Source: a virus. Taken from it: a stretch of DNA of 46,205 nt. Below, in pieces: positions 1-46,205 of this stretch (position 1 is the stretch's first letter; each line of letters starts with the position of its first letter). Location: the IMG/VR virus record IMGVR_UViG_3300042691_036428, positions 1 through 46,205 of that record; one strand, 5' to 3'. Under the pieces are notes generated by a model. The model had not been told where the DNA came from, made no database searches, and worked only from the letters and a program-made list of their open reading frames with translations. The translations under genes were made by a program, and so were the position numbers.

Positions 1-28
1 TACACAAAAATTTTATAAAGAAAAGATT

Positions 29-718
29 ATGAAAAAACGAGCCATATTTACATACTGCAATCATCAAATCGAAGATAAGATTCCGTATTTGCAAAAGCAG
101 GTCATTGCTAAGTTTAATAAGAATAAATTGTGTAAATTTGAGTACTTGCATTACAAAAAACCAGATGGTGAAATGACACCAGATGAAGTTATTGAATATG
201 GGCTCAATAAATTATTTTATGAAGATCATTATGAAACTATATTAATGCTTGATATAGATTGTATTCCTCTAAGTGAACAAGCACTGGAATATATTTTTGA
301 TCGTGCTGAACAAGGAGTACTAATAGGTAACGTACAACGTAGTAATCATTTAAACAATGATAAACACATTTATCCTGCACCAAGCTGTATATGTTTGACT
401 AAAGAAATGTATGAAAAGTTAGGCAAACCTAGTTGGAAACCTAATATTAGAAGTGATATAGGAGAGGAGTTAGCATATAGTGCTGAGGATAAAGGAATAG
501 AAATAGAAATGTTTATGCCTAAAGGATACGAAGAATTGCCACATTGGAATACAGGTGAACGCAAGCCATGGGACTTACGTGACGGAGATCCTCAGTTCGG
601 CATTGGAACCACATTTGTTAATAAGAACGGTGATGAAATGTTCTACCATTTATTTCAAAGTAGGTTAAATGTGTTTAACAATCTGTTTATTCTTAAGTGT
701 GCAAAGATAATGCTATGA
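29..718 (+). CDS. GT-A-like glycosyltransferase (putative)
   Basis: The 229-aa protein has a predicted beta-strand ending in a DxD motif (LMLDIDCIPL, D75 and D77), the usual metal and sugar-nucleotide site of GT-A glycosyltransferases. The N-terminus (KRAIFTYCNH) resembles the first strand of such a fold. No signal peptide or membrane segment is visible. It is the first gene of a run of surface-sugar type genes (methyltransferase, GT-methyltransferase fusion, HldD-like epimerase), and the next gene starts inside its stop codon (ATGA). The donor and acceptor are unknown. The family call rests on the DxD motif and context, so an inactive GT-like protein is possible. Confidence 0.55.
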   Translation: MKKRAIFTYCNHQIEDKIPYLQKQVIAKFNKNKLCKFEYLHYKKPDGEMTPDEVIEYGLNKLFYEDHYETILMLDIDCIPLSEQALEYIFDRAEQGVLIGNVQRSNHLNNDKHIYPAPSCICLTKEMYEKLGKPSWKPNIRSDIGEELAYSAEDKGIEIEMFMPKGYEELPHWNTGERKPWDLRDGDPQFGIGTTFVNKNGDEMFYHLFQSRLNVFNNLFILKCAKIML

Positions 719-1395
719 AAAGTACAAGAGAAATATTTTATAAGTTAAAATTATTAAGCAAAAAGTGGGAACACTATTTTGATGTGTACGATAAGATATT
801 ACTACCGTATATTGGCAAACGTCCTAAATTATTAGAGATAGGAGTAGCACACGGTGGCTCAATTGAGATGTGGTTAAAATATTTCGAAAATGATGTTGTA
901 ATCTATGCAGTAGACGCTAATAAGGACTTTCTAGGATACAAGTTTGATAACGCCGAAGTTCATTATAGCTGTGTGCATCAAGGGCAAAGTGATAACTGGG
1001 AAGCATTTTTGCGTGACAAGAATGGTTTTGATATAATAATTGACGATGGCAGTCATGATAGCTCTGATCAAATATTCACACTACATACTCTTTTTCCACA
1101 TTTAAATGACGGTGGTATATATGTGATCGAAGATACTCATACAAGTTATTGGACAGAGTGGGGAGGTGGATTACACAAACAGGGAACACTTATAGAGTAT
1201 ATGAAAAATATTCCTGATATTTTACATGTGCCTTGGATAAATCACAAAGCTCCTGCTGTAGCTACAGAAATTTATAAGAATATAAAATCAATTGCATTTT
1301 ATGATAGCATGGTAGTAATCGAAAAAGGACCTACGGCACCTAAAGTAGAAGCAGTTAGTTCCAAATACAAAAATCCAAATTTTGAATGGAATTAA
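715..1395 (+). CDS. Class I SAM-dependent methyltransferase
   Basis: This 226-aa protein has a Rossmann methyltransferase core: motif I LLEIGVAHGGS (about residues 39-49), an acidic residue after strand 2 (AVDANK) and a motif-IV-like DIIIDDGSHD (about 106-115). The IDDGSHD pattern is typical of cephalosporin-hydroxylase or sugar O-methyltransferase-like proteins. I chose ATG at 715, which overlaps the previous stop as ATGA; an upstream GTG at 697 would add six residues. Its position between two sugar-active genes suggests methylation of a glycan or sugar nucleotide, but the substrate is inferred. Confidence 0.75.
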   Translation: MKSTREIFYKLKLLSKKWEHYFDVYDKILLPYIGKRPKLLEIGVAHGGSIEMWLKYFENDVVIYAVDANKDFLGYKFDNAEVHYSCVHQGQSDNWEAFLRDKNGFDIIIDDGSHDSSDQIFTLHTLFPHLNDGGIYVIEDTHTSYWTEWGGGLHKQGTLIEYMKNIPDILHVPWINHKAPAVATEIYKNIKSIAFYDSMVVIEKGPTAPKVEAVSSKYKNPNFEWN

Positions 1396-1396
1396 C

Positions 1397-2797
1397 ATGT
1401 CAGACAAAAAAGTAGATTTATTGATAGTATTACAAACCCATAGCATCACTAATAATCAAAAACATATTACAAGATATATGTCCAATGATAAAGGAGAAAT
1501 ATCTTATCGCTGTGTTAAATCCTTAATAAACAGTATAAATTATTTGTTAGCAGAAAAACCAACTCAAATTAAAGTAAGACTAAAGATTTTTGACGACCAC
1601 AGTGACGAAAAATTTCTAAATAGATTGAATAAACTTTTATTGACATGTAACGCTTCTTACGATTTAGAACATCTGAATACTACTGGTATTATGCCCTCTA
1701 TTAAAGCTTGTTATGAATATGGACGTGACAATGGTGAACAGTTAATTTATTTTGCTCAAGATGATTATCTGTATTTAGAAACCTGCTTATTTGAAATGGT
1801 AGATGCTTATTTTTTATTTTCTGAAAAAACAAAACAAAAAGTATGTATATATCCATTTGATGATCCATATAGATATGCTATCCCACCTGAAAGACAGCCA
1901 CTTACCTCAGTACACTTAGGTGCAAAAAGACATTGGAAAGTAAGTTTTGGAACAGCAAGTTGTTTTTTAGTAGATTATAACACATTGCAAGAAAATTACG
2001 ATTTGTTTGATGCAATGGCCAATCATCCTATAAATGAATATATGGAAGATGCTACACTTAATAGGCTTTTTAGAGAACGTAATCATTTATTGTTTACACC
2101 TATACCTAGTTGCGCATTACATGCACAAGCAGATACCGAAAAGGATCTTTACATAGACTGGAAACCCCTATGGGATAAGTTCGCAGATGATGAAATTGAT
2201 TACAGTCATTTGTTTAAGACAGATAAAAAAATTGTTTTAAATGTTGGTGCAGGCAAAGTAAAATTAAGTAATCAAATTCTACTATTTGAAGATTACAAAG
2301 AATTAAGACTTGATGTTGCTGAATGTAATCCTGATATAGAAGGAAATATAATTGATTTGAAAAATGTACCAAATGAATCAGTTGACGCAATTTATGCAAG
2401 CCATGTTTTAGAACATGTACATTTTCATGAAGTACCAATAGCACTTAAATCTTTTATGAGAGTATTAAAAGAAGGTGGATTCGCACTTATTCGTGTCCCT
2501 GATCTAGCAGATATTGCATCAATGATCAAAGACAATCTTTTGGATACATATTATGAAAGTGGAGTTGGTCCTGTAACTCCGTTAGATGTTATATACGGTC
2601 ACAGTGGTATGGTGGCTCAAGGTGGAAGCTATATGGCACATAAAACTGGCTTTACTTTAAAGTCAATGTCAATGATTTTAAATGAACTACAACTTCCTAG
2701 TATATTAGCAGAAATTAACGGAGAAATAGTTACTGTTATTTCTAAAAATGGTGATCCTCAAGAAGTTGTAAAAGACCCTAAATTTAAATTAGTATGA
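1397..2797 (+). CDS. Glycosyltransferase-methyltransferase fusion
   Basis: The 466-aa protein has two modules. Residues about 1-260 form a GT-A-like domain with KIFDDHSD (about 63-70) and QDDYLY (121-126). Residues about 275-466 form a class I methyltransferase with NVGAGK (282-287), ASHVLEHV (334-341) and LKEGG (357-361). The first module is clearly paralogous to the stand-alone protein at 40455-41267: both have QDDYL, a late DYL..E segment and the ending (K)DPYIDW or KDLYIDW. I prefer ATG 1397, two bases after the preceding stop, over TTG 1382. It may add a sugar and then methylate it; that coupling is inference. Confidence 0.75.
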   Translation: MSDKKVDLLIVLQTHSITNNQKHITRYMSNDKGEISYRCVKSLINSINYLLAEKPTQIKVRLKIFDDHSDEKFLNRLNKLLLTCNASYDLEHLNTTGIMPSIKACYEYGRDNGEQLIYFAQDDYLYLETCLFEMVDAYFLFSEKTKQKVCIYPFDDPYRYAIPPERQPLTSVHLGAKRHWKVSFGTASCFLVDYNTLQENYDLFDAMANHPINEYMEDATLNRLFRERNHLLFTPIPSCALHAQADTEKDLYIDWKPLWDKFADDEIDYSHLFKTDKKIVLNVGAGKVKLSNQILLFEDYKELRLDVAECNPDIEGNIIDLKNVPNESVDAIYASHVLEHVHFHEVPIALKSFMRVLKEGGFALIRVPDLADIASMIKDNLLDTYYESGVGPVTPLDVIYGHSGMVAQGGSYMAHKTGFTLKSMSMILNELQLPSILAEINGEIVTVISKNGDPQEVVKDPKFKLV

Positions 2798-3576
2798 AAA
2801 TATTATTAACTGGATATAAAGGCTTTATTGGTAGCAACATGTATAATGCTATCAAAGATAGACATGAGGTTGTTGGTTATGATTGGGGCGACCCATATGT
2901 AGACATTAAAGAATTCGACTGGGTAATGCATATGGGTGCAATAAGCTCAACTACGGAAACTGATGTAGAAAAAATAATGCATCAAAATTTTGACTTTAGT
3001 GTTGCCCTTTATAATGAGTGTTGCGAAAATAATGTCAATTTTCAGTTCAGTAGCAGTGCTAGTATTTATGGACTTAAAAAAGAATTTACAGAAAATAGCC
3101 CTGTAGATCCTAGAACTCCTTATGCTTGGAGCAAATACATGTTTGAGCGTTATGTAAATCTTCATAGACCTCAAAACTCTTTAGTGCAGATTTTTAGATA
3201 TTTTAATGTATATGGACCAAATGAGGATCACAAAGGTTTACAAGCTAGTCCATTTCATCAGTTTCATAAGCAATTTGAAGAAAAAGGTCAGGTAACATTA
3301 TTTGAAAACAGCGACAAGTATCAACGTGATTTTATACATGTGGATGATGTTATAGACCTACAGTACAGATTCCTGTCTGTTCCTGAATCGGGAGTTTTTA
3401 ATGTAGGTTTAGGAAAAACGCTAAGTTTCTATGATGTAGCATGTCTGTTCACAAATGACATTAAAACAGTATCTATGCCCGAACATCTAAAGCACAGTTA
3501 TCAGGAATATACTTGTGCAGATATGACACACACCCTAAATACACTTTTTAAGTACTTTCCCCCAGACAAAATCTAG
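2794..3576 (+). CDS. ADP-L-glycero-D-manno-heptose 6-epimerase-like SDR
   Basis: This is an extended short-chain dehydrogenase/epimerase of 260 aa. It shows the NAD(P)-binding TGYKGFIGSN (6-15), SSSASIYG, and the catalytic Y110xxxK114 (YAWSK). GAISSTTE and FRYFNVYGPNEDHKG-type segments (about 49-56 and 134-148) closely follow HldD/RfaD, which interconverts ADP-D,D-heptose and ADP-L,D-heptose for LPS inner core. It is about 50 residues shorter than E. coli HldD at the C-terminus. It overlaps the previous gene by 4 nt. HldC- and HldA-like genes lie 7 kb downstream, past the fibre genes, which strengthens the heptose assignment. A different hexose epimerase cannot be excluded. Confidence 0.8.
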   Translation: MKILLTGYKGFIGSNMYNAIKDRHEVVGYDWGDPYVDIKEFDWVMHMGAISSTTETDVEKIMHQNFDFSVALYNECCENNVNFQFSSSASIYGLKKEFTENSPVDPRTPYAWSKYMFERYVNLHRPQNSLVQIFRYFNVYGPNEDHKGLQASPFHQFHKQFEEKGQVTLFENSDKYQRDFIHVDDVIDLQYRFLSVPESGVFNVGLGKTLSFYDVACLFTNDIKTVSMPEHLKHSYQEYTCADMTHTLNTLFKYFPPDKI

Positions 3577-3604
3577 TGTTTTGGGTCCTTAGCTTTCCGT
3601 TTGT

Positions 3605-3612
3605 CATAAATA
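3605..3612 (+). promoter_or_regulatory. Late promoter box CATAAATA
   Basis: CATAAATA lies 30 nt before the fibre start codon, in a 66-nt gap between the epimerase and fibre genes. It matches the NATAAATA late element of T4-like marine phages. A purine-rich stretch (aataaggac) before the ATG at 3643 can serve as ribosome binding site. Late control of structural genes is the expected pattern for this group. Confidence 0.6.
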
Positions 3613-3642
3613 TAAGATAAGCGAAAAATAAGGACTAGAACA

Positions 3643-6600
3643 ATGGCATTAACCAGAATCCCTGCTACGGGCGTAAACTCATTACAAAGCTTTACGTTTG
3701 CGAACGTAACATCTAATGCGAACCTTAATACAAGTAATTTAAGTGCTAACGGAACAGTAAATTTTACAGGACCAAATGTAACATTGGGGTCTGTTAGCAA
3801 CCTGCATATTTCAGGTGGAACTAGTGGATACGTATTAAGTACTGATGGATCTGGTACTTTAAGCTGGGTAGCTCAAACAGGGGGAGGCGGTTCTTATTCT
3901 AATTCAAATGTAGCAAGTTACCTACCTACCTATACTGGTAATATTACTGCCGGTAATATAGATGTTACTGGAAATATAAGTGCAAGTTATGTTTTAGGAA
4001 ATGGTAGTCAGTTAACTGGATTGCCAGCAAGTTATTCTAACACAAATGTTGCATCGTATCTACCAACCTATACAGGCAATTATGCTGGTAATAATATAAA
4101 TTTAACAGGTAATTCTACAGCATCTTACTTTATTGGGAATGGCAGTCAATTAACAGGAATTACAGGAACATATTCAAATGCTAACGTAGCGAATTATTTG
4201 CCTACTTATACAGGTAATTTAACAGCAGGTAATGTTACAGTTAACACAGATTTAGGAGTAACTGGAAACACAGTAATCACTGGTAATCTTACAGTTCAAG
4301 GAAACACTACTTATATTAATGTAGACACGTTTAGAGTTGAAGATCCTATAATTGAATTAGGTGGAGGAGTCAATGGAGCACCACTGTCAAGTAACGATGG
4401 GAAAGATAGAGGCAGCTTACTTCACTACTATACATCTGCTCCAGTAGATGCATTTATGGGTTGGGATATATCAAACTCTGAATTTGCATTTGGAAGCAAT
4501 GTAAGTGTAACAAACGATGTTGTAACTTATAATAGTTTTGGTAATGTAAGAGCTAATTATTTTATAGGTAACGGAAGCCAGTTAACTGGTGTTATCTCAA
4601 CAACAGCACAAACCGTAACGACTAATGCTCAACCTAATATCACAAGTGTAGGTACATTAAGCAGTTTAAATGTAACTGGTAATGTAACTGCAAGTTATTT
4701 CATAGGTAATGGTAGTGCGTTAACTGGAATTACTTCAAGTCAAATAGGTGATGCATATTCTAATACTAATGTAGCTGCTTACTTACCAACATATACAGGT
4801 AATATTAAAGCAGGCAATGCAAACATACTTACAGATTTAGTAGTAAGTGGAAACATTACTGCAAATACTAATTTAATTTTTTCCAACAGCACTGCTAATT
4901 TTACAGTAGGTAATTTAATTGCTAGCGGTAACTTAACAACAGGTGGAACAGCAAACTTACAAGTAGGTAATTTATTTACAGGTTCGGGTTCAGGTGGAAC
5001 TATCGCAGGAGCTAATTTAGTTAGTGCAAATTATTTTACAGGAACACTAACCACAGCAGCACAACCAAATGTTACGAGTTTAGGTACATTAAGTACACTG
5101 AACGTTACAGGTAATGTTACTGCAAATTATTACATAGGTAATGGTTCAGCACTGACAGGTATATCAAGTAGTCAAATTAGTGGAGCATATAGTAACACTA
5201 ATGTTGCAGCCTATTTACCAACCTATACCGGTAATCTACTTTCAGGAAACGCAAACTTAGGTAATTTAGCACAGGCAAACTTCATTCAAGGTACGTTGAC
5301 CACTGGCGCACAGCCTAATATTACAAGTGTTGGTAGCCTAAGTGGGTTAACAGTAACAGGTTTAATTACTGCTACTGGAACTGGAATTAAATTAAGTAAC
5401 ATTCAGGATAGTGGTGGTACAGTTGCGTTAAGTGTTTCAAGTGGTAATTTAACTGTTCACAATAATATCATTGCAGGCAATAGTGGCGCAGGTAATGTTA
5501 CAGCCAGTTATTTCATTGGTAATGGTAGTCAGTTAACAGGTATTAGTGCAGGTGGAGCATCAATAAGCAATGGCACAAGTAATGTTAATATCCCAGCTAG
5601 TGGTGGTAATGTAACAGTAGGCATAGGTGGAACTGCAAACGTTGTTGTAATTAGCACTAGTGGTATAACATTAGCCGCAAATGATAACGTGACTATGAGT
5701 GGCACATTATCACAACTTACAGGTGCAAATCTACTTAGTGCAACGTATTTAACAGGTACATTAACAACTGGGGCACAACCTAACATAACAAGTGTTGGTA
5801 CAATGCAATCAGTTACAATGGCTGCTGGCACATCAATAAGTGGAGGTAACTTATTAAGTGCCAATTTTGTTACAGGTACACTTACTACATTAGCTCAGCC
5901 TAATATTACAAGTGTTGGTACACTCGCAAGTTTAAATGTTACCGGTAATGTAAGTTCAGCCGCAAATGTAACCGCTCAGTTTTTCATTGGTAATGGTAGT
6001 CAGTTAACAGGTATTAGTGCAGGTGGAGCATCAATAAGCAATGGCACAAGTAATGTTAATATACCAAGTAGTGGTGGTAATGTTACGGTTAGTGTAGGCG
6101 GTACCGCAAACGTTGCAGTATTCTCTACAGATGCAATTACTTTAGCAGCAAATGCCGACATTACAATGAGTGGTGCTGGCTCACAATTAACAGGTGCTAA
6201 TCTTGTCAGTGCAACAAATTTAACCGGTACATTAACAACTGCTGCTCAAACAAATATTACAAGTGTTGGTACACTAACTGCATTGACGGTAACCGGTAAT
6301 ACTACCAGTGGTAATTATCATACTGCTGGATCAATTACAGCAAGCACGTTAATTAGTAATGTTGCGACAGGCACTGCTCCATTAACAGTAACTAGCACTA
6401 CACGTGTTAACAATTTAAATGTAAATTATGCAAATGTAAGTGATTTTAATGTTGTAACAGCTCAAACAACAGGTACTTTTTATCCTGCGTTTATTAATGG
6501 ATCAACTACAGGTAATTATGCGTTAGGTGCTAATGGATCATTATCTTTTGCTGCTGCTACCGGTACTTTGACTTCAACATTGTTTACAGGTACATTAACA

Positions 6601-7959
6601 ACAGGTGCTCAACCAAACATCACTTCTTTAGGTACATTAACAACTTTAACTGCATCAGGCAATATAAGCACAGCAGCAAATGTTACAGCAAACTACTTTA
6701 TAGGTAACGGTAGCCAACTTACAGGTATATCAGTAACAAGTGCTCAAATTTCAAATGGTACAAGTAACGTAAGTATACCAGCAAGTGGTGGTAACGTACT
6801 AATTAGTGTAGGTGGTACTGCAAATATTGTAACAGTAAGTACAGCAGGTATTACTTTAGCAGCAAATGACAATGTATCTTTAAGTGGTAGTTTAAGTCAA
6901 GTTTCAGGTGCAAATCTAGTTAGTGCAACATATTTAACAGGTACACTAACAACAGGAGCACAACCTAATATAACAAGTGTTGGTACTATGCAGTCAATTA
7001 CAATGGCTGCTGCTACATCAATTAGTGGTGGTAATTTATTAAGTGCAAACTTTGTAACTGGAACTCTAACAACGGCAGCACAGCCTAATATAACAAGTGT
7101 TGGTACGTTGACAGCGTTGACAGTAACAGGAAACACAACAAGTGGTAATTATCATAGTGCTGGATCAATCACTGCAAGCACATTAATTAGTAATGTTGCT
7201 ACTGGTACAGCACCCCTTACAATTACAAGTACAACACGTGTTAACAACTTAAATGTAAACTATGCAAATGTAAGTGATTTTAACGTTGTAACAGCACAGA
7301 CTGCTGGTACATGGTACCCTACTTTAATTAATGGTGCAACTACAGCAAACTATGCATTGGGTGCTAACAATGCTTTATTATTCTATCCAGCAAATGGTAG
7401 ATTATCTGCTACTGGATTTATAGGTGATGGAAGTGCTTTAACTAGTGTTGCTGCTAGTAGCTTTGCTAATGGTACAAGTAATTTATCTATACCCGTGTCA
7501 AGTGGTAATGTAAATATTAGTGCAGGCGGCACAGCTAATGTATTGTCTGTGGGTAGTACAGGGGTATTAGTCACAGGAGATTTGAACTCAACAGGTTGGT
7601 TAATACTAGAATCATCTACTGAAGTTGTTGGAGAACCCGGTGCTGCTAGCGGCACACAATCTTATGATGTAAGAAATGGACTTACGTTCTATCATAGTAG
7701 TGCAACAGCAAACTGGACTGCTAACTTTACAAATGTACCTACGACTAATAGTAGGTCAATACAAGTAACATTAATCGTTAATCAAGGTGCAACAGGTTAT
7801 TATCCTAATGTTTTACAAGTTGATGGTGTTTCTCAAACAATCAATTGGCAAAACAACACGACTCCGGTACCCTCGTCGAATAATTATGAAATTTATTGCT
7901 TTACGTTGTTAAGATCAGCGGGTGCATGGATAGTTTTAGGCACTTATTCTTATTTCTAA
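3643..7959 (+). CDS. Giant repetitive tail fibre / adhesin
   Basis: The 1438-aa protein is rich in Gly, Asn, Ser and Thr and consists of degenerate beta-type repeats. Two motifs recur: YFIGNGSQLTGI and GTLTTGAQPNITSVGTL. YSNTNVAAYLPTYTGN forms a further repeat in the N-terminal half. A unique C-terminal domain (about 1335-1438) ends in VLGTYSYF and may be the trimer tip or receptor-binding head. The residue pattern resembles long fibre proteins of marine myophages. A late box precedes it. The many internal repeats can recombine, so length may vary between relatives. Fibre identity is well supported by composition; the exact virion position (proximal, distal or side fibre) is not. Confidence 0.8.
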   Translation: MALTRIPATGVNSLQSFTFANVTSNANLNTSNLSANGTVNFTGPNVTLGSVSNLHISGGTSGYVLSTDGSGTLSWVAQTGGGGSYSNSNVASYLPTYTGNITAGNIDVTGNISASYVLGNGSQLTGLPASYSNTNVASYLPTYTGNYAGNNINLTGNSTASYFIGNGSQLTGITGTYSNANVANYLPTYTGNLTAGNVTVNTDLGVTGNTVITGNLTVQGNTTYINVDTFRVEDPIIELGGGVNGAPLSSNDGKDRGSLLHYYTSAPVDAFMGWDISNSEFAFGSNVSVTNDVVTYNSFGNVRANYFIGNGSQLTGVISTTAQTVTTNAQPNITSVGTLSSLNVTGNVTASYFIGNGSALTGITSSQIGDAYSNTNVAAYLPTYTGNIKAGNANILTDLVVSGNITANTNLIFSNSTANFTVGNLIASGNLTTGGTANLQVGNLFTGSGSGGTIAGANLVSANYFTGTLTTAAQPNVTSLGTLSTLNVTGNVTANYYIGNGSALTGISSSQISGAYSNTNVAAYLPTYTGNLLSGNANLGNLAQANFIQGTLTTGAQPNITSVGSLSGLTVTGLITATGTGIKLSNIQDSGGTVALSVSSGNLTVHNNIIAGNSGAGNVTASYFIGNGSQLTGISAGGASISNGTSNVNIPASGGNVTVGIGGTANVVVISTSGITLAANDNVTMSGTLSQLTGANLLSATYLTGTLTTGAQPNITSVGTMQSVTMAAGTSISGGNLLSANFVTGTLTTLAQPNITSVGTLASLNVTGNVSSAANVTAQFFIGNGSQLTGISAGGASISNGTSNVNIPSSGGNVTVSVGGTANVAVFSTDAITLAANADITMSGAGSQLTGANLVSATNLTGTLTTAAQTNITSVGTLTALTVTGNTTSGNYHTAGSITASTLISNVATGTAPLTVTSTTRVNNLNVNYANVSDFNVVTAQTTGTFYPAFINGSTTGNYALGANGSLSFAAATGTLTSTLFTGTLTTGAQPNITSLGTLTTLTASGNISTAANVTANYFIGNGSQLTGISVTSAQISNGTSNVSIPASGGNVLISVGGTANIVTVSTAGITLAANDNVSLSGSLSQVSGANLVSATYLTGTLTTGAQPNITSVGTMQSITMAAATSISGGNLLSANFVTGTLTTAAQPNITSVGTLTALTVTGNTTSGNYHSAGSITASTLISNVATGTAPLTITSTTRVNNLNVNYANVSDFNVVTAQTAGTWYPTLINGATTANYALGANNALLFYPANGRLSATGFIGDGSALTSVAASSFANGTSNLSIPVSSGNVNISAGGTANVLSVGSTGVLVTGDLNSTGWLILESSTEVVGEPGAASGTQSYDVRNGLTFYHSSATANWTANFTNVPTTNSRSIQVTLIVNQGATGYYPNVLQVDGVSQTINWQNNTTPVPSSNNYEIYCFTLLRSAGAWIVLGTYSYF
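5511..5590 (+). repeat. 80-nt direct repeat in fibre gene (copy 1)
   Basis: Positions 5511-5590 are identical to 5982-6061, an offset of 471 nt. They encode the FIGNGSQLTGISAGG segment and the start of the next strand. Most other repeats in the gene are similar only at protein level, so this pair is a recent duplication or gene-conversion tract. Confidence 0.85.
5982..6061 (+). repeat. 80-nt direct repeat in fibre gene (copy 2)
   Basis: This is the second copy of the 80-nt tract at 5511-5590. Identity ends where copy 1 reads tccc and copy 2 reads tacc. Recombination between the copies would remove or add exactly 157 codons in frame. Confidence 0.85.
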
Positions 7960-7968
7960 AGGTATATA

Positions 7969-10212
7969 ATGGCAAATTTGTGGGGAACAGTTAGTAATTA
8001 TTTCAATCGTTTTGGATATAAATGGACTCGTCCTATTACGCCTAGTTTGAATTTATTAGGGTTAGGCACTAGTGGGCAATTTGGAAATAATACTGCTATA
8101 TCAAGATCAAGTCCAACAATAGTAACTACTGTATGGTCTAAAGTTGAATTTGGATCTAGTTTTGCACTTGCTGTTAAAGCAGACGGTACACTTTGGGCTT
8201 GGGGAGGCAATGCTAGTGGTAATTTAGGTGATAATACTACTATTAGTAAATCAAGTCCAGTACAAGTAGGAACTGCAACAAATTGGTCTGATGTAGGTTG
8301 TGGATCACAATTTGTAATAGCATTAAATACTGCTGGACAACTTTATGCATGGGGAGCAGCCGGTAGCGGACAATTAGGAAACTCAAGTACAGTAGTAAGA
8401 TCAAGCCCTATACAAATTGCAGGTTCATGGAGTAAAATTTCTGCTGGTGGTGCATATGTACTTGCAGCAAATTCAACTGGAACTTTTTATTCTTGGGGAA
8501 CTAATTCAACGGGACAATTGGGACTAAACGATACTGTAAATCGTAGTAGTCCAGTAGCAGTTCTATTAGCTAAAACTGCAGGGGAAGTGTCAGCAGGTAT
8601 AGGTACAGGTTATTGGTTAGCAAGTGATAATACATTATGGGCTTCAGGTACAAATTCAGGTGCTTATGGAAATAATCTTTCTGTAAACCGTAGTAGTCCA
8701 GTACAAGCCGGCTTAAGTAGAAGTTGGTCTGTAATTTCAGGAGGAAAAGCATCAAACACTGCACTAGCTATAGATATGGATGGAGCACTATGGGGTTGGG
8801 GTCCAAACAGTAACTATCAAGTAGCTCCTCTTGGTAGTACAGTGACACGTTCTAGTCCGGTTTTCGTAACACAAAATATAGCAAATAATGTGTTGATTGG
8901 GCCTGGTATAAAAGGTTTTAAAATTATGCCGGGCTGGAAACAAATAGAGATTGGTTATGGTCACGGTGCAGGTATAAAAACAGATGGTACATTATACACA
9001 TGGGGACTCAACAATGCAGGTCAATGTGGGCAAAATGCTGGTACTTCAGTAGTATTCTCTAGTCCAACTCAAATTGGTACAGGTAGTTGGACAATGGTTG
9101 CCGTAGGCGTAAGTAATACATATGCAATTGACTCTGCTGGTAAATTGTTTACTTGGGGTCTCAATACTACTGGAAGATTAGGAACAGGTGACACTGTAAA
9201 CAGGTCTAGTCCGGTACAAATCGCTGTAGGTACAAGTTTTGTATTTGTATGTCCAACAAAAGCTATTTCTAATCTCGGTGAATTATATAGTTGGGGTGAT
9301 GCAATTCAAGTAGGGGACAATACTGCATCCGGTAGAACTATACCAACTAAAATAGGAAATAGCAGTTGGATTATGGTTACTGCATTACCTGGTTGGAATG
9401 TAGCATGTGCTGCTATAGATGCTGCTAATAGATTATTTACATGGGGTACATCAACCTTCTATCAAACAGGTTTAGGTACTACCATTGCTAGATCAAGTCC
9501 TACGCAAGTTACTGGATCGTGGTTGCATGTTGATGCAACTACTACATTAGAAGGCACGGCAGTTGGTTATACTATGAGTGCTGTCAAAACTGACGGCACA
9601 TTATGGAGCTGGGGTTATAATTCAAATGGGCAAACAGGTCGAGGTGGCGGAGCGATTAACTTTTCTCTACCAGTACAAGTGGGATCCGACACTGATTGGT
9701 ATAGAGTTAAGGGCGGAGACTTGCAATGTTTGTTCTTAAAAACTAATGGTCAATTATGGGGAGCAGGAGCAGCAGATAATAATGTATTTCAGACTAATTA
9801 TAGAGCGTCATCAGTTAATTTTTCTTCTCCTGTGATCGTATCCTCTAATGTAGACATTACCAAAGAACTAGGAGGTTTTTACAGATCATATGCATACATA
9901 GGAAAAAATGATCAGGCTTTTCTATGGGGTAATGCTACAGCATATCAATTAGCAGGTCCATTAAGTTTTGTTCAAGTTCAATCGTGCGGACTTTACTCTG
10001 TTGCTAGAACTTTTGATAATCAAGTTTATGTATGGGGACAAAATCTAAATGGAGTAATCGGTGAAGGTGCAGTTGTAGGGACAGATTATAGCTTGTTAAG
10101 TAGTTTGGGTTTATATTATGTAGGTGGCGGCTCAGGAATGAATTTTGATTATAGGAATAATTACACCTCAATAGCAAGAGCAGAAGGTAATTCAGGTGCT
10201 TTATTGAAATAA
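7969..10212 (+). CDS. RCC1-repeat beta-propeller protein, probable fibre-associated adhesin
   Basis: The 747-aa protein carries about a dozen RCC1-type repeats of the form LWAWGxNxxGNLGxxTxxxxSSPVQV. Examples are LWAWGGNASGNLGDN (near residue 70), LYAWGAAGSGQLGN and LFTWGLNTTGRLGT. RCC1 repeats fold as seven-bladed propellers that bind proteins; this protein could form one or two. There is no signal peptide. The first 30 residues are repeat-free and may attach it to the fibre. It begins 9 nt after the giant fibre gene and is probably co-transcribed late. A role as adhesin or fibre cap is inferred from position. Confidence 0.8.
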   Translation: MANLWGTVSNYFNRFGYKWTRPITPSLNLLGLGTSGQFGNNTAISRSSPTIVTTVWSKVEFGSSFALAVKADGTLWAWGGNASGNLGDNTTISKSSPVQVGTATNWSDVGCGSQFVIALNTAGQLYAWGAAGSGQLGNSSTVVRSSPIQIAGSWSKISAGGAYVLAANSTGTFYSWGTNSTGQLGLNDTVNRSSPVAVLLAKTAGEVSAGIGTGYWLASDNTLWASGTNSGAYGNNLSVNRSSPVQAGLSRSWSVISGGKASNTALAIDMDGALWGWGPNSNYQVAPLGSTVTRSSPVFVTQNIANNVLIGPGIKGFKIMPGWKQIEIGYGHGAGIKTDGTLYTWGLNNAGQCGQNAGTSVVFSSPTQIGTGSWTMVAVGVSNTYAIDSAGKLFTWGLNTTGRLGTGDTVNRSSPVQIAVGTSFVFVCPTKAISNLGELYSWGDAIQVGDNTASGRTIPTKIGNSSWIMVTALPGWNVACAAIDAANRLFTWGTSTFYQTGLGTTIARSSPTQVTGSWLHVDATTTLEGTAVGYTMSAVKTDGTLWSWGYNSNGQTGRGGGAINFSLPVQVGSDTDWYRVKGGDLQCLFLKTNGQLWGAGAADNNVFQTNYRASSVNFSSPVIVSSNVDITKELGGFYRSYAYIGKNDQAFLWGNATAYQLAGPLSFVQVQSCGLYSVARTFDNQVYVWGQNLNGVIGEGAVVGTDYSLLSSLGLYYVGGGSGMNFDYRNNYTSIARAEGNSGALLK

Positions 10213-10215
10213 ATA
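10208..10215 (+). promoter_or_regulatory. Late promoter box AATAAATA next to start codon
   Basis: AATAAATA overlaps the end of the RCC1 gene and ends 7 nt before the ATG at 10223. No purine-rich ribosome binding site is visible between box and start. A transcript from this box would be nearly leaderless. Confidence 0.45.
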
Positions 10216-10222
10216 AAGTTCT

Positions 10223-10615
10223 ATGAAAAAAATATTCGTTAACGGAACTTTTGACATTTTACATGTTGGGCATTTAGCATTGTTAAACTATGCTAAAACA
10301 TTAGGTGATGAGCTTAGTGTTGCTATGGACAGTGATAAACGTGTCAAAAAATTAAAAGGTAAATCACGACCAATTAACAGTGAAAGAGAACGTGCTGAAT
10401 TGCTAATTAATTTAAAAGCAGTGGACAAAGTATATATATTTGACACAGACGAAGAACTTATCAAATTAGTTGGTGAACACGATATTATGGTTAAAGGATC
10501 TGACTATAAAGATAAACCTATTATAGGTAACGATGTTTGCAAAGAGTTAGTATTTTTTGATATAATAAATGGATACAGCACCACAGACAAAATTCAAGAT
10601 ATTATTAGTAGGTGA
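10223..10615 (+). CDS. HldC-like heptose-1-phosphate nucleotidyltransferase
   Basis: The 130-aa protein is a cytidylyltransferase-like nucleotidyltransferase. It has the signature GTFDILHVGH (8-17), plus KKLKGKSRPIN and LKAVDKVYIF. These are hallmarks of the C-terminal domain of HldE (RfaE), which makes ADP-D-glycero-beta-D-manno-heptose from the 1-phosphate. The C-terminus GYSTTDKIQDII matches the end of that domain. The kinase gene follows in another frame and starts inside this one (47-nt overlap), so the usual HldE fusion is split and in reversed order. The activity is inferred from family motifs; glycerol-3-phosphate cytidylyltransferase is a less likely alternative. Confidence 0.82.
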   Translation: MKKIFVNGTFDILHVGHLALLNYAKTLGDELSVAMDSDKRVKKLKGKSRPINSERERAELLINLKAVDKVYIFDTDEELIKLVGEHDIMVKGSDYKDKPIIGNDVCKELVFFDIINGYSTTDKIQDIISR

Positions 10616-11339
10616 TAATGGTATCGACCAATACCATTATGGTACAGTCAATAGAATAAATCCAGAAGCTCCGGTTCCTATTTTAGATTTTAGTTATAGC
10701 ATAACTAAACCAGGTATGGCTGCAAATGTTAAAGAAAATTTAGAAGCATTAGGTTGTAAAGTTAACTTTAAACATGGACTTAAAACATCTATTAAAACTC
10801 GTTTAATTGATCTTAAAAGTAAACAACAATTAGTTAGAATTGATCAAGATCAAAGTAATAAACCAGCAAGGATTGATTACAACACTATTAATAAATATGA
10901 TGCTGTAGTTGTAAGTGATTACAATAAAGGTTCAGTGTCATATGAAACATTACATAACATTTTAAATAATTATACAGGTCCTGTTTTTATTGATACCAAA
11001 AAACAAGAACTACATGATTTTGAAAATTGTGTAATTAAAATTAACTCGACAGAGTATAGTAAATTAAAAACACTACCTAAAAAAAATACCGACTTAATAG
11101 TTACACAAGGAGATAAGGGGGTTATGTATAATAATGAACTGTTTCCAGCTGTACCTGTTGAAGTTAGTGATGTGTGTGGGGCAGGAGACACATTTCTAGC
11201 AGCATTAGTGTATGGGTTTTTGACATACCGAAGTATGCGTTCTGCAATAGAATTTGCCAATAAAGCAAGTGCAATAACTATACAACATGTTGGGGTATAT
11301 GCTCCAACATTAGAGGAAATTAATAATAATAAAAAATGA
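10569..11339 (+). CDS. HldA-like heptose-7-phosphate kinase (PfkB family)
   Basis: The 256-aa PfkB sugar kinase has the RfaE-type substrate segment RINPEAPVPIL near residue 30 and the PfkB signature DVCGAGDTF near residue 205, with the catalytic Asp in GAGD. This points to D-glycero-beta-D-manno-heptose 7-phosphate kinase. It is somewhat shorter than the about 310-aa kinase part of HldE. ATG 10569 must be the start because the next residues (KFKILLVGDNGID) are the first strand of the fold; this puts 47 nt inside the upstream gene. The stop overlaps the next start (ATGA). Confidence 0.82.
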   Translation: MDTAPQTKFKILLVGDNGIDQYHYGTVNRINPEAPVPILDFSYSITKPGMAANVKENLEALGCKVNFKHGLKTSIKTRLIDLKSKQQLVRIDQDQSNKPARIDYNTINKYDAVVVSDYNKGSVSYETLHNILNNYTGPVFIDTKKQELHDFENCVIKINSTEYSKLKTLPKKNTDLIVTQGDKGVMYNNELFPAVPVEVSDVCGAGDTFLAALVYGFLTYRSMRSAIEFANKASAITIQHVGVYAPTLEEINNNKK

Positions 11340-11770
11340 ATATATTCCAATTAGATTATGATACAAGATTAAAAGAATGGTACAATTTAAAACAAAAACT
11401 TATAGATGTAAACATAGAAAATAAAGTTATAATGATTGATAATTGGTGGCAAAAAGCACCATTGGTCAATCATTATTTGCATACCCACGATATCGTAAAC
11501 TGGCCAGATCCTTGGGAACTTTTGGTAGAAAACGAATATTGTTTAGTTGCAAGGGCTCTGGGAATGTGTTATACTTTATACATGACCGACGTAAAAGATT
11601 TCCAATTAGTTGAAGCAACAGATCATTTGGGTAATGATGTAGTATTAGTCCTAGTTGACAGCGCAAAATATATACTTAATTATTGGCCCGACACCGTGTT
11701 AAATAATACTTTAAAAGAATTTGACATCAAACGTACCATAGACATTGGTACACTTCTACAAAAACTATAA
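11336..11770 (+). CDS. Conserved-looking phage protein of unknown function
   Basis: I do not recognise this 144-aa protein. It is soluble-looking and rich in Trp and Tyr, with NWWQKAPLVNHYLHTHD and WPDPWELLVENEYCLVARALGMCYT. The Cys-Ala-x-Ala-Leu-Gly-Met-Cys-Tyr stretch resembles a buried helix; a transglutaminase-like fold is a guess only. It overlaps the kinase by 4 nt and ends 10 nt before nrdA, linking the heptose genes to the nucleotide-reduction block. Confidence 0.7.
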   Translation: MNIFQLDYDTRLKEWYNLKQKLIDVNIENKVIMIDNWWQKAPLVNHYLHTHDIVNWPDPWELLVENEYCLVARALGMCYTLYMTDVKDFQLVEATDHLGNDVVLVLVDSAKYILNYWPDTVLNNTLKEFDIKRTIDIGTLLQKL

Positions 11771-11780
11771 TAGGTATAGA

Positions 11781-14108
11781 ATGAACAACATAACAGTAAT
11801 TAAGCGTAACGGGGAAGTTGTTCCCCTAGATATTAGCAAAATACAACGACAAGTAGCATATGGATGCCAAGGCATAGATAACGTAAGCCCTAGCATGATT
11901 GAAATTAAAGCACAAATAGAATTACACGATGGCATCCATACACAAACTATAGATGAGTTATTGCTTAAAGCAATGGTCAATCTTATAGATGAAACAGAAA
12001 ATCCAGATATCAATAATATAAATTATCAATACGTAGCAGGCAGACAAAAAGTAAGTATGCTACGCAAAGAAGTATATGGCACATACAACCCACCACCTTT
12101 GTATGACATAGTTAAGAAAAACATAGATTTAGGTATGTATACACCTGAATTACTAGAATGGTATACAAAAGAGGAATGGGATATAATTGATTTGTTTATC
12201 GACCATAGCAAGGACGAAAATTATACCTACGCGGCTATCGCCCAATTGGCAGAAAAGTACCTAGTTCAGAACCGTGCTACTGGTCAAATTTATGAAACAC
12301 CGCAAGTAAGATATGCAGTTGCAGCAGCAACAGCATTTCATAACGAGCCGAAGGAGAAAAGATTAAAATATGTTAAAGAATATTATGAATGCGCTAGTGA
12401 TGGGCATTTCACGTTGGCAACACCTGTCTTGGCAGGCCTTGGCACAACTACAAAGCAATTTAGCAGTTGTGTTCTTATTAGTAGTGATGATACTCTTGAT
12501 TCAATTTTTGCTGCTGGTGAAATGATGGCAAAGTATGCCAGTAAACGTGCTGGCATAGGTTTAGAGATTGGCCGTATTCGTCCATTAGGTGCACCTATTC
12601 GTAATGGTGAAATCAAACACACAGGTATGATACCTTTCTTAAAGAAATGGTTTGGTGACTTGCGTAGTTGCAGTCAAGGTGGTGTAAGGAATGCAAGTTG
12701 CACAGTTACATTCCCTGTTTGGCATTATCAATTTGAAGATTTGATTGTATTGAAAAACAATCAAGGCACAGAAGAAACACGTGTACGTCAAATGGATTAT
12801 AGTGTGGTAATCAATAGAATGTTTTGGAATCGTTTCAAAAACAATGAAAACATTACATTGTTTGATCCACATGAAGTACCTGATTTATACGAAGCGTTCT
12901 ATAGAGATACAGAAGAATTTGAACGCCTTTACACTCTATACGAAAATAAAAAGAGTCTTAAAAAGAAAGTATTACCTGCCGTAGAAATTATTAAGAATGG
13001 TATATTAAAAGAAAGAACAGATACAGGTCGTATCTATATGGTATTCATTGATAACGTTATCAATCAAGGACCATTCGATACAAAACTTGACCCTATCTAT
13101 CAAAGTAATCTATGTCAAGAAATATTATTACCAACAAGACCTTTTCAACGTATTGAAGATACAAATGGTCGAATAGCATTATGTACATTAGGTAGTATAA
13201 ATTGGGGTGCTTTTAAAACACCACAAGAAATGCGTAAAGCTTGTAGAGTATTAGTGCGTAGTTTAAGTAATCTATTAGGTTATCAAGATTTCTTAAGCGT
13301 ACAAAGTAAACTAGCAAATGAAGATTTTGAACCATTGGGTGTTGGTATAACTAACTTAGCGTATTGGCACGCCAAACGTAATTTAAAATATGGTAACGAT
13401 GACAGTCTAGAAGAAGTAAAACGTTGGATGGAACATCAAGCATATTATCTAACAGAAATGAGTATTGAGTTAGCACAAGAGCGTGGACCATGCAAATTAA
13501 GTCATCAAACATATTATGGTAAAGGTATTTTCCCATGGGAGCGTAGAGCAGAAGGTGTCAATGAATTGACAGATTTTAGCCCTAGTTTGGACTGGGAAAT
13601 ATTGCGTGAAAAACTATTGAAATATGGCATAAGAAATGCTACACTAATGGCAGTTGCACCAGTTGAAAGTTCTAGTGTTGTGCTTAATAGTACTAATGGT
13701 ATTGAAATGCCAATGGAACTAATTAGTGTTAAAGAAAGTAAAGCTGGTAGTTTCGTGCAAGTTGTTCCAGAATATAAGCGATTAAAAAATCGCTATCAGT
13801 TAATGTGGGATCAACGTGATTGTGTGGACTATTTAAAAACAGCAGCAGTACTTGCAGTTTATATTGATCAAAGTCTAAGCACAAATACTTTTTATAATCC
13901 TGCATATTTTAATGGTAAAGTACCTGGAACATTGATTGCTAAGAATCTTATGTTAGCATACAAATGGGGTATTAAAACAGTATATTATAGTCTCATTAAT
14001 AAAGTTGGAGCAAAAGCTGGTTTGAGTGAAGAACAAAATAATGTCGTATACTTTAATGCAGCAAAAGAATCTGACGATGATGAATACTGTGAGGCTTGTA
14101 CTTTGTAG
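11781..14108 (+). CDS. nrdA: Ribonucleoside-diphosphate reductase alpha subunit, class Ia
   Basis: The 775-aa NrdA reduces ribonucleoside diphosphates to deoxy forms for phage DNA synthesis. An N-terminal ATP-cone (about 1-90, ITVIKRNGEVVPLD) is present. The catalytic residues are visible: C230 (QFSSC) and C468 (RIALC) as the redox pair, with N443, C445 and E447 in SNLCQEI as the radical site. The C-terminal CEAC pair passes electrons to glutaredoxin. ATNGI-like STNGIEMP is also present. I chose ATG 11781, where the ATP-cone begins, over an in-frame upstream start at 11745. It is followed by a small gene, nrdB and glutaredoxin, a complete reductase cassette. Confidence 0.97.
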   Translation: MNNITVIKRNGEVVPLDISKIQRQVAYGCQGIDNVSPSMIEIKAQIELHDGIHTQTIDELLLKAMVNLIDETENPDINNINYQYVAGRQKVSMLRKEVYGTYNPPPLYDIVKKNIDLGMYTPELLEWYTKEEWDIIDLFIDHSKDENYTYAAIAQLAEKYLVQNRATGQIYETPQVRYAVAAATAFHNEPKEKRLKYVKEYYECASDGHFTLATPVLAGLGTTTKQFSSCVLISSDDTLDSIFAAGEMMAKYASKRAGIGLEIGRIRPLGAPIRNGEIKHTGMIPFLKKWFGDLRSCSQGGVRNASCTVTFPVWHYQFEDLIVLKNNQGTEETRVRQMDYSVVINRMFWNRFKNNENITLFDPHEVPDLYEAFYRDTEEFERLYTLYENKKSLKKKVLPAVEIIKNGILKERTDTGRIYMVFIDNVINQGPFDTKLDPIYQSNLCQEILLPTRPFQRIEDTNGRIALCTLGSINWGAFKTPQEMRKACRVLVRSLSNLLGYQDFLSVQSKLANEDFEPLGVGITNLAYWHAKRNLKYGNDDSLEEVKRWMEHQAYYLTEMSIELAQERGPCKLSHQTYYGKGIFPWERRAEGVNELTDFSPSLDWEILREKLLKYGIRNATLMAVAPVESSSVVLNSTNGIEMPMELISVKESKAGSFVQVVPEYKRLKNRYQLMWDQRDCVDYLKTAAVLAVYIDQSLSTNTFYNPAYFNGKVPGTLIAKNLMLAYKWGIKTVYYSLINKVGAKAGLSEEQNNVVYFNAAKESDDDEYCEACTL

Positions 14109-14122
14109 TTAGGAGAACTATC

Positions 14123-14320
14123 ATGCTTATTGATGACTGGGACCAAGGTATGTCCATAGATGCTAAAATTGAATATTTGCTAAAATACTATGCAATAACT
14201 TTACCAGTCAAAATAACAGAACATAATAAAGAAATGATTTTAGAAATGTTGAATAGGCATGATGTGAACAAAGTTTCTGTTGATGACGGCGAAATAAATA
14301 TAGAGCACTACGGTGACTAA
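14123..14320 (+). CDS. Small acidic protein between nrdA and nrdB
   Basis: The 65-aa protein starts MLIDDWDQGMSIDAK and is helical and acidic, with no known motif. ATG 14123 follows a good ribosome site (aggag, 7 nt upstream). The in-frame ORF extends to 14096 without a better start. The 19-nt stretch taggagaactatcatgctt (14110-14128) recurs exactly before the small gene at 19016. Its place inside the reductase cassette suggests a helper or regulator, but function is unknown. Confidence 0.72.
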   Translation: MLIDDWDQGMSIDAKIEYLLKYYAITLPVKITEHNKEMILEMLNRHDVNKVSVDDGEINIEHYGD

Positions 14321-14337
14321 CACAGAGAGAATAGAAT

Positions 14338-15438
14338 ATGAGTAAAGAACAATACGATTTAACAAAACAAACAAATTATTTAAAAAGAAGAATGTTTTTA
14401 GATCCAGAGGGTCCGGTAACAGTACAAAGATTTGAAGAAGTTAAATATCCAAAAGTTGCAAGATATGAGGAAACTGCACGTGGGTTCTTTTGGGTACCAG
14501 AAGAAATTAGTTTAACCAAAGATAAAATTGATCATAAAGAATCAAGCGACGCAGTAAAACATATCTTTACTAGCAATTTGTTACGTCAAACAGCATTAGA
14601 TAGTATTCAAGGTCGTGCACCTAGCCAAGTGTTTAGTCCTGTTATTAGTATTCCTGAATTAGAGGCATTAGTTAATAACTGGAGCTTCTTTGAAACTAAT
14701 ATACATAGTAAAAGTTATAGTCATATTATTCGTAATGTATATGGAGTTCCAAAAGAAGAATTCAATAAAATACATGAAACAAAAGAAATTATAGACATGG
14801 CTGCAAATGTAGGTCGTTACTACGAAAAACTACATCAAATGAATTGCTCAAAAGAAGCAGGATTTGATGTAGATGAATCTGAGCACATAAAAGCAATTTG
14901 GTTAGCATTAAATGCAAGTTATGCATTAGAAGCACTACGCTTTATGGTATCGTTTGCAACAAGTCTTGCAATGGTTGAAAACAAAATCTTTATTGGCAAT
15001 GGTAATATTATTAGTCTTATTTTACAAGACGAATTATTACATACTGAGTGGACAGCTTGGTTGATCAATAATGTAGTTAAAGATGATCCTAGATTCGTAA
15101 AAGCTAAACAAGAATGCGAACAAGAAGTTTATAATATGTATCTAGAGGTAGTAAATGAAGAAAAAGCATGGGCTGATTATCTATTCAGTAAAGGAGTAGT
15201 AATCGGATTAAATGCAGAAATTCTTAAAGATTTTGTCGATTATACAGCATTCAATAGATTGAAAGATATTGGTATTAAGTATCTTGAAAATCATCCAAAA
15301 AGTAGTCCTATTCCATGGTTTAATAAACACGTAAACATAAACAAGAAACAAACTGCATTGCAGGAGAATGAATCAACAAACTATGTTATCGGTGTTATGA
15401 GTGACGAAATGGATCTAGAGGCTTTACCTGCATTATAA
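14338..15438 (+). CDS. nrdB: Ribonucleoside-diphosphate reductase beta subunit, class Ia
   Basis: The 366-aa ferritin-like NrdB houses the diiron-tyrosyl radical. The ESSDAVKHIF segment carries the first Asp ligand. HSKSYSHIIRN (H123, Y127) matches the E. coli HSRSY radical segment. A later helix has the E and ExxH type ligands in QDELLHTEW. There is one extra residue between the expected Glu and His of the second helix (ETNIH rather than ETIH). Length is typical. It starts 17 nt after the small gene. Confidence 0.95.
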   Translation: MSKEQYDLTKQTNYLKRRMFLDPEGPVTVQRFEEVKYPKVARYEETARGFFWVPEEISLTKDKIDHKESSDAVKHIFTSNLLRQTALDSIQGRAPSQVFSPVISIPELEALVNNWSFFETNIHSKSYSHIIRNVYGVPKEEFNKIHETKEIIDMAANVGRYYEKLHQMNCSKEAGFDVDESEHIKAIWLALNASYALEALRFMVSFATSLAMVENKIFIGNGNIISLILQDELLHTEWTAWLINNVVKDDPRFVKAKQECEQEVYNMYLEVVNEEKAWADYLFSKGVVIGLNAEILKDFVDYTAFNRLKDIGIKYLENHPKSSPIPWFNKHVNINKKQTALQENESTNYVIGVMSDEMDLEALPAL

Positions 15439-15451
15439 TTAAGGAGAAAAA

Positions 15452-15682
15452 ATGAAAGCAGTAGTGTGGAGTAAATATCACTGTCCTTTTTGCGACCAAG
15501 CAAAAGCATTATTGGAAGCAAAGGGTATTGAGTACGAAGAAAAGAAAATTGGAGACGGTTTTACTAAAGAAGATTTATTAGAAGCAGTCCCAAATGCAAG
15601 AACAGTTCCACAAATCTTTTTAGATGGACAATTGATCGGTGGATTTACAGAATTAAAATCTAAACTTATAGAAAGCAAATAA
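15452..15682 (+). CDS. Glutaredoxin
   Basis: The 76-aa thioredoxin-fold protein has the active site CPFC (11-14), the cis-proline TVPQIF loop, and GGFTEL near the C-terminus, which together bind glutathione. It is most like short phage glutaredoxins that reduce class Ia ribonucleotide reductase. A strong ribosome site (aaggag) precedes ATG 15452, 13 nt after nrdB. The stop overlaps the next start (taATG). Confidence 0.95.
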   Translation: MKAVVWSKYHCPFCDQAKALLEAKGIEYEEKKIGDGFTKEDLLEAVPNARTVPQIFLDGQLIGGFTELKSKLIESK

Positions 15683-15975
15683 TGAATATTGGTGAAGTAT
15701 ACACATTTAAGTTAAACTCAGGTGAAGAATTAGTAGCTAAAGTCTTGAAAGTAAATGAAAAAGACGTAATAGTATCAAATCCTGTAAGTATAGCCCCAAA
15801 TCAAAAGGGTATAGGACTTGTTCCTAGTCTATTTACAGTCGATTCTGACACCGAAGTTACGATAAATACTAATAGTGTAAGTATCATAGCACAAACGGAG
15901 GAAAGTGTAAAAGCAAAATATATTGAGGCAACAACTGGTATTACAGTACCAGACAAAAAATTAATATTAGGATAA
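15682..15975 (+). CDS. Sm-like / SH3-type small barrel protein (putative)
   Basis: The 97-aa protein begins IGEVYTFKLNSGEELVAKVLKVNEKDVIVSNP, the strand order of an Sm or Hfq-like barrel: a G-E-E bend after strand 1 and a V-x-V-x-N-P end to strand 3. It then has mixed Ser and Thr strands. It sits between glutaredoxin and the PAAR gene, 1 nt upstream of PAAR. It may be a baseplate accessory protein or an RNA-binding protein; the fold is inferred from the pattern alone. Confidence 0.6.
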   Translation: MNIGEVYTFKLNSGEELVAKVLKVNEKDVIVSNPVSIAPNQKGIGLVPSLFTVDSDTEVTINTNSVSIIAQTEESVKAKYIEATTGITVPDKKLILG

Positions 15976-15976
15976 T

Positions 15977-16258
15977 ATGCCAAAATTAAGTCGTGTAGGA
16001 GATACAAATCAGCCCGGTGGTAAAATAGTAAGAGGAGCCGGAACTGTGTTTGCAAATGGAATAAAAGTAGGACTACATGTTAGTTCTATTACTCCACACG
16101 CTCCATGGGGAGATCCGCATCCCCCGCATGCATCAGCAGTCACAACAAATGGTAGTCCAACTGTGTTTGCTGAAGGTTCACCAGTGTTACGTGTAGGATC
16201 AGGTAACAGTTGTGGACATAGCATCGTTCAAGGCAGTCCTGATGTATTTGTACCATGA
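15977..16258 (+). CDS. PAAR-repeat tail spike tip protein (gp5.4-like)
   Basis: The 93-aa protein has the PAAR pattern. It opens with SRVGDTNQPGGKIVRGAGTVFANG and later repeats TTNGSPTVFAEGSPVLRVGSG. The Cys (NSCGH) and two His (TPHAPW, HPPH) can bind the structural metal at the cone tip. In T4-like phages this protein sharpens the central spike of the baseplate. Length is typical. It overlaps the next gene by 4 nt (ATGA), consistent with a baseplate pair. Confidence 0.92.
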   Translation: MPKLSRVGDTNQPGGKIVRGAGTVFANGIKVGLHVSSITPHAPWGDPHPPHASAVTTNGSPTVFAEGSPVLRVGSGNSCGHSIVQGSPDVFVP

Positions 16259-18315
16259 GCTATTCTCCCCTTCAAATAAACACCTTAGGTGCTCTTTTAC
16301 AACAATCAGGTCTAGAAATTAATGCAGAGGCGTTAGCCTACATGGGTACTAGCACCGCATTAAACAACTATACACCTGGTTCAGTTGTTGGTACAACATG
16401 TTTATTCGCACTATCTAATGCAATTCGTTTAGCATATACCATCAGAGGAAATAATCCTACAACTAATGTTAGTCCTATGATTTATGATAATTTAATAAGC
16501 ATAGGCAGTTCAAACATAGCAGCATTGGGTGATTCTAAACCATCAACGTATGATTTAACTTATGAAAACGAAACTACTAGTTATGGTTGGTTGCGATTAC
16601 CTGCATTATTAGCATATCAAGAATTTTATGTAAACAACGGTAGTTATGAAGATTTCCTTCATACTTTCAATATATGTGAATCTAAAAAGAATCAGTTAAA
16701 TTTTACAATTCAATCTCTATATAATAGCGTTAGTTATTTGGATGGAGTGTTTAGTAATATGAACGACTTGATTTCAGCAGATATAACAGGAGTTTCATTA
16801 AGTACTTTTTATTGGGGACAAGATTTAATTGCTAGCGGTAGAGCAATTGATTTGTCAAGGATTGATGTATTTGGAAATCCGCAAGCTTTATTACAGAATA
16901 TATATAAAAATCAAGCATTAACCAAAGCACTTAGTTTAGCTCTTTTAAGTGCAGGTTTCACATCAACAGATATACAACAATTTTGTGCAGGAGTAGAAGC
17001 GACCCCCGACCAGCAAAAACTAATTTACGCTAGTTTTACTGTTGTAGTTGGTCAAGATTTAAATGATATTTGTGTGCCCTTAAATTGTCAAACACCAAAT
17101 TTATCATCACTTGCTGATTTACTTAATCCAAAAAAATTATTTCCAAATAGTTATACATCGTTAACATATCCGTTGTATAATAGTATTCCTTTACCTACTA
17201 ACAGTAAAACATATTATTTGATTTACACAGGTGGTGAAGTCAATATGAAAAATGATATAACTATTGGTAAACGCTTGTATAATATTATACCTACTGATAT
17301 AGCATTTGCAGCAGATGCATTTAGTGTTGCTATGATGCAAATAAAAAATATACAGACTACAAGCATAGAGAAATTTAGTCAAGTTGTTAGAAACTTAGAA
17401 AACACAAATGGACTTACAGGTGTAAATGGAACAAGCACACCAACAAACAAAACAGCAGCAAATGCAGGAATTGCAGCATTGGCAAAAGGTACAGGACCAG
17501 ATGGAACATATACATCTTGTAACTTTTTTGGTAGCATGACTAACATATATTACAATTGGAAAGAATTAAAAGATTTAATAAATTTATGTGCTACACCGCA
17601 GTTAGCGACAATCTACATAAATATGAACAATTTATTGTCAGGCCCAGGTCCATACAACACTGCATTACAAAATTTAATTGATGATGCTACAGATGAAATA
17701 AACAGTATTTACGCAACAAACGCAGCAAACGCTAACAAACTAATAGCATTGTATAATGAATTCGGAACTAAATATAAAGCTGAGGTTCAAGCTAGGGCTT
17801 TAGCTTTACCAAATTTAAATCAATTAACCAGTGATAACACAGATGTTATTACTTTTATAGATAATCTAAATGATTATGCGGCTAATACTGAATCTGAGGG
17901 TGCTGCGCTGGTACTCAAAGACATAGCCAATCTTGACGTAGAAGGAGGAAATTATTTACTAGCGGCCATGCGTGAGGCGAGAAACGCACAAAGATTGGGA
18001 CTCGCTGGATTAGGATTAGACAATGACGTTAACGGCACTGATAATTCAAATCTACGATTACCACCCATATCCGGACAGACATTAGCAAATGATCCTATTT
18101 CCGGATATGAAAACACAAAAGGTAGTATTGCAAATGTTCCTATCATTACAGGTGCAGCAACTACCCCGGGCAGTCTAGCAGGCTCTCCCGAAACCACGTT
18201 AGTACCAGACAATCTCAGTATTTTAGTCCAACCATCGGACGAGTCTGTGCTAACACCAGAAAAAGCAATTGAAACAGTTATATTGTGCAATTGCGATTGC
18301 TGGGATCTAATATGA
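16255..18315 (+). CDS. Large probable baseplate structural protein
   Basis: The 686-aa protein has no motif I can name. It is rich in Asn, Thr and Leu and predicted soluble. Several Cys occur, including a C-terminal CNCDCWDLI cluster. A central Thr, Asn and Gly-rich linker (about 380-410, LTGVNGTSTPTNKTAAN) separates an N-terminal domain from a helical part. The C-terminal 80 residues are Gly, Pro and Asn-rich. Translation is coupled to PAAR, which strongly suggests a baseplate or tail role. It is too short for a tape measure. Confidence 0.7.
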   Translation: MSYSPLQINTLGALLQQSGLEINAEALAYMGTSTALNNYTPGSVVGTTCLFALSNAIRLAYTIRGNNPTTNVSPMIYDNLISIGSSNIAALGDSKPSTYDLTYENETTSYGWLRLPALLAYQEFYVNNGSYEDFLHTFNICESKKNQLNFTIQSLYNSVSYLDGVFSNMNDLISADITGVSLSTFYWGQDLIASGRAIDLSRIDVFGNPQALLQNIYKNQALTKALSLALLSAGFTSTDIQQFCAGVEATPDQQKLIYASFTVVVGQDLNDICVPLNCQTPNLSSLADLLNPKKLFPNSYTSLTYPLYNSIPLPTNSKTYYLIYTGGEVNMKNDITIGKRLYNIIPTDIAFAADAFSVAMMQIKNIQTTSIEKFSQVVRNLENTNGLTGVNGTSTPTNKTAANAGIAALAKGTGPDGTYTSCNFFGSMTNIYYNWKELKDLINLCATPQLATIYINMNNLLSGPGPYNTALQNLIDDATDEINSIYATNAANANKLIALYNEFGTKYKAEVQARALALPNLNQLTSDNTDVITFIDNLNDYAANTESEGAALVLKDIANLDVEGGNYLLAAMREARNAQRLGLAGLGLDNDVNGTDNSNLRLPPISGQTLANDPISGYENTKGSIANVPIITGAATTPGSLAGSPETTLVPDNLSILVQPSDESVLTPEKAIETVILCNCDCWDLI

Positions 18316-18395
18316 TAAGTTATTAATTTAACCGCTGTCATTGTGCCAACTAACAACTAGAGGGTAGTGAACCTCTGGAAGAAAGGAGAACAATT

Positions 18396-18962
18396 ATGCA
18401 CACAATAGTAAAATTAGGAAAATGGTTATTCATTATTTCCGTTGTAGCAGCAAGCGTGTTTTTATCTACTAATAACACAAAACAACCATTAAAAGCAGAA
18501 GTTGAACATATTCAAAAAGTTCAACATAAGATAGCTAAAAAGCTAGATCCAACTCAGATACGTTGTTTAGCAACAAACATATTTTATGAGGCAAAAATGG
18601 AACCTATACAGGGCCAGGCTGCTGTTGCTAGAGTCGTAATCAATAGAGTTAAACATGGATTTGGTCCTAACCCTTGCAAGGTAATTTATCAAGTAAATTA
18701 CTTCCCCAAAGAACGGGACGGAGAAATAGCAAAGGTTAAGGTATGCCAATTTAGTTGGGTTTGCGAAGGACTTAAAAAACCTAATGAAAGTGATCCAAGA
18801 TTTCGTAAAGCTATGAATATAGCTTATGAAGTTTTAGCTCATGATGCATATAAAGACGTAGTGCCTAAAAATACACTATTCTTTCATGCAACCCATGTAC
18901 AACCCGACTGGAATTACAAAAAAGTTAAGATAATTGGTAATCATATATTTTACAGCAAATAG
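18396..18962 (+). CDS. SleB-type cell-wall hydrolase
   Basis: The 188-aa protein has an N-terminal hydrophobic segment (residues about 8-24, GKWLFIISVVAASVFL) that acts as signal or anchor. A Hydrolase_2 (SleB/CwlJ) domain follows: CLATNIFYEAKMEPIQGQAAVARVVINRV, with the catalytic Glu in the YEA segment, and CQFSWVCEG. These enzymes cleave peptidoglycan glycan strands. It probably acts as endolysin or as a tail-associated lysin delivered through a signal-anchor. An 80-nt gap with a strong ribosome site (gaaaggag) separates it from the structural gene. Confidence 0.88.
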   Translation: MHTIVKLGKWLFIISVVAASVFLSTNNTKQPLKAEVEHIQKVQHKIAKKLDPTQIRCLATNIFYEAKMEPIQGQAAVARVVINRVKHGFGPNPCKVIYQVNYFPKERDGEIAKVKVCQFSWVCEGLKKPNESDPRFRKAMNIAYEVLAHDAYKDVVPKNTLFFHATHVQPDWNYKKVKIIGNHIFYSK

Positions 18963-18986
18963 TAGAATATATTATAATACATAAAT

Positions 18987-18994
18987 CATAAATA
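18987..18994 (+). promoter_or_regulatory. Late promoter box CATAAATA before the Fe-S genes
   Basis: CATAAATA ends 21 nt before ATG 19016 and leaves room for the aggag ribosome site. It would transcribe the small membrane gene, iscU, the 61-aa gene, the A-type carrier and fkbM as one late unit. Confidence 0.55.
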
Positions 18995-19015
18995 AGCATG
19001 ACTAGGAGAACTATC

Positions 19016-19132
19016 ATGCTTGAAACATTATTTTGGCTTTTTGTAGGTGCTTTTATAGGCTGGAATTTCCCACAGCCTCAATTTGCAAAAGATATTCAGG
19101 CAAAAGTCCTGAATATCTTTAGGAAACAATAA
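19016..19132 (+). CDS. Small single-pass membrane peptide
   Basis: The 38-aa protein starts MLETLFWLFVGAFIGW, one hydrophobic helix, then PQPQ and a basic amphipathic tail ending FRKQ. It has an aggag ribosome site 8 nt upstream and a late box above that. The next gene starts 1 nt after its stop. It could be a holin-like or accessory lysis peptide because the hydrolase lies just upstream, but it is short for a holin and this is a guess. Confidence 0.68.
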   Translation: MLETLFWLFVGAFIGWNFPQPQFAKDIQAKVLNIFRKQ

Positions 19133-19133
19133 T

Positions 19134-19517
19134 ATGGCTTATTCTTTACAGGTATTGGATCATTATGAAAATCCCAGAAACGTGGGCAGTTTTGATCCTA
19201 GCGATCAGTCCGTTGGTACTGGTCTTGTTGGTGCACCTGCTTGCGGTGACGTTTTGAAACTTCAAATAAAGGTAGAAAATGAAATTATCACAGATGCAAA
19301 ATTTAAGACCTATGGGTGTGGCTCGGCGATTGCTAGTTCGTCGCTTGTCACGGAGTGGCTTAAGGGCAAGACAATTCAGGAAGCAAATGAAATTAAGAAC
19401 ACGCAAATTGCAGAGGAATTGGCTTTACCGCCAGTCAAAATACACTGCTCAATATTGGCGGAGGATGCTATCAAATCGGCTATAAACGATTATAAAAATA
19501 AAAGGAATCTTTCTTAA
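19134..19517 (+). CDS. iscU: IscU-type Fe-S cluster scaffold
   Basis: The 127-aa protein is a NifU N-terminal/IscU scaffold on which [2Fe-2S] clusters are built. The three ligand cysteines are present: C37 (APACGD, with D39), C62 (YGCGS) and C105 (HCS). The LPPVK motif (98-102) is the site where the HscA chaperone binds IscU, so this protein may use the host chaperone. Length is typical. It is followed by a small gene and an A-type carrier, a compact Fe-S unit. Six radical SAM proteins encoded downstream would need such clusters. Confidence 0.95.
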   Translation: MAYSLQVLDHYENPRNVGSFDPSDQSVGTGLVGAPACGDVLKLQIKVENEIITDAKFKTYGCGSAIASSSLVTEWLKGKTIQEANEIKNTQIAEELALPPVKIHCSILAEDAIKSAINDYKNKRNLS

Positions 19518-19702
19518 TGTGGTTATTAGTAATTATACTATTAAGTCATGACGCACCGTATAAATCTAGAGGCACAATATCTATACCATACACAACCCAA
19601 GCACAGTGTTTAGAAGAAATGAATAGAATTGTACCAAAGATGGACTTTAGTAAAACAAGAATTACATCAAGTTGCACATTCAGAGGATATTTGGCAAATT
19701 AA
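19517..19702 (+). CDS. Small protein with signal-like N-terminus
   Basis: The 61-aa protein begins MWLLVIILLSHDAPY, a short hydrophobic segment that could be a signal peptide or anchor. Two Cys (QCLEEM and SSCTF) could form a disulphide outside the cytoplasm. It is coupled to iscU (taATG overlap) and ends 1 nt before the A-type carrier gene. Function is unknown; its place inside the Fe-S unit may be incidental. Confidence 0.68.
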   Translation: MWLLVIILLSHDAPYKSRGTISIPYTTQAQCLEEMNRIVPKMDFSKTRITSSCTFRGYLAN

Positions 19703-19703
19703 T

Positions 19704-20030
19704 ATGATTACACTTACAGAACTGGCAGCAAGAAAAGTAAAACAACAAATTGAAAGAAGAGGTAAGGGTCAGGGAATTACCATTGGTGTTCGTACTACAG
19801 GTTGTTCCGGACTGGCATATAAATTAGAATACGTCGATAACCCACCTGCTACAGAGGATTGGTTCAAATACGACAGCAATGGTGTTTCAGTTTGGGTAAA
19901 CGGAAAAGATTTGCCCTATATAGACGGTATGACAATGGACTGGAAACGTGAAGGTCTTAACGAAGGATTCGATTTTATAAACAGCAAAGAAAAGGATCGT
20001 TGCGGTTGCGGAGAAAGTTTTAGAGTATAG
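19704..20030 (+). CDS. A-type Fe-S carrier protein (IscA/ErpA-like)
   Basis: The 108-aa HesB/IscA-fold protein has the three conserved cysteines: C34 in TTGCSGLAYKLEY, then C100 and C102 in RCGCGESF. These proteins carry clusters from the scaffold to client enzymes. Start at ATG 19704, where the family fold begins (MITLTELAARKVK). A longer in-frame ORF from 19629 overlaps the previous gene and is not needed. With IscU upstream the phage carries both scaffold and carrier, but no cysteine desulphurase is in the window. Confidence 0.95.
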   Translation: MITLTELAARKVKQQIERRGKGQGITIGVRTTGCSGLAYKLEYVDNPPATEDWFKYDSNGVSVWVNGKDLPYIDGMTMDWKREGLNEGFDFINSKEKDRCGCGESFRV

Positions 20031-20053
20031 TTAACTAGCATACATAGTAAACT

Positions 20054-20986
20054 ATGAGCAAAATAACTTTAGAAACCCCTGAAATAGAAATTAATAGTCA
20101 ATTAACTGACATTGAAAACGCTAATAATCTCACTACAGACGAAGATTATAATTTAGATACACATCTAGATAAAATTAAAGACCATATAGGTTTCACACAA
20201 ACAAAAGTTGGTGAAATGCTAGTATATCGTTTAGACAGTATAGTTAGTCATTGTTTAGCATTATATGGCGAATACACTGATGCTGAAGCTGTCATAATGT
20301 CTCATTACCTCACACCTGAATCAATCTATATTGACATTGGAACTAATATAGGTTACCATGCACTAGCAGTTAACAAATATGCAGGTTGTGCAGTACAAGG
20401 ATTTGAACCACATCCTACTCACTTTGCAATGGCGGCATATAATTGCAGAGACAAACCCATAAGAATTTATAACACTGCTTTAAGTAATTTTAATGGGTCA
20501 ATTAAGATGACTAAGTTTGATGTAACAACCCAAGGTAATTATGGTGAAGCATGCCTTGATGAAGAAAACGGAATAGATGTTCCTGTAATCACATTAGATG
20601 ATGTTATTAATGATTTTCCTAGAGTAGATGTAATGAAAGTCGATGTAGAAGGTTTTGAATGTGAAGTGCTTGAAGGTGGTCGAAATACTATTGAAAAATT
20701 TAGACCAGTAATATTATTTGAAGCAAACGTAATAGAATTTTGGGAACCATGTTGTGAATTCTTAGAAAATTATCAGTATAAGTTTTATTGGGTTACATGC
20801 AAGTCAAAACCAATCGGTCCTACATTCAAAGAATCTGATGAAAATCCATTTGGTGACTACGGAGTTAGTAATATTTTAGCTGTACCTATCGAAAAGCCAC
20901 AACCTGATGATTTAGTTCCTGTGCAACGAGGACAAAATTTTAATGATTTACTTAATAAGATTAAAAAATATAAATTTATATTCTAA
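20054..20986 (+). CDS. FkbM-family methyltransferase
   Basis: The 310-aa protein has a FkbM core: motif I YIDIGTNIGYHALAV (about residues 92-106), FEPHP, then VITLDDV, VMKVDVEGFECEVLEGG and a ...ILFEANV strand. These enzymes usually O-methylate sugars or natural products. The first 60 residues are an extra acidic helical extension. It is the last recognisable enzyme on this strand before the convergent island. The likely substrate is a glycan, by analogy. Confidence 0.88.
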   Translation: MSKITLETPEIEINSQLTDIENANNLTTDEDYNLDTHLDKIKDHIGFTQTKVGEMLVYRLDSIVSHCLALYGEYTDAEAVIMSHYLTPESIYIDIGTNIGYHALAVNKYAGCAVQGFEPHPTHFAMAAYNCRDKPIRIYNTALSNFNGSIKMTKFDVTTQGNYGEACLDEENGIDVPVITLDDVINDFPRVDVMKVDVEGFECEVLEGGRNTIEKFRPVILFEANVIEFWEPCCEFLENYQYKFYWVTCKSKPIGPTFKESDENPFGDYGVSNILAVPIEKPQPDDLVPVQRGQNFNDLLNKIKKYKFIF

Positions 20987-21399
20987 TGAACTTTATTGGT
21001 AATTACAATAATCAATTTAATATAGAATTGATGCCATTAATTTATAATGTAAGATTTACCGTCGTATCATGCATCGACGGTAATTTTACATACGACTCAA
21101 AAGATGACTTTGTTGTACAGTTATTACCTGTAATGGATGATATAAATTATTATAAGGCGGTTGACAAAGCATATTCTAAGATGATTACTAATGGATTATA
21201 TGATACATTTCAAAGATGTACATCAATTATAATTTCACAACCTGATTATGTGAAATCAACTGTTGTGGCTGATATTATTAATAATTTAGACACTGATGCA
21301 TTAGTTGACACTATATGGGTATATCCAGACCCAGTTAAAATAGTATGCAGGAATAATGAAATTGAAAAGTTGCCCTACCAAATGAAATTTACACCATAG
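20986..21399 (+). CDS. Unknown protein, 137 aa
   Basis: I do not recognise this protein. It is a mixed alpha/beta soluble protein (MPLIYNVRFTVVSCIDG, FVVQLLPVMDD). It is coupled to fkbM by a taATG overlap. Its 3' end overlaps the minus-strand gene at 21375-21650 by 25 nt, tail to tail. Confidence 0.65.
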   Translation: MNFIGNYNNQFNIELMPLIYNVRFTVVSCIDGNFTYDSKDDFVVQLLPVMDDINYYKAVDKAYSKMITNGLYDTFQRCTSIIISQPDYVKSTVVADIINNLDTDALVDTIWVYPDPVKIVCRNNEIEKLPYQMKFTP

Positions 21400-21650
21400 T
21401 CATTGAATTTTTGTTTTATCAAAACATATCTTTTATCATTTAATAATTCTATAAACAAATTTTTATCTTTCCATGTAATTTCAAATTGGTTGTTATCTAG
21501 TGGTATAATATCAGTGACATGATTAGGGACGTAATCATTTAATAATTTAAATAATATATCTTTATCTTCCCAAGAGTGATCAAGGTGTAATTTTTCAACT
21601 ATACTGTTGTCTTGAATTGTAACTTTAAGTATATTTTTAAACATGTTCAT
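21375..21650 (-). CDS. Unknown protein, 91 aa
   Basis: The 91-aa protein is beta-rich and charged (ILKVTIQDNSIVEKLHLDHSW, FEITWKDKNLFIELL). It is the last gene of the three-gene minus-strand set. It overlaps the upstream hydroxylase-like gene by 14 nt; a second in-frame ATG at 21644 would reduce this to 8. The convergent overlap with the plus-strand neighbour leaves no room for a terminator. Confidence 0.65.
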   Translation of the reverse strand: MNMFKNILKVTIQDNSIVEKLHLDHSWEDKDILFKLLNDYVPNHVTDIIPLDNNQFEITWKDKNLFIELLNDKRYVLIKQKFNDYGVNFIW

Positions 21651-22140
21651 TTACTACCAAATGCACTCGGTACACATCATGTGTTGGATTTATAAAAGTG
21701 TGTAGTTGTCTTGTGTCTACTTTATAAAAATAACCATCTGATGGAATATGAAAGGTTTTCTTATTATCATAATCTACAAACATACAAGCTGGATCTGTGA
21801 TTAATGCTAAGTGATATCTAGGTTCTAAATCTCTATGTATTACTAATAATGATTCGGGCTTCATTATCATAATTCTTGCTCTAGAAATTTTAATGGGTAA
21901 TAGTTTGAGAGTTTCTTCCCAAATAGTATTCTTAAAAATACTATTCATGTATTTAAATTCAGTATATATCAAACGCTGACCTGCATTTTTTACATAGTCA
22001 TCTACGTTATTGTGGTTGTTTAGGCATATTCTATTTTTATGAATAGGCCATTTATCTTTGTTTTCATTAAAGTCTTTAAGCAGATTTTTGATGTCAACTT
22101 TAATATTAATTTTTTCTATATCCATAGATAATCTCATCAA
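21637..22140 (-). CDS. Aspartyl/asparaginyl beta-hydroxylase-like Fe(II) oxygenase
   Basis: The 167-aa protein has the double-stranded beta-helix signature of Asp/Asn hydroxylase-type 2OG-Fe(II) enzymes. It shows ARIMIMKPESLLVIHRDLEPRYH (H-R-D, with an Arg further on), then DTRQLHTFINP (distal His) and VYRVHLVV (Arg for 2-oxoglutarate). A role in hydroxylating a small molecule or side chain follows from the family. Start may be ATG 22140 or, with less overlap on the aminotransferase, ATG 22125. Confidence 0.7.
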   Translation of the reverse strand: MMRLSMDIEKINIKVDIKNLLKDFNENKDKWPIHKNRICLNNHNNVDDYVKNAGQRLIYTEFKYMNSIFKNTIWEETLKLLPIKISRARIMIMKPESLLVIHRDLEPRYHLALITDPACMFVDYDNKKTFHIPSDGYFYKVDTRQLHTFINPTHDVYRVHLVVNEHV

Positions 22141-22969
22141 AAATATCTGTTACTAATGCTTTTTTATCTTGTTCTGTAGTATCAAGTTGACCAATTAAAA
22201 TACAATCACCAACTTTTGCATTTTTAATTTGACACGCTCTTTTATAAACTTCATGGTATTTATTGGTAAAGTAGTCCAAATTATAATTTTTCATAATCTC
22301 AATAGCATATCCTAATCCATTTAAGTTATGATATCCATATTCATGATATACTTCATATTCAGGTATAATTGTTTTAGAAAACAGTATACCAACTCTATTG
22401 TATGTCAAACCAAATGTTTTGCTGAAACTAAAGGTAAACTTCTCTACATTGCTTAAATCTAAATTGATATTAAATAAATTTGACCCCATAAACACTCCAT
22501 CTAAAATTACAGGAGTCTTACTTTGTTCAATTATTTTTTCTACACTTTTATCTTTGTTTCCATTTAAGCTGACTGGATAACTTATGACAATTACTTCGTT
22601 TTCAATATCTAAATCTAATTCATCATAAGAGTATTCAGTTCTTGAGGGCATGTTATACATTTCAAGTATTTTGCTATACCCATTGTACTCATTAATATGT
22701 TTTACTACTGTTCTATTTTCAATTTTAGGTAAATCACTTATGAAATGACTAACACCATTAATTACATAAACATATGGAAAATTGTTTAATCCTTTTAATA
22801 TAGTGTTAGTACCTGACTGTAACCAATTAGTGCATAAACTACGATACTTATTTACAATATCATAACGCTTGTAATAATCCGAGTATCCTACTCCTTTAGA
22901 TAGTAAACTTTTTATTTCTGGAAATTGATAAGATATAAGTGGGTTATTTATTGGTAAATAGGTTTGCAT
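22106..22969 (-). CDS. PLP-dependent aminotransferase-like protein (fold type I)
   Basis: The 287-aa protein has the fold type I PLP pattern in its second half: PVILDGVF with the Asp that would contact the pyridine nitrogen, and FTFSFSKTFGLTYNRVGILF with the candidate Schiff-base Lys in SKTFGL. It is about 60 residues shorter than usual aminotransferases, mostly at the C-terminus. A late box lies 5 nt upstream. It is divergent from the 22983 gene and followed by the hydroxylase. An amino-donor step on a sugar or amino acid is plausible. Confidence 0.7.
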   Translation of the reverse strand: MQTYLPINNPLISYQFPEIKSLLSKGVGYSDYYKRYDIVNKYRSLCTNWLQSGTNTILKGLNNFPYVYVINGVSHFISDLPKIENRTVVKHINEYNGYSKILEMYNMPSRTEYSYDELDLDIENEVIVISYPVSLNGNKDKSVEKIIEQSKTPVILDGVFMGSNLFNINLDLSNVEKFTFSFSKTFGLTYNRVGILFSKTIIPEYEVYHEYGYHNLNGLGYAIEIMKNYNLDYFTNKYHEVYKRACQIKNAKVGDCILIGQLDTTEQDKKALVTDIFDEIIYGYRKN

Positions 22970-22982
22970 ATAAATATTTATT
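22969..22982. promoter_or_regulatory. Divergent pair of late promoter boxes
   Basis: The 14-nt interval reads TATAAATATTTATT. On the plus strand TATAAATA (22969-22976) ends 6 nt before ATG 22983. On the minus strand AATAAATA (22982-22975) ends 5 nt before ATG 22969. One near-palindromic element could thus drive both divergent sets with almost leaderless transcripts. Confidence 0.55.
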
Positions 22983-23855
22983 ATGAATTATTACTTGAAC
23001 ATAAAAGAAGCTCATTTTTTAAATGAAAGTCTTTGTGCATACGGAATGTTGATACAAAATAATCAAGAATTCATAGTGAAACGATCAACAACATGTCAAG
23101 TACCATATATGGTTATAACTGAGGGTATAATATTTTCTCCAAAAGATTATCCTAATATTAATAATTCTGTAAACATTGAAGTTTTTAAAAATAATGAAGT
23201 TATATTAAAAAAAGTTACAATTGATACAGAACCTATTTTAAAACTTGATGCTACTTTTTTAGATTTATATGAAGATCAAGACAAGGAATTGTTTGATAAT
23301 ATTTTTGCTGAATGGAATAATGAAGATAAAGTTTATCTAAGAAACACAGAAATATTACCAAATGTAAATAAAACAAAATGTATAGTTGGAGTTGCAAGTG
23401 GAAATTATCTAAGTCAATTAGCATACAACAATCAAATAACTCATGTGGTTTTTTATGATTATAAAGATAAAGCATTAGACTTCCAAAAAGAATTAATAAG
23501 TAGCAATGATCGAAAACAAGTTTATTTTAAGTACTTAGATAAATTAGTAATGGGTCAAGACAGTGCTTCAATTACTGACATAGAAAACGTTGATTTTGAA
23601 ATGTTGAACAAATGGTATGATTATTTAAGAACAGTAAAAGTAGAATTCATTCAAGTTGATTTAAGATACAAAAACAACATTATAAATTTAATACAGAAAA
23701 TTCCTAAAGATTCTACACTTTGGGTCAGTAATATATTTACATACATAACAACTACACATACATATGATATAAAAATTTGTGAAATTTTAGAAAAAGAATG
23801 TGCAAAAAAGAATATAGAAATACTTCCATATACAAAGGTAAAATATGAAGGCTAG
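22983..23855 (+). CDS. Rossmann-like protein, possible methyltransferase
   Basis: The 290-aa protein has an N-terminal beta-rich part (1-100). A C-terminal Rossmann-like half follows: KCIVGVASGNYLSQLAY (a motif-I-like G-x-A-x-G), THVVFYDYKDKALDFQKEL (acidic end of strand 2) and VEFIQVDLRYKN with WVSNIFTY. This resembles SAM-dependent methyltransferases, but the glycine loop is not canonical. It heads a three-gene unit ending in a radical SAM gene. Confidence 0.55.
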   Translation: MNYYLNIKEAHFLNESLCAYGMLIQNNQEFIVKRSTTCQVPYMVITEGIIFSPKDYPNINNSVNIEVFKNNEVILKKVTIDTEPILKLDATFLDLYEDQDKELFDNIFAEWNNEDKVYLRNTEILPNVNKTKCIVGVASGNYLSQLAYNNQITHVVFYDYKDKALDFQKELISSNDRKQVYFKYLDKLVMGQDSASITDIENVDFEMLNKWYDYLRTVKVEFIQVDLRYKNNIINLIQKIPKDSTLWVSNIFTYITTTHTYDIKICEILEKECAKKNIEILPYTKVKYEG

Positions 23856-24447
23856 AGTCATTTCAGACGAGAATCATTTAATAGGACAGTTATTTAAAGA
23901 TTTTTTTACCTGTACCTTTATGAGTAAAAGAACAGGTGTCGATATAACTGACCCTCATGATATAGACAGACTAGTAGAAGATACACATAATTACGATTGG
24001 ACTATAATAGTAGCAACTGGTATGCCATTTGGATCAGCTAATCTTTTAACTTCATTACAAAAACATTGTTTTGAAAATAAACTAAATCATAAAGTTTTTA
24101 ATATAGGAAGCTATGTAAATCTAATTTTGTTAAGCTGGCCTGACACTTCATATGATGTTAACAAAGCTGTAACCAAATACTTACACAGAAAAATAACTAA
24201 TGAGTTTGTGTTCCATAATGGATATCTAGACTCTAGACTTTTGAATCTTAACTACATAGAAAAATTATCAACGCATATCGACCATAATTACCCGCATTTA
24301 CATACTCTTAAAATAGATGATATTAAAAGAAATTTAGATTATATGTTGAAAAATGATAATATAAAAGAATTATCGTTGCAATATAATCAGCCGGGCAACC
24401 ATAGAATAAACGATGGTATAGGGCATATTGCGCCTGGGCTATTTTAA
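23845..24447 (+). CDS. Short Rossmann-like protein, function unknown
   Basis: The 200-aa protein looks like a reduced nucleotide-binding fold. MKARVISDENHLIGQLF gives a first strand and helix, YDWTIIVATGMPFGSANLL a third strand, and VFNIGSYVN a fourth. No GxxGxxG or YxxxK is seen, so dehydrogenase activity is unlikely. It overlaps the previous gene by 11 nt and ends 9 nt before the radical SAM gene. A degenerate SDR fold is possible. Confidence 0.6.
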   Translation: MKARVISDENHLIGQLFKDFFTCTFMSKRTGVDITDPHDIDRLVEDTHNYDWTIIVATGMPFGSANLLTSLQKHCFENKLNHKVFNIGSYVNLILLSWPDTSYDVNKAVTKYLHRKITNEFVFHNGYLDSRLLNLNYIEKLSTHIDHNYPHLHTLKIDDIKRNLDYMLKNDNIKELSLQYNQPGNHRINDGIGHIAPGLF

Positions 24448-24456
24448 GGATATAAC

Positions 24457-25878
24457 ATGTTTTGGAAAAATCATAAAAATTCTAAATTATTAGAATGGCA
24501 AACTCAAATAGAAAATAAATCTAACAGTTCTACATTTTGTGCTTTGCCATGGATTCATTTTGCAACTAGACCCAATGGTGATATGAGACTTTGTTGTAGT
24601 GCAAATGCAAGTGACCCAATTGGAGATCAAACGGTAGGTCTTGTAAAGAATAGTAATGGTATTCCGGCTAACTTTGCAAATCAAACACCATTTAGTGCAT
24701 GGAATACTGATTTCATGAAAAATGTTAGATTAACTATGCTTAATGGTGAGATACCTTCTAGTTGTTATAGATGCTTCAAAGAAGAAAGCCAAGGATTCAG
24801 CAGTAAGCGGGTATGGGAAACTAACTATTGGATATCTCAGGGAATAGACGTAGATGATCTAATTGAAAAAACTAATAATGACGGATCTATTCCTGAAAAG
24901 TTTGTTTACCTAGATTTACGTTTGGGAAATACATGCAACTTAAAATGTGTAATGTGTAGCCCACATGACAGCAGTAAATGGACTGTTGACAATCAAAAGA
25001 TGTATCCTCTTTATAAAGATGAAACACTTAAAAAATATTTGTATTTTGATCCAAAAAGTTTTAATAATCATTGGCATGAGAATCCTGAATTTTGGAAAGA
25101 AATTTACGAACAGATTCCTAATATCAAGCAATTATATTTTGCAGGTGGCGAACCATTAGCTATCAAAGAACACAAGTTATTTTTAGAAGAAATAGTTAGG
25201 CAAGGATATGCTGATAAAATATTAATAAGATATAACACTAATGGGTTATTAGTAGATGATGATATAATATCACTATGGAATAAGTTTAAAAAAGTAAGAG
25301 TGGGATTTAGTCTAGACGGAACAGAAGATAGAAATTGGTACATTCGTTATCCTAGTAACTGGAACACTATAGAAAAAAATCTACAATTATTAGACAATAC
25401 TAATGACAATATAGAAATATCTTTAGTGCCTGCAATTCAAATTTTAAATATAAAACATTTTCCTGATTTTGTAAAATGGAAAGTAAAAAGTAACTTTAAG
25501 AAATTAAATTTAGCCAAACCAGATCCGGGTATGTTTGGTGATAATATAGGTGAGTTTGGAGGAGGATTATTCAACTTTCATATCTTACATATTCCACCAT
25601 GGTTAGGTCCTAAAGTCTTACCCAAAGAAGATAAACTAGAAGTAGAAGAAAAGTTTAAAGAATTAAAAAGTTGGTTATATGAAAATTATAGACAAGATGA
25701 CAAGTTTTGGACATTGAATCCTTATGCATGGCCTAGATACGATGCTCTAATAAACTTAATGAACAGTGAAGATCACTCACATCTATTACCTGCATTTAAA
25801 GAATATATTCAAAGATTAGATACTCTAAGAAATACTGACGCTAAAGTAATTTTTCCTGAGTTGGCACATTTATTTTAG
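24457..25878 (+). CDS. Radical SAM protein with N-terminal twitch domain
   Basis: The 473-aa protein opens with an N-terminal twitch or SPASM-like cysteine domain (CALPWIHF, LCCSA, then SCYRCFKEE near residue 105). A radical SAM core follows with C160NLKC164VMC167 and LYFAGGEPL. The first domain could bind an auxiliary Fe-S cluster; the second binds the SAM cluster. It is close in layout to the 26751-28013 protein. The 3' end overlaps the convergent radical SAM gene by 38 nt. The substrate is unknown. Confidence 0.9.
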   Translation: MFWKNHKNSKLLEWQTQIENKSNSSTFCALPWIHFATRPNGDMRLCCSANASDPIGDQTVGLVKNSNGIPANFANQTPFSAWNTDFMKNVRLTMLNGEIPSSCYRCFKEESQGFSSKRVWETNYWISQGIDVDDLIEKTNNDGSIPEKFVYLDLRLGNTCNLKCVMCSPHDSSKWTVDNQKMYPLYKDETLKKYLYFDPKSFNNHWHENPEFWKEIYEQIPNIKQLYFAGGEPLAIKEHKLFLEEIVRQGYADKILIRYNTNGLLVDDDIISLWNKFKKVRVGFSLDGTEDRNWYIRYPSNWNTIEKNLQLLDNTNDNIEISLVPAIQILNIKHFPDFVKWKVKSNFKKLNLAKPDPGMFGDNIGEFGGGLFNFHILHIPPWLGPKVLPKEDKLEVEEKFKELKSWLYENYRQDDKFWTLNPYAWPRYDALINLMNSEDHSHLLPAFKEYIQRLDTLRNTDAKVIFPELAHLF

Positions 25879-26758
25879 TTAAAGGTATATCTGCTGCACA
25901 TGTACAAAAATCTTTTGTACATGTTATAGGTTCAGTGGGTATGTTGAATGTGCCTGTATATATGTTACCCAAACTACCTCCTACTCGGCATGTAGCACGA
26001 TGCACTTCTCCGTCCCAATTTATCATTAAGCTTTCTAATCCTGCATTACAAGTCCACCCTTTGTATTTGTTCATGTGCTTTTTTATAATATCATTGGCAT
26101 GCATTTTAATTTCATTGTCAATAAGAGTATTTGGTTCTACTGTAGCATCGTTTGCTAAAATCCAATCTAAATCATTTTGATCATATCGCATATCATCAAA
26201 TAAGTTGTAATCATCACTTGTCCAACGAATTCTACGAATAGCATATTTTATATTATATAAATCAAATCGTATTACTGCTTTTCTTACTTCGTTCATTTTC
26301 TTAGGGTGTGCCATAACGTTAATTATAAAAGGTTTTCTCATTCCTTCTTCAACGTCACTTACGGCATACTGCATAATAGTATCACGTACTCTTTCCCAAT
26401 CATGTTCAAAATGCAAGCTAAAAACATAATGACTAACTGGCAATTTAAAATAAAAATTTACAGGGCGTGTTCCGTTAGTTGTTACGTTTACCCATTTAAT
26501 ACCTTTTACATTAACACAGTAATCTATCAATTCTTCGAATTTAGGGTGTACTGTCGGCTCTCCGCCAGTAAAACTAAGTCTTGTATTATGTGGTAATTGA
26601 TCAACTGCATGTTTCAAAATTTCAATATCGGTATGAGGGCTAAAATTATCATGTATTATACTAGGACAATAGCTGCAATCGTAGTTGCATCGTTTGCCTA
26701 GATTCCATTCTATTTTTACTTTATCTTGGTGATTGTATGCGCTTGTAACTTTATACAT
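25841..26758 (-). CDS. Radical SAM protein with C-terminal cysteine cluster
   Basis: The 305-aa protein has C24NYDC28SYC31 for the [4Fe-4S] SAM cluster, LSFTGGEPTVHP for SAM binding and VTTNGT. The C-terminus carries further Cys (GWTCNAG, ATCRVGG, CTKDFCTCAAD) for a probable SPASM/twitch auxiliary cluster. The GW-C-N-G and C-x-x-C ends resemble those of the protein at 36836-37816. It is the last gene of the 18-gene minus-strand operon and overlaps its upstream neighbour by 8 nt. Confidence 0.9.
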   Translation of the reverse strand: MYKVTSAYNHQDKVKIEWNLGKRCNYDCSYCPSIIHDNFSPHTDIEILKHAVDQLPHNTRLSFTGGEPTVHPKFEELIDYCVNVKGIKWVNVTTNGTRPVNFYFKLPVSHYVFSLHFEHDWERVRDTIMQYAVSDVEEGMRKPFIINVMAHPKKMNEVRKAVIRFDLYNIKYAIRRIRWTSDDYNLFDDMRYDQNDLDWILANDATVEPNTLIDNEIKMHANDIIKKHMNKYKGWTCNAGLESLMINWDGEVHRATCRVGGSLGNIYTGTFNIPTEPITCTKDFCTCAADIPLTKINVPTQEKLL

Positions 26759-28013
26759 ATTCTTTAAATTCTGGTATTACTGTTTCTAAAGAGCCCTGAT
26801 TTCTTGACCTATCTAATTTTTTATTAAATTCTACAAAATCTCCCCACAATATGCTTTGATCTTTTGCCCAAATATAATTAATATTATCTTGGATTTGTTG
26901 CTTGCAAATTCTTAGCATCAATGGATTACCTCTTACGTTATTAAAAGTATGCAATTTAAAACTTACGTCCAACAAACGTTGCACAGCTAAGTCTTTTAAT
27001 TTTTTTGGTAAAACTTGTGCAGACAAACAATTTGGATAACTTACTCTATGACTGTAAAAATATATATTTAGGTGATTTGTAAAATACTCTATACAATCTG
27101 CTATTTGTAATATATTACCTGCTTGTACTGTAAAAGCACCTACTATCCTGCTTATATTAGGTAGTTTTTGCATTTCAAATATGTTACTCTCTACCTCATC
27201 AAAATTGCTATTACTTCGAATATAGTTGTACACATCATGTATTCCATCTAAGCTAACATTTACTGCAATACTTCTAAAATGTGGCCAATAATCATGAATA
27301 GTTCTACCTTTGCTTATTCCTAAAGTTGTACCATTTGTGGCATATTTTAACTCTATATTTTTTCCGTAAGGCTTTAGCATGTCCAATATTTTGTAATGTT
27401 GTGGGTCCATTAATGGTTCACCGCCTGCAAACTCGACACGGTGAAAGTGTGGTATTAATTTTTCAAAACTATTCCACCAGTTCTCTGTATCATCGAATGA
27501 ACCTATATATTGCCCTGGTTTGTCAACAAACTTTGCTACCGTGGGTACAAGATAGTTTTTTTCTTTTTCATAAAATGGTTTTACTTCATTCCAATCTTGC
27601 CAGCTTGTACTATCAAGAGGATTGCACATTCTACATTTTAGATTACATAGATTATTCAACTTGATTTCCATTGTGGGGAATTCAAATGGCATTGTATAAT
27701 CTTCGCCTAACTTATCTAAAGCTTTAGGATACAGTACTACCCTTGATTCAGGTAAAGTTGGTTTAATATGTCTTTGACGTAAACTTTCGACTCCTTGGTC
27801 TTCTAAATCGAAACAAGGTTTACAAACGTCAGGTCTTTCATTATTCAACACTTGTTTTCTAACTGTTAACATATTGTTATTGTTCCAAACAGATTCAAGA
27901 CTTTCTTCTTGAATCCAACCAATGGGTAAACTTCTGCAACAAATTTTTATAGCTCCATCTTCACGTGTAGCTAATCCAGTAAACGGATGCATACAAAAAG
28001 TTTTACTTTGCAT
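26751..28013 (-). CDS. Radical SAM protein with N-terminal twitch domain
   Basis: The 420-aa protein has an N-terminal Cys domain (C7MHPF, KICCRS, VCKPCFD around 64-68) and a radical SAM core with C123NLKC127RMC130 and VEFAGGEPLMDP. SVNVSLDGIHD-like VNVSLDGIHDVYNYIRS follows, typical of the family. It parallels the 24457-25878 protein in domain order. It overlaps the PP-loop gene by 11 nt. The twin N-twitch enzymes on opposite strands suggest two related but distinct reactions. Confidence 0.9.
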   Translation of the reverse strand: MQSKTFCMHPFTGLATREDGAIKICCRSLPIGWIQEESLESVWNNNNMLTVRKQVLNNERPDVCKPCFDLEDQGVESLRQRHIKPTLPESRVVLYPKALDKLGEDYTMPFEFPTMEIKLNNLCNLKCRMCNPLDSTSWQDWNEVKPFYEKEKNYLVPTVAKFVDKPGQYIGSFDDTENWWNSFEKLIPHFHRVEFAGGEPLMDPQHYKILDMLKPYGKNIELKYATNGTTLGISKGRTIHDYWPHFRSIAVNVSLDGIHDVYNYIRSNSNFDEVESNIFEMQKLPNISRIVGAFTVQAGNILQIADCIEYFTNHLNIYFYSHRVSYPNCLSAQVLPKKLKDLAVQRLLDVSFKLHTFNNVRGNPLMLRICKQQIQDNINYIWAKDQSILWGDFVEFNKKLDRSRNQGSLETVIPEFKEYV

Positions 28014-28788
28014 TTTCTATTCCCCACTGACGTTCTCTACACCAATAACACTCTCCGCATAAAGGAATATTATCACCCTCATTATAATTTTTATAAGAGA
28101 TTCCTTGTATTTCTCCTTCGCAGCTTCGAGTCAGTTGCAATAAATCTTTTACGTCAAAATAATTATATAAAGATATTATTGTATCTTTTTCTAAAAATGC
28201 AAATGGCTTGCAAACTAATACGTTGTCTCGTTGTAAAATAATTTTGTCTAATTCTAAATTATCAAACGAACGATTTAGCATTCCGCCTTCATCTGATATA
28301 GCTTTTGGATTTTTGGTAACACCTACATACCAGCTAGTCAAATTATAATTGTGCGCTATATATTCAGAAAACGCACGTAGCTCAATAATATCACCTGATT
28401 GATATTTTCCGTACTCGTCTACAATTATTGCTCCTTTGTCTGCCCATTCGAATTCAGGTGGAACAAAATTTTTATGAATTTGAAATTGAATGTTTGTAAA
28501 TTTATTTTGTATATATTCTATTACCATTTTAGCATTATAACTTTGCCATGGTTTAGATTTCCAATTTCTTATGCAATTTATAATATGTACTTTTGATTCA
28601 AGTTTATATGATTCTATTAGGTAACAAATTGTATATAATAAAATTGCACTATCGGCGCCACCTGATACTGCTACACCAATATTTGTGTTTGATTTATCAA
28701 AGGGGAAAGGTATACCATTAATATCTAACAAGATATCGGCATAAGTCGTTTTATATTTGTCTCTAATTTCTTCTATTAAATTATTCAT
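28003..28788 (-). CDS. PP-loop ATP pyrophosphatase, QueC-like
   Basis: The 261-aa protein has the PP-loop SGGADS (42-47) that binds ATP and adenylates a substrate. The C-terminus has SCEG followed by LCGECYWCRERQWG, a four-Cys zinc-site pattern very like the end of QueC. In QueC this enzyme turns carboxy-deazaguanine into preQ0. No QueD, QueE or FolE is visible in the window, so a 7-deazaguanine role is doubtful. An amide or nitrile-forming ligase step on another substrate fits the neighbours. Confidence 0.82.
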   Translation of the reverse strand: MNNLIEEIRDKYKTTYADILLDINGIPFPFDKSNTNIGVAVSGGADSAILLYTICYLIESYKLESKVHIINCIRNWKSKPWQSYNAKMVIEYIQNKFTNIQFQIHKNFVPPEFEWADKGAIIVDEYGKYQSGDIIELRAFSEYIAHNYNLTSWYVGVTKNPKAISDEGGMLNRSFDNLELDKIILQRDNVLVCKPFAFLEKDTIISLYNYFDVKDLLQLTRSCEGEIQGISYKNYNEGDNIPLCGECYWCRERQWGIENAK

Positions 28789-28970
28789 TGCGGTCTGCTT
28801 GCTGATAATGTTTTGTTGTTATAAGTGACTTTTAACGTATACTCACTATTTGGAAAATCTACAAATGCATCTGCTAATGAATTAAGAAAAAACGTAGGGC
28901 ATTTACCTTTGGTAATCAAAGTTTCTTTATGATACACTTCATATTCTACGTATATTATATTGTAGTCCAT
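28785..28970 (-). CDS. Small beta-rich protein paired with the 231-aa family
   Basis: The 61-aa protein (MDYNIIYVEYEVY, then FFLNSLADAFVDF and YTLKVTYNNKTL) is clearly related to the 65-aa protein at 32382-32579: shared V-x-Y-x-VY start, L-x4-D-F middle and a beta C-terminal strand. Each small gene directly follows a member of the same 225-231-aa family, so the two form a duplicated gene pair. Function is unknown; a partner subunit is likely. Confidence 0.72.
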   Translation of the reverse strand: MDYNIIYVEYEVYHKETLITKGKCPTFFLNSLADAFVDFPNSEYTLKVTYNNKTLSASRPQ

Positions 28971-29650
28971 TTTTCTCTAGACTTATTAATTATTTTTTCT
29001 TCATCTAAGTTGGTTAACTTGTTGTAATTAGAAAACTTTATAATATTGCTTAATGTTTCAATCGATATCTGAACGTAATCGTCGTAACTTATTGACCAAT
29101 TTTTTAAATCAATCCAAAAATGTCCTCGTTCATCGTATCTTCTACGTATAATAGATGCACCTAATGAAGGTAGACTTAAATTATTGTCAATTGTAAATTT
29201 TTTAAACTCACTAAGTAATATGGATGCATCATCGATATATTGTGAAACAAATTCATTGTCCACTTTATTCTCAAACAAATATTGATGATAATCTTTACCT
29301 TGTTGCTTGTTTGGTCTGTAGTAAATTTTGTAGAACATTTCTGTGTCTTTATGTTCTAATGTTTGAAATTTGATAGGTATATCAAATCTACATAAAGGAT
29401 TATTGCTTGTTTGTTTGTAGAATAAAATATGAGATTGCCATTCTTGTTCGCTGCCATTTAACGTAAAAGAATGAACTTCACCGTTATTTCCTACATATAT
29501 GGATCCTTGATCTCTGATAATATAGAATCCATCATCTTCTGTGTACCAAATATAATTACTATCTAATGATCCTAATACAGAGTTATTATGAAAACTATTT
29601 CTTTTTTCAATAGACCAATCATCAAACTTTTTAATTAGTTTATCTAGCAT
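28955..29650 (-). CDS. Island-specific protein family, member 1
   Basis: I do not recognise the family. The 231-aa protein shares with the 225-aa (32564) and 263-aa (33238) proteins a common set of segments: an FHNN-like N-term, an EWQSH or HDWDKH stretch, a FDIPI or IDIPI strand, YRPN or QRPSN, an HQYLFENK or HHLLERK helix, and a C-terminal FWIDLKNWSISYDDY or WCDFKHWCISWDAF. The invariant WxDxKxW(x)S is the likely active core or binding site. It ends 16 nt inside the small partner gene. Confidence 0.75.
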   Translation of the reverse strand: MLDKLIKKFDDWSIEKRNSFHNNSVLGSLDSNYIWYTEDDGFYIIRDQGSIYVGNNGEVHSFTLNGSEQEWQSHILFYKQTSNNPLCRFDIPIKFQTLEHKDTEMFYKIYYRPNKQQGKDYHQYLFENKVDNEFVSQYIDDASILLSEFKKFTIDNNLSLPSLGASIIRRRYDERGHFWIDLKNWSISYDDYVQISIETLSNIIKFSNYNKLTNLDEEKIINKSREKWTTI

Positions 29651-30521
29651 TTAGTGTTTCCATGTCTGCGAGTGCCATTCTATAAAGACCATTAACCAGT
29701 CTGTAACCAAACCTGTCAGTATATTTATTAGGTTGATGAAATAGAACATAATTTGCGCTGCTAGGAACACAACTAAAAGTACTTTCCAAATATGCTTTTG
29801 ATTCTAACATTCTAGTTATTACATCTGGCGTCATATCAATTATTTTTGGAACTATATATGATGCTAATGTTGTTGTCACATAACTTGGTCTATGATTTTG
29901 TAGCGAAAGGGTAATTTCATTATTAGCCTTACAGAATCCAACACGCAGACCTGCCAGTCCAATGCTTTTACTAAGGCTTTTTAATATTACAACATTGTTT
30001 GGTGTTTTGTTTAATAAACTAAAAGCATTATCATACTCAGCATAAACCTCATCTATTATACAATATTTAAAGTTATCTGTAAAGCCTTTTAGATCATACT
30101 TTTGACCATCAATATTGTTTGGGCTTGATACATACAAGATACTGTTTTTATCTACGGTTTGACTTAGTTGATTAAATTCAATGGTTTCAAACTCTATATT
30201 ATTAGCCCTACAAATAATACTTACAAATTCAAATGTTGGAACTACAATATATACTTTATTATAAGATAAAGATTTTAAACATCTTTCTATTAAATCTGAT
30301 GCTCCCAATCCTATACTAAGATTACAAAGTTCGATACCATAATATTCTGAGATAGATTTATAGACAAGATATTCATTTGGGTAATTATTAATATAACCTA
30401 CATTTTTCAATAAATCACTTATTTTTGTGTTTAAAATTTTATCATAAGGAACGTTGTGTGATAAGTTTATATCATCATAGTTATGATTTGGTACAGTCCA
30501 GTCTTTACGTATAAGATTCAT
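29640..30521 (-). CDS. HisC-like PLP aminotransferase
   Basis: The 293-aa protein is a class I/II aminotransferase nearest to histidinol-phosphate aminotransferase. LSIGLGASDLIERC near residue 72 matches the G-x-S/A-x-D-I-I segment, YVSSPNNIDGQ the SPNNPTG motif (last Gly kept), and ILKSLSKSIGLAGLRVGF carries the PLP Lys. SNYVLF-type SANYVLFH is also present. It is about 60 residues shorter than HisC. The host would already make histidine, so an amino-sugar or modified amino acid role is more likely. Confidence 0.85.
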   Translation of the reverse strand: MNLIRKDWTVPNHNYDDINLSHNVPYDKILNTKISDLLKNVGYINNYPNEYLVYKSISEYYGIELCNLSIGLGASDLIERCLKSLSYNKVYIVVPTFEFVSIICRANNIEFETIEFNQLSQTVDKNSILYVSSPNNIDGQKYDLKGFTDNFKYCIIDEVYAEYDNAFSLLNKTPNNVVILKSLSKSIGLAGLRVGFCKANNEITLSLQNHRPSYVTTTLASYIVPKIIDMTPDVITRMLESKAYLESTFSCVPSSANYVLFHQPNKYTDRFGYRLVNGLYRMALADMETLNAR

Positions 30522-30955
30522 TTTGTATTGATGTTTAATGCACTAAAGCTTTCTAAGTACATTTTTGTTTCTAAGAAAGGTTTATCTAAATCAATAGCAA
30601 GAAATACTGAATTAAAGTCTGAACTTGCTCCGTGATTTTGTGTAGTATCTATAATGAAACTGTCAGTAAACTCATGTGACCCGTCGTCTGTGTGGATTAC
30701 AAATTTAGAATTAGTAATTGGTATTATTAATGCAGAATCTCTACCGTCATCTATGTGTTTCTGAACATTTCCTGTTGGTAGTTTTCCTATGCAAATATTT
30801 TTAAAATTAAAATTAGCTATAAAATTATCTACTTCAGGATAGAATTCTAATAGTTCATTATTGCTATAACTTCTATCATGAGAATTGTTTAGTGTATAGT
30901 CTAAACAAAACTGTCTTACTTTTTCTGTTAATTTTATATGAATCTTATATAGCAT
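30518..30955 (-). CDS. Asp/Asn hydroxylase-like cupin protein
   Basis: The 145-aa protein has a short double-stranded beta-helix: GKLPTGNVQKHIDDGRDSALIIPI (H-x-D facial ligands), a SFIIDTTQNHGASSD turn with the third ligand His, and SVFLAIDLDKP. This is the layout of small aspartyl-hydroxylase-type Fe(II) oxygenases, though the Arg for 2-oxoglutarate is not clear. It overlaps the aminotransferase by 4 nt and the radical SAM gene by 11 nt. Confidence 0.65.
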   Translation of the reverse strand: MLYKIHIKLTEKVRQFCLDYTLNNSHDRSYSNNELLEFYPEVDNFIANFNFKNICIGKLPTGNVQKHIDDGRDSALIIPITNSKFVIHTDDGSHEFTDSFIIDTTQNHGASSDFNSVFLAIDLDKPFLETKMYLESFSALNINTK

Positions 30956-31718
30956 TTCTAAAAGCCGTTACAGAATCTTCGCCTTCTATAGTGCCATCAA
31001 TGTTGCAAAATTTGCATGGTGTTAAATCGCTTCGTCTACCATACATAAGATGTTTTCTATATTCAGAGTATAACTGATTGTTCCAAATGTTCTCTATACT
31101 ATTTTGTAAAACGTTTCCTACTTTTCCTTGTCTTCCCCAATCGTTGGAGCAAACGATAACATCACCGTTCCAATCAAAAAACATTTTATAATATGGAAGA
31201 AAACAAGGACGGTTTATGTTAATTTCTTTACCTAACATAATATCAGTTCTATTTACAAGTTTTATTTCAAACTTGTCTGAATACGCATGTTTAAAAATTA
31301 TTTCCATTTTTATGTTAGATGGGATCAATTTAAGTACATCTTGACTGATATCTTTGTCATACATACTTATTACTAATGAATTGCATCCAGCTTCGTATAA
31401 AGTTTTAATTTTATTTTTATATAAAAAATCACCATTAGTTATTACTCTGAGGCAGTTTATATTAGGTAGTTTTTTTCTAAAAATAGATATAGATTCAAAC
31501 AAGTGCTTATACAAGAATGGTTCACCAAATCCAACAAATGATATTAATTCTGAATAATTGATATCGTTTAAGTCATCAGCTATTTTTTTAACAGTGTCTA
31601 ATGACATATGATTTTTTGAATTACCGTATACTTCAGGATTGCCGCGTGGACAAAAAGAACATGTTCTATTACATATTTCTGTCGTATTAAGTTCTATTTT
31701 CTTTAAGGCTTCAATCAT
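30945..31718 (-). CDS. Radical SAM/SPASM protein, compact
   Basis: The 257-aa protein has C16NRTC20SFC23 and FVGFGEPFLY (SAM-binding G-E-P). The C-terminal SPASM-like cluster shows PCFLPYYKMFFDWNGDVIVCSNDWG and then PCKFCNIDG. SPASM domains hold auxiliary Fe-S clusters and often act on peptides or sugars. At 257 aa it is shorter than PqqE-type enzymes. It overlaps the glycosyltransferase gene by 8 nt. Confidence 0.9.
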   Translation of the reverse strand: MIEALKKIELNTTEICNRTCSFCPRGNPEVYGNSKNHMSLDTVKKIADDLNDINYSELISFVGFGEPFLYKHLFESISIFRKKLPNINCLRVITNGDFLYKNKIKTLYEAGCNSLVISMYDKDISQDVLKLIPSNIKMEIIFKHAYSDKFEIKLVNRTDIMLGKEININRPCFLPYYKMFFDWNGDVIVCSNDWGRQGKVGNVLQNSIENIWNNQLYSEYRKHLMYGRRSDLTPCKFCNIDGTIEGEDSVTAFRNAI

Positions 31719-32385
31719 ACTGTTTGCAGTAATTTACAAATATTTTTTCTTTTTCCCATAAGTCTGAGTAAACAACGTTTGAAAATTGTTTAAAATCGGG
31801 TATGCCCAAAGTATAATGAATCAGTTTTGCATCTTCATTAGTGCCATACTCGTCACTTAACCAATTCCATTCTAGTGGTAAATCACCCACCTCATCTTCA
31901 TTTAACCAAGTAAATCGATGTAGTATTTCCCCAGTAGATTCAGCTATACTTATGGGTGTTAGAAATTTATTTTTTGCATGACTACAATTCCATATCATCA
32001 CGCTGGACCAATTTTTTTTAGGATAATCGGCATTATGATTATTCAAATATTTAATTTTTGATTTTGTTTTATAGTTATGTTTTACTACCTGTACAGCATA
32101 ATTATTTGATCTCATATTCCATAGGTTTACTATGTCATCTAATACTAACATATCACCATCTAAAAATATAGCATGTCCAAAATATTTTGTAAGATATGGT
32201 ACTAAAAATCTCGTATATGTAAATGTATTACTTCCGTCATTGTGTACTTCCTTATAGTTATTAAGAAGATTCAGTGCTAAAGGTATAATAGCAACAGGTT
32301 CTGACGTATTTCTAATTATGCTGCTTGAGCAAGTATGAAATGCTACAGACTCATTGGGATCGTATCCAATAAAAATTGGTATCAT
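31711..32385 (-). CDS. GT8-like glycosyltransferase
   Basis: The 224-aa protein has YTRFLVPYLTKYFGHAIFLDGDMLVLDDI, a GT8/glycogenin-type DxD (DGD) with the preceding R for the nucleotide-sugar. WSSVMIWNCSH and HYTLGIPDF fit later strands of that fold. It would transfer a hexose from a nucleotide-sugar. It overlaps the small gene upstream by 4 nt. It is one of only two sugar transferases in the large operon. Confidence 0.82.
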   Translation of the reverse strand: MIPIFIGYDPNESVAFHTCSSSIIRNTSEPVAIIPLALNLLNNYKEVHNDGSNTFTYTRFLVPYLTKYFGHAIFLDGDMLVLDDIVNLWNMRSNNYAVQVVKHNYKTKSKIKYLNNHNADYPKKNWSSVMIWNCSHAKNKFLTPISIAESTGEILHRFTWLNEDEVGDLPLEWNWLSDEYGTNEDAKLIHYTLGIPDFKQFSNVVYSDLWEKEKIFVNYCKQYD

Positions 32386-32579
32386 AATTCGTGGTTTTCT
32401 AGGGAAACATTTAAAACGTCATTGTCTGTTATAAATTCTACTCTGTAATGAGTATTTTTTTTCTGTATATGAAATGTATCTGTTACCATTAATAACAATC
32501 CCATAGGAATACGATTTGATGCTATGATTTTATCATCTGCATATACGTTATAAGCTACTTCTTTTAAATCTTCATCCAT
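32382..32579 (-). CDS. Small beta-rich protein paired with the 225-aa family
   Basis: The 65-aa protein (VAYNVYADDKIIAS, LLMVTDTF, YRVEFITDNDVL) is a paralogue of the 28785 product. It follows the 225-aa gene with a 16-nt overlap, exactly as in the other pair, and its stop overlaps the GT8 start by 4 nt. The same overlap length in both pairs supports duplication of the two genes as a unit. Confidence 0.72.
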   Translation of the reverse strand: MDEDLKEVAYNVYADDKIIASNRIPMGLLLMVTDTFHIQKKNTHYRVEFITDNDVLNVSLENHEL

Positions 32580-33241
32580 TTTTCTCTCGCTATATGCTCA
32601 ATATCATCCAAATCAATATTTAGTATCTTACCCGTATTTTTAGAAAAATCTCTTGCCATTGATATGGATGTTGATAAAAATGCATCCCATGATATACACC
32701 AATGCTTAAAATCACACCAGTAATCTCCGTACTGATCATACATTAATTTATGAACACATAATGAAATTTCGGGCAATCCTTTTTCAGATATATCACGTAA
32801 GTATGGTAGTACGATACAGCCCTTATCTATAAAGTTTAGGAAATAATCTCTATCTATTTTTCTTTCAAGTAAATGGTGAAAAAATGTAATTCCGAATCTA
32901 TTTGAGGGTCTCTGTATTTCTGTATACAAATATAAGTTGTTTTTTATCTCTACATAATTATGTAGTATTGGAATGTCTATTCTGAACTGTTGCGTACTTG
33001 TAGATATATTATAAAGTTCTAAATGTTTATCCCAATCATGATTTGTATAAAAACTCGTAAGTTTATATATTTTGCCTGTGTTTTCAAAAAACATAGATGC
33101 ATTTTCTTTAGATAAGAATGTGCCATTTGGTTTTGTTTCCCAAATATAAGCATTTGATCTAATGCCCGAAGCGTTATTATGAAACGCCATTGCCTTATCT
33201 TCTGTCCAGTCTAAAACAAGTTTTTTTAAAATCTCAATCAT
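32564..33241 (-). CDS. Island-specific protein family, member 2
   Basis: The 225-aa protein shares the core segments of the 231-aa and 263-aa paralogues: MAFHNNASG, NHDWDKHLELYN, FRIDIPI, EIQRPSNR, HHLLERKIDRDYF and YWCDFKHWCISWDAF. Both HDW-H and WCDFKHW carry polar residues that are kept in the family. It abuts the 263-aa copy by a 4-nt overlap, so the three copies include a tandem duplication. Confidence 0.75.
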   Translation of the reverse strand: MIEILKKLVLDWTEDKAMAFHNNASGIRSNAYIWETKPNGTFLSKENASMFFENTGKIYKLTSFYTNHDWDKHLELYNISTSTQQFRIDIPILHNYVEIKNNLYLYTEIQRPSNRFGITFFHHLLERKIDRDYFLNFIDKGCIVLPYLRDISEKGLPEISLCVHKLMYDQYGDYWCDFKHWCISWDAFLSTSISMARDFSKNTGKILNIDLDDIEHIAREKWMKI

Positions 33242-34029
33242 AAATTTTTTTCCAAATAGTTTAATAGAAATTGTTTATCATAATCACTTAAATTGGAATT
33301 GTTAAAATTGTAAAAGTAATCTTTCTTTTCATTTAGCGTATATTTTTTATAATCAGCGTAAGAACTAACCCAATGTTTAATATCAGTCCATATACCTTTT
33401 GAAATGTCATTTGGATCTATCATGTATTTTATTATTAAAGAACCAAAGTTTGGACATCCCTTGTGATATGTGTCATCCAGTTTTTTAATTATTTTAGAAT
33501 ACTCTATTGTTGCATCAAATATTTTTATGAGCCATTCTTTTGTTATTTTATTCTCTATGTGAAGTTGATGCGGATCAATACGTTGAAACATATTTGGTCT
33601 TTGAACTACAGTGTACCAAAACTCTTTATTTTCTTTGTAAAATTTTTGCCCATCAATTGGAATCTCAATATCTATGTTTCTTTGTAAAGTTAATTCATAT
33701 AGTCTTTGATGCATTTCCCAGTCATGAGATTTGTGAGTACATGTAACTTTGTAAATTAAATCATCACTTGAGAAGTACACACAGGTACTATCAGTGTAAT
33801 ATAAATATCCATCATTTATTTTTTCATAAATGGGGAAAGGATCTGTTCTTTTATTATGATGAAATTGTATCCATAAAAAATATCCAAACGAATTATTAGG
33901 AAGACCCCATACATCTAATGGTTTAGATACAATGAGATCGTTTGGGTCAGTGTACTCTTTGCTTTCCTTAAACTGTCTAGCAGATTTAAAGGTATAGTTA
34001 AACAATTTTTCTTTGAGAAAATCAATCAT
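33238..34029 (-). CDS. Island-specific protein family, member 3 (longer)
   Basis: The 263-aa protein has the same core (SHDWEMHQRLYE, IDIEIPI, VVQRPNMFQ, HQLHIENKITKEWL, GIWTDIKHWVSSYADY) with a longer N-terminal part that includes DVWGLPNNSFGYFLWIQFHHN. It has no small partner gene directly after it. It is the first of the three in the operon and may be the ancestral or most diverged copy. Confidence 0.75.
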   Translation of the reverse strand: MIDFLKEKLFNYTFKSARQFKESKEYTDPNDLIVSKPLDVWGLPNNSFGYFLWIQFHHNKRTDPFPIYEKINDGYLYYTDSTCVYFSSDDLIYKVTCTHKSHDWEMHQRLYELTLQRNIDIEIPIDGQKFYKENKEFWYTVVQRPNMFQRIDPHQLHIENKITKEWLIKIFDATIEYSKIIKKLDDTYHKGCPNFGSLIIKYMIDPNDISKGIWTDIKHWVSSYADYKKYTLNEKKDYFYNFNNSNLSDYDKQFLLNYLEKNL

Positions 34030-34709
34030 AAATGTTTCTCAATAAACTCAATAAAATTAGTGTTTGTAACATACAATTTATTTTGTTTGAATAAGTTATA
34101 GCAATACAAAACTTTTTCTTTATCGGATTTAACCATATCTTCTAAATGGTTGTTGTCGTATAGCATTTCCAAAGCAGATATATTAATGTTTAATGTTATT
34201 CTTATCTCATTATTTGATAAAAAGTCGTGATATGTTACATTTTCTACAGGACAAAAGTATATACCTTTGTTTGGTTCCCAACTCAAAATAGAATGTTCCT
34301 TATCCCCCTCACAAAGAATTGTCCCAGTGCTTGAGAGTGGGCTTATATAAACCAAATAACTTAAAGATTTGTAATTTCCGCCGGTATCATCATGTATGCC
34401 ATATCTTTTATTCTTTGACACACCTATTTTAGGTATTACAAAATAACCATATTTTGAACTTCTATATTCAGAAAAGTTTTTAAATAAATTTGATTTTATA
34501 ATATAGTCCGAATGTTCTACTATTATATCTAGTGCATTTTTTTCTAAGCCCATCTTGCTTAAATCATGCAAATCAAATACATGGTTACCGTCATCAATTG
34601 ACGTAAAAATACTTTCTAAACTTAATTTTAATAGGTTAAACGAATTTAAATCTAAGCAGTTTTCCGTTACATAGTGAGGCCAAGGTTTCGATACGAACTG
34701 TCCCTTCAT
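34026..34709 (-). CDS. 2-oxoglutarate/Fe(II) oxygenase
   Basis: The 227-aa protein has the prolyl-hydroxylase-like pattern. PWPHYVTENCL starts the fold. YGIHDDTGGNYKSLSYLVYISP holds the H-x-D ligands, and a later FCPVENVTYHDFLSNNEIRITLNINI carries the distal His and the Arg for 2-oxoglutarate. It would hydroxylate a carbon in the pathway product or in a protein. It overlaps neighbours by 4 nt on both sides. Confidence 0.8.
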   Translation of the reverse strand: MKGQFVSKPWPHYVTENCLDLNSFNLLKLSLESIFTSIDDGNHVFDLHDLSKMGLEKNALDIIVEHSDYIIKSNLFKNFSEYRSSKYGYFVIPKIGVSKNKRYGIHDDTGGNYKSLSYLVYISPLSSTGTILCEGDKEHSILSWEPNKGIYFCPVENVTYHDFLSNNEIRITLNINISALEMLYDNNHLEDMVKSDKEKVLYCYNLFKQNKLYVTNTNFIEFIEKHL

Positions 34710-35290
34710 AAAATTATTTCCATATTAAAATTTTTCTTATTTTCTGCATAAATTGATAGGAAAAAGGTTTCATCAATTGACCATAAAGTTTGATATGTAT
34801 TTAGATAGTATATGTTTTCGTTAAGTATAGAAATACCTCTCAATCTATGTAATGATTGTCTAAATTTTTTATCTATTATTTTTGATTTACCTGCATTATC
34901 ATATTCATTTAAAGAATTGTTAGTTGTTAAAACAAACGGTGCTTTTGGGAAAGTTTTTTGAGCATAAATTATTTGTATAGGAAACATTAAACCGTATTGA
35001 ATACTTGTTTTTAGTAAATCTTTGCTTGGCTTAAATTTAAATTCCTGATCATATAATGCAACTGATCTAAATCCTATTCTATAATATTTTTGATTTTCAT
35101 ATTCAAAATTGTGTATTCCGCTTACAGATTTAATTTTGTTATTTTGAATAACTGCAAAAAATGCACTGTATTCAAAATGGTCAAACTTCATAGCTTTAAG
35201 TGATGAATTATTATTGTATCCTTTAGCAGCACATGCATCCATAAACTCAGGCAATAAAGGATCATCGCTATAAATTTGTTTGAGAATCAT
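34706..35290 (-). CDS. GNAT-like acyltransferase (putative)
   Basis: The 194-aa protein begins ILKQIYSDDPLLPEFMDACAAKGYN. It then shows FFAVIQNNKIKSVSGIHNFEY and YYRIGFRSVAL, the beta-hairpin plus strand layout of GNAT acetyltransferases. The R/Q-x-x-G-x-G/A acetyl-CoA loop is not evident, so catalysis is uncertain. An acyl transfer to an amino sugar would fit the two aminotransferases in the island. Confidence 0.5.
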   Translation of the reverse strand: MILKQIYSDDPLLPEFMDACAAKGYNNNSSLKAMKFDHFEYSAFFAVIQNNKIKSVSGIHNFEYENQKYYRIGFRSVALYDQEFKFKPSKDLLKTSIQYGLMFPIQIIYAQKTFPKAPFVLTTNNSLNEYDNAGKSKIIDKKFRQSLHRLRGISILNENIYYLNTYQTLWSIDETFFLSIYAENKKNFNMEIIL

Positions 35291-35880
35291 TTTTTACCTA
35301 TTATCATAAATCTTTTATACAACTGTGTCTGTAAAAAATCAGCATAGAATACAGTAGATAACTGACTTTGATTAATAAACTCATCTAAAGATTTTGCTAC
35401 CCTAACATGTTCATCTATTACATAATCATTGCTTTGTAAAACAATCAAACTATTATTATGTAAGCAAGTTAACCATTCTTCATATTCATCCTGCGTGATA
35501 TGTTCACAACTTGTGTTTATTGCAATGTCACTGTCACTTCTTAAATTACACATATTTGCTGTAATTGCTCTAAACCTACCACTTTCAAATTCTATACGAT
35601 TCATTGTATTGGCAGTCTGTTCACAACTAGGGTCAATGTCAATGCTTCGTATTGATTTAATTGGATATGGTGCCTGAAACAACAAACTTGCAAGTGTACC
35701 ATTCCATCCACCAAAAATATCAATGGTTGCAGGATCACCTACATATCTACCTAATTCTTTTACTAACCATAGCTTACTATGTATTTGCCCTCGCCAAAAA
35801 CCTTCAAGAGTGCGATTAGGATTCGGACTATTTCTAATAGCATCCATCCAAAACAATATATGTTCAATATCTATTCGCAA
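35287..35880 (-). CDS. Class I methyltransferase-like protein
   Basis: The 197-aa protein has IDIFGGWNGTLASLLF as motif I, IRSIDIDPSCEQTAN with the acidic end of strand 2, and AINTSCEHIT in the motif IV place. The N-terminus WRGQIHSKLWLVKEL is helical. The G-G-W-N-G loop replaces the more usual GxGxG but keeps the shape. It overlaps the radical SAM gene by 10 nt. Confidence 0.72.
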   Translation of the reverse strand: MRIDIEHILFWMDAIRNSPNPNRTLEGFWRGQIHSKLWLVKELGRYVGDPATIDIFGGWNGTLASLLFQAPYPIKSIRSIDIDPSCEQTANTMNRIEFESGRFRAITANMCNLRSDSDIAINTSCEHITQDEYEEWLTCLHNNSLIVLQSNDYVIDEHVRVAKSLDEFINQSQLSTVFYADFLQTQLYKRFMIIGKK

Positions 35881-36857
35881 AACTGTTCCTTTAATTTATC
35901 TATTTTACCACATTGTTTTGTGCATTCTTTTAATGGGTTTGTATCCCATGTCTGTTCAATTTTATCAAAATAATCAGACATAAAAATTTCACTCAATGAG
36001 TTTTGATTTAAATTTGGGAAATATCCTATTTTATCCATGTAATCAATTCTATTATCGTGCCTATGCTGTATATAGTTTAAATCTAGCCAACAACATGGAG
36101 TAACACTTCCGTCAGCCCCTATATATATTTGTTTATATTTTTGTGCTTTGCAAGTAATTTCTGAATGTGTTTCTATTTGTGTAACTTTTAATTTATTTGA
36201 AATTTCTTTACTTTTACTTGTAGGATAAAGAATATCTATTGTTTTGCCAGCATCATCTAAAACATTAAATTTGTTATCTATGAATCTACTTGTGTGTTTT
36301 ATTAAAAATTTATCGAAACCTAAATCTTTGCTTAGTTGTCTGCAACTTTCAATTTGATGTTCATTATGTTTAAACACCAACATATGCCATTCTGCTATAC
36401 CGCCTGCATTAATAAATGCACTAGCATTCTCTATTATTTTGTCAAAATTAGTATTAATTCTGTATAGTGAATGAGTATCTTGTAATCCATCTATACCAAA
36501 CACTACACGGTCTACTGTTTTGCCTAACTTCATCCACCAATCTATGTCTCTAGCAGACCCGTTGGTATGCATAGACAAATGTATATTAGGATTAGTTTCT
36601 GACAAATATTCAAAAACTTCTAAACAGTCTTTAGCAATAATAGGATCTCCATAATTGCCACACATGAATAAACTGTCTAACTGTTTAATAAACCCTACAG
36701 GAAACCATAACTTAAATGTATCTAGGTCAATTTCATTTAATTCTAAAAAAGGATTCAACATGCCACCATTGATCCGTCTCGGGCACATTGGGCATTTAGC
36801 TTGACATTTGCTAGTAATTTCTAAGTGTATATCTCTTATTTCTTCAAACTTATACAT
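35871..36857 (-). CDS. Radical SAM/SPASM protein
   Basis: The 328-aa protein has C18QAKC22PMC25, LFMCGNYGDP (SAM-binding GDP variant of GGEP) and VVFGIDGLQDTHSLYR. The SPASM region shows ITCKAQKYKQIYIGADGSVTPCCWL and a C-terminal CTKQCGK. The N-terminal CPMCPRR resembles enzymes that act on peptides or tRNA-like partners, but no substrate is evident. It overlaps its neighbours by 22 and 10 nt. Confidence 0.9.
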   Translation of the reverse strand: MYKFEEIRDIHLEITSKCQAKCPMCPRRINGGMLNPFLELNEIDLDTFKLWFPVGFIKQLDSLFMCGNYGDPIIAKDCLEVFEYLSETNPNIHLSMHTNGSARDIDWWMKLGKTVDRVVFGIDGLQDTHSLYRINTNFDKIIENASAFINAGGIAEWHMLVFKHNEHQIESCRQLSKDLGFDKFLIKHTSRFIDNKFNVLDDAGKTIDILYPTSKSKEISNKLKVTQIETHSEITCKAQKYKQIYIGADGSVTPCCWLDLNYIQHRHDNRIDYMDKIGYFPNLNQNSLSEIFMSDYFDKIEQTWDTNPLKECTKQCGKIDKLKEQFCE

Positions 36858-37816
36858 TTTGGTATTTTACTATCTGCACTGCTTACACAACTATTTGTCA
36901 TACATTTATTTGGACTTTTGTGAAGTTGAAATCCATCTTGAATTGTTCCTAAAATTTCATCATGACAACTGTAACCTCGTTTTACATCAGAACCACGTAT
37001 GATAATACTTTGATATCCAGAATTACAATTCCAACCTTTAAATTTGTTAAACCCAAATGCATTAAATCTTTCTGCTTGGTCAATATAATGTGTTCTATTA
37101 TCTACATCAATTAATCTTATTTGATATAGTTCTTCGTTGTTTACTTTTTGTGGGAACCCAGTACGCATTAAGTTAATCATTTCTTCGGTGTACCCATTAA
37201 CTATTTCAGTAGCAGTTTCATTGCTCTGCGGCTTTAATGTAACATTGATTCCTCTATTTGAAAATCTACTACATCTTTCGTACAATTCAAAAAATAGTTC
37301 TGGAACCATCACTTGATTTATAGTGACAAAAACATTTTCTCCCATAAGGAACAAACATTTTTCTGCAAATTCATCTTCATTAGCAAACTCACTATGATAA
37401 CTCGCAGTAATGCTTTTTCGCTGCAACAACTCTGTACTCATTGACCAACGTTGCCACCAATTCTTACTTGGACTGAGATTGGTAGTCATATGTATGCTTT
37501 GGTAAGGAGTTATGCCATCCTCTAAGAATCTAAGTAATTCTAAAATATTTTTGTATGCAGTAGGTTCACCACCACTAAACGACCAATGAAATTTATTAAA
37601 ACCATTCTGTCTTGCTTGTTCTTTGATACTAGTTATAGTCTTTTGATATCTATCTAATGGTTGGTGGTCTAACTTATCGCTGCGAGCATAGGGCCAACAA
37701 TAACTGCATTTGTAATTGCAAAATCTACCCAATATCCAGCTAACTGAAAAAAGAGAATTGTCAAGCATAGTTTGTTGTCCAAACTTAACAATTCTCTCAA
37801 ATGGTATTTCTGTCAT
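36836..37816 (-). CDS. Radical SAM protein with C-terminal cysteines
   Basis: The 326-aa protein has C33NYKC37SYC40WPY, HWSFSGGEPTAYK and MTTNLSP. The C-terminus shows GWNCNSGYQS, GYSCHDE, and CMTNSCVSS, a possible auxiliary cluster like that of the protein at 25841-26758. These two are the most similar pair among the six radical SAM proteins: both have a CNY(D/K)CSYC core and the GW-C-N-(A/S)-G motif. It starts inside the 444-aa gene's stop (4-nt overlap). Confidence 0.9.
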   Translation of the reverse strand: MTEIPFERIVKFGQQTMLDNSLFSVSWILGRFCNYKCSYCWPYARSDKLDHQPLDRYQKTITSIKEQARQNGFNKFHWSFSGGEPTAYKNILELLRFLEDGITPYQSIHMTTNLSPSKNWWQRWSMSTELLQRKSITASYHSEFANEDEFAEKCLFLMGENVFVTINQVMVPELFFELYERCSRFSNRGINVTLKPQSNETATEIVNGYTEEMINLMRTGFPQKVNNEELYQIRLIDVDNRTHYIDQAERFNAFGFNKFKGWNCNSGYQSIIIRGSDVKRGYSCHDEILGTIQDGFQLHKSPNKCMTNSCVSSADSKIPKCISLKK

Positions 37817-39147
37817 TCTTTGTGTGTATAATTACTTAGGCCTACGACTGATTCATAATGATCTGTAATACTTGTTCTTATGTCAAATGGTTTTGAATTT
37901 GCATGTAGTGTTAAGAATCTAGGCATTAATTTAATACCTTCGTGCTCAAATACTTTATTCGCTGCTATATTTTTACTATGCCAAGCTCGTATTTTAGCCT
38001 GCTCATAAAATGGCACATTAAACTCTAAATTAAACTCATCTAGTAGTATCGCATCAGATGGTACAGCCCAAAAATAATCAGTAGAACACAATTTGGCAGC
38101 TTCAACATAAGAATTATATCCAATGTTTTCTACTTGTAGTAATTTTGCTTTTGGATATCGGTTAATTAGAATATTATAATTTTTCTGTGCAATATCTGAA
38201 TTGTCGCTTAAAAACACAATATCAAAATCGCCGGGATATTTATATCTTATAAAACGCTCTTGACTTCTTTTGCTTACTTTAACATTGTCTAAATAATTGG
38301 CACTTTCGTATGCGTTATAAACGTCTACAATGCTATGGTCGGCTGTTTGGTTTTTTATAGCATTTCCTAAACGATTGCATTCTGCTAAAAGGGCTTTTTC
38401 ATTGTCATTGAACACTTCATATAACCCTTCAAATAAATTATTTAAATGTTCAAAATCTCTTAAGTTAGCCAAATGAAATTCTTGTTTTGTAAGTGCAATA
38501 TAAGCTGCTTGTCTAGCACCATATATAGCCCAAATCCCATTCTCAACATTTGCACCTAAATGCATCCATCTCCATAGTCTTTCATAGTTGCGCCAATTTA
38601 TGTCTTTAACTGACTGTACGATTTTTCCTTTGTCTAAGCAAAGTTTCATACCTTCACGAAACCCGCTTCTCCACGCTTGTCTAGGGCTACTATTAATATA
38701 TACTTTTGAAATGTATCTATTAAGTTCCAAATAAGCAGGTAAGTCAAAATCTACACTATCTTGGTTTAAACTATTTTCGTGGGTCTGCATATTACGTAAT
38801 AGTTCGATAGGCCAAACTTTAACTCCACCGTTCCCGTACATGTTTCCATTAACTACATTGTAGCCTGAAAAACTTATGACAACTTGGAAAAAATCAACGT
38901 TGTCAATAAAATCTATTGTTTGACTTAAAAAATCATCTGTGATATAGTTATCTCCGTCAACTACGATAACATGTGTTTCGTCAGTGAACAATTTGGCTAT
39001 TTCTTTGTGGGCAGTATCAGATCCAGTTACACCATCTACTCTAAGAGCATTTGGGACTATTTGTAATAATCTTTCGTAATTGTGTTCTGCATTTTCCTCG
39101 TGGTAGCTTAAAAATACAACAGGGTAGTTTTTAGTAGTAAATATCAT
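37813..39147 (-). CDS. Two-domain GT-A-like glycosyltransferase
   Basis: The 444-aa protein has two related halves. Residues about 7-200 start PVVFLSYHEENAEHNYERLL and reach VIVVDGDNYIT, a GT-A DxD-like site. Residues about 310-440 restart FDIVFLSDNSDIAQKNYNILINRYP and reach YFWAVPSDAILL, which looks like the same strand order with a changed site. So one half may be catalytic and the other a binding copy. It is the first gene of the 18-gene minus-strand operon, with a late box 5 nt before its ATG. Confidence 0.75.
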   Translation of the reverse strand: MIFTTKNYPVVFLSYHEENAEHNYERLLQIVPNALRVDGVTGSDTAHKEIAKLFTDETHVIVVDGDNYITDDFLSQTIDFIDNVDFFQVVISFSGYNVVNGNMYGNGGVKVWPIELLRNMQTHENSLNQDSVDFDLPAYLELNRYISKVYINSSPRQAWRSGFREGMKLCLDKGKIVQSVKDINWRNYERLWRWMHLGANVENGIWAIYGARQAAYIALTKQEFHLANLRDFEHLNNLFEGLYEVFNDNEKALLAECNRLGNAIKNQTADHSIVDVYNAYESANYLDNVKVSKRSQERFIRYKYPGDFDIVFLSDNSDIAQKNYNILINRYPKAKLLQVENIGYNSYVEAAKLCSTDYFWAVPSDAILLDEFNLEFNVPFYEQAKIRAWHSKNIAANKVFEHEGIKLMPRFLTLHANSKPFDIRTSITDHYESVVGLSNYTHKE

Positions 39148-39152
39148 ATAGA

Positions 39153-39160
39153 TATTTATA
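39153..39160 (-). promoter_or_regulatory. Late promoter box of the 18-gene operon
   Basis: On the minus strand TATAAATA ends 5 nt before ATG 39147, followed by TCTAT. This is the only clear promoter seen upstream of the 13.3-kb operon. The transcript would have almost no leader. Confidence 0.6.
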
Positions 39161-39205
39161 AACTAGTTATTAGTCTGACAATAAAATATTTGGGTAAATT
39201 TGTTA

Positions 39206-39234
39206 TTGACTAAATAAACTAGGTGATGTATTAT
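39206..39234 (+). promoter_or_regulatory. Sigma70-type promoter (TTGACT, 17 nt, TATTAT)
   Basis: TTGACT at 39206-39211 and TATTAT at 39229-39234 are separated by exactly 17 nt. Transcription would start near 39241 and run to the terminator at 39471-39504. The leader holds a hairpin with a UNCG-type loop (39252-39275: cgcaaa..aag TACG ctt..tttgcg, one A-A mismatch). Confidence 0.65.
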
Positions 39235-39291
39235 TATATACATTGAAAAAACGCAAAAAAGTACGCTTATTTGCGATATATTTTAAACAGG

Positions 39292-39299
39292 GATAAATA
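39292..39299 (+). promoter_or_regulatory. Late promoter box GATAAATA
   Basis: GATAAATA ends 8 nt before ATG 39308 and lies downstream of the sigma70-type promoter. The short unit could thus be transcribed both early and late. Confidence 0.5.
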
Positions 39300-39307
39300 A
39301 CTTTACT

Positions 39308-39445
39308 ATGATGAACTTTACTTGTAATACGCTCAAACATTTGGGACTATGGTCTGTATTAGCCATAGAGTCATTTGCGCCAGCATATCCTACAAGTATC
39401 CGTGGCACAAGCAATGATCAAAGAGAGAGCCCGGGGTCACTATAG
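39308..39445 (+). CDS. Possible 45-aa peptide or small RNA body
   Basis: An ATG-ATG start gives a 45-aa reading frame ending in TAG at 39443. It begins MMNFTCNTLKHLGLW and includes a short hydrophobic stretch (LGLWSVLAI). It lies between a promoter pair and a strong terminator. There is no ribosome site, but a late box is 8 nt upstream, as at other starts here. A hairpin (39345-39372, ctatgg/ccatag) inside the frame supports an RNA role instead. I cannot decide between peptide and RNA. Confidence 0.4.
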   Translation: MMNFTCNTLKHLGLWSVLAIESFAPAYPTSIRGTSNDQRESPGSL

Positions 39446-39470
39446 ACAGTCATCATAATAAGTTTATACG

Positions 39471-39504
39471 AACCCTGGGCAAAGTAAAATTCCCAGGGTT
39501 TTTT
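39471..39504 (+). terminator. Rho-independent terminator
   Basis: A perfect 9-bp stem aaccctggg/cccagggtt (39471-39479 and 39492-39500) with a 12-nt loop is followed by a run of six T (39499-39504). It ends the short unit that starts near 39241. Confidence 0.9.
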
Positions 39505-39526
39505 GTTTGTAACGAAAAAACAACAT

Positions 39527-39691
39527 ATGATTGACAAAAATTTAGATAAGGATATAGAATTTGATTCTAATGATAAAACAGAATGGTATAAACAACATGT
39601 TTTATCAAATGAACAACTTGCAAAGTTATTAGAAAAGAAATATAACCGAGCAATGAGTTATCGAACTGACAATAATTTGTTAGGACAATAA
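39527..39691 (+). CDS. Small charged protein, 54 aa
   Basis: The 54-aa helical, charged protein (MIDKNLDKDIEFDSNDKTEW, then LAKLLEKKYNRAMSYR) has no known motif. ATG 39527 is preferred to the in-frame GTG/TTG options at 39503, which lie in the terminator tail. No ribosome site is evident. It may be a small DNA- or RNA-associated protein; the call is weak. Confidence 0.5.
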   Translation: MIDKNLDKDIEFDSNDKTEWYKQHVLSNEQLAKLLEKKYNRAMSYRTDNNLLGQ

Positions 39692-39797
39692 CAAAGTGTA
39701 TTGAGAAACGAGGTCTCTGTAAACACTATAAAAATTACTAAACGGGCGGACAGTATACATGAAAGCGATGGCGGTAACATAGCAAGTAAGACTACTG

Positions 39798-39990
39798 GTC
39801 AGGACGACGATCCTGACATAATGCGAGGTAACTCGCATTATTCTAAAGCATACTGTGTGATATAGGGTACAGTCGGGGTGCCAAATGGGATCCTTTTAGA
39901 CGGACGGTTCAACTCCGTAAATAGTGTGCTTTAGAATAATTAGTGTGTGACAAACAGAAACAAACCCTCTGACGGTAGTTACCACACACT
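39798..39990 (+). ncRNA. Candidate structured RNA with 18-bp stem
   Basis: The 430-nt gap at 39692-40121 has no convincing gene but strong RNA structure. Helix I is gtcagga/tcctgac (39798-39817). Helix II is aatgcgag/ctcgcatt closed by a GUAA (GNRA) tetraloop (39820-39839). Helix III is an 18-bp stem with one G-U (39837-39854 with 39923-39940). It encloses an arm ACGG/CCGT with loop TTCAACT (39904-39918), which is T-loop-like. Helix IV is agtgtgtg/cacacact (39942-39949, 39983-39990). Helices II and III share three bases and so compete. The RNA class is unknown. Confidence 0.55.
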
Positions 39991-40080
39991 TGTTATTGAA
40001 CAAAATAATGATTTTCATTAGACAGTGTTGCGTATGTTCTGTATTTATATGACCATTTTCCTGTGTTAAACTAAGTTAAA

Positions 40081-40103
40081 TACATGTGCATTACATGTAT
40101 AAT
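40081..40103 (+). promoter_or_regulatory. Dyad plus TATAAT upstream of pqqA
   Basis: A 7-bp inverted repeat tacatgt/acatgta (40081-40099) overlaps a TATAAT hexamer (40098-40103). No good -35 is visible. A dyad on top of a -10 could be an operator or a leader hairpin. The ribosome site gaaggag follows 10 nt on. Confidence 0.4.
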
Positions 40104-40121
40104 TTTGTGAAGGAGAATAAC

Positions 40122-40193
40122 ATGTGGACAACACCAAGTGCAACTGACATGCGTTTCGGTTTTGAAATCACCATGTACATTGCAAATCGCTAA
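40122..40193 (+). CDS. pqqA: PqqA-like PQQ precursor peptide
   Basis: The 23-aa frame starts [10 protein letters not shown] and ends [10 protein letters not shown]. This matches the PqqA family layout (MW-x-K/T-P start, F/L-E-x-T-x-Y core and N-R end). The Glu and Tyr at spacing E-x-x-x-Y are the residues PqqE joins to build pyrroloquinoline quinone. A strong ribosome site (gaaggag, 6-7 nt before ATG) and a terminator at 40226 frame it as its own gene. No pqqB, C, D or E is recognisable in the window, so host enzymes would act on it, or a phage radical SAM protein might. The gene is too short for a usual ORF filter. Confidence 0.88.
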
Positions 40194-40225
40194 TTTGTGA
40201 TTTCAATTTATGTGTTTTTTGAAGG

Positions 40226-40247
40226 GGTAGCAACGCTACCTTTTCTT
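40226..40247 (+). terminator. Terminator after pqqA
   Basis: GGTAGC/GCTACC (40226-40231 and 40235-40240) forms a 6-bp stem with a 3-nt AAC loop followed by ttttctt. It lies 33 nt after the pqqA stop and 11 nt before tRNA-Gln. Confidence 0.75.
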
Positions 40248-40257
40248 ACCTAACAAT

Positions 40258-40332
40258 TGGGGATTCGTCAAGTGGTAAGACACTGGATTTTGATTCCAGC
40301 ATTCGGGGGTTCGAATCCCTCATCCCCTACCA
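40258..40332 (+). tRNA. tRNA-Gln(TTG)
   Basis: It forms a full cloverleaf. The anticodon stem ctgga/tccag carries TTG. T loop is TTCGAAT and CCA is encoded. The first pair is a T-T mismatch, close to the weak U1-A72 of bacterial tRNA-Gln. Confidence 0.95.
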
Positions 40333-40337
40333 TTAAT

Positions 40338-40415
40338 GCCGCCTTAGCTCAGTTGGACTAGAGTACAACGCTACGAACGTTGGGGTCGGGAGTTCGAATC
40401 TCTCAGGCGGTACCA
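40338..40415 (+). tRNA. tRNA-Arg(ACG)
   Basis: Acceptor gccgcct/aggcggt, anticodon arm caacg-ctACGaa-cgttg, T loop TTCGAAT, CCA encoded. It starts 5 nt after tRNA-Gln and is probably co-transcribed. Confidence 0.95.
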
Positions 40416-40454
40416 TTAATTATACTATGATGAATATTTCTGATACATATTTTT

Positions 40455-41267
40455 ATGAATATTCATTATGCCCTACAAACTTGTGATAACATGGTTAGAG
40501 ATTCTTCACTTACTAGATATTGTGAGTGCAGTAAAGCAGAGATAACCAAAAAGTGTGTCACTAGTTTTTTAAATTCTGCAAAAGTATTATCCGAAAACGT
40601 TCCTAACATTTATCAGACCATAGCTATTTTTGATGATAATAGTAGTGATGAAACTGTAAATTACTTAAAGGAATGTATAAGTTATTACAGTTCAGATAAA
40701 ATTAAAATAGAATTTTATAGGTTGAACGGTGTTGGATTATTCGGTTCCGTTCGTGCTTGTTATAATTGGTTAGAAACTAATGGTAAAGATTTAGTTTATC
40801 AAGTGCAAGACGATTACTTGTTTGAACCCTATGCATTATATGAAATGTCGCATATTGTTTCACAAATTAAAAATGAAACAGATCAAGCAGTTTTAGCTTT
40901 TCCCTTTGTGCATCCGTTGTACTATTTTGATATTTACAAATATCAAAGTTTAGAAAGAGTAATAGTACCGGGTATAAAACAATACTGGATACAGCATTTT
41001 GAGATTGGTTGTACATTTATGACGACCAAAGAAGAATTTAGTAAACATTGGGACATATATGAAGATTTTTTTAATGGTGATCTTCAGGATGATCAATTAG
41101 AAATTAAATCATTTAATAGAATATTTAAAGAACGAAAAACTCCATTCATGCAACCATTCACTAGTGTTGCATTACATATGCAATCGCCAGCAGATAAAGA
41201 CCCATATATTGATTGGCAAGCAAGATGGAATAATGTACCGGTTTTAGGATCCATGCAGCAAAGTTAA
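40455..41267 (+). CDS. GT-A-like glycosyltransferase, paralogue of the 1397 fusion
   Basis: The 270-aa protein is closely related to the N-terminal half of the fusion at 1397-2797. Shared features are IAIFDDNSSDET, YQVQDDYLFEPYALYEM (DxD-like QDDY), FNRIFKERKTPF and DPYIDWQARW. The methyltransferase half is missing. It is flanked by tRNAs, and its last codons overlap the RNA element at 41241-41307. Start at ATG 40455 has no clear ribosome site. The substrate is unknown. Confidence 0.78.
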   Translation: MNIHYALQTCDNMVRDSSLTRYCECSKAEITKKCVTSFLNSAKVLSENVPNIYQTIAIFDDNSSDETVNYLKECISYYSSDKIKIEFYRLNGVGLFGSVRACYNWLETNGKDLVYQVQDDYLFEPYALYEMSHIVSQIKNETDQAVLAFPFVHPLYYFDIYKYQSLERVIVPGIKQYWIQHFEIGCTFMTTKEEFSKHWDIYEDFFNGDLQDDQLEIKSFNRIFKERKTPFMQPFTSVALHMQSPADKDPYIDWQARWNNVPVLGSMQQS

Positions 41268-41307
41268 AAAATCAATCTTGTAAATTGAAAAAAGCGGATC
41301 CTGTTTT
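41241..41307 (+). repeat. Structured repeat element, copy 1
   Basis: gttttAGGATCC at 41241-41252 pairs with GGATCCTgttt (41296-41302), enclosing CAGCAAA and GAAAA. Copy 2 at 41546-41608 has the same plan with AGGATGC/GCATCCT, so one base pair has switched from C-G to G-C. It overlaps the 3' end of the glycosyltransferase gene. The T-rich tail could also make it a terminator. Confidence 0.6.
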
Positions 41308-41311
41308 ATTT

Positions 41312-41385
41312 GCTCCTATAGTATAAAGGCATTACACTACATTGGTAATGTAGAAAAACTGGATCGTTACCAGTTGGGAGCACCA
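41312..41385 (+). tRNA. tRNA-Thr(GGT)
   Basis: Acceptor gctccta/tgggagc, anticodon GGT in a 7-nt loop, CCA encoded. The T loop is ATCGTTA (A at position 54, T at 58), an inverted version of the usual T54-A58 pair. Confidence 0.92.
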
Positions 41386-41393
41386 AATATATT

Positions 41394-41468
41394 GCCTTCG
41401 TAGCTCAGTGGTAGAGCATCGTCTTGATAAGGCGAGGGTCGTTGGATCGTTCCCAACCGAAGGTACCA
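41394..41468 (+). tRNA. tRNA-Ile(GAT)
   Basis: Acceptor gccttcg/cgaaggt, anticodon arm tcgtc-ttGATaa-ggcga, CCA encoded. The T loop ATCGTTC again has A54 and T58. Confidence 0.95.
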
Positions 41469-41469
41469 T

Positions 41470-41545
41470 GGTAGAGTAGCATAGTGGCTAATGCACCACC
41501 TTCATACGGTGTTTATCGTCAGTTCGAGTCTGACCTCTACTACCA
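41470..41545 (+). tRNA. tRNA-Met(CAT) or tRNA-Ile2(CAT)
   Basis: Acceptor ggtagag/ctctact, anticodon loop ttCATac, normal T loop TTCGAGT and encoded CCA. CAT may read AUG, or AUA if the C is lysidinylated. The sequence does not decide. The tRNA starts 1 nt after tRNA-Ile. Confidence 0.9.
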
Positions 41546-41608
41546 GTTTTAGGATGCTTACAGCAAATTACTACACTTTCGTCATGTGAAAAGAATGCAT
41601 CCTGTTTA
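41546..41608 (+). repeat. Structured repeat element, copy 2
   Basis: This is the second copy of the element (AGGATGC 41551-41557 with GCATCCT 41597-41603; CAGCAAA and GAAAAG in the loop). It follows the CCA end of tRNA-Met directly and ends just before the minus-strand kinase-like stop. The two copies bracket the three tRNAs Thr, Ile and Met. Confidence 0.6.
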
Positions 41609-41609
41609 A

Positions 41610-42221
41610 TTATACCGGATCTGTGATTACTAATGTGTTACCTCGACGCATAAAGTTGTCGTCATGCAGATCAAGGTCGCCTCTGTGAGTAGGCAGATTG
41701 TTAAGAAAGTCAACGACTTGGAATAGTTGCGGATACTTTTGTTGTAAGAATGCTTCATTTTTATGCCAAAACACATCGTTCCAATTTACATTATTATTTC
41801 TTTTGGACTGTTGTATTTCTGGGGCAACGTATTGATTGTAAAAACTCCAATCTTTAATTGGTTCTAAAAGTTCCATTCTTACAGCATAGGCACTGGGACT
41901 AATTCTTCTAATTTTGCCCATAAACTTTGGAACAAATGGATTATCTTGATGCCGCATTGCATAGTTAGCAAAATTAATCCAATCCTTATTACTGCTTTCA
42001 AATACTTTAAGAACGTAGTTGAATTTAGGATTCTTAAAAACTAACGAAGAATACCCATAGCCTGCTAATGTCCAACCATAGGATTTTAGTTGATTAGTTA
42101 AGTTATCTGCTTGAGCAGCAGTATACCCGGTTTCGTCAGGGTCTAATTTTGCGGTACCAAATTCTTGGGCTGCTTGATATGCAGGATGTTTTTTGATACC
42201 TACTAATTCGTTAATCTTCAT
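41610..42221 (-). CDS. Kinase-fold protein (putative phosphotransferase)
   Basis: The 203-aa protein has a protein-kinase-like plan. A glycine loop (LAGYGYSSLVFK) and a strand with NYVLKVFE (candidate ATP Lys) precede HRGDLDLHDDNFMRRGN, a catalytic loop with Asp and Asn, and ITDPV in the metal-binding (DFG) position. It is smaller than full kinases. A late box lies 5 nt upstream. Such proteins occur in marine phages; whether it phosphorylates protein or a small molecule is open. Confidence 0.7.
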   Translation of the reverse strand: MKINELVGIKKHPAYQAAQEFGTAKLDPDETGYTAAQADNLTNQLKSYGWTLAGYGYSSLVFKNPKFNYVLKVFESSNKDWINFANYAMRHQDNPFVPKFMGKIRRISPSAYAVRMELLEPIKDWSFYNQYVAPEIQQSKRNNNVNWNDVFWHKNEAFLQQKYPQLFQVVDFLNNLPTHRGDLDLHDDNFMRRGNTLVITDPV

Positions 42222-42226
42222 ATTAG

Positions 42227-42234
42227 TATTTATC
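42227..42234 (-). promoter_or_regulatory. Late promoter box before the kinase-like gene
   Basis: On the minus strand GATAAATA ends 5 nt before ATG 42221. The spacing equals that of the boxes at 22975-22982 and 39153-39160. Confidence 0.5.
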
Positions 42235-42287
42235 GCTGATATCCGGCATGGCGGTACGATTGTGGTTGAGTGTAGAGATTAAATAAT

Positions 42288-42363
42288 GGTGTCTTTAGTG
42301 TAGTGGCCTGCACACTAGTCTGTGAAACTGGAAGTACGAGATCGATACTCGTAAGACACCCCA
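42288..42363 (+). tRNA. tRNA-His(GTG)
   Basis: The sequence encodes G-1 opposite C73, the His identity pair, then 7-bp acceptor gtgtctt/aagacac and CCA. Anticodon GTG. T loop ATCGATA (A at 54). Confidence 0.93.
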
Positions 42364-42376
42364 AAAGGAGATAGCT

Positions 42377-42964
42377 TTGACTATAGAAAATTGGTTTTCA
42401 GTTCCAGTATTGTATCATGATTTTACTGATGTAGAATTAAAATTGATACAAAAAGAGATTAAAGATGCAATGCCACAAATTAATAATATGGATTTAACTA
42501 ATCCATGGGGCGATACAGTAGAAACAAGTTTTAAGTACAACAAAGAATGTAATATAATTAAAGAATACAATCTTGAATACTTGAATCAAGCAATACTGAA
42601 TCAGGCAGATATGTTTTGTGAATCGTTTAAGTTATCTTATGAATTAAGAATCAAAGAGTCATGGATTAATATATCTAAAGTAGGTGGTTTTCAGTTTGCA
42701 CATAAACACTTGCCTTATTTGTTATCAGGTGTTTATTATTATAATGCAACTGAAGATGATGGATCATTGCAATTTTTGAGTCCTAATCCATGGCATGACG
42801 AACGAACATATCCTTTTGGATTTAACAAAATAACATACAAGCCAGTAACTGGTAGAATAATAATTTTTCCAAGTTACTTAGAGCATTTAGTAAATGTAAA
42901 CAATAATGATAGTAAGCGAATATCATTTTCGTTTAATATAGAATCCTTCGGTAGCTCACGGTAG
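42377..42964 (+). CDS. 2OG-Fe(II) oxygenase, GGxxxxHxH type
   Basis: The 195-aa protein has the pattern of the small phage/cyanobacterial 2OG-Fe(II) oxygenase family: ESWINISKVGGFQFAHKHLPYLLSGVYYYNA (H-x-H), LQFLSPNPWHDE, then GRIIIFPSYLEHLVNVNNND and KRISFSFNI (Arg for 2-oxoglutarate). Start is TTG 42377 with an aaggag site 6 nt upstream; the first internal ATG is 30 codons in. The last 20 nt lie inside the next tRNA gene. Confidence 0.82.
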   Translation: MTIENWFSVPVLYHDFTDVELKLIQKEIKDAMPQINNMDLTNPWGDTVETSFKYNKECNIIKEYNLEYLNQAILNQADMFCESFKLSYELRIKESWINISKVGGFQFAHKHLPYLLSGVYYYNATEDDGSLQFLSPNPWHDERTYPFGFNKITYKPVTGRIIIFPSYLEHLVNVNNNDSKRISFSFNIESFGSSR

Positions 42965-43034
42965 AGCAGGATGCCTTATAAGCATTTGTCCAGATAAGAC
43001 CCAGGATGAGGTTCGATTCCTCACCGAAGGACCA
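42945..43034 (+). tRNA. tRNA-like gene with long variable arm, anticodon probably TAT (Ile)
   Basis: Acceptor ccttcgg/ccgaagg, D stem gctc/gagc and T loop TTCGATT are normal, and ACCA is encoded. The anticodon stem gatgc/gcatt leaves loop cttATaa with anticodon TAT. The variable region is about 20 nt (tgtccagataagacccagga), far longer than the usual 5 in Ile tRNA. It resembles class II tRNAs in length but no Leu, Ser or Tyr anticodon fits. Isotype is uncertain. Confidence 0.75.
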
Positions 43035-43035
43035 A

Positions 43036-43111
43036 GCACCTTTAGCTGATGTGGTCATAGCAACGGTCTGAAGAATCGTGGAACTAGGTTCGATTCCTAG
43101 AGGGTGCACCA
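43036..43111 (+). tRNA. tRNA-Phe(GAA)
   Basis: Acceptor gcacctt/agggtgc, anticodon arm acggt-ctGAAga-atcgt, T loop TTCGATT, CCA encoded. It starts 1 nt after the odd tRNA. Confidence 0.95.
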
Positions 43112-43129
43112 ATTTATAGGTAATTTGTT

Positions 43130-43663
43130 ATGTTAATTAAAAATGTACTCAGTTCTGAAAAGGCAAATGAATTAGAAAATGTCATTATGGGCAGTGACTT
43201 CCCATGGTATTGGAACGAGTCTACTTTGGTTAACTATGATAATACTTTTAAAGATTTAAGAAATTATCAATTTACCCATAATTTTTATGTAAATGGGAAA
43301 ATAAATTCTAACTATTGCTATCTTATTGATCCTATAATTGAATCGATAGAAAAAAATACAGATGTTAAAATAAAAAGAATTTTTAGGGCAAAAGCAAATT
43401 TACTGACACAGGTGAATTTGACCGAAGAGGAAATTGAAGCAGAAACACATACAGATATTCTTATTGACAAATATTATAGTTTTGTGTATTATGTATGCGA
43501 TTCTGATGGTGAAACAGTTTTATATGATGACGATGTTATCGAAAAAGCAACACCTGAAAAAAATACAGGTATCTTTTTCAAGTCAAGTATAAATCATAGG
43601 GGAACAAACCCTAGTGTTAATAAACGCAGGGTTGTTATAAATTTAGTTTTAGAAACTTATTGA
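43130..43663 (+). CDS. 2OG-Fe(II) oxygenase, second small type
   Basis: The 177-aa protein has AETHTDILIDKYYSFVYYVCDSDGETVLYDDD (H-x-D ligands) and later FFKSSINHRGTNPSVNKRRVVINLVL (distal His and Arg for 2-oxoglutarate). It is shorter than its 42377 neighbour and has a different sequence. The TGA stop shares two bases with the start of the next tRNA-Arg. Confidence 0.75.
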   Translation: MLIKNVLSSEKANELENVIMGSDFPWYWNESTLVNYDNTFKDLRNYQFTHNFYVNGKINSNYCYLIDPIIESIEKNTDVKIKRIFRAKANLLTQVNLTEEEIEAETHTDILIDKYYSFVYYVCDSDGETVLYDDDVIEKATPEKNTGIFFKSSINHRGTNPSVNKRRVVINLVLETY

Positions 43664-43733
43664 GTCCTTAGTCTAATGGATAAGATACTGCATTCCGATT
43701 GCAATGATGCAGGTTCGATTCCTGCAGGACTCA
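43662..43733 (+). tRNA. tRNA-Arg(CCG)
   Basis: Acceptor gagtcct/aggactc, anticodon loop ttCCGat, T loop TTCGATT. CCA is not encoded (sequence continues acatg), unlike most of the others. The first two bases lie in the stop codon of the upstream gene. Confidence 0.93.
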
Positions 43734-43776
43734 CATGTTAAATAGATATGACAAAATAACATAAAGGGAGGTGTAA

Positions 43777-44337
43777 ATGTCAGTTCTAGCATTGGATATC
43801 GGCGGAGTCCCAAGACAGTGGATTTCATATGATGACGCAATTACCTATCACGCTAAAAATGCTGTAGCATGGAGTATGGGTGAAGTTGTGGCTCGTTATC
43901 GTGGTGGTATTCAGAATGATGGAACTATGAGTTACATTGAAACTCCTAGTATAATTGCAATTAAAGGTCATGGATTTGACCCATACAAACATGGAATGGT
44001 TGCATTGACTAACAGAACATTGTTTGGTCGTGATAGAAATGTTTGTGCATATTGCGGTGACCATCATGTTAACCATCATCATCTAAGTCGTGATCATATT
44101 GTTCCAAAAAGCAAAGGTGGTACTAATACTTGGATGAATGTAGTCACTGCATGTAAACCATGTAACAGTCGCAAAAGTGATAAAACACTAAAGGAAGCAC
44201 GTATGGAATTACTATATGCACCTTATGTGCCTAATCACTATGAAAACATGATTCTACAACACCGCAATATACTTGCGGATCAAATGGAGTACTTATTAAC
44301 AGGTGTTCCAAAGCATAGTAGAATACTGTTGTCATAG
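43777..44337 (+). CDS. HNH endonuclease
   Basis: The 186-aa protein has an HNH domain: VCAYCGDHH, LSRDHIVPKSKGG, then TWMNVVTACKPCNSRKSDKT, with two CxxC zinc pairs and the central DH. The N-terminal 90 residues are unassigned. It is probably a free-standing homing-type nuclease lodged in the tRNA region. A strong ribosome site (agggaggtg) precedes ATG. Confidence 0.9.
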   Translation: MSVLALDIGGVPRQWISYDDAITYHAKNAVAWSMGEVVARYRGGIQNDGTMSYIETPSIIAIKGHGFDPYKHGMVALTNRTLFGRDRNVCAYCGDHHVNHHHLSRDHIVPKSKGGTNTWMNVVTACKPCNSRKSDKTLKEARMELLYAPYVPNHYENMILQHRNILADQMEYLLTGVPKHSRILLS

Positions 44338-44363
44338 GAGCAACTTGTTAACAAAAAGATAGT

Positions 44364-44415
44364 TCACAGTGAGGCTTGACAAATATTCCTCACTGTGATA
44401 TTATCTGTATAAATA
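44364..44415 (+). promoter_or_regulatory. Early promoter inside an 11-bp inverted repeat, plus late box
   Basis: TTGACA (44376-44381) and TATTAT (44399-44404) are 17 nt apart. A perfect 11-bp inverted repeat tcacagtgagg/cctcactgtga (44364-44374 and 44388-44398) flanks the -35, which looks like an operator. TATAAATA at 44408-44415 adds a late box 9 nt before tRNA-Thr. No T-run follows, so a terminator is unlikely. Confidence 0.7.
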
Positions 44416-44424
44416 GAAGTTCAC

Positions 44425-44500
44425 GCTGGTTTAGCTCAGTAGGTAGAGCAACTGCCTTGTAAGCAGTAGGTCGTCAGTTCGAATCCGACAACCAGCACCA
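44425..44500 (+). tRNA. tRNA-Thr(TGT)
   Basis: Acceptor gctggtt/aaccagc, anticodon arm actgc-ctTGTaa-gcagt, T loop TTCGAAT, CCA encoded. It lies directly behind the early and late promoter boxes. Confidence 0.95.
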
Positions 44501-44517
44501 TTTACTATTAATTATAA

Positions 44518-44880
44518 ATGCATGTAACATATTTGGGTTGTTATGGAAATGTATATCTAAGACAACATATTTTAAATTCAGGTGAATCTGTTCAAGGTCA
44601 TAAGCATTATTACGATCATGTAACATTGATTACTCAAGGTAAAATTGTTGTTGAAATTGAAGGTTACGATCCTAAAGAATTTACTGCCCCAAACTTTGTT
44701 GTAATAAACAAAGATATTAAACATACTATAACTGCACTAGAAGATAATACAATGTATTTTTGTATTTTTGCATTAAGAGACAAAGATGGTGTTGTTATAG
44801 AAGATATGTATGAAGCAATGCATGATCCTAGGTCATATGGCGCGGATCATGGTAATTTAATAGATCCAGATACAATTTAA
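44518..44880 (+). CDS. Cupin-domain protein
   Basis: The 120-aa protein has a single cupin fold: SVQGHKHYYDHVTLITQGKIVVEIEG holds the first motif (H-x-H, with Y-Y-D-H-V-T-L) and FVVINKDIKHTITALED the second. Cupins bind metal and act as oxygenases or binding proteins. There is no signal. It sits 17 nt after tRNA-Thr and ends 1 nt before tRNA-Asn, so it may share their transcript. Confidence 0.8.
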   Translation: MHVTYLGCYGNVYLRQHILNSGESVQGHKHYYDHVTLITQGKIVVEIEGYDPKEFTAPNFVVINKDIKHTITALEDNTMYFCIFALRDKDGVVIEDMYEAMHDPRSYGADHGNLIDPDTI

Positions 44881-44881
44881 T

Positions 44882-44957
44882 TGACCGGTAGCTCAGAGGT
44901 AGTAGCAGTTGACTGTTAATCAATTGGTCGTAGGTTCGATCCCTACCCGGTCAGCCA
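44882..44957 (+). tRNA. tRNA-Asn(GTT)
   Basis: Acceptor tgaccgg/ccggtca, anticodon arm gttga-ctGTTaa-tcaat, T loop TTCGATC, CCA encoded. Confidence 0.95.
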
Positions 44958-44987
44958 GTTTTCTTTATGTGTTTTATAGGAGTTGTA

Positions 44988-45182
44988 ATGTTAATTACTG
45001 AAAGTCAAGGCTTTAAACTGTTTTGTGAAACACGTAAAATAGATACGCCAGCAGATACTTATCATGTTCGTATTTTTACGAAGTATCTTTTTTCAAAAGA
45101 TCCTGAGTCAGAGCAAACCAAAATGGAATTGTTTTTAACTAGTAATGAACTAGAAAAACTCAGTGAAATGCTAAAACCCTAA
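44988..45182 (+). CDS. Small protein, 64 aa
   Basis: The 64-aa protein starts MLITESQGFKLFCETRK and ends LFLTSNELEKLSEMLKP. It is soluble, with a beta start and helical end, and no known motif. ATG 44988 follows a taggag ribosome site. It lies between tRNA-Asn and tRNA-Arg. Confidence 0.65.
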   Translation: MLITESQGFKLFCETRKIDTPADTYHVRIFTKYLFSKDPESEQTKMELFLTSNELEKLSEMLKP

Positions 45183-45186
45183 TTAT

Positions 45187-45261
45187 CTGGCGTTCGTTCA
45201 ATGGACAGGACATCGGTCTTCTAAACCGAGAATAGAGGTTCGACTCCTCTACGCCGGACCA
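45187..45261 (+). tRNA. tRNA-Arg(TCT)
   Basis: Acceptor ctggcgt/acgccgg, anticodon arm tcggt-ctTCTaa-accga, T loop TTCGACT, CCA encoded. It is the third Arg tRNA in the window. Confidence 0.95.
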
Positions 45262-45279
45262 AAATATTTTAAAAAATAG

Positions 45280-45308
45280 TTGACATTAAATCCAAGACGA
45301 GATATAAT
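45280..45308 (+). promoter_or_regulatory. Perfect consensus sigma70-type promoter
   Basis: TTGACA (45280-45285) and TATAAT (45303-45308) are exactly 17 nt apart. It is the strongest promoter in the window. It would transcribe tRNA-Glu, the 417-nt RNA block, tRNA-Asp and tRNA-Trp. Confidence 0.85.
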
Positions 45309-45351
45309 GTCTTTATCGTAGTAAAATATCTTTAACAATTTAACTTTCAAA

Positions 45352-45426
45352 GTACCGTGGGACGGCTGGTGTGGTCAGCTGCCTTTCAAGCAGCGCAGAT
45401 GGGATCAAAACCCATACGGTACTCCA
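45352..45426 (+). tRNA. tRNA-Glu(TTC)
   Basis: Acceptor gtaccgt/acggtac, anticodon arm gctgc-ctTTCaa-gcagc, CCA encoded. The T loop is ATCAAAA (A at 54). Its last base is also the first base that could pair in the RNA block. Confidence 0.93.
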
Positions 45427-45843
45427 TATTGAAACACATTTCTGTCATTGCCGTGCCAGCTTCACGGTGAGTACAAGAGTCGGAACTAGCTACCCGACAG
45501 GTTGTATAAAGTTACAAGTGGGTTAATGACAGCCCCTTGGAAGTGTGTTTCAATATGATTAAACAGTTATGTCCACTCAACGAGAGATTCGTAGAGACAA
45601 GATCGCATCTTGTTTTTGGAGTGCGGTGAGATACCGACGGTGGACGCCATATTGAAGCACATTCGGCTGGTCGTAAAATCGTCGTTGGACTTTAAGACTG
45701 AGTGTGTTTCAATATAGTTTATATTAGTTTTGTAGCTTGTAAGCACAGAGGCAGGCGCAGGCGTTATGTAACCGAAACAATAAACAGTAATCACGTGTAA
45801 AGCTGTTGAGTTAGGCATATAGTGCAGGCTACAAAACTAATAT
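45427..45843 (+). ncRNA. Large structured RNA block between tRNA-Glu and tRNA-Asp
   Basis: The 417 nt exactly fill the space between the CCA of tRNA-Glu and the first base of tRNA-Asp. Four domains are visible. A (45427-45556): 16-17-bp closing stem, inner ctgtcatt/aatgacag and three hairpins. B (45570-45646): stem gtccac/gtggac with three hairpins, two with identical GAGAT loops (45580-45592, 45624-45636) and one acaagat-cgc-atcttgt. C (45649-45715): 16-bp stem. D (45721-45843): perfect 16-bp stem. No reading frame is convincing. tRNA processing enzymes would set both ends. I do not recognise the class. Confidence 0.7.
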
Positions 45844-45921
45844 GGCTCAGTAGCATAGTTGGTCTAATGTACTTGCCTGTCACGCAAGAGATCACGGGTT
45901 CGAATCCCGTCTGGGTCGCCA
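45844..45921 (+). tRNA. tRNA-Asp(GTC)
   Basis: Acceptor ggctcag/ctgggtc, anticodon arm cttgc-ctGTCac-gcaag, T loop TTCGAAT, GCCA end. It starts directly after the RNA block. Confidence 0.95.
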
Positions 45922-45927
45922 AATTAT

Positions 45928-46001
45928 TCCGGTGTAGTATAATGGCAGTGCTGCGGTCTCCAAAACCGCAAGTGGCAGTTCGATTCTGTCCACCGGAGCC
46001 A
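45928..46001 (+). tRNA. tRNA-Trp(CCA)
   Basis: Acceptor tccggtg/caccgga, anticodon arm gcggt-ctCCAaa-accgc, T loop TTCGATT, GCCA end. Eight T follow, which may stop transcription. Confidence 0.95.
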
Positions 46002-46020
46002 TTTTTTTTGTGAGGGTATT

Positions 46021-46205
46021 ATGAATCTGAAAATTAAAGCGGCATTAATTGTAGCAGGTGTACTAGGTGTAGGTATGTTTGTAAGTTTTGTATCAAGCTT
46101 TTTGCCTTGGTATGTTCTACCAGCTTTACTTATATCTTTTTTGGTATATATAATGTACGATTTAGTATTGACAAAATTAAATTATGATGCTAAGATTGAA
46201 GAAAT
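46021..46205 (+). CDS. Membrane protein, partial (cut by window end)
   Basis: The frame runs off the end after 61 codons. It begins MNLKIKAALIVAGVLGVGMF and has two hydrophobic segments (about 8-26 and 31-48), then a charged tail (KLNYDAKIEE). A weak gaggg site precedes ATG. It looks like a small phage inner-membrane protein; the rest is outside the window. Confidence 0.6.
   Translation, partial: MNLKIKAALIVAGVLGVGMFVSFVSSFLPWYVLPALLISFLVYIMYDLVLTKLNYDAKIEE

Follow-up and report, generated by a model that had tools for sequence, protein, structure and literature searches.

Palindromic kissing loops predicted in a new tRNA-linked phage RNA family, and a clamp helix shared by RNA elements of phage tRNA arrays

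Introduction

Natural RNAs with evolutionary evidence of self-association are few, namely OLE, GOLLD, ROOL, the retroviral genomes, and the pRNA of phage phi29. Within this set, GOLLD and ROOL occur in phages and prophages as homo-oligomers, and their genes often lie near tRNA islands (PMC12286853). The criterion of the symmetric kissing loop is exemplified by the L9.3 palindrome of OLE, which switches from GGCC to GAUC or AGCU between homologs, and the same palindrome argument for pairing between copies holds for L21a of GOLLD (PMC12286853).

Here we analyse a 46,205-nt IMG/VR virus record from an uncultured freshwater phage, referred to over its full length as the window. The ribonucleotide reductase of this phage shares 81-89% identity with that of many IMG/VR contigs, and its nearest isolate by this protein is Xanthomonas phage X1 (61%). 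Two of its tRNA genes enclose four RNA elements, A to D, of which D is predicted to join the self-associating, tRNA-linked RNAs of phages as a new family, while A and C are members of an extensive class of elements closed by one helix, called here the clamp. The inter-tRNA gaps of phages, usually taken as spacers, harbour a large set of undescribed RNAs.

The tRNA locus

The right end of the window is occupied by tRNA genes on the plus strand, running from 40258 to 46001 according to ARAGORN. The preliminary description had placed a 417-nt interval exactly between two tRNAs, and the interval 45427-45843 is indeed the gap between tRNA-Glu (TTC; 45352-45426) and tRNA-Asp (GTC; 45844-45921), with tRNA-Trp (CCA; 45928-46001) as the next tRNA of the array. 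The perfect promoter described upstream was likewise confirmed as a sigma-70-type TTGACA-17 nt-TATAAT sequence on the plus strand (45280-45308), ahead of tRNA-Glu and matching the consensus at 12 of 12 positions; a comparable TTGACA...TACAAT is found upstream of tRNA-Glu in locus L102. Over 45427-45843, ARAGORN and Rfam gave no tRNA or tmRNA match. An 83-aa open reading frame on the minus strand (45567-45818) was dropped as a candidate gene, since it crosses B, C and D opposite to the tRNA strand.

Inspection by eye revealed an open reading frame with an HNH-like CxxC...HH motif within the tRNA array (43777-44337), a similar one adjoining the tRNAs of L102, and, at 20054-37816 of the window, dense open reading frames resembling radical-SAM, methyltransferase, aminotransferase, and glycosyltransferase genes.

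Elements of the interval and their fold

The minimum free energy of the 417-nt interval is -140.8 kcal/mol, lower than that of each of 100 dinucleotide-shuffled versions, which average -106.4 (sd 5.3) and give a z of -6.5. All its elements are read on the plus strand. Element A (45426-45556) is a clamp-closed RNA with arms at 45426-45440 and 45542-45556; the CCA end of tRNA-Glu continues directly into it, and its outermost arm pair uses the final A of this CCA. Element C (45649-45715; arms 45649-45663 and 45701-45715) is a clamp-closed RNA of 67 nt with a homolog in L229, and D (45721-45843), closed by stem P1 (45721-45741 with 45823-45843), abuts tRNA-Asp. Between A and C, folding predicts the weaker hairpin B (45571-45645). 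Long stems had been proposed for all four domains; they were found in A and C (18 bp each) and in D (21 bp), but B has a closing stem of only 7 bp. A further clamp-type element, E (39837-39940, plus strand), lies upstream of the tRNA array, with a 22-bp stem, the clamp ATTATTCTAAAGCATACT/AGTGTGCTTTAGAATAAT, the T-arm-like GACGGTTCAACTCCGT ahead of its 3' arm, and an interior with a homolog in L229.

The arms of A and C are near copies, as described earlier, with 90% identity over 20 nt between the 5' strands and 100% over 15 nt between the 3' strands. From this likeness, the interval had been proposed to be a single bistable or multimeric RNA, switching between the local stems of A and C and swapped A-C stems. 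The swapped fold does exist, is fully paired, and is only 4.4 kcal/mol less stable than the local one (-136.4 versus -140.8 kcal/mol), and A-B-C stays together in L229. However, the local fold takes about 99% of the predicted ensemble, leaving a swapped population of about 1% (pair probability about 0.012), and the local stems would be the first to form during transcription. The modules, in addition, separate in relatives: A occurs without C in five loci, by itself in L181, L313, L317, and L320, and directly followed by D in L230. Moreover, the same clamp closes more than 100 unrelated interiors, and A resembles C because both belong to the large class sharing it. Module separation and the small swapped population thus make the bistable reading unnecessary; it is largely refuted by the former, and we give it hardly any credence. 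Multimerisation is supported as a prediction, but for domain D and through palindromic kissing loops.

In L229, the only place outside the window where B was found, together with A and C, D lies about 800 nt off, past tRNA-Ile, and in L102 and L227 a different clamp element is followed by D. The clamp is kept in all 7 members of A, whose loops are ambiguous as to self-pairing, loop 1 changing from AGCT to AACT in L313 and L317; a pattern search for further homologs of A gave matches that were mostly chance and coding. In L262, L292, L293, L295, L117, L230, and L317, where D or A is not preceded by a tRNA, an unassigned recurring module ending roughly in ...GTGGCCTAAGCA takes the position immediately before it.

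The clamp class

Our searches showed that the predicted clamp helix of A and C recurs in at least 205 distinct elements, whose interiors are for the most part unrelated. This helix, AUAUUGAARCACAYU...ARUGUGUUUCAAUAU, lies in nearly all cases beside phage tRNAs, and the interiors fall by blastn into at least 133 clusters, a count that depends on one similarity threshold. The exact 3' arm AGTGTGTTTCAATAT served as the first seed and matched at least 120 stretches; 108 of the 120 loci listed combine an entire clamp element with a neighbouring tRNA, 58 hold more than one element, and 203 of 232 clamp places among the matches listed are at most 400 nt from a tRNA. Since the elements of this first set were selected by their likeness to a consensus, a second seeding was made with the 5'-arm variant ATATTGAAGCATATT alone. 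When this seed lay at most 400 nt from a same-strand tRNA, a 15/15-paired partner within 200 nt accompanied it in 13 of 14 cases; elsewhere, this was so in 1 of 102, and that one was 443 nt from a tRNA.

Near-identical inverted repeats around unrelated interiors in many phages, with interiors recurring next to different neighbours, are also what would be seen if the clamps were terminal inverted repeats of small MITE-like mobile DNA elements residing in tRNA arrays. The changes within the stem point instead to RNA. When oriented by the nearest tRNA, the non-Watson-Crick cells among the matches listed are mainly G-U on the tRNA strand (332, versus 54 A-C and 35 other), a preference that DNA repeats would not show. 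Compensatory arm changes are also frequent: 77 distinct arm pairs among the matches listed contain 55 double-changed cells with pairing kept, compared with a mean of 7.6 and a maximum of 20 in shuffles and at most 8 with a slid partner. Even the arms of D, which have diverged, still pair. Compensatory and G-U changes on the tRNA strand thus keep the clamp paired, which argues that it works as RNA, and we regard the mobile-element explanation as very unlikely. Recombination may still move the cassettes, and this would be compatible with an RNA role.

A second explanation would reduce the clamp to a signal for tRNA maturation or spacing, its interiors having no function of their own. The position of the elements lends it some weight: among the matches listed, 184 elements are preceded by a tRNA on their own strand, and 77 of them overlap the tRNA end, often beginning on its final A; most elements have CC right before ATAT and GG after it, so that the helix commonly extends through the CCA. 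As a set, moreover, the interiors are folded little more stably than their shuffles (mean z -0.47). On the other hand, interiors are conserved across phages with differing clamps, as in cluster 0, present in 14 loci, and in cluster 13, where one 23-nt interior is found within three covarying clamps, and D possesses a long invariant core and a covarying palindrome. A mere signal is therefore unlikely, even though we infer that the position of the clamp on tRNA ends serves processing. Palindromic hairpin loops were found in 10 of 132 interior representatives among the matches listed, against 4 expected, which ruled them out as a class-wide property. As the interiors are not generally palindromic, the predicted self-pairing applies to D and does not extend to the class.

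Element D, a separate family

Alignment and comparison of its members showed D to be a family of its own. Its closing stem covaries, its core is conserved, and its apical loop is palindromic in every member examined, although the loop sequence varies. Pattern searches and a covariance model (R1) recovered about 90 loci, some on contigs above 500 kb, and the D of the window, whose row is part of the model alignment, scores 108.6 bits (E 4.5e-22). Across the 30 pairs and 50 sequences of the alignment, 95.1% of the pair cells are paired versus 73.1% after shuffling, a control that leaves sequence relatedness in, and 23 of the 30 pairs change on both sides. Double-changed cells amount to 289, whereas shuffling leaves 75 and slid versions reach 71 at most; over the latter, the structure is favoured by having been drawn with the 50 sequences in view. 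Long core segments are invariant. The structured RNA proposed for the interval thus has strong covariation in relatives, for the stems of D as well as for the clamp.

The downstream tRNA is abutted by 38 of 71 D members. In five loci (L221, L257, L258, L267, and L286), the D core sits inside an A/C-type clamp, which joins D to the clamp class. L253 and L287 were noticed to be one jumbo-phage-sized contig of 524,565 nt, carrying two D copies with apparently different apical palindromes.

Palindromic loops and predicted self-pairing

In the window, the apical hairpin of D (45784-45806, plus strand; ACAG/CTGT) exposes the loop palindrome CACGTG (45792-45797), the predicted main kissing loop, and a short hairpin (45751-45762, plus strand) is centred on the palindrome GCGC (45755-45758), predicted to form a second symmetric kissing loop. 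Each of the 38 distinct apical loops of the D alignment contains a palindrome of 6 nt or longer, 21 distinct palindromes being used, whereas in 2000 rounds of shuffling the letters of these loops, 9.4 loops were palindromic on average and never more than 18. The family total reaches 25 distinct apical palindromes of 6-10 nt, and no exception appeared in the further members examined; those outside the training alignment include L170 (TCAGGCCTGA), L236 (TCGCGA), and L245 (ATTCGAAT). The second hairpin occurs in 30 distinct forms, 27 of which have a palindrome of at least 4 nt, compared with an average of 9.9 and no more than 19 after shuffling.

Since neighbouring bases of a single strand are unable to pair with each other, these loop palindromes are evidence that one copy pairs with another. 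The loop sequence changes and its self-complementarity is kept, the pattern of a symmetric kissing loop, which predicts that D associates with itself; with its two symmetric contacts, either a dimer joined at two points or a chain could form. It might be argued that the loops, being palindromes at the DNA level, several of which are cut by known restriction enzymes, are targets of a homodimeric protein or a nuclease. A DNA-binding protein, however, would keep its sequence, and here 25 palindromes top a covarying RNA hairpin, so this alternative is extremely improbable.

With its small size of about 123 nt, its strong covariation, and two dozen palindrome replacements provided by nature, D lends itself to direct tests of homodimerisation and of its role by means of short synthetic RNAs.

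Novelty and proposed mechanism

The Rfam search that the preliminary description had proposed was run on the window at gathering and permissive (E just under 10) thresholds; only tRNA families matched, with one chance-level YrlA hit over tRNAs, so that the structured RNA lies outside Rfam. In eight further loci, the permissive search returned nothing over the elements. BLAST searches against INPHARED phages with D, a class-2 D, and one clamp element gave only short matches with E-values of at least 0.2. Exact clamp and D patterns had no match in bacterial and archaeal genomes, these patterns being narrow enough for diverged copies to escape, and the open-access PMC literature yielded no description of the clamp or D.

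Most likely, D is a stable RNA that tRNA processing sets free and that assembles with itself. The order of the operon is promoter, tRNA-Glu, A, B, C, D, tRNA-Asp, tRNA-Trp, and these would be transcribed together. By analogy with tRNA operons, the tRNA-maturation machinery would then cut after the CCA of the upstream tRNA, and RNase P at the downstream one, so that each element would be freed as a small, stable RNA closed by its clamp. Through its palindromic apical loop, D would pair with a second D copy, and the second short palindromic loop would probably pair too, giving a homodimer or a longer assembly. As a whole, this account of a run of cassettes within a tRNA operon, released by tRNA maturation, with self-pairing of D, seems to us probable.

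What the assembled RNA would do is more tentative. Following what has been considered for GOLLD and ROOL, it could be a scaffold or decoy aiding the phage, which is our best guess though, taken alone, less likely than not. Somewhat more doubtful is the wider picture in which large aquatic phages keep an arsenal of exchangeable RNA devices in their tRNA operons, with a single constant and sequence-specific clamp placed on the CCA end of tRNAs and more than 130 unrelated interiors exchanged among phages, some of them, such as D, self-assembling through evolving palindromic loops. If this were true, palindrome switching would keep the RNA of a phage pairing with itself and not with the RNA of a co-infecting phage, a putative distinction between self and non-self.

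Comparison with known systems

The closest systems are GOLLD and ROOL. As these, D is phage-encoded, noncoding, and tRNA-linked, being found in or near phage tRNA islands, and its self-association is predicted to proceed by symmetric kissing loops. It differs in size, many GOLLD members exceeding 800 nt, and in having its own core and covarying clamp without a match to any Rfam model; the GOLLD and ROOL models gave no match in 45250-46010 at E <= 10 nor in eight D-bearing loci at E <= 0.05. A GOLLD RNA was observed in L220 (6249-6711) with a tRNA inside (6312-6383), directly followed by a 53-nt clamp element (6717-6770) whose 23-nt interior recurs within differently covarying clamps in L174 and L184, where Rfam finds no GOLLD.

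With OLE L9.3 and the retroviral dimer-initiation site, D shares a palindromic apical loop and the switching of the palindrome between homologs; it is nevertheless a different RNA, of other size and genome context, and its 25 palindromes have 6-10 nt.

Some clamp elements also recall tRNAs. A T-arm-like TTCRA stands just before the 3' arm in 15 of 205 clamp elements among the matches listed, compared with 6 of 205, likewise among the matches listed, that have it within the initial 20 nt of their interior. The clamp helix, however, is at least twice as long as an acceptor stem, and ARAGORN called no tRNA over any clamp element. One clamp element by tRNA-Ile (L102, 1660-1756), with the T-arm-like GGTTCGAATCC directly before its 3' arm, resembles a tRNA whose acceptor stem is much extended. 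In other phage tRNA regions, Rfam detected a tmRNA (L111, 13913-14302), a permuted-tmRNA-like RNA (L108, 8496-8776, minus strand), and a group I intron (L138, 13185-13378, minus strand).

Finally, species 1 and 2 of phage T4 (rnaC and rnaD), for which we know of no function, belong to a T4 tRNA cluster without being tRNAs and are annotated there as small stable RNAs, and this annotation shows, by analogy, that RNAs of such clusters can be stable products. As in some clamp elements, rnaC has a T-arm-like hairpin beside its 3' closing strand. By inspection, both differ from the elements described here in the shared clamp and the palindromic loop, which they do not have, and the D model R1 found no match in the T4 tRNA region (L231). 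The clamp class may bear on the roles of T4 species 1 and 2, GOLLD, and ROOL.
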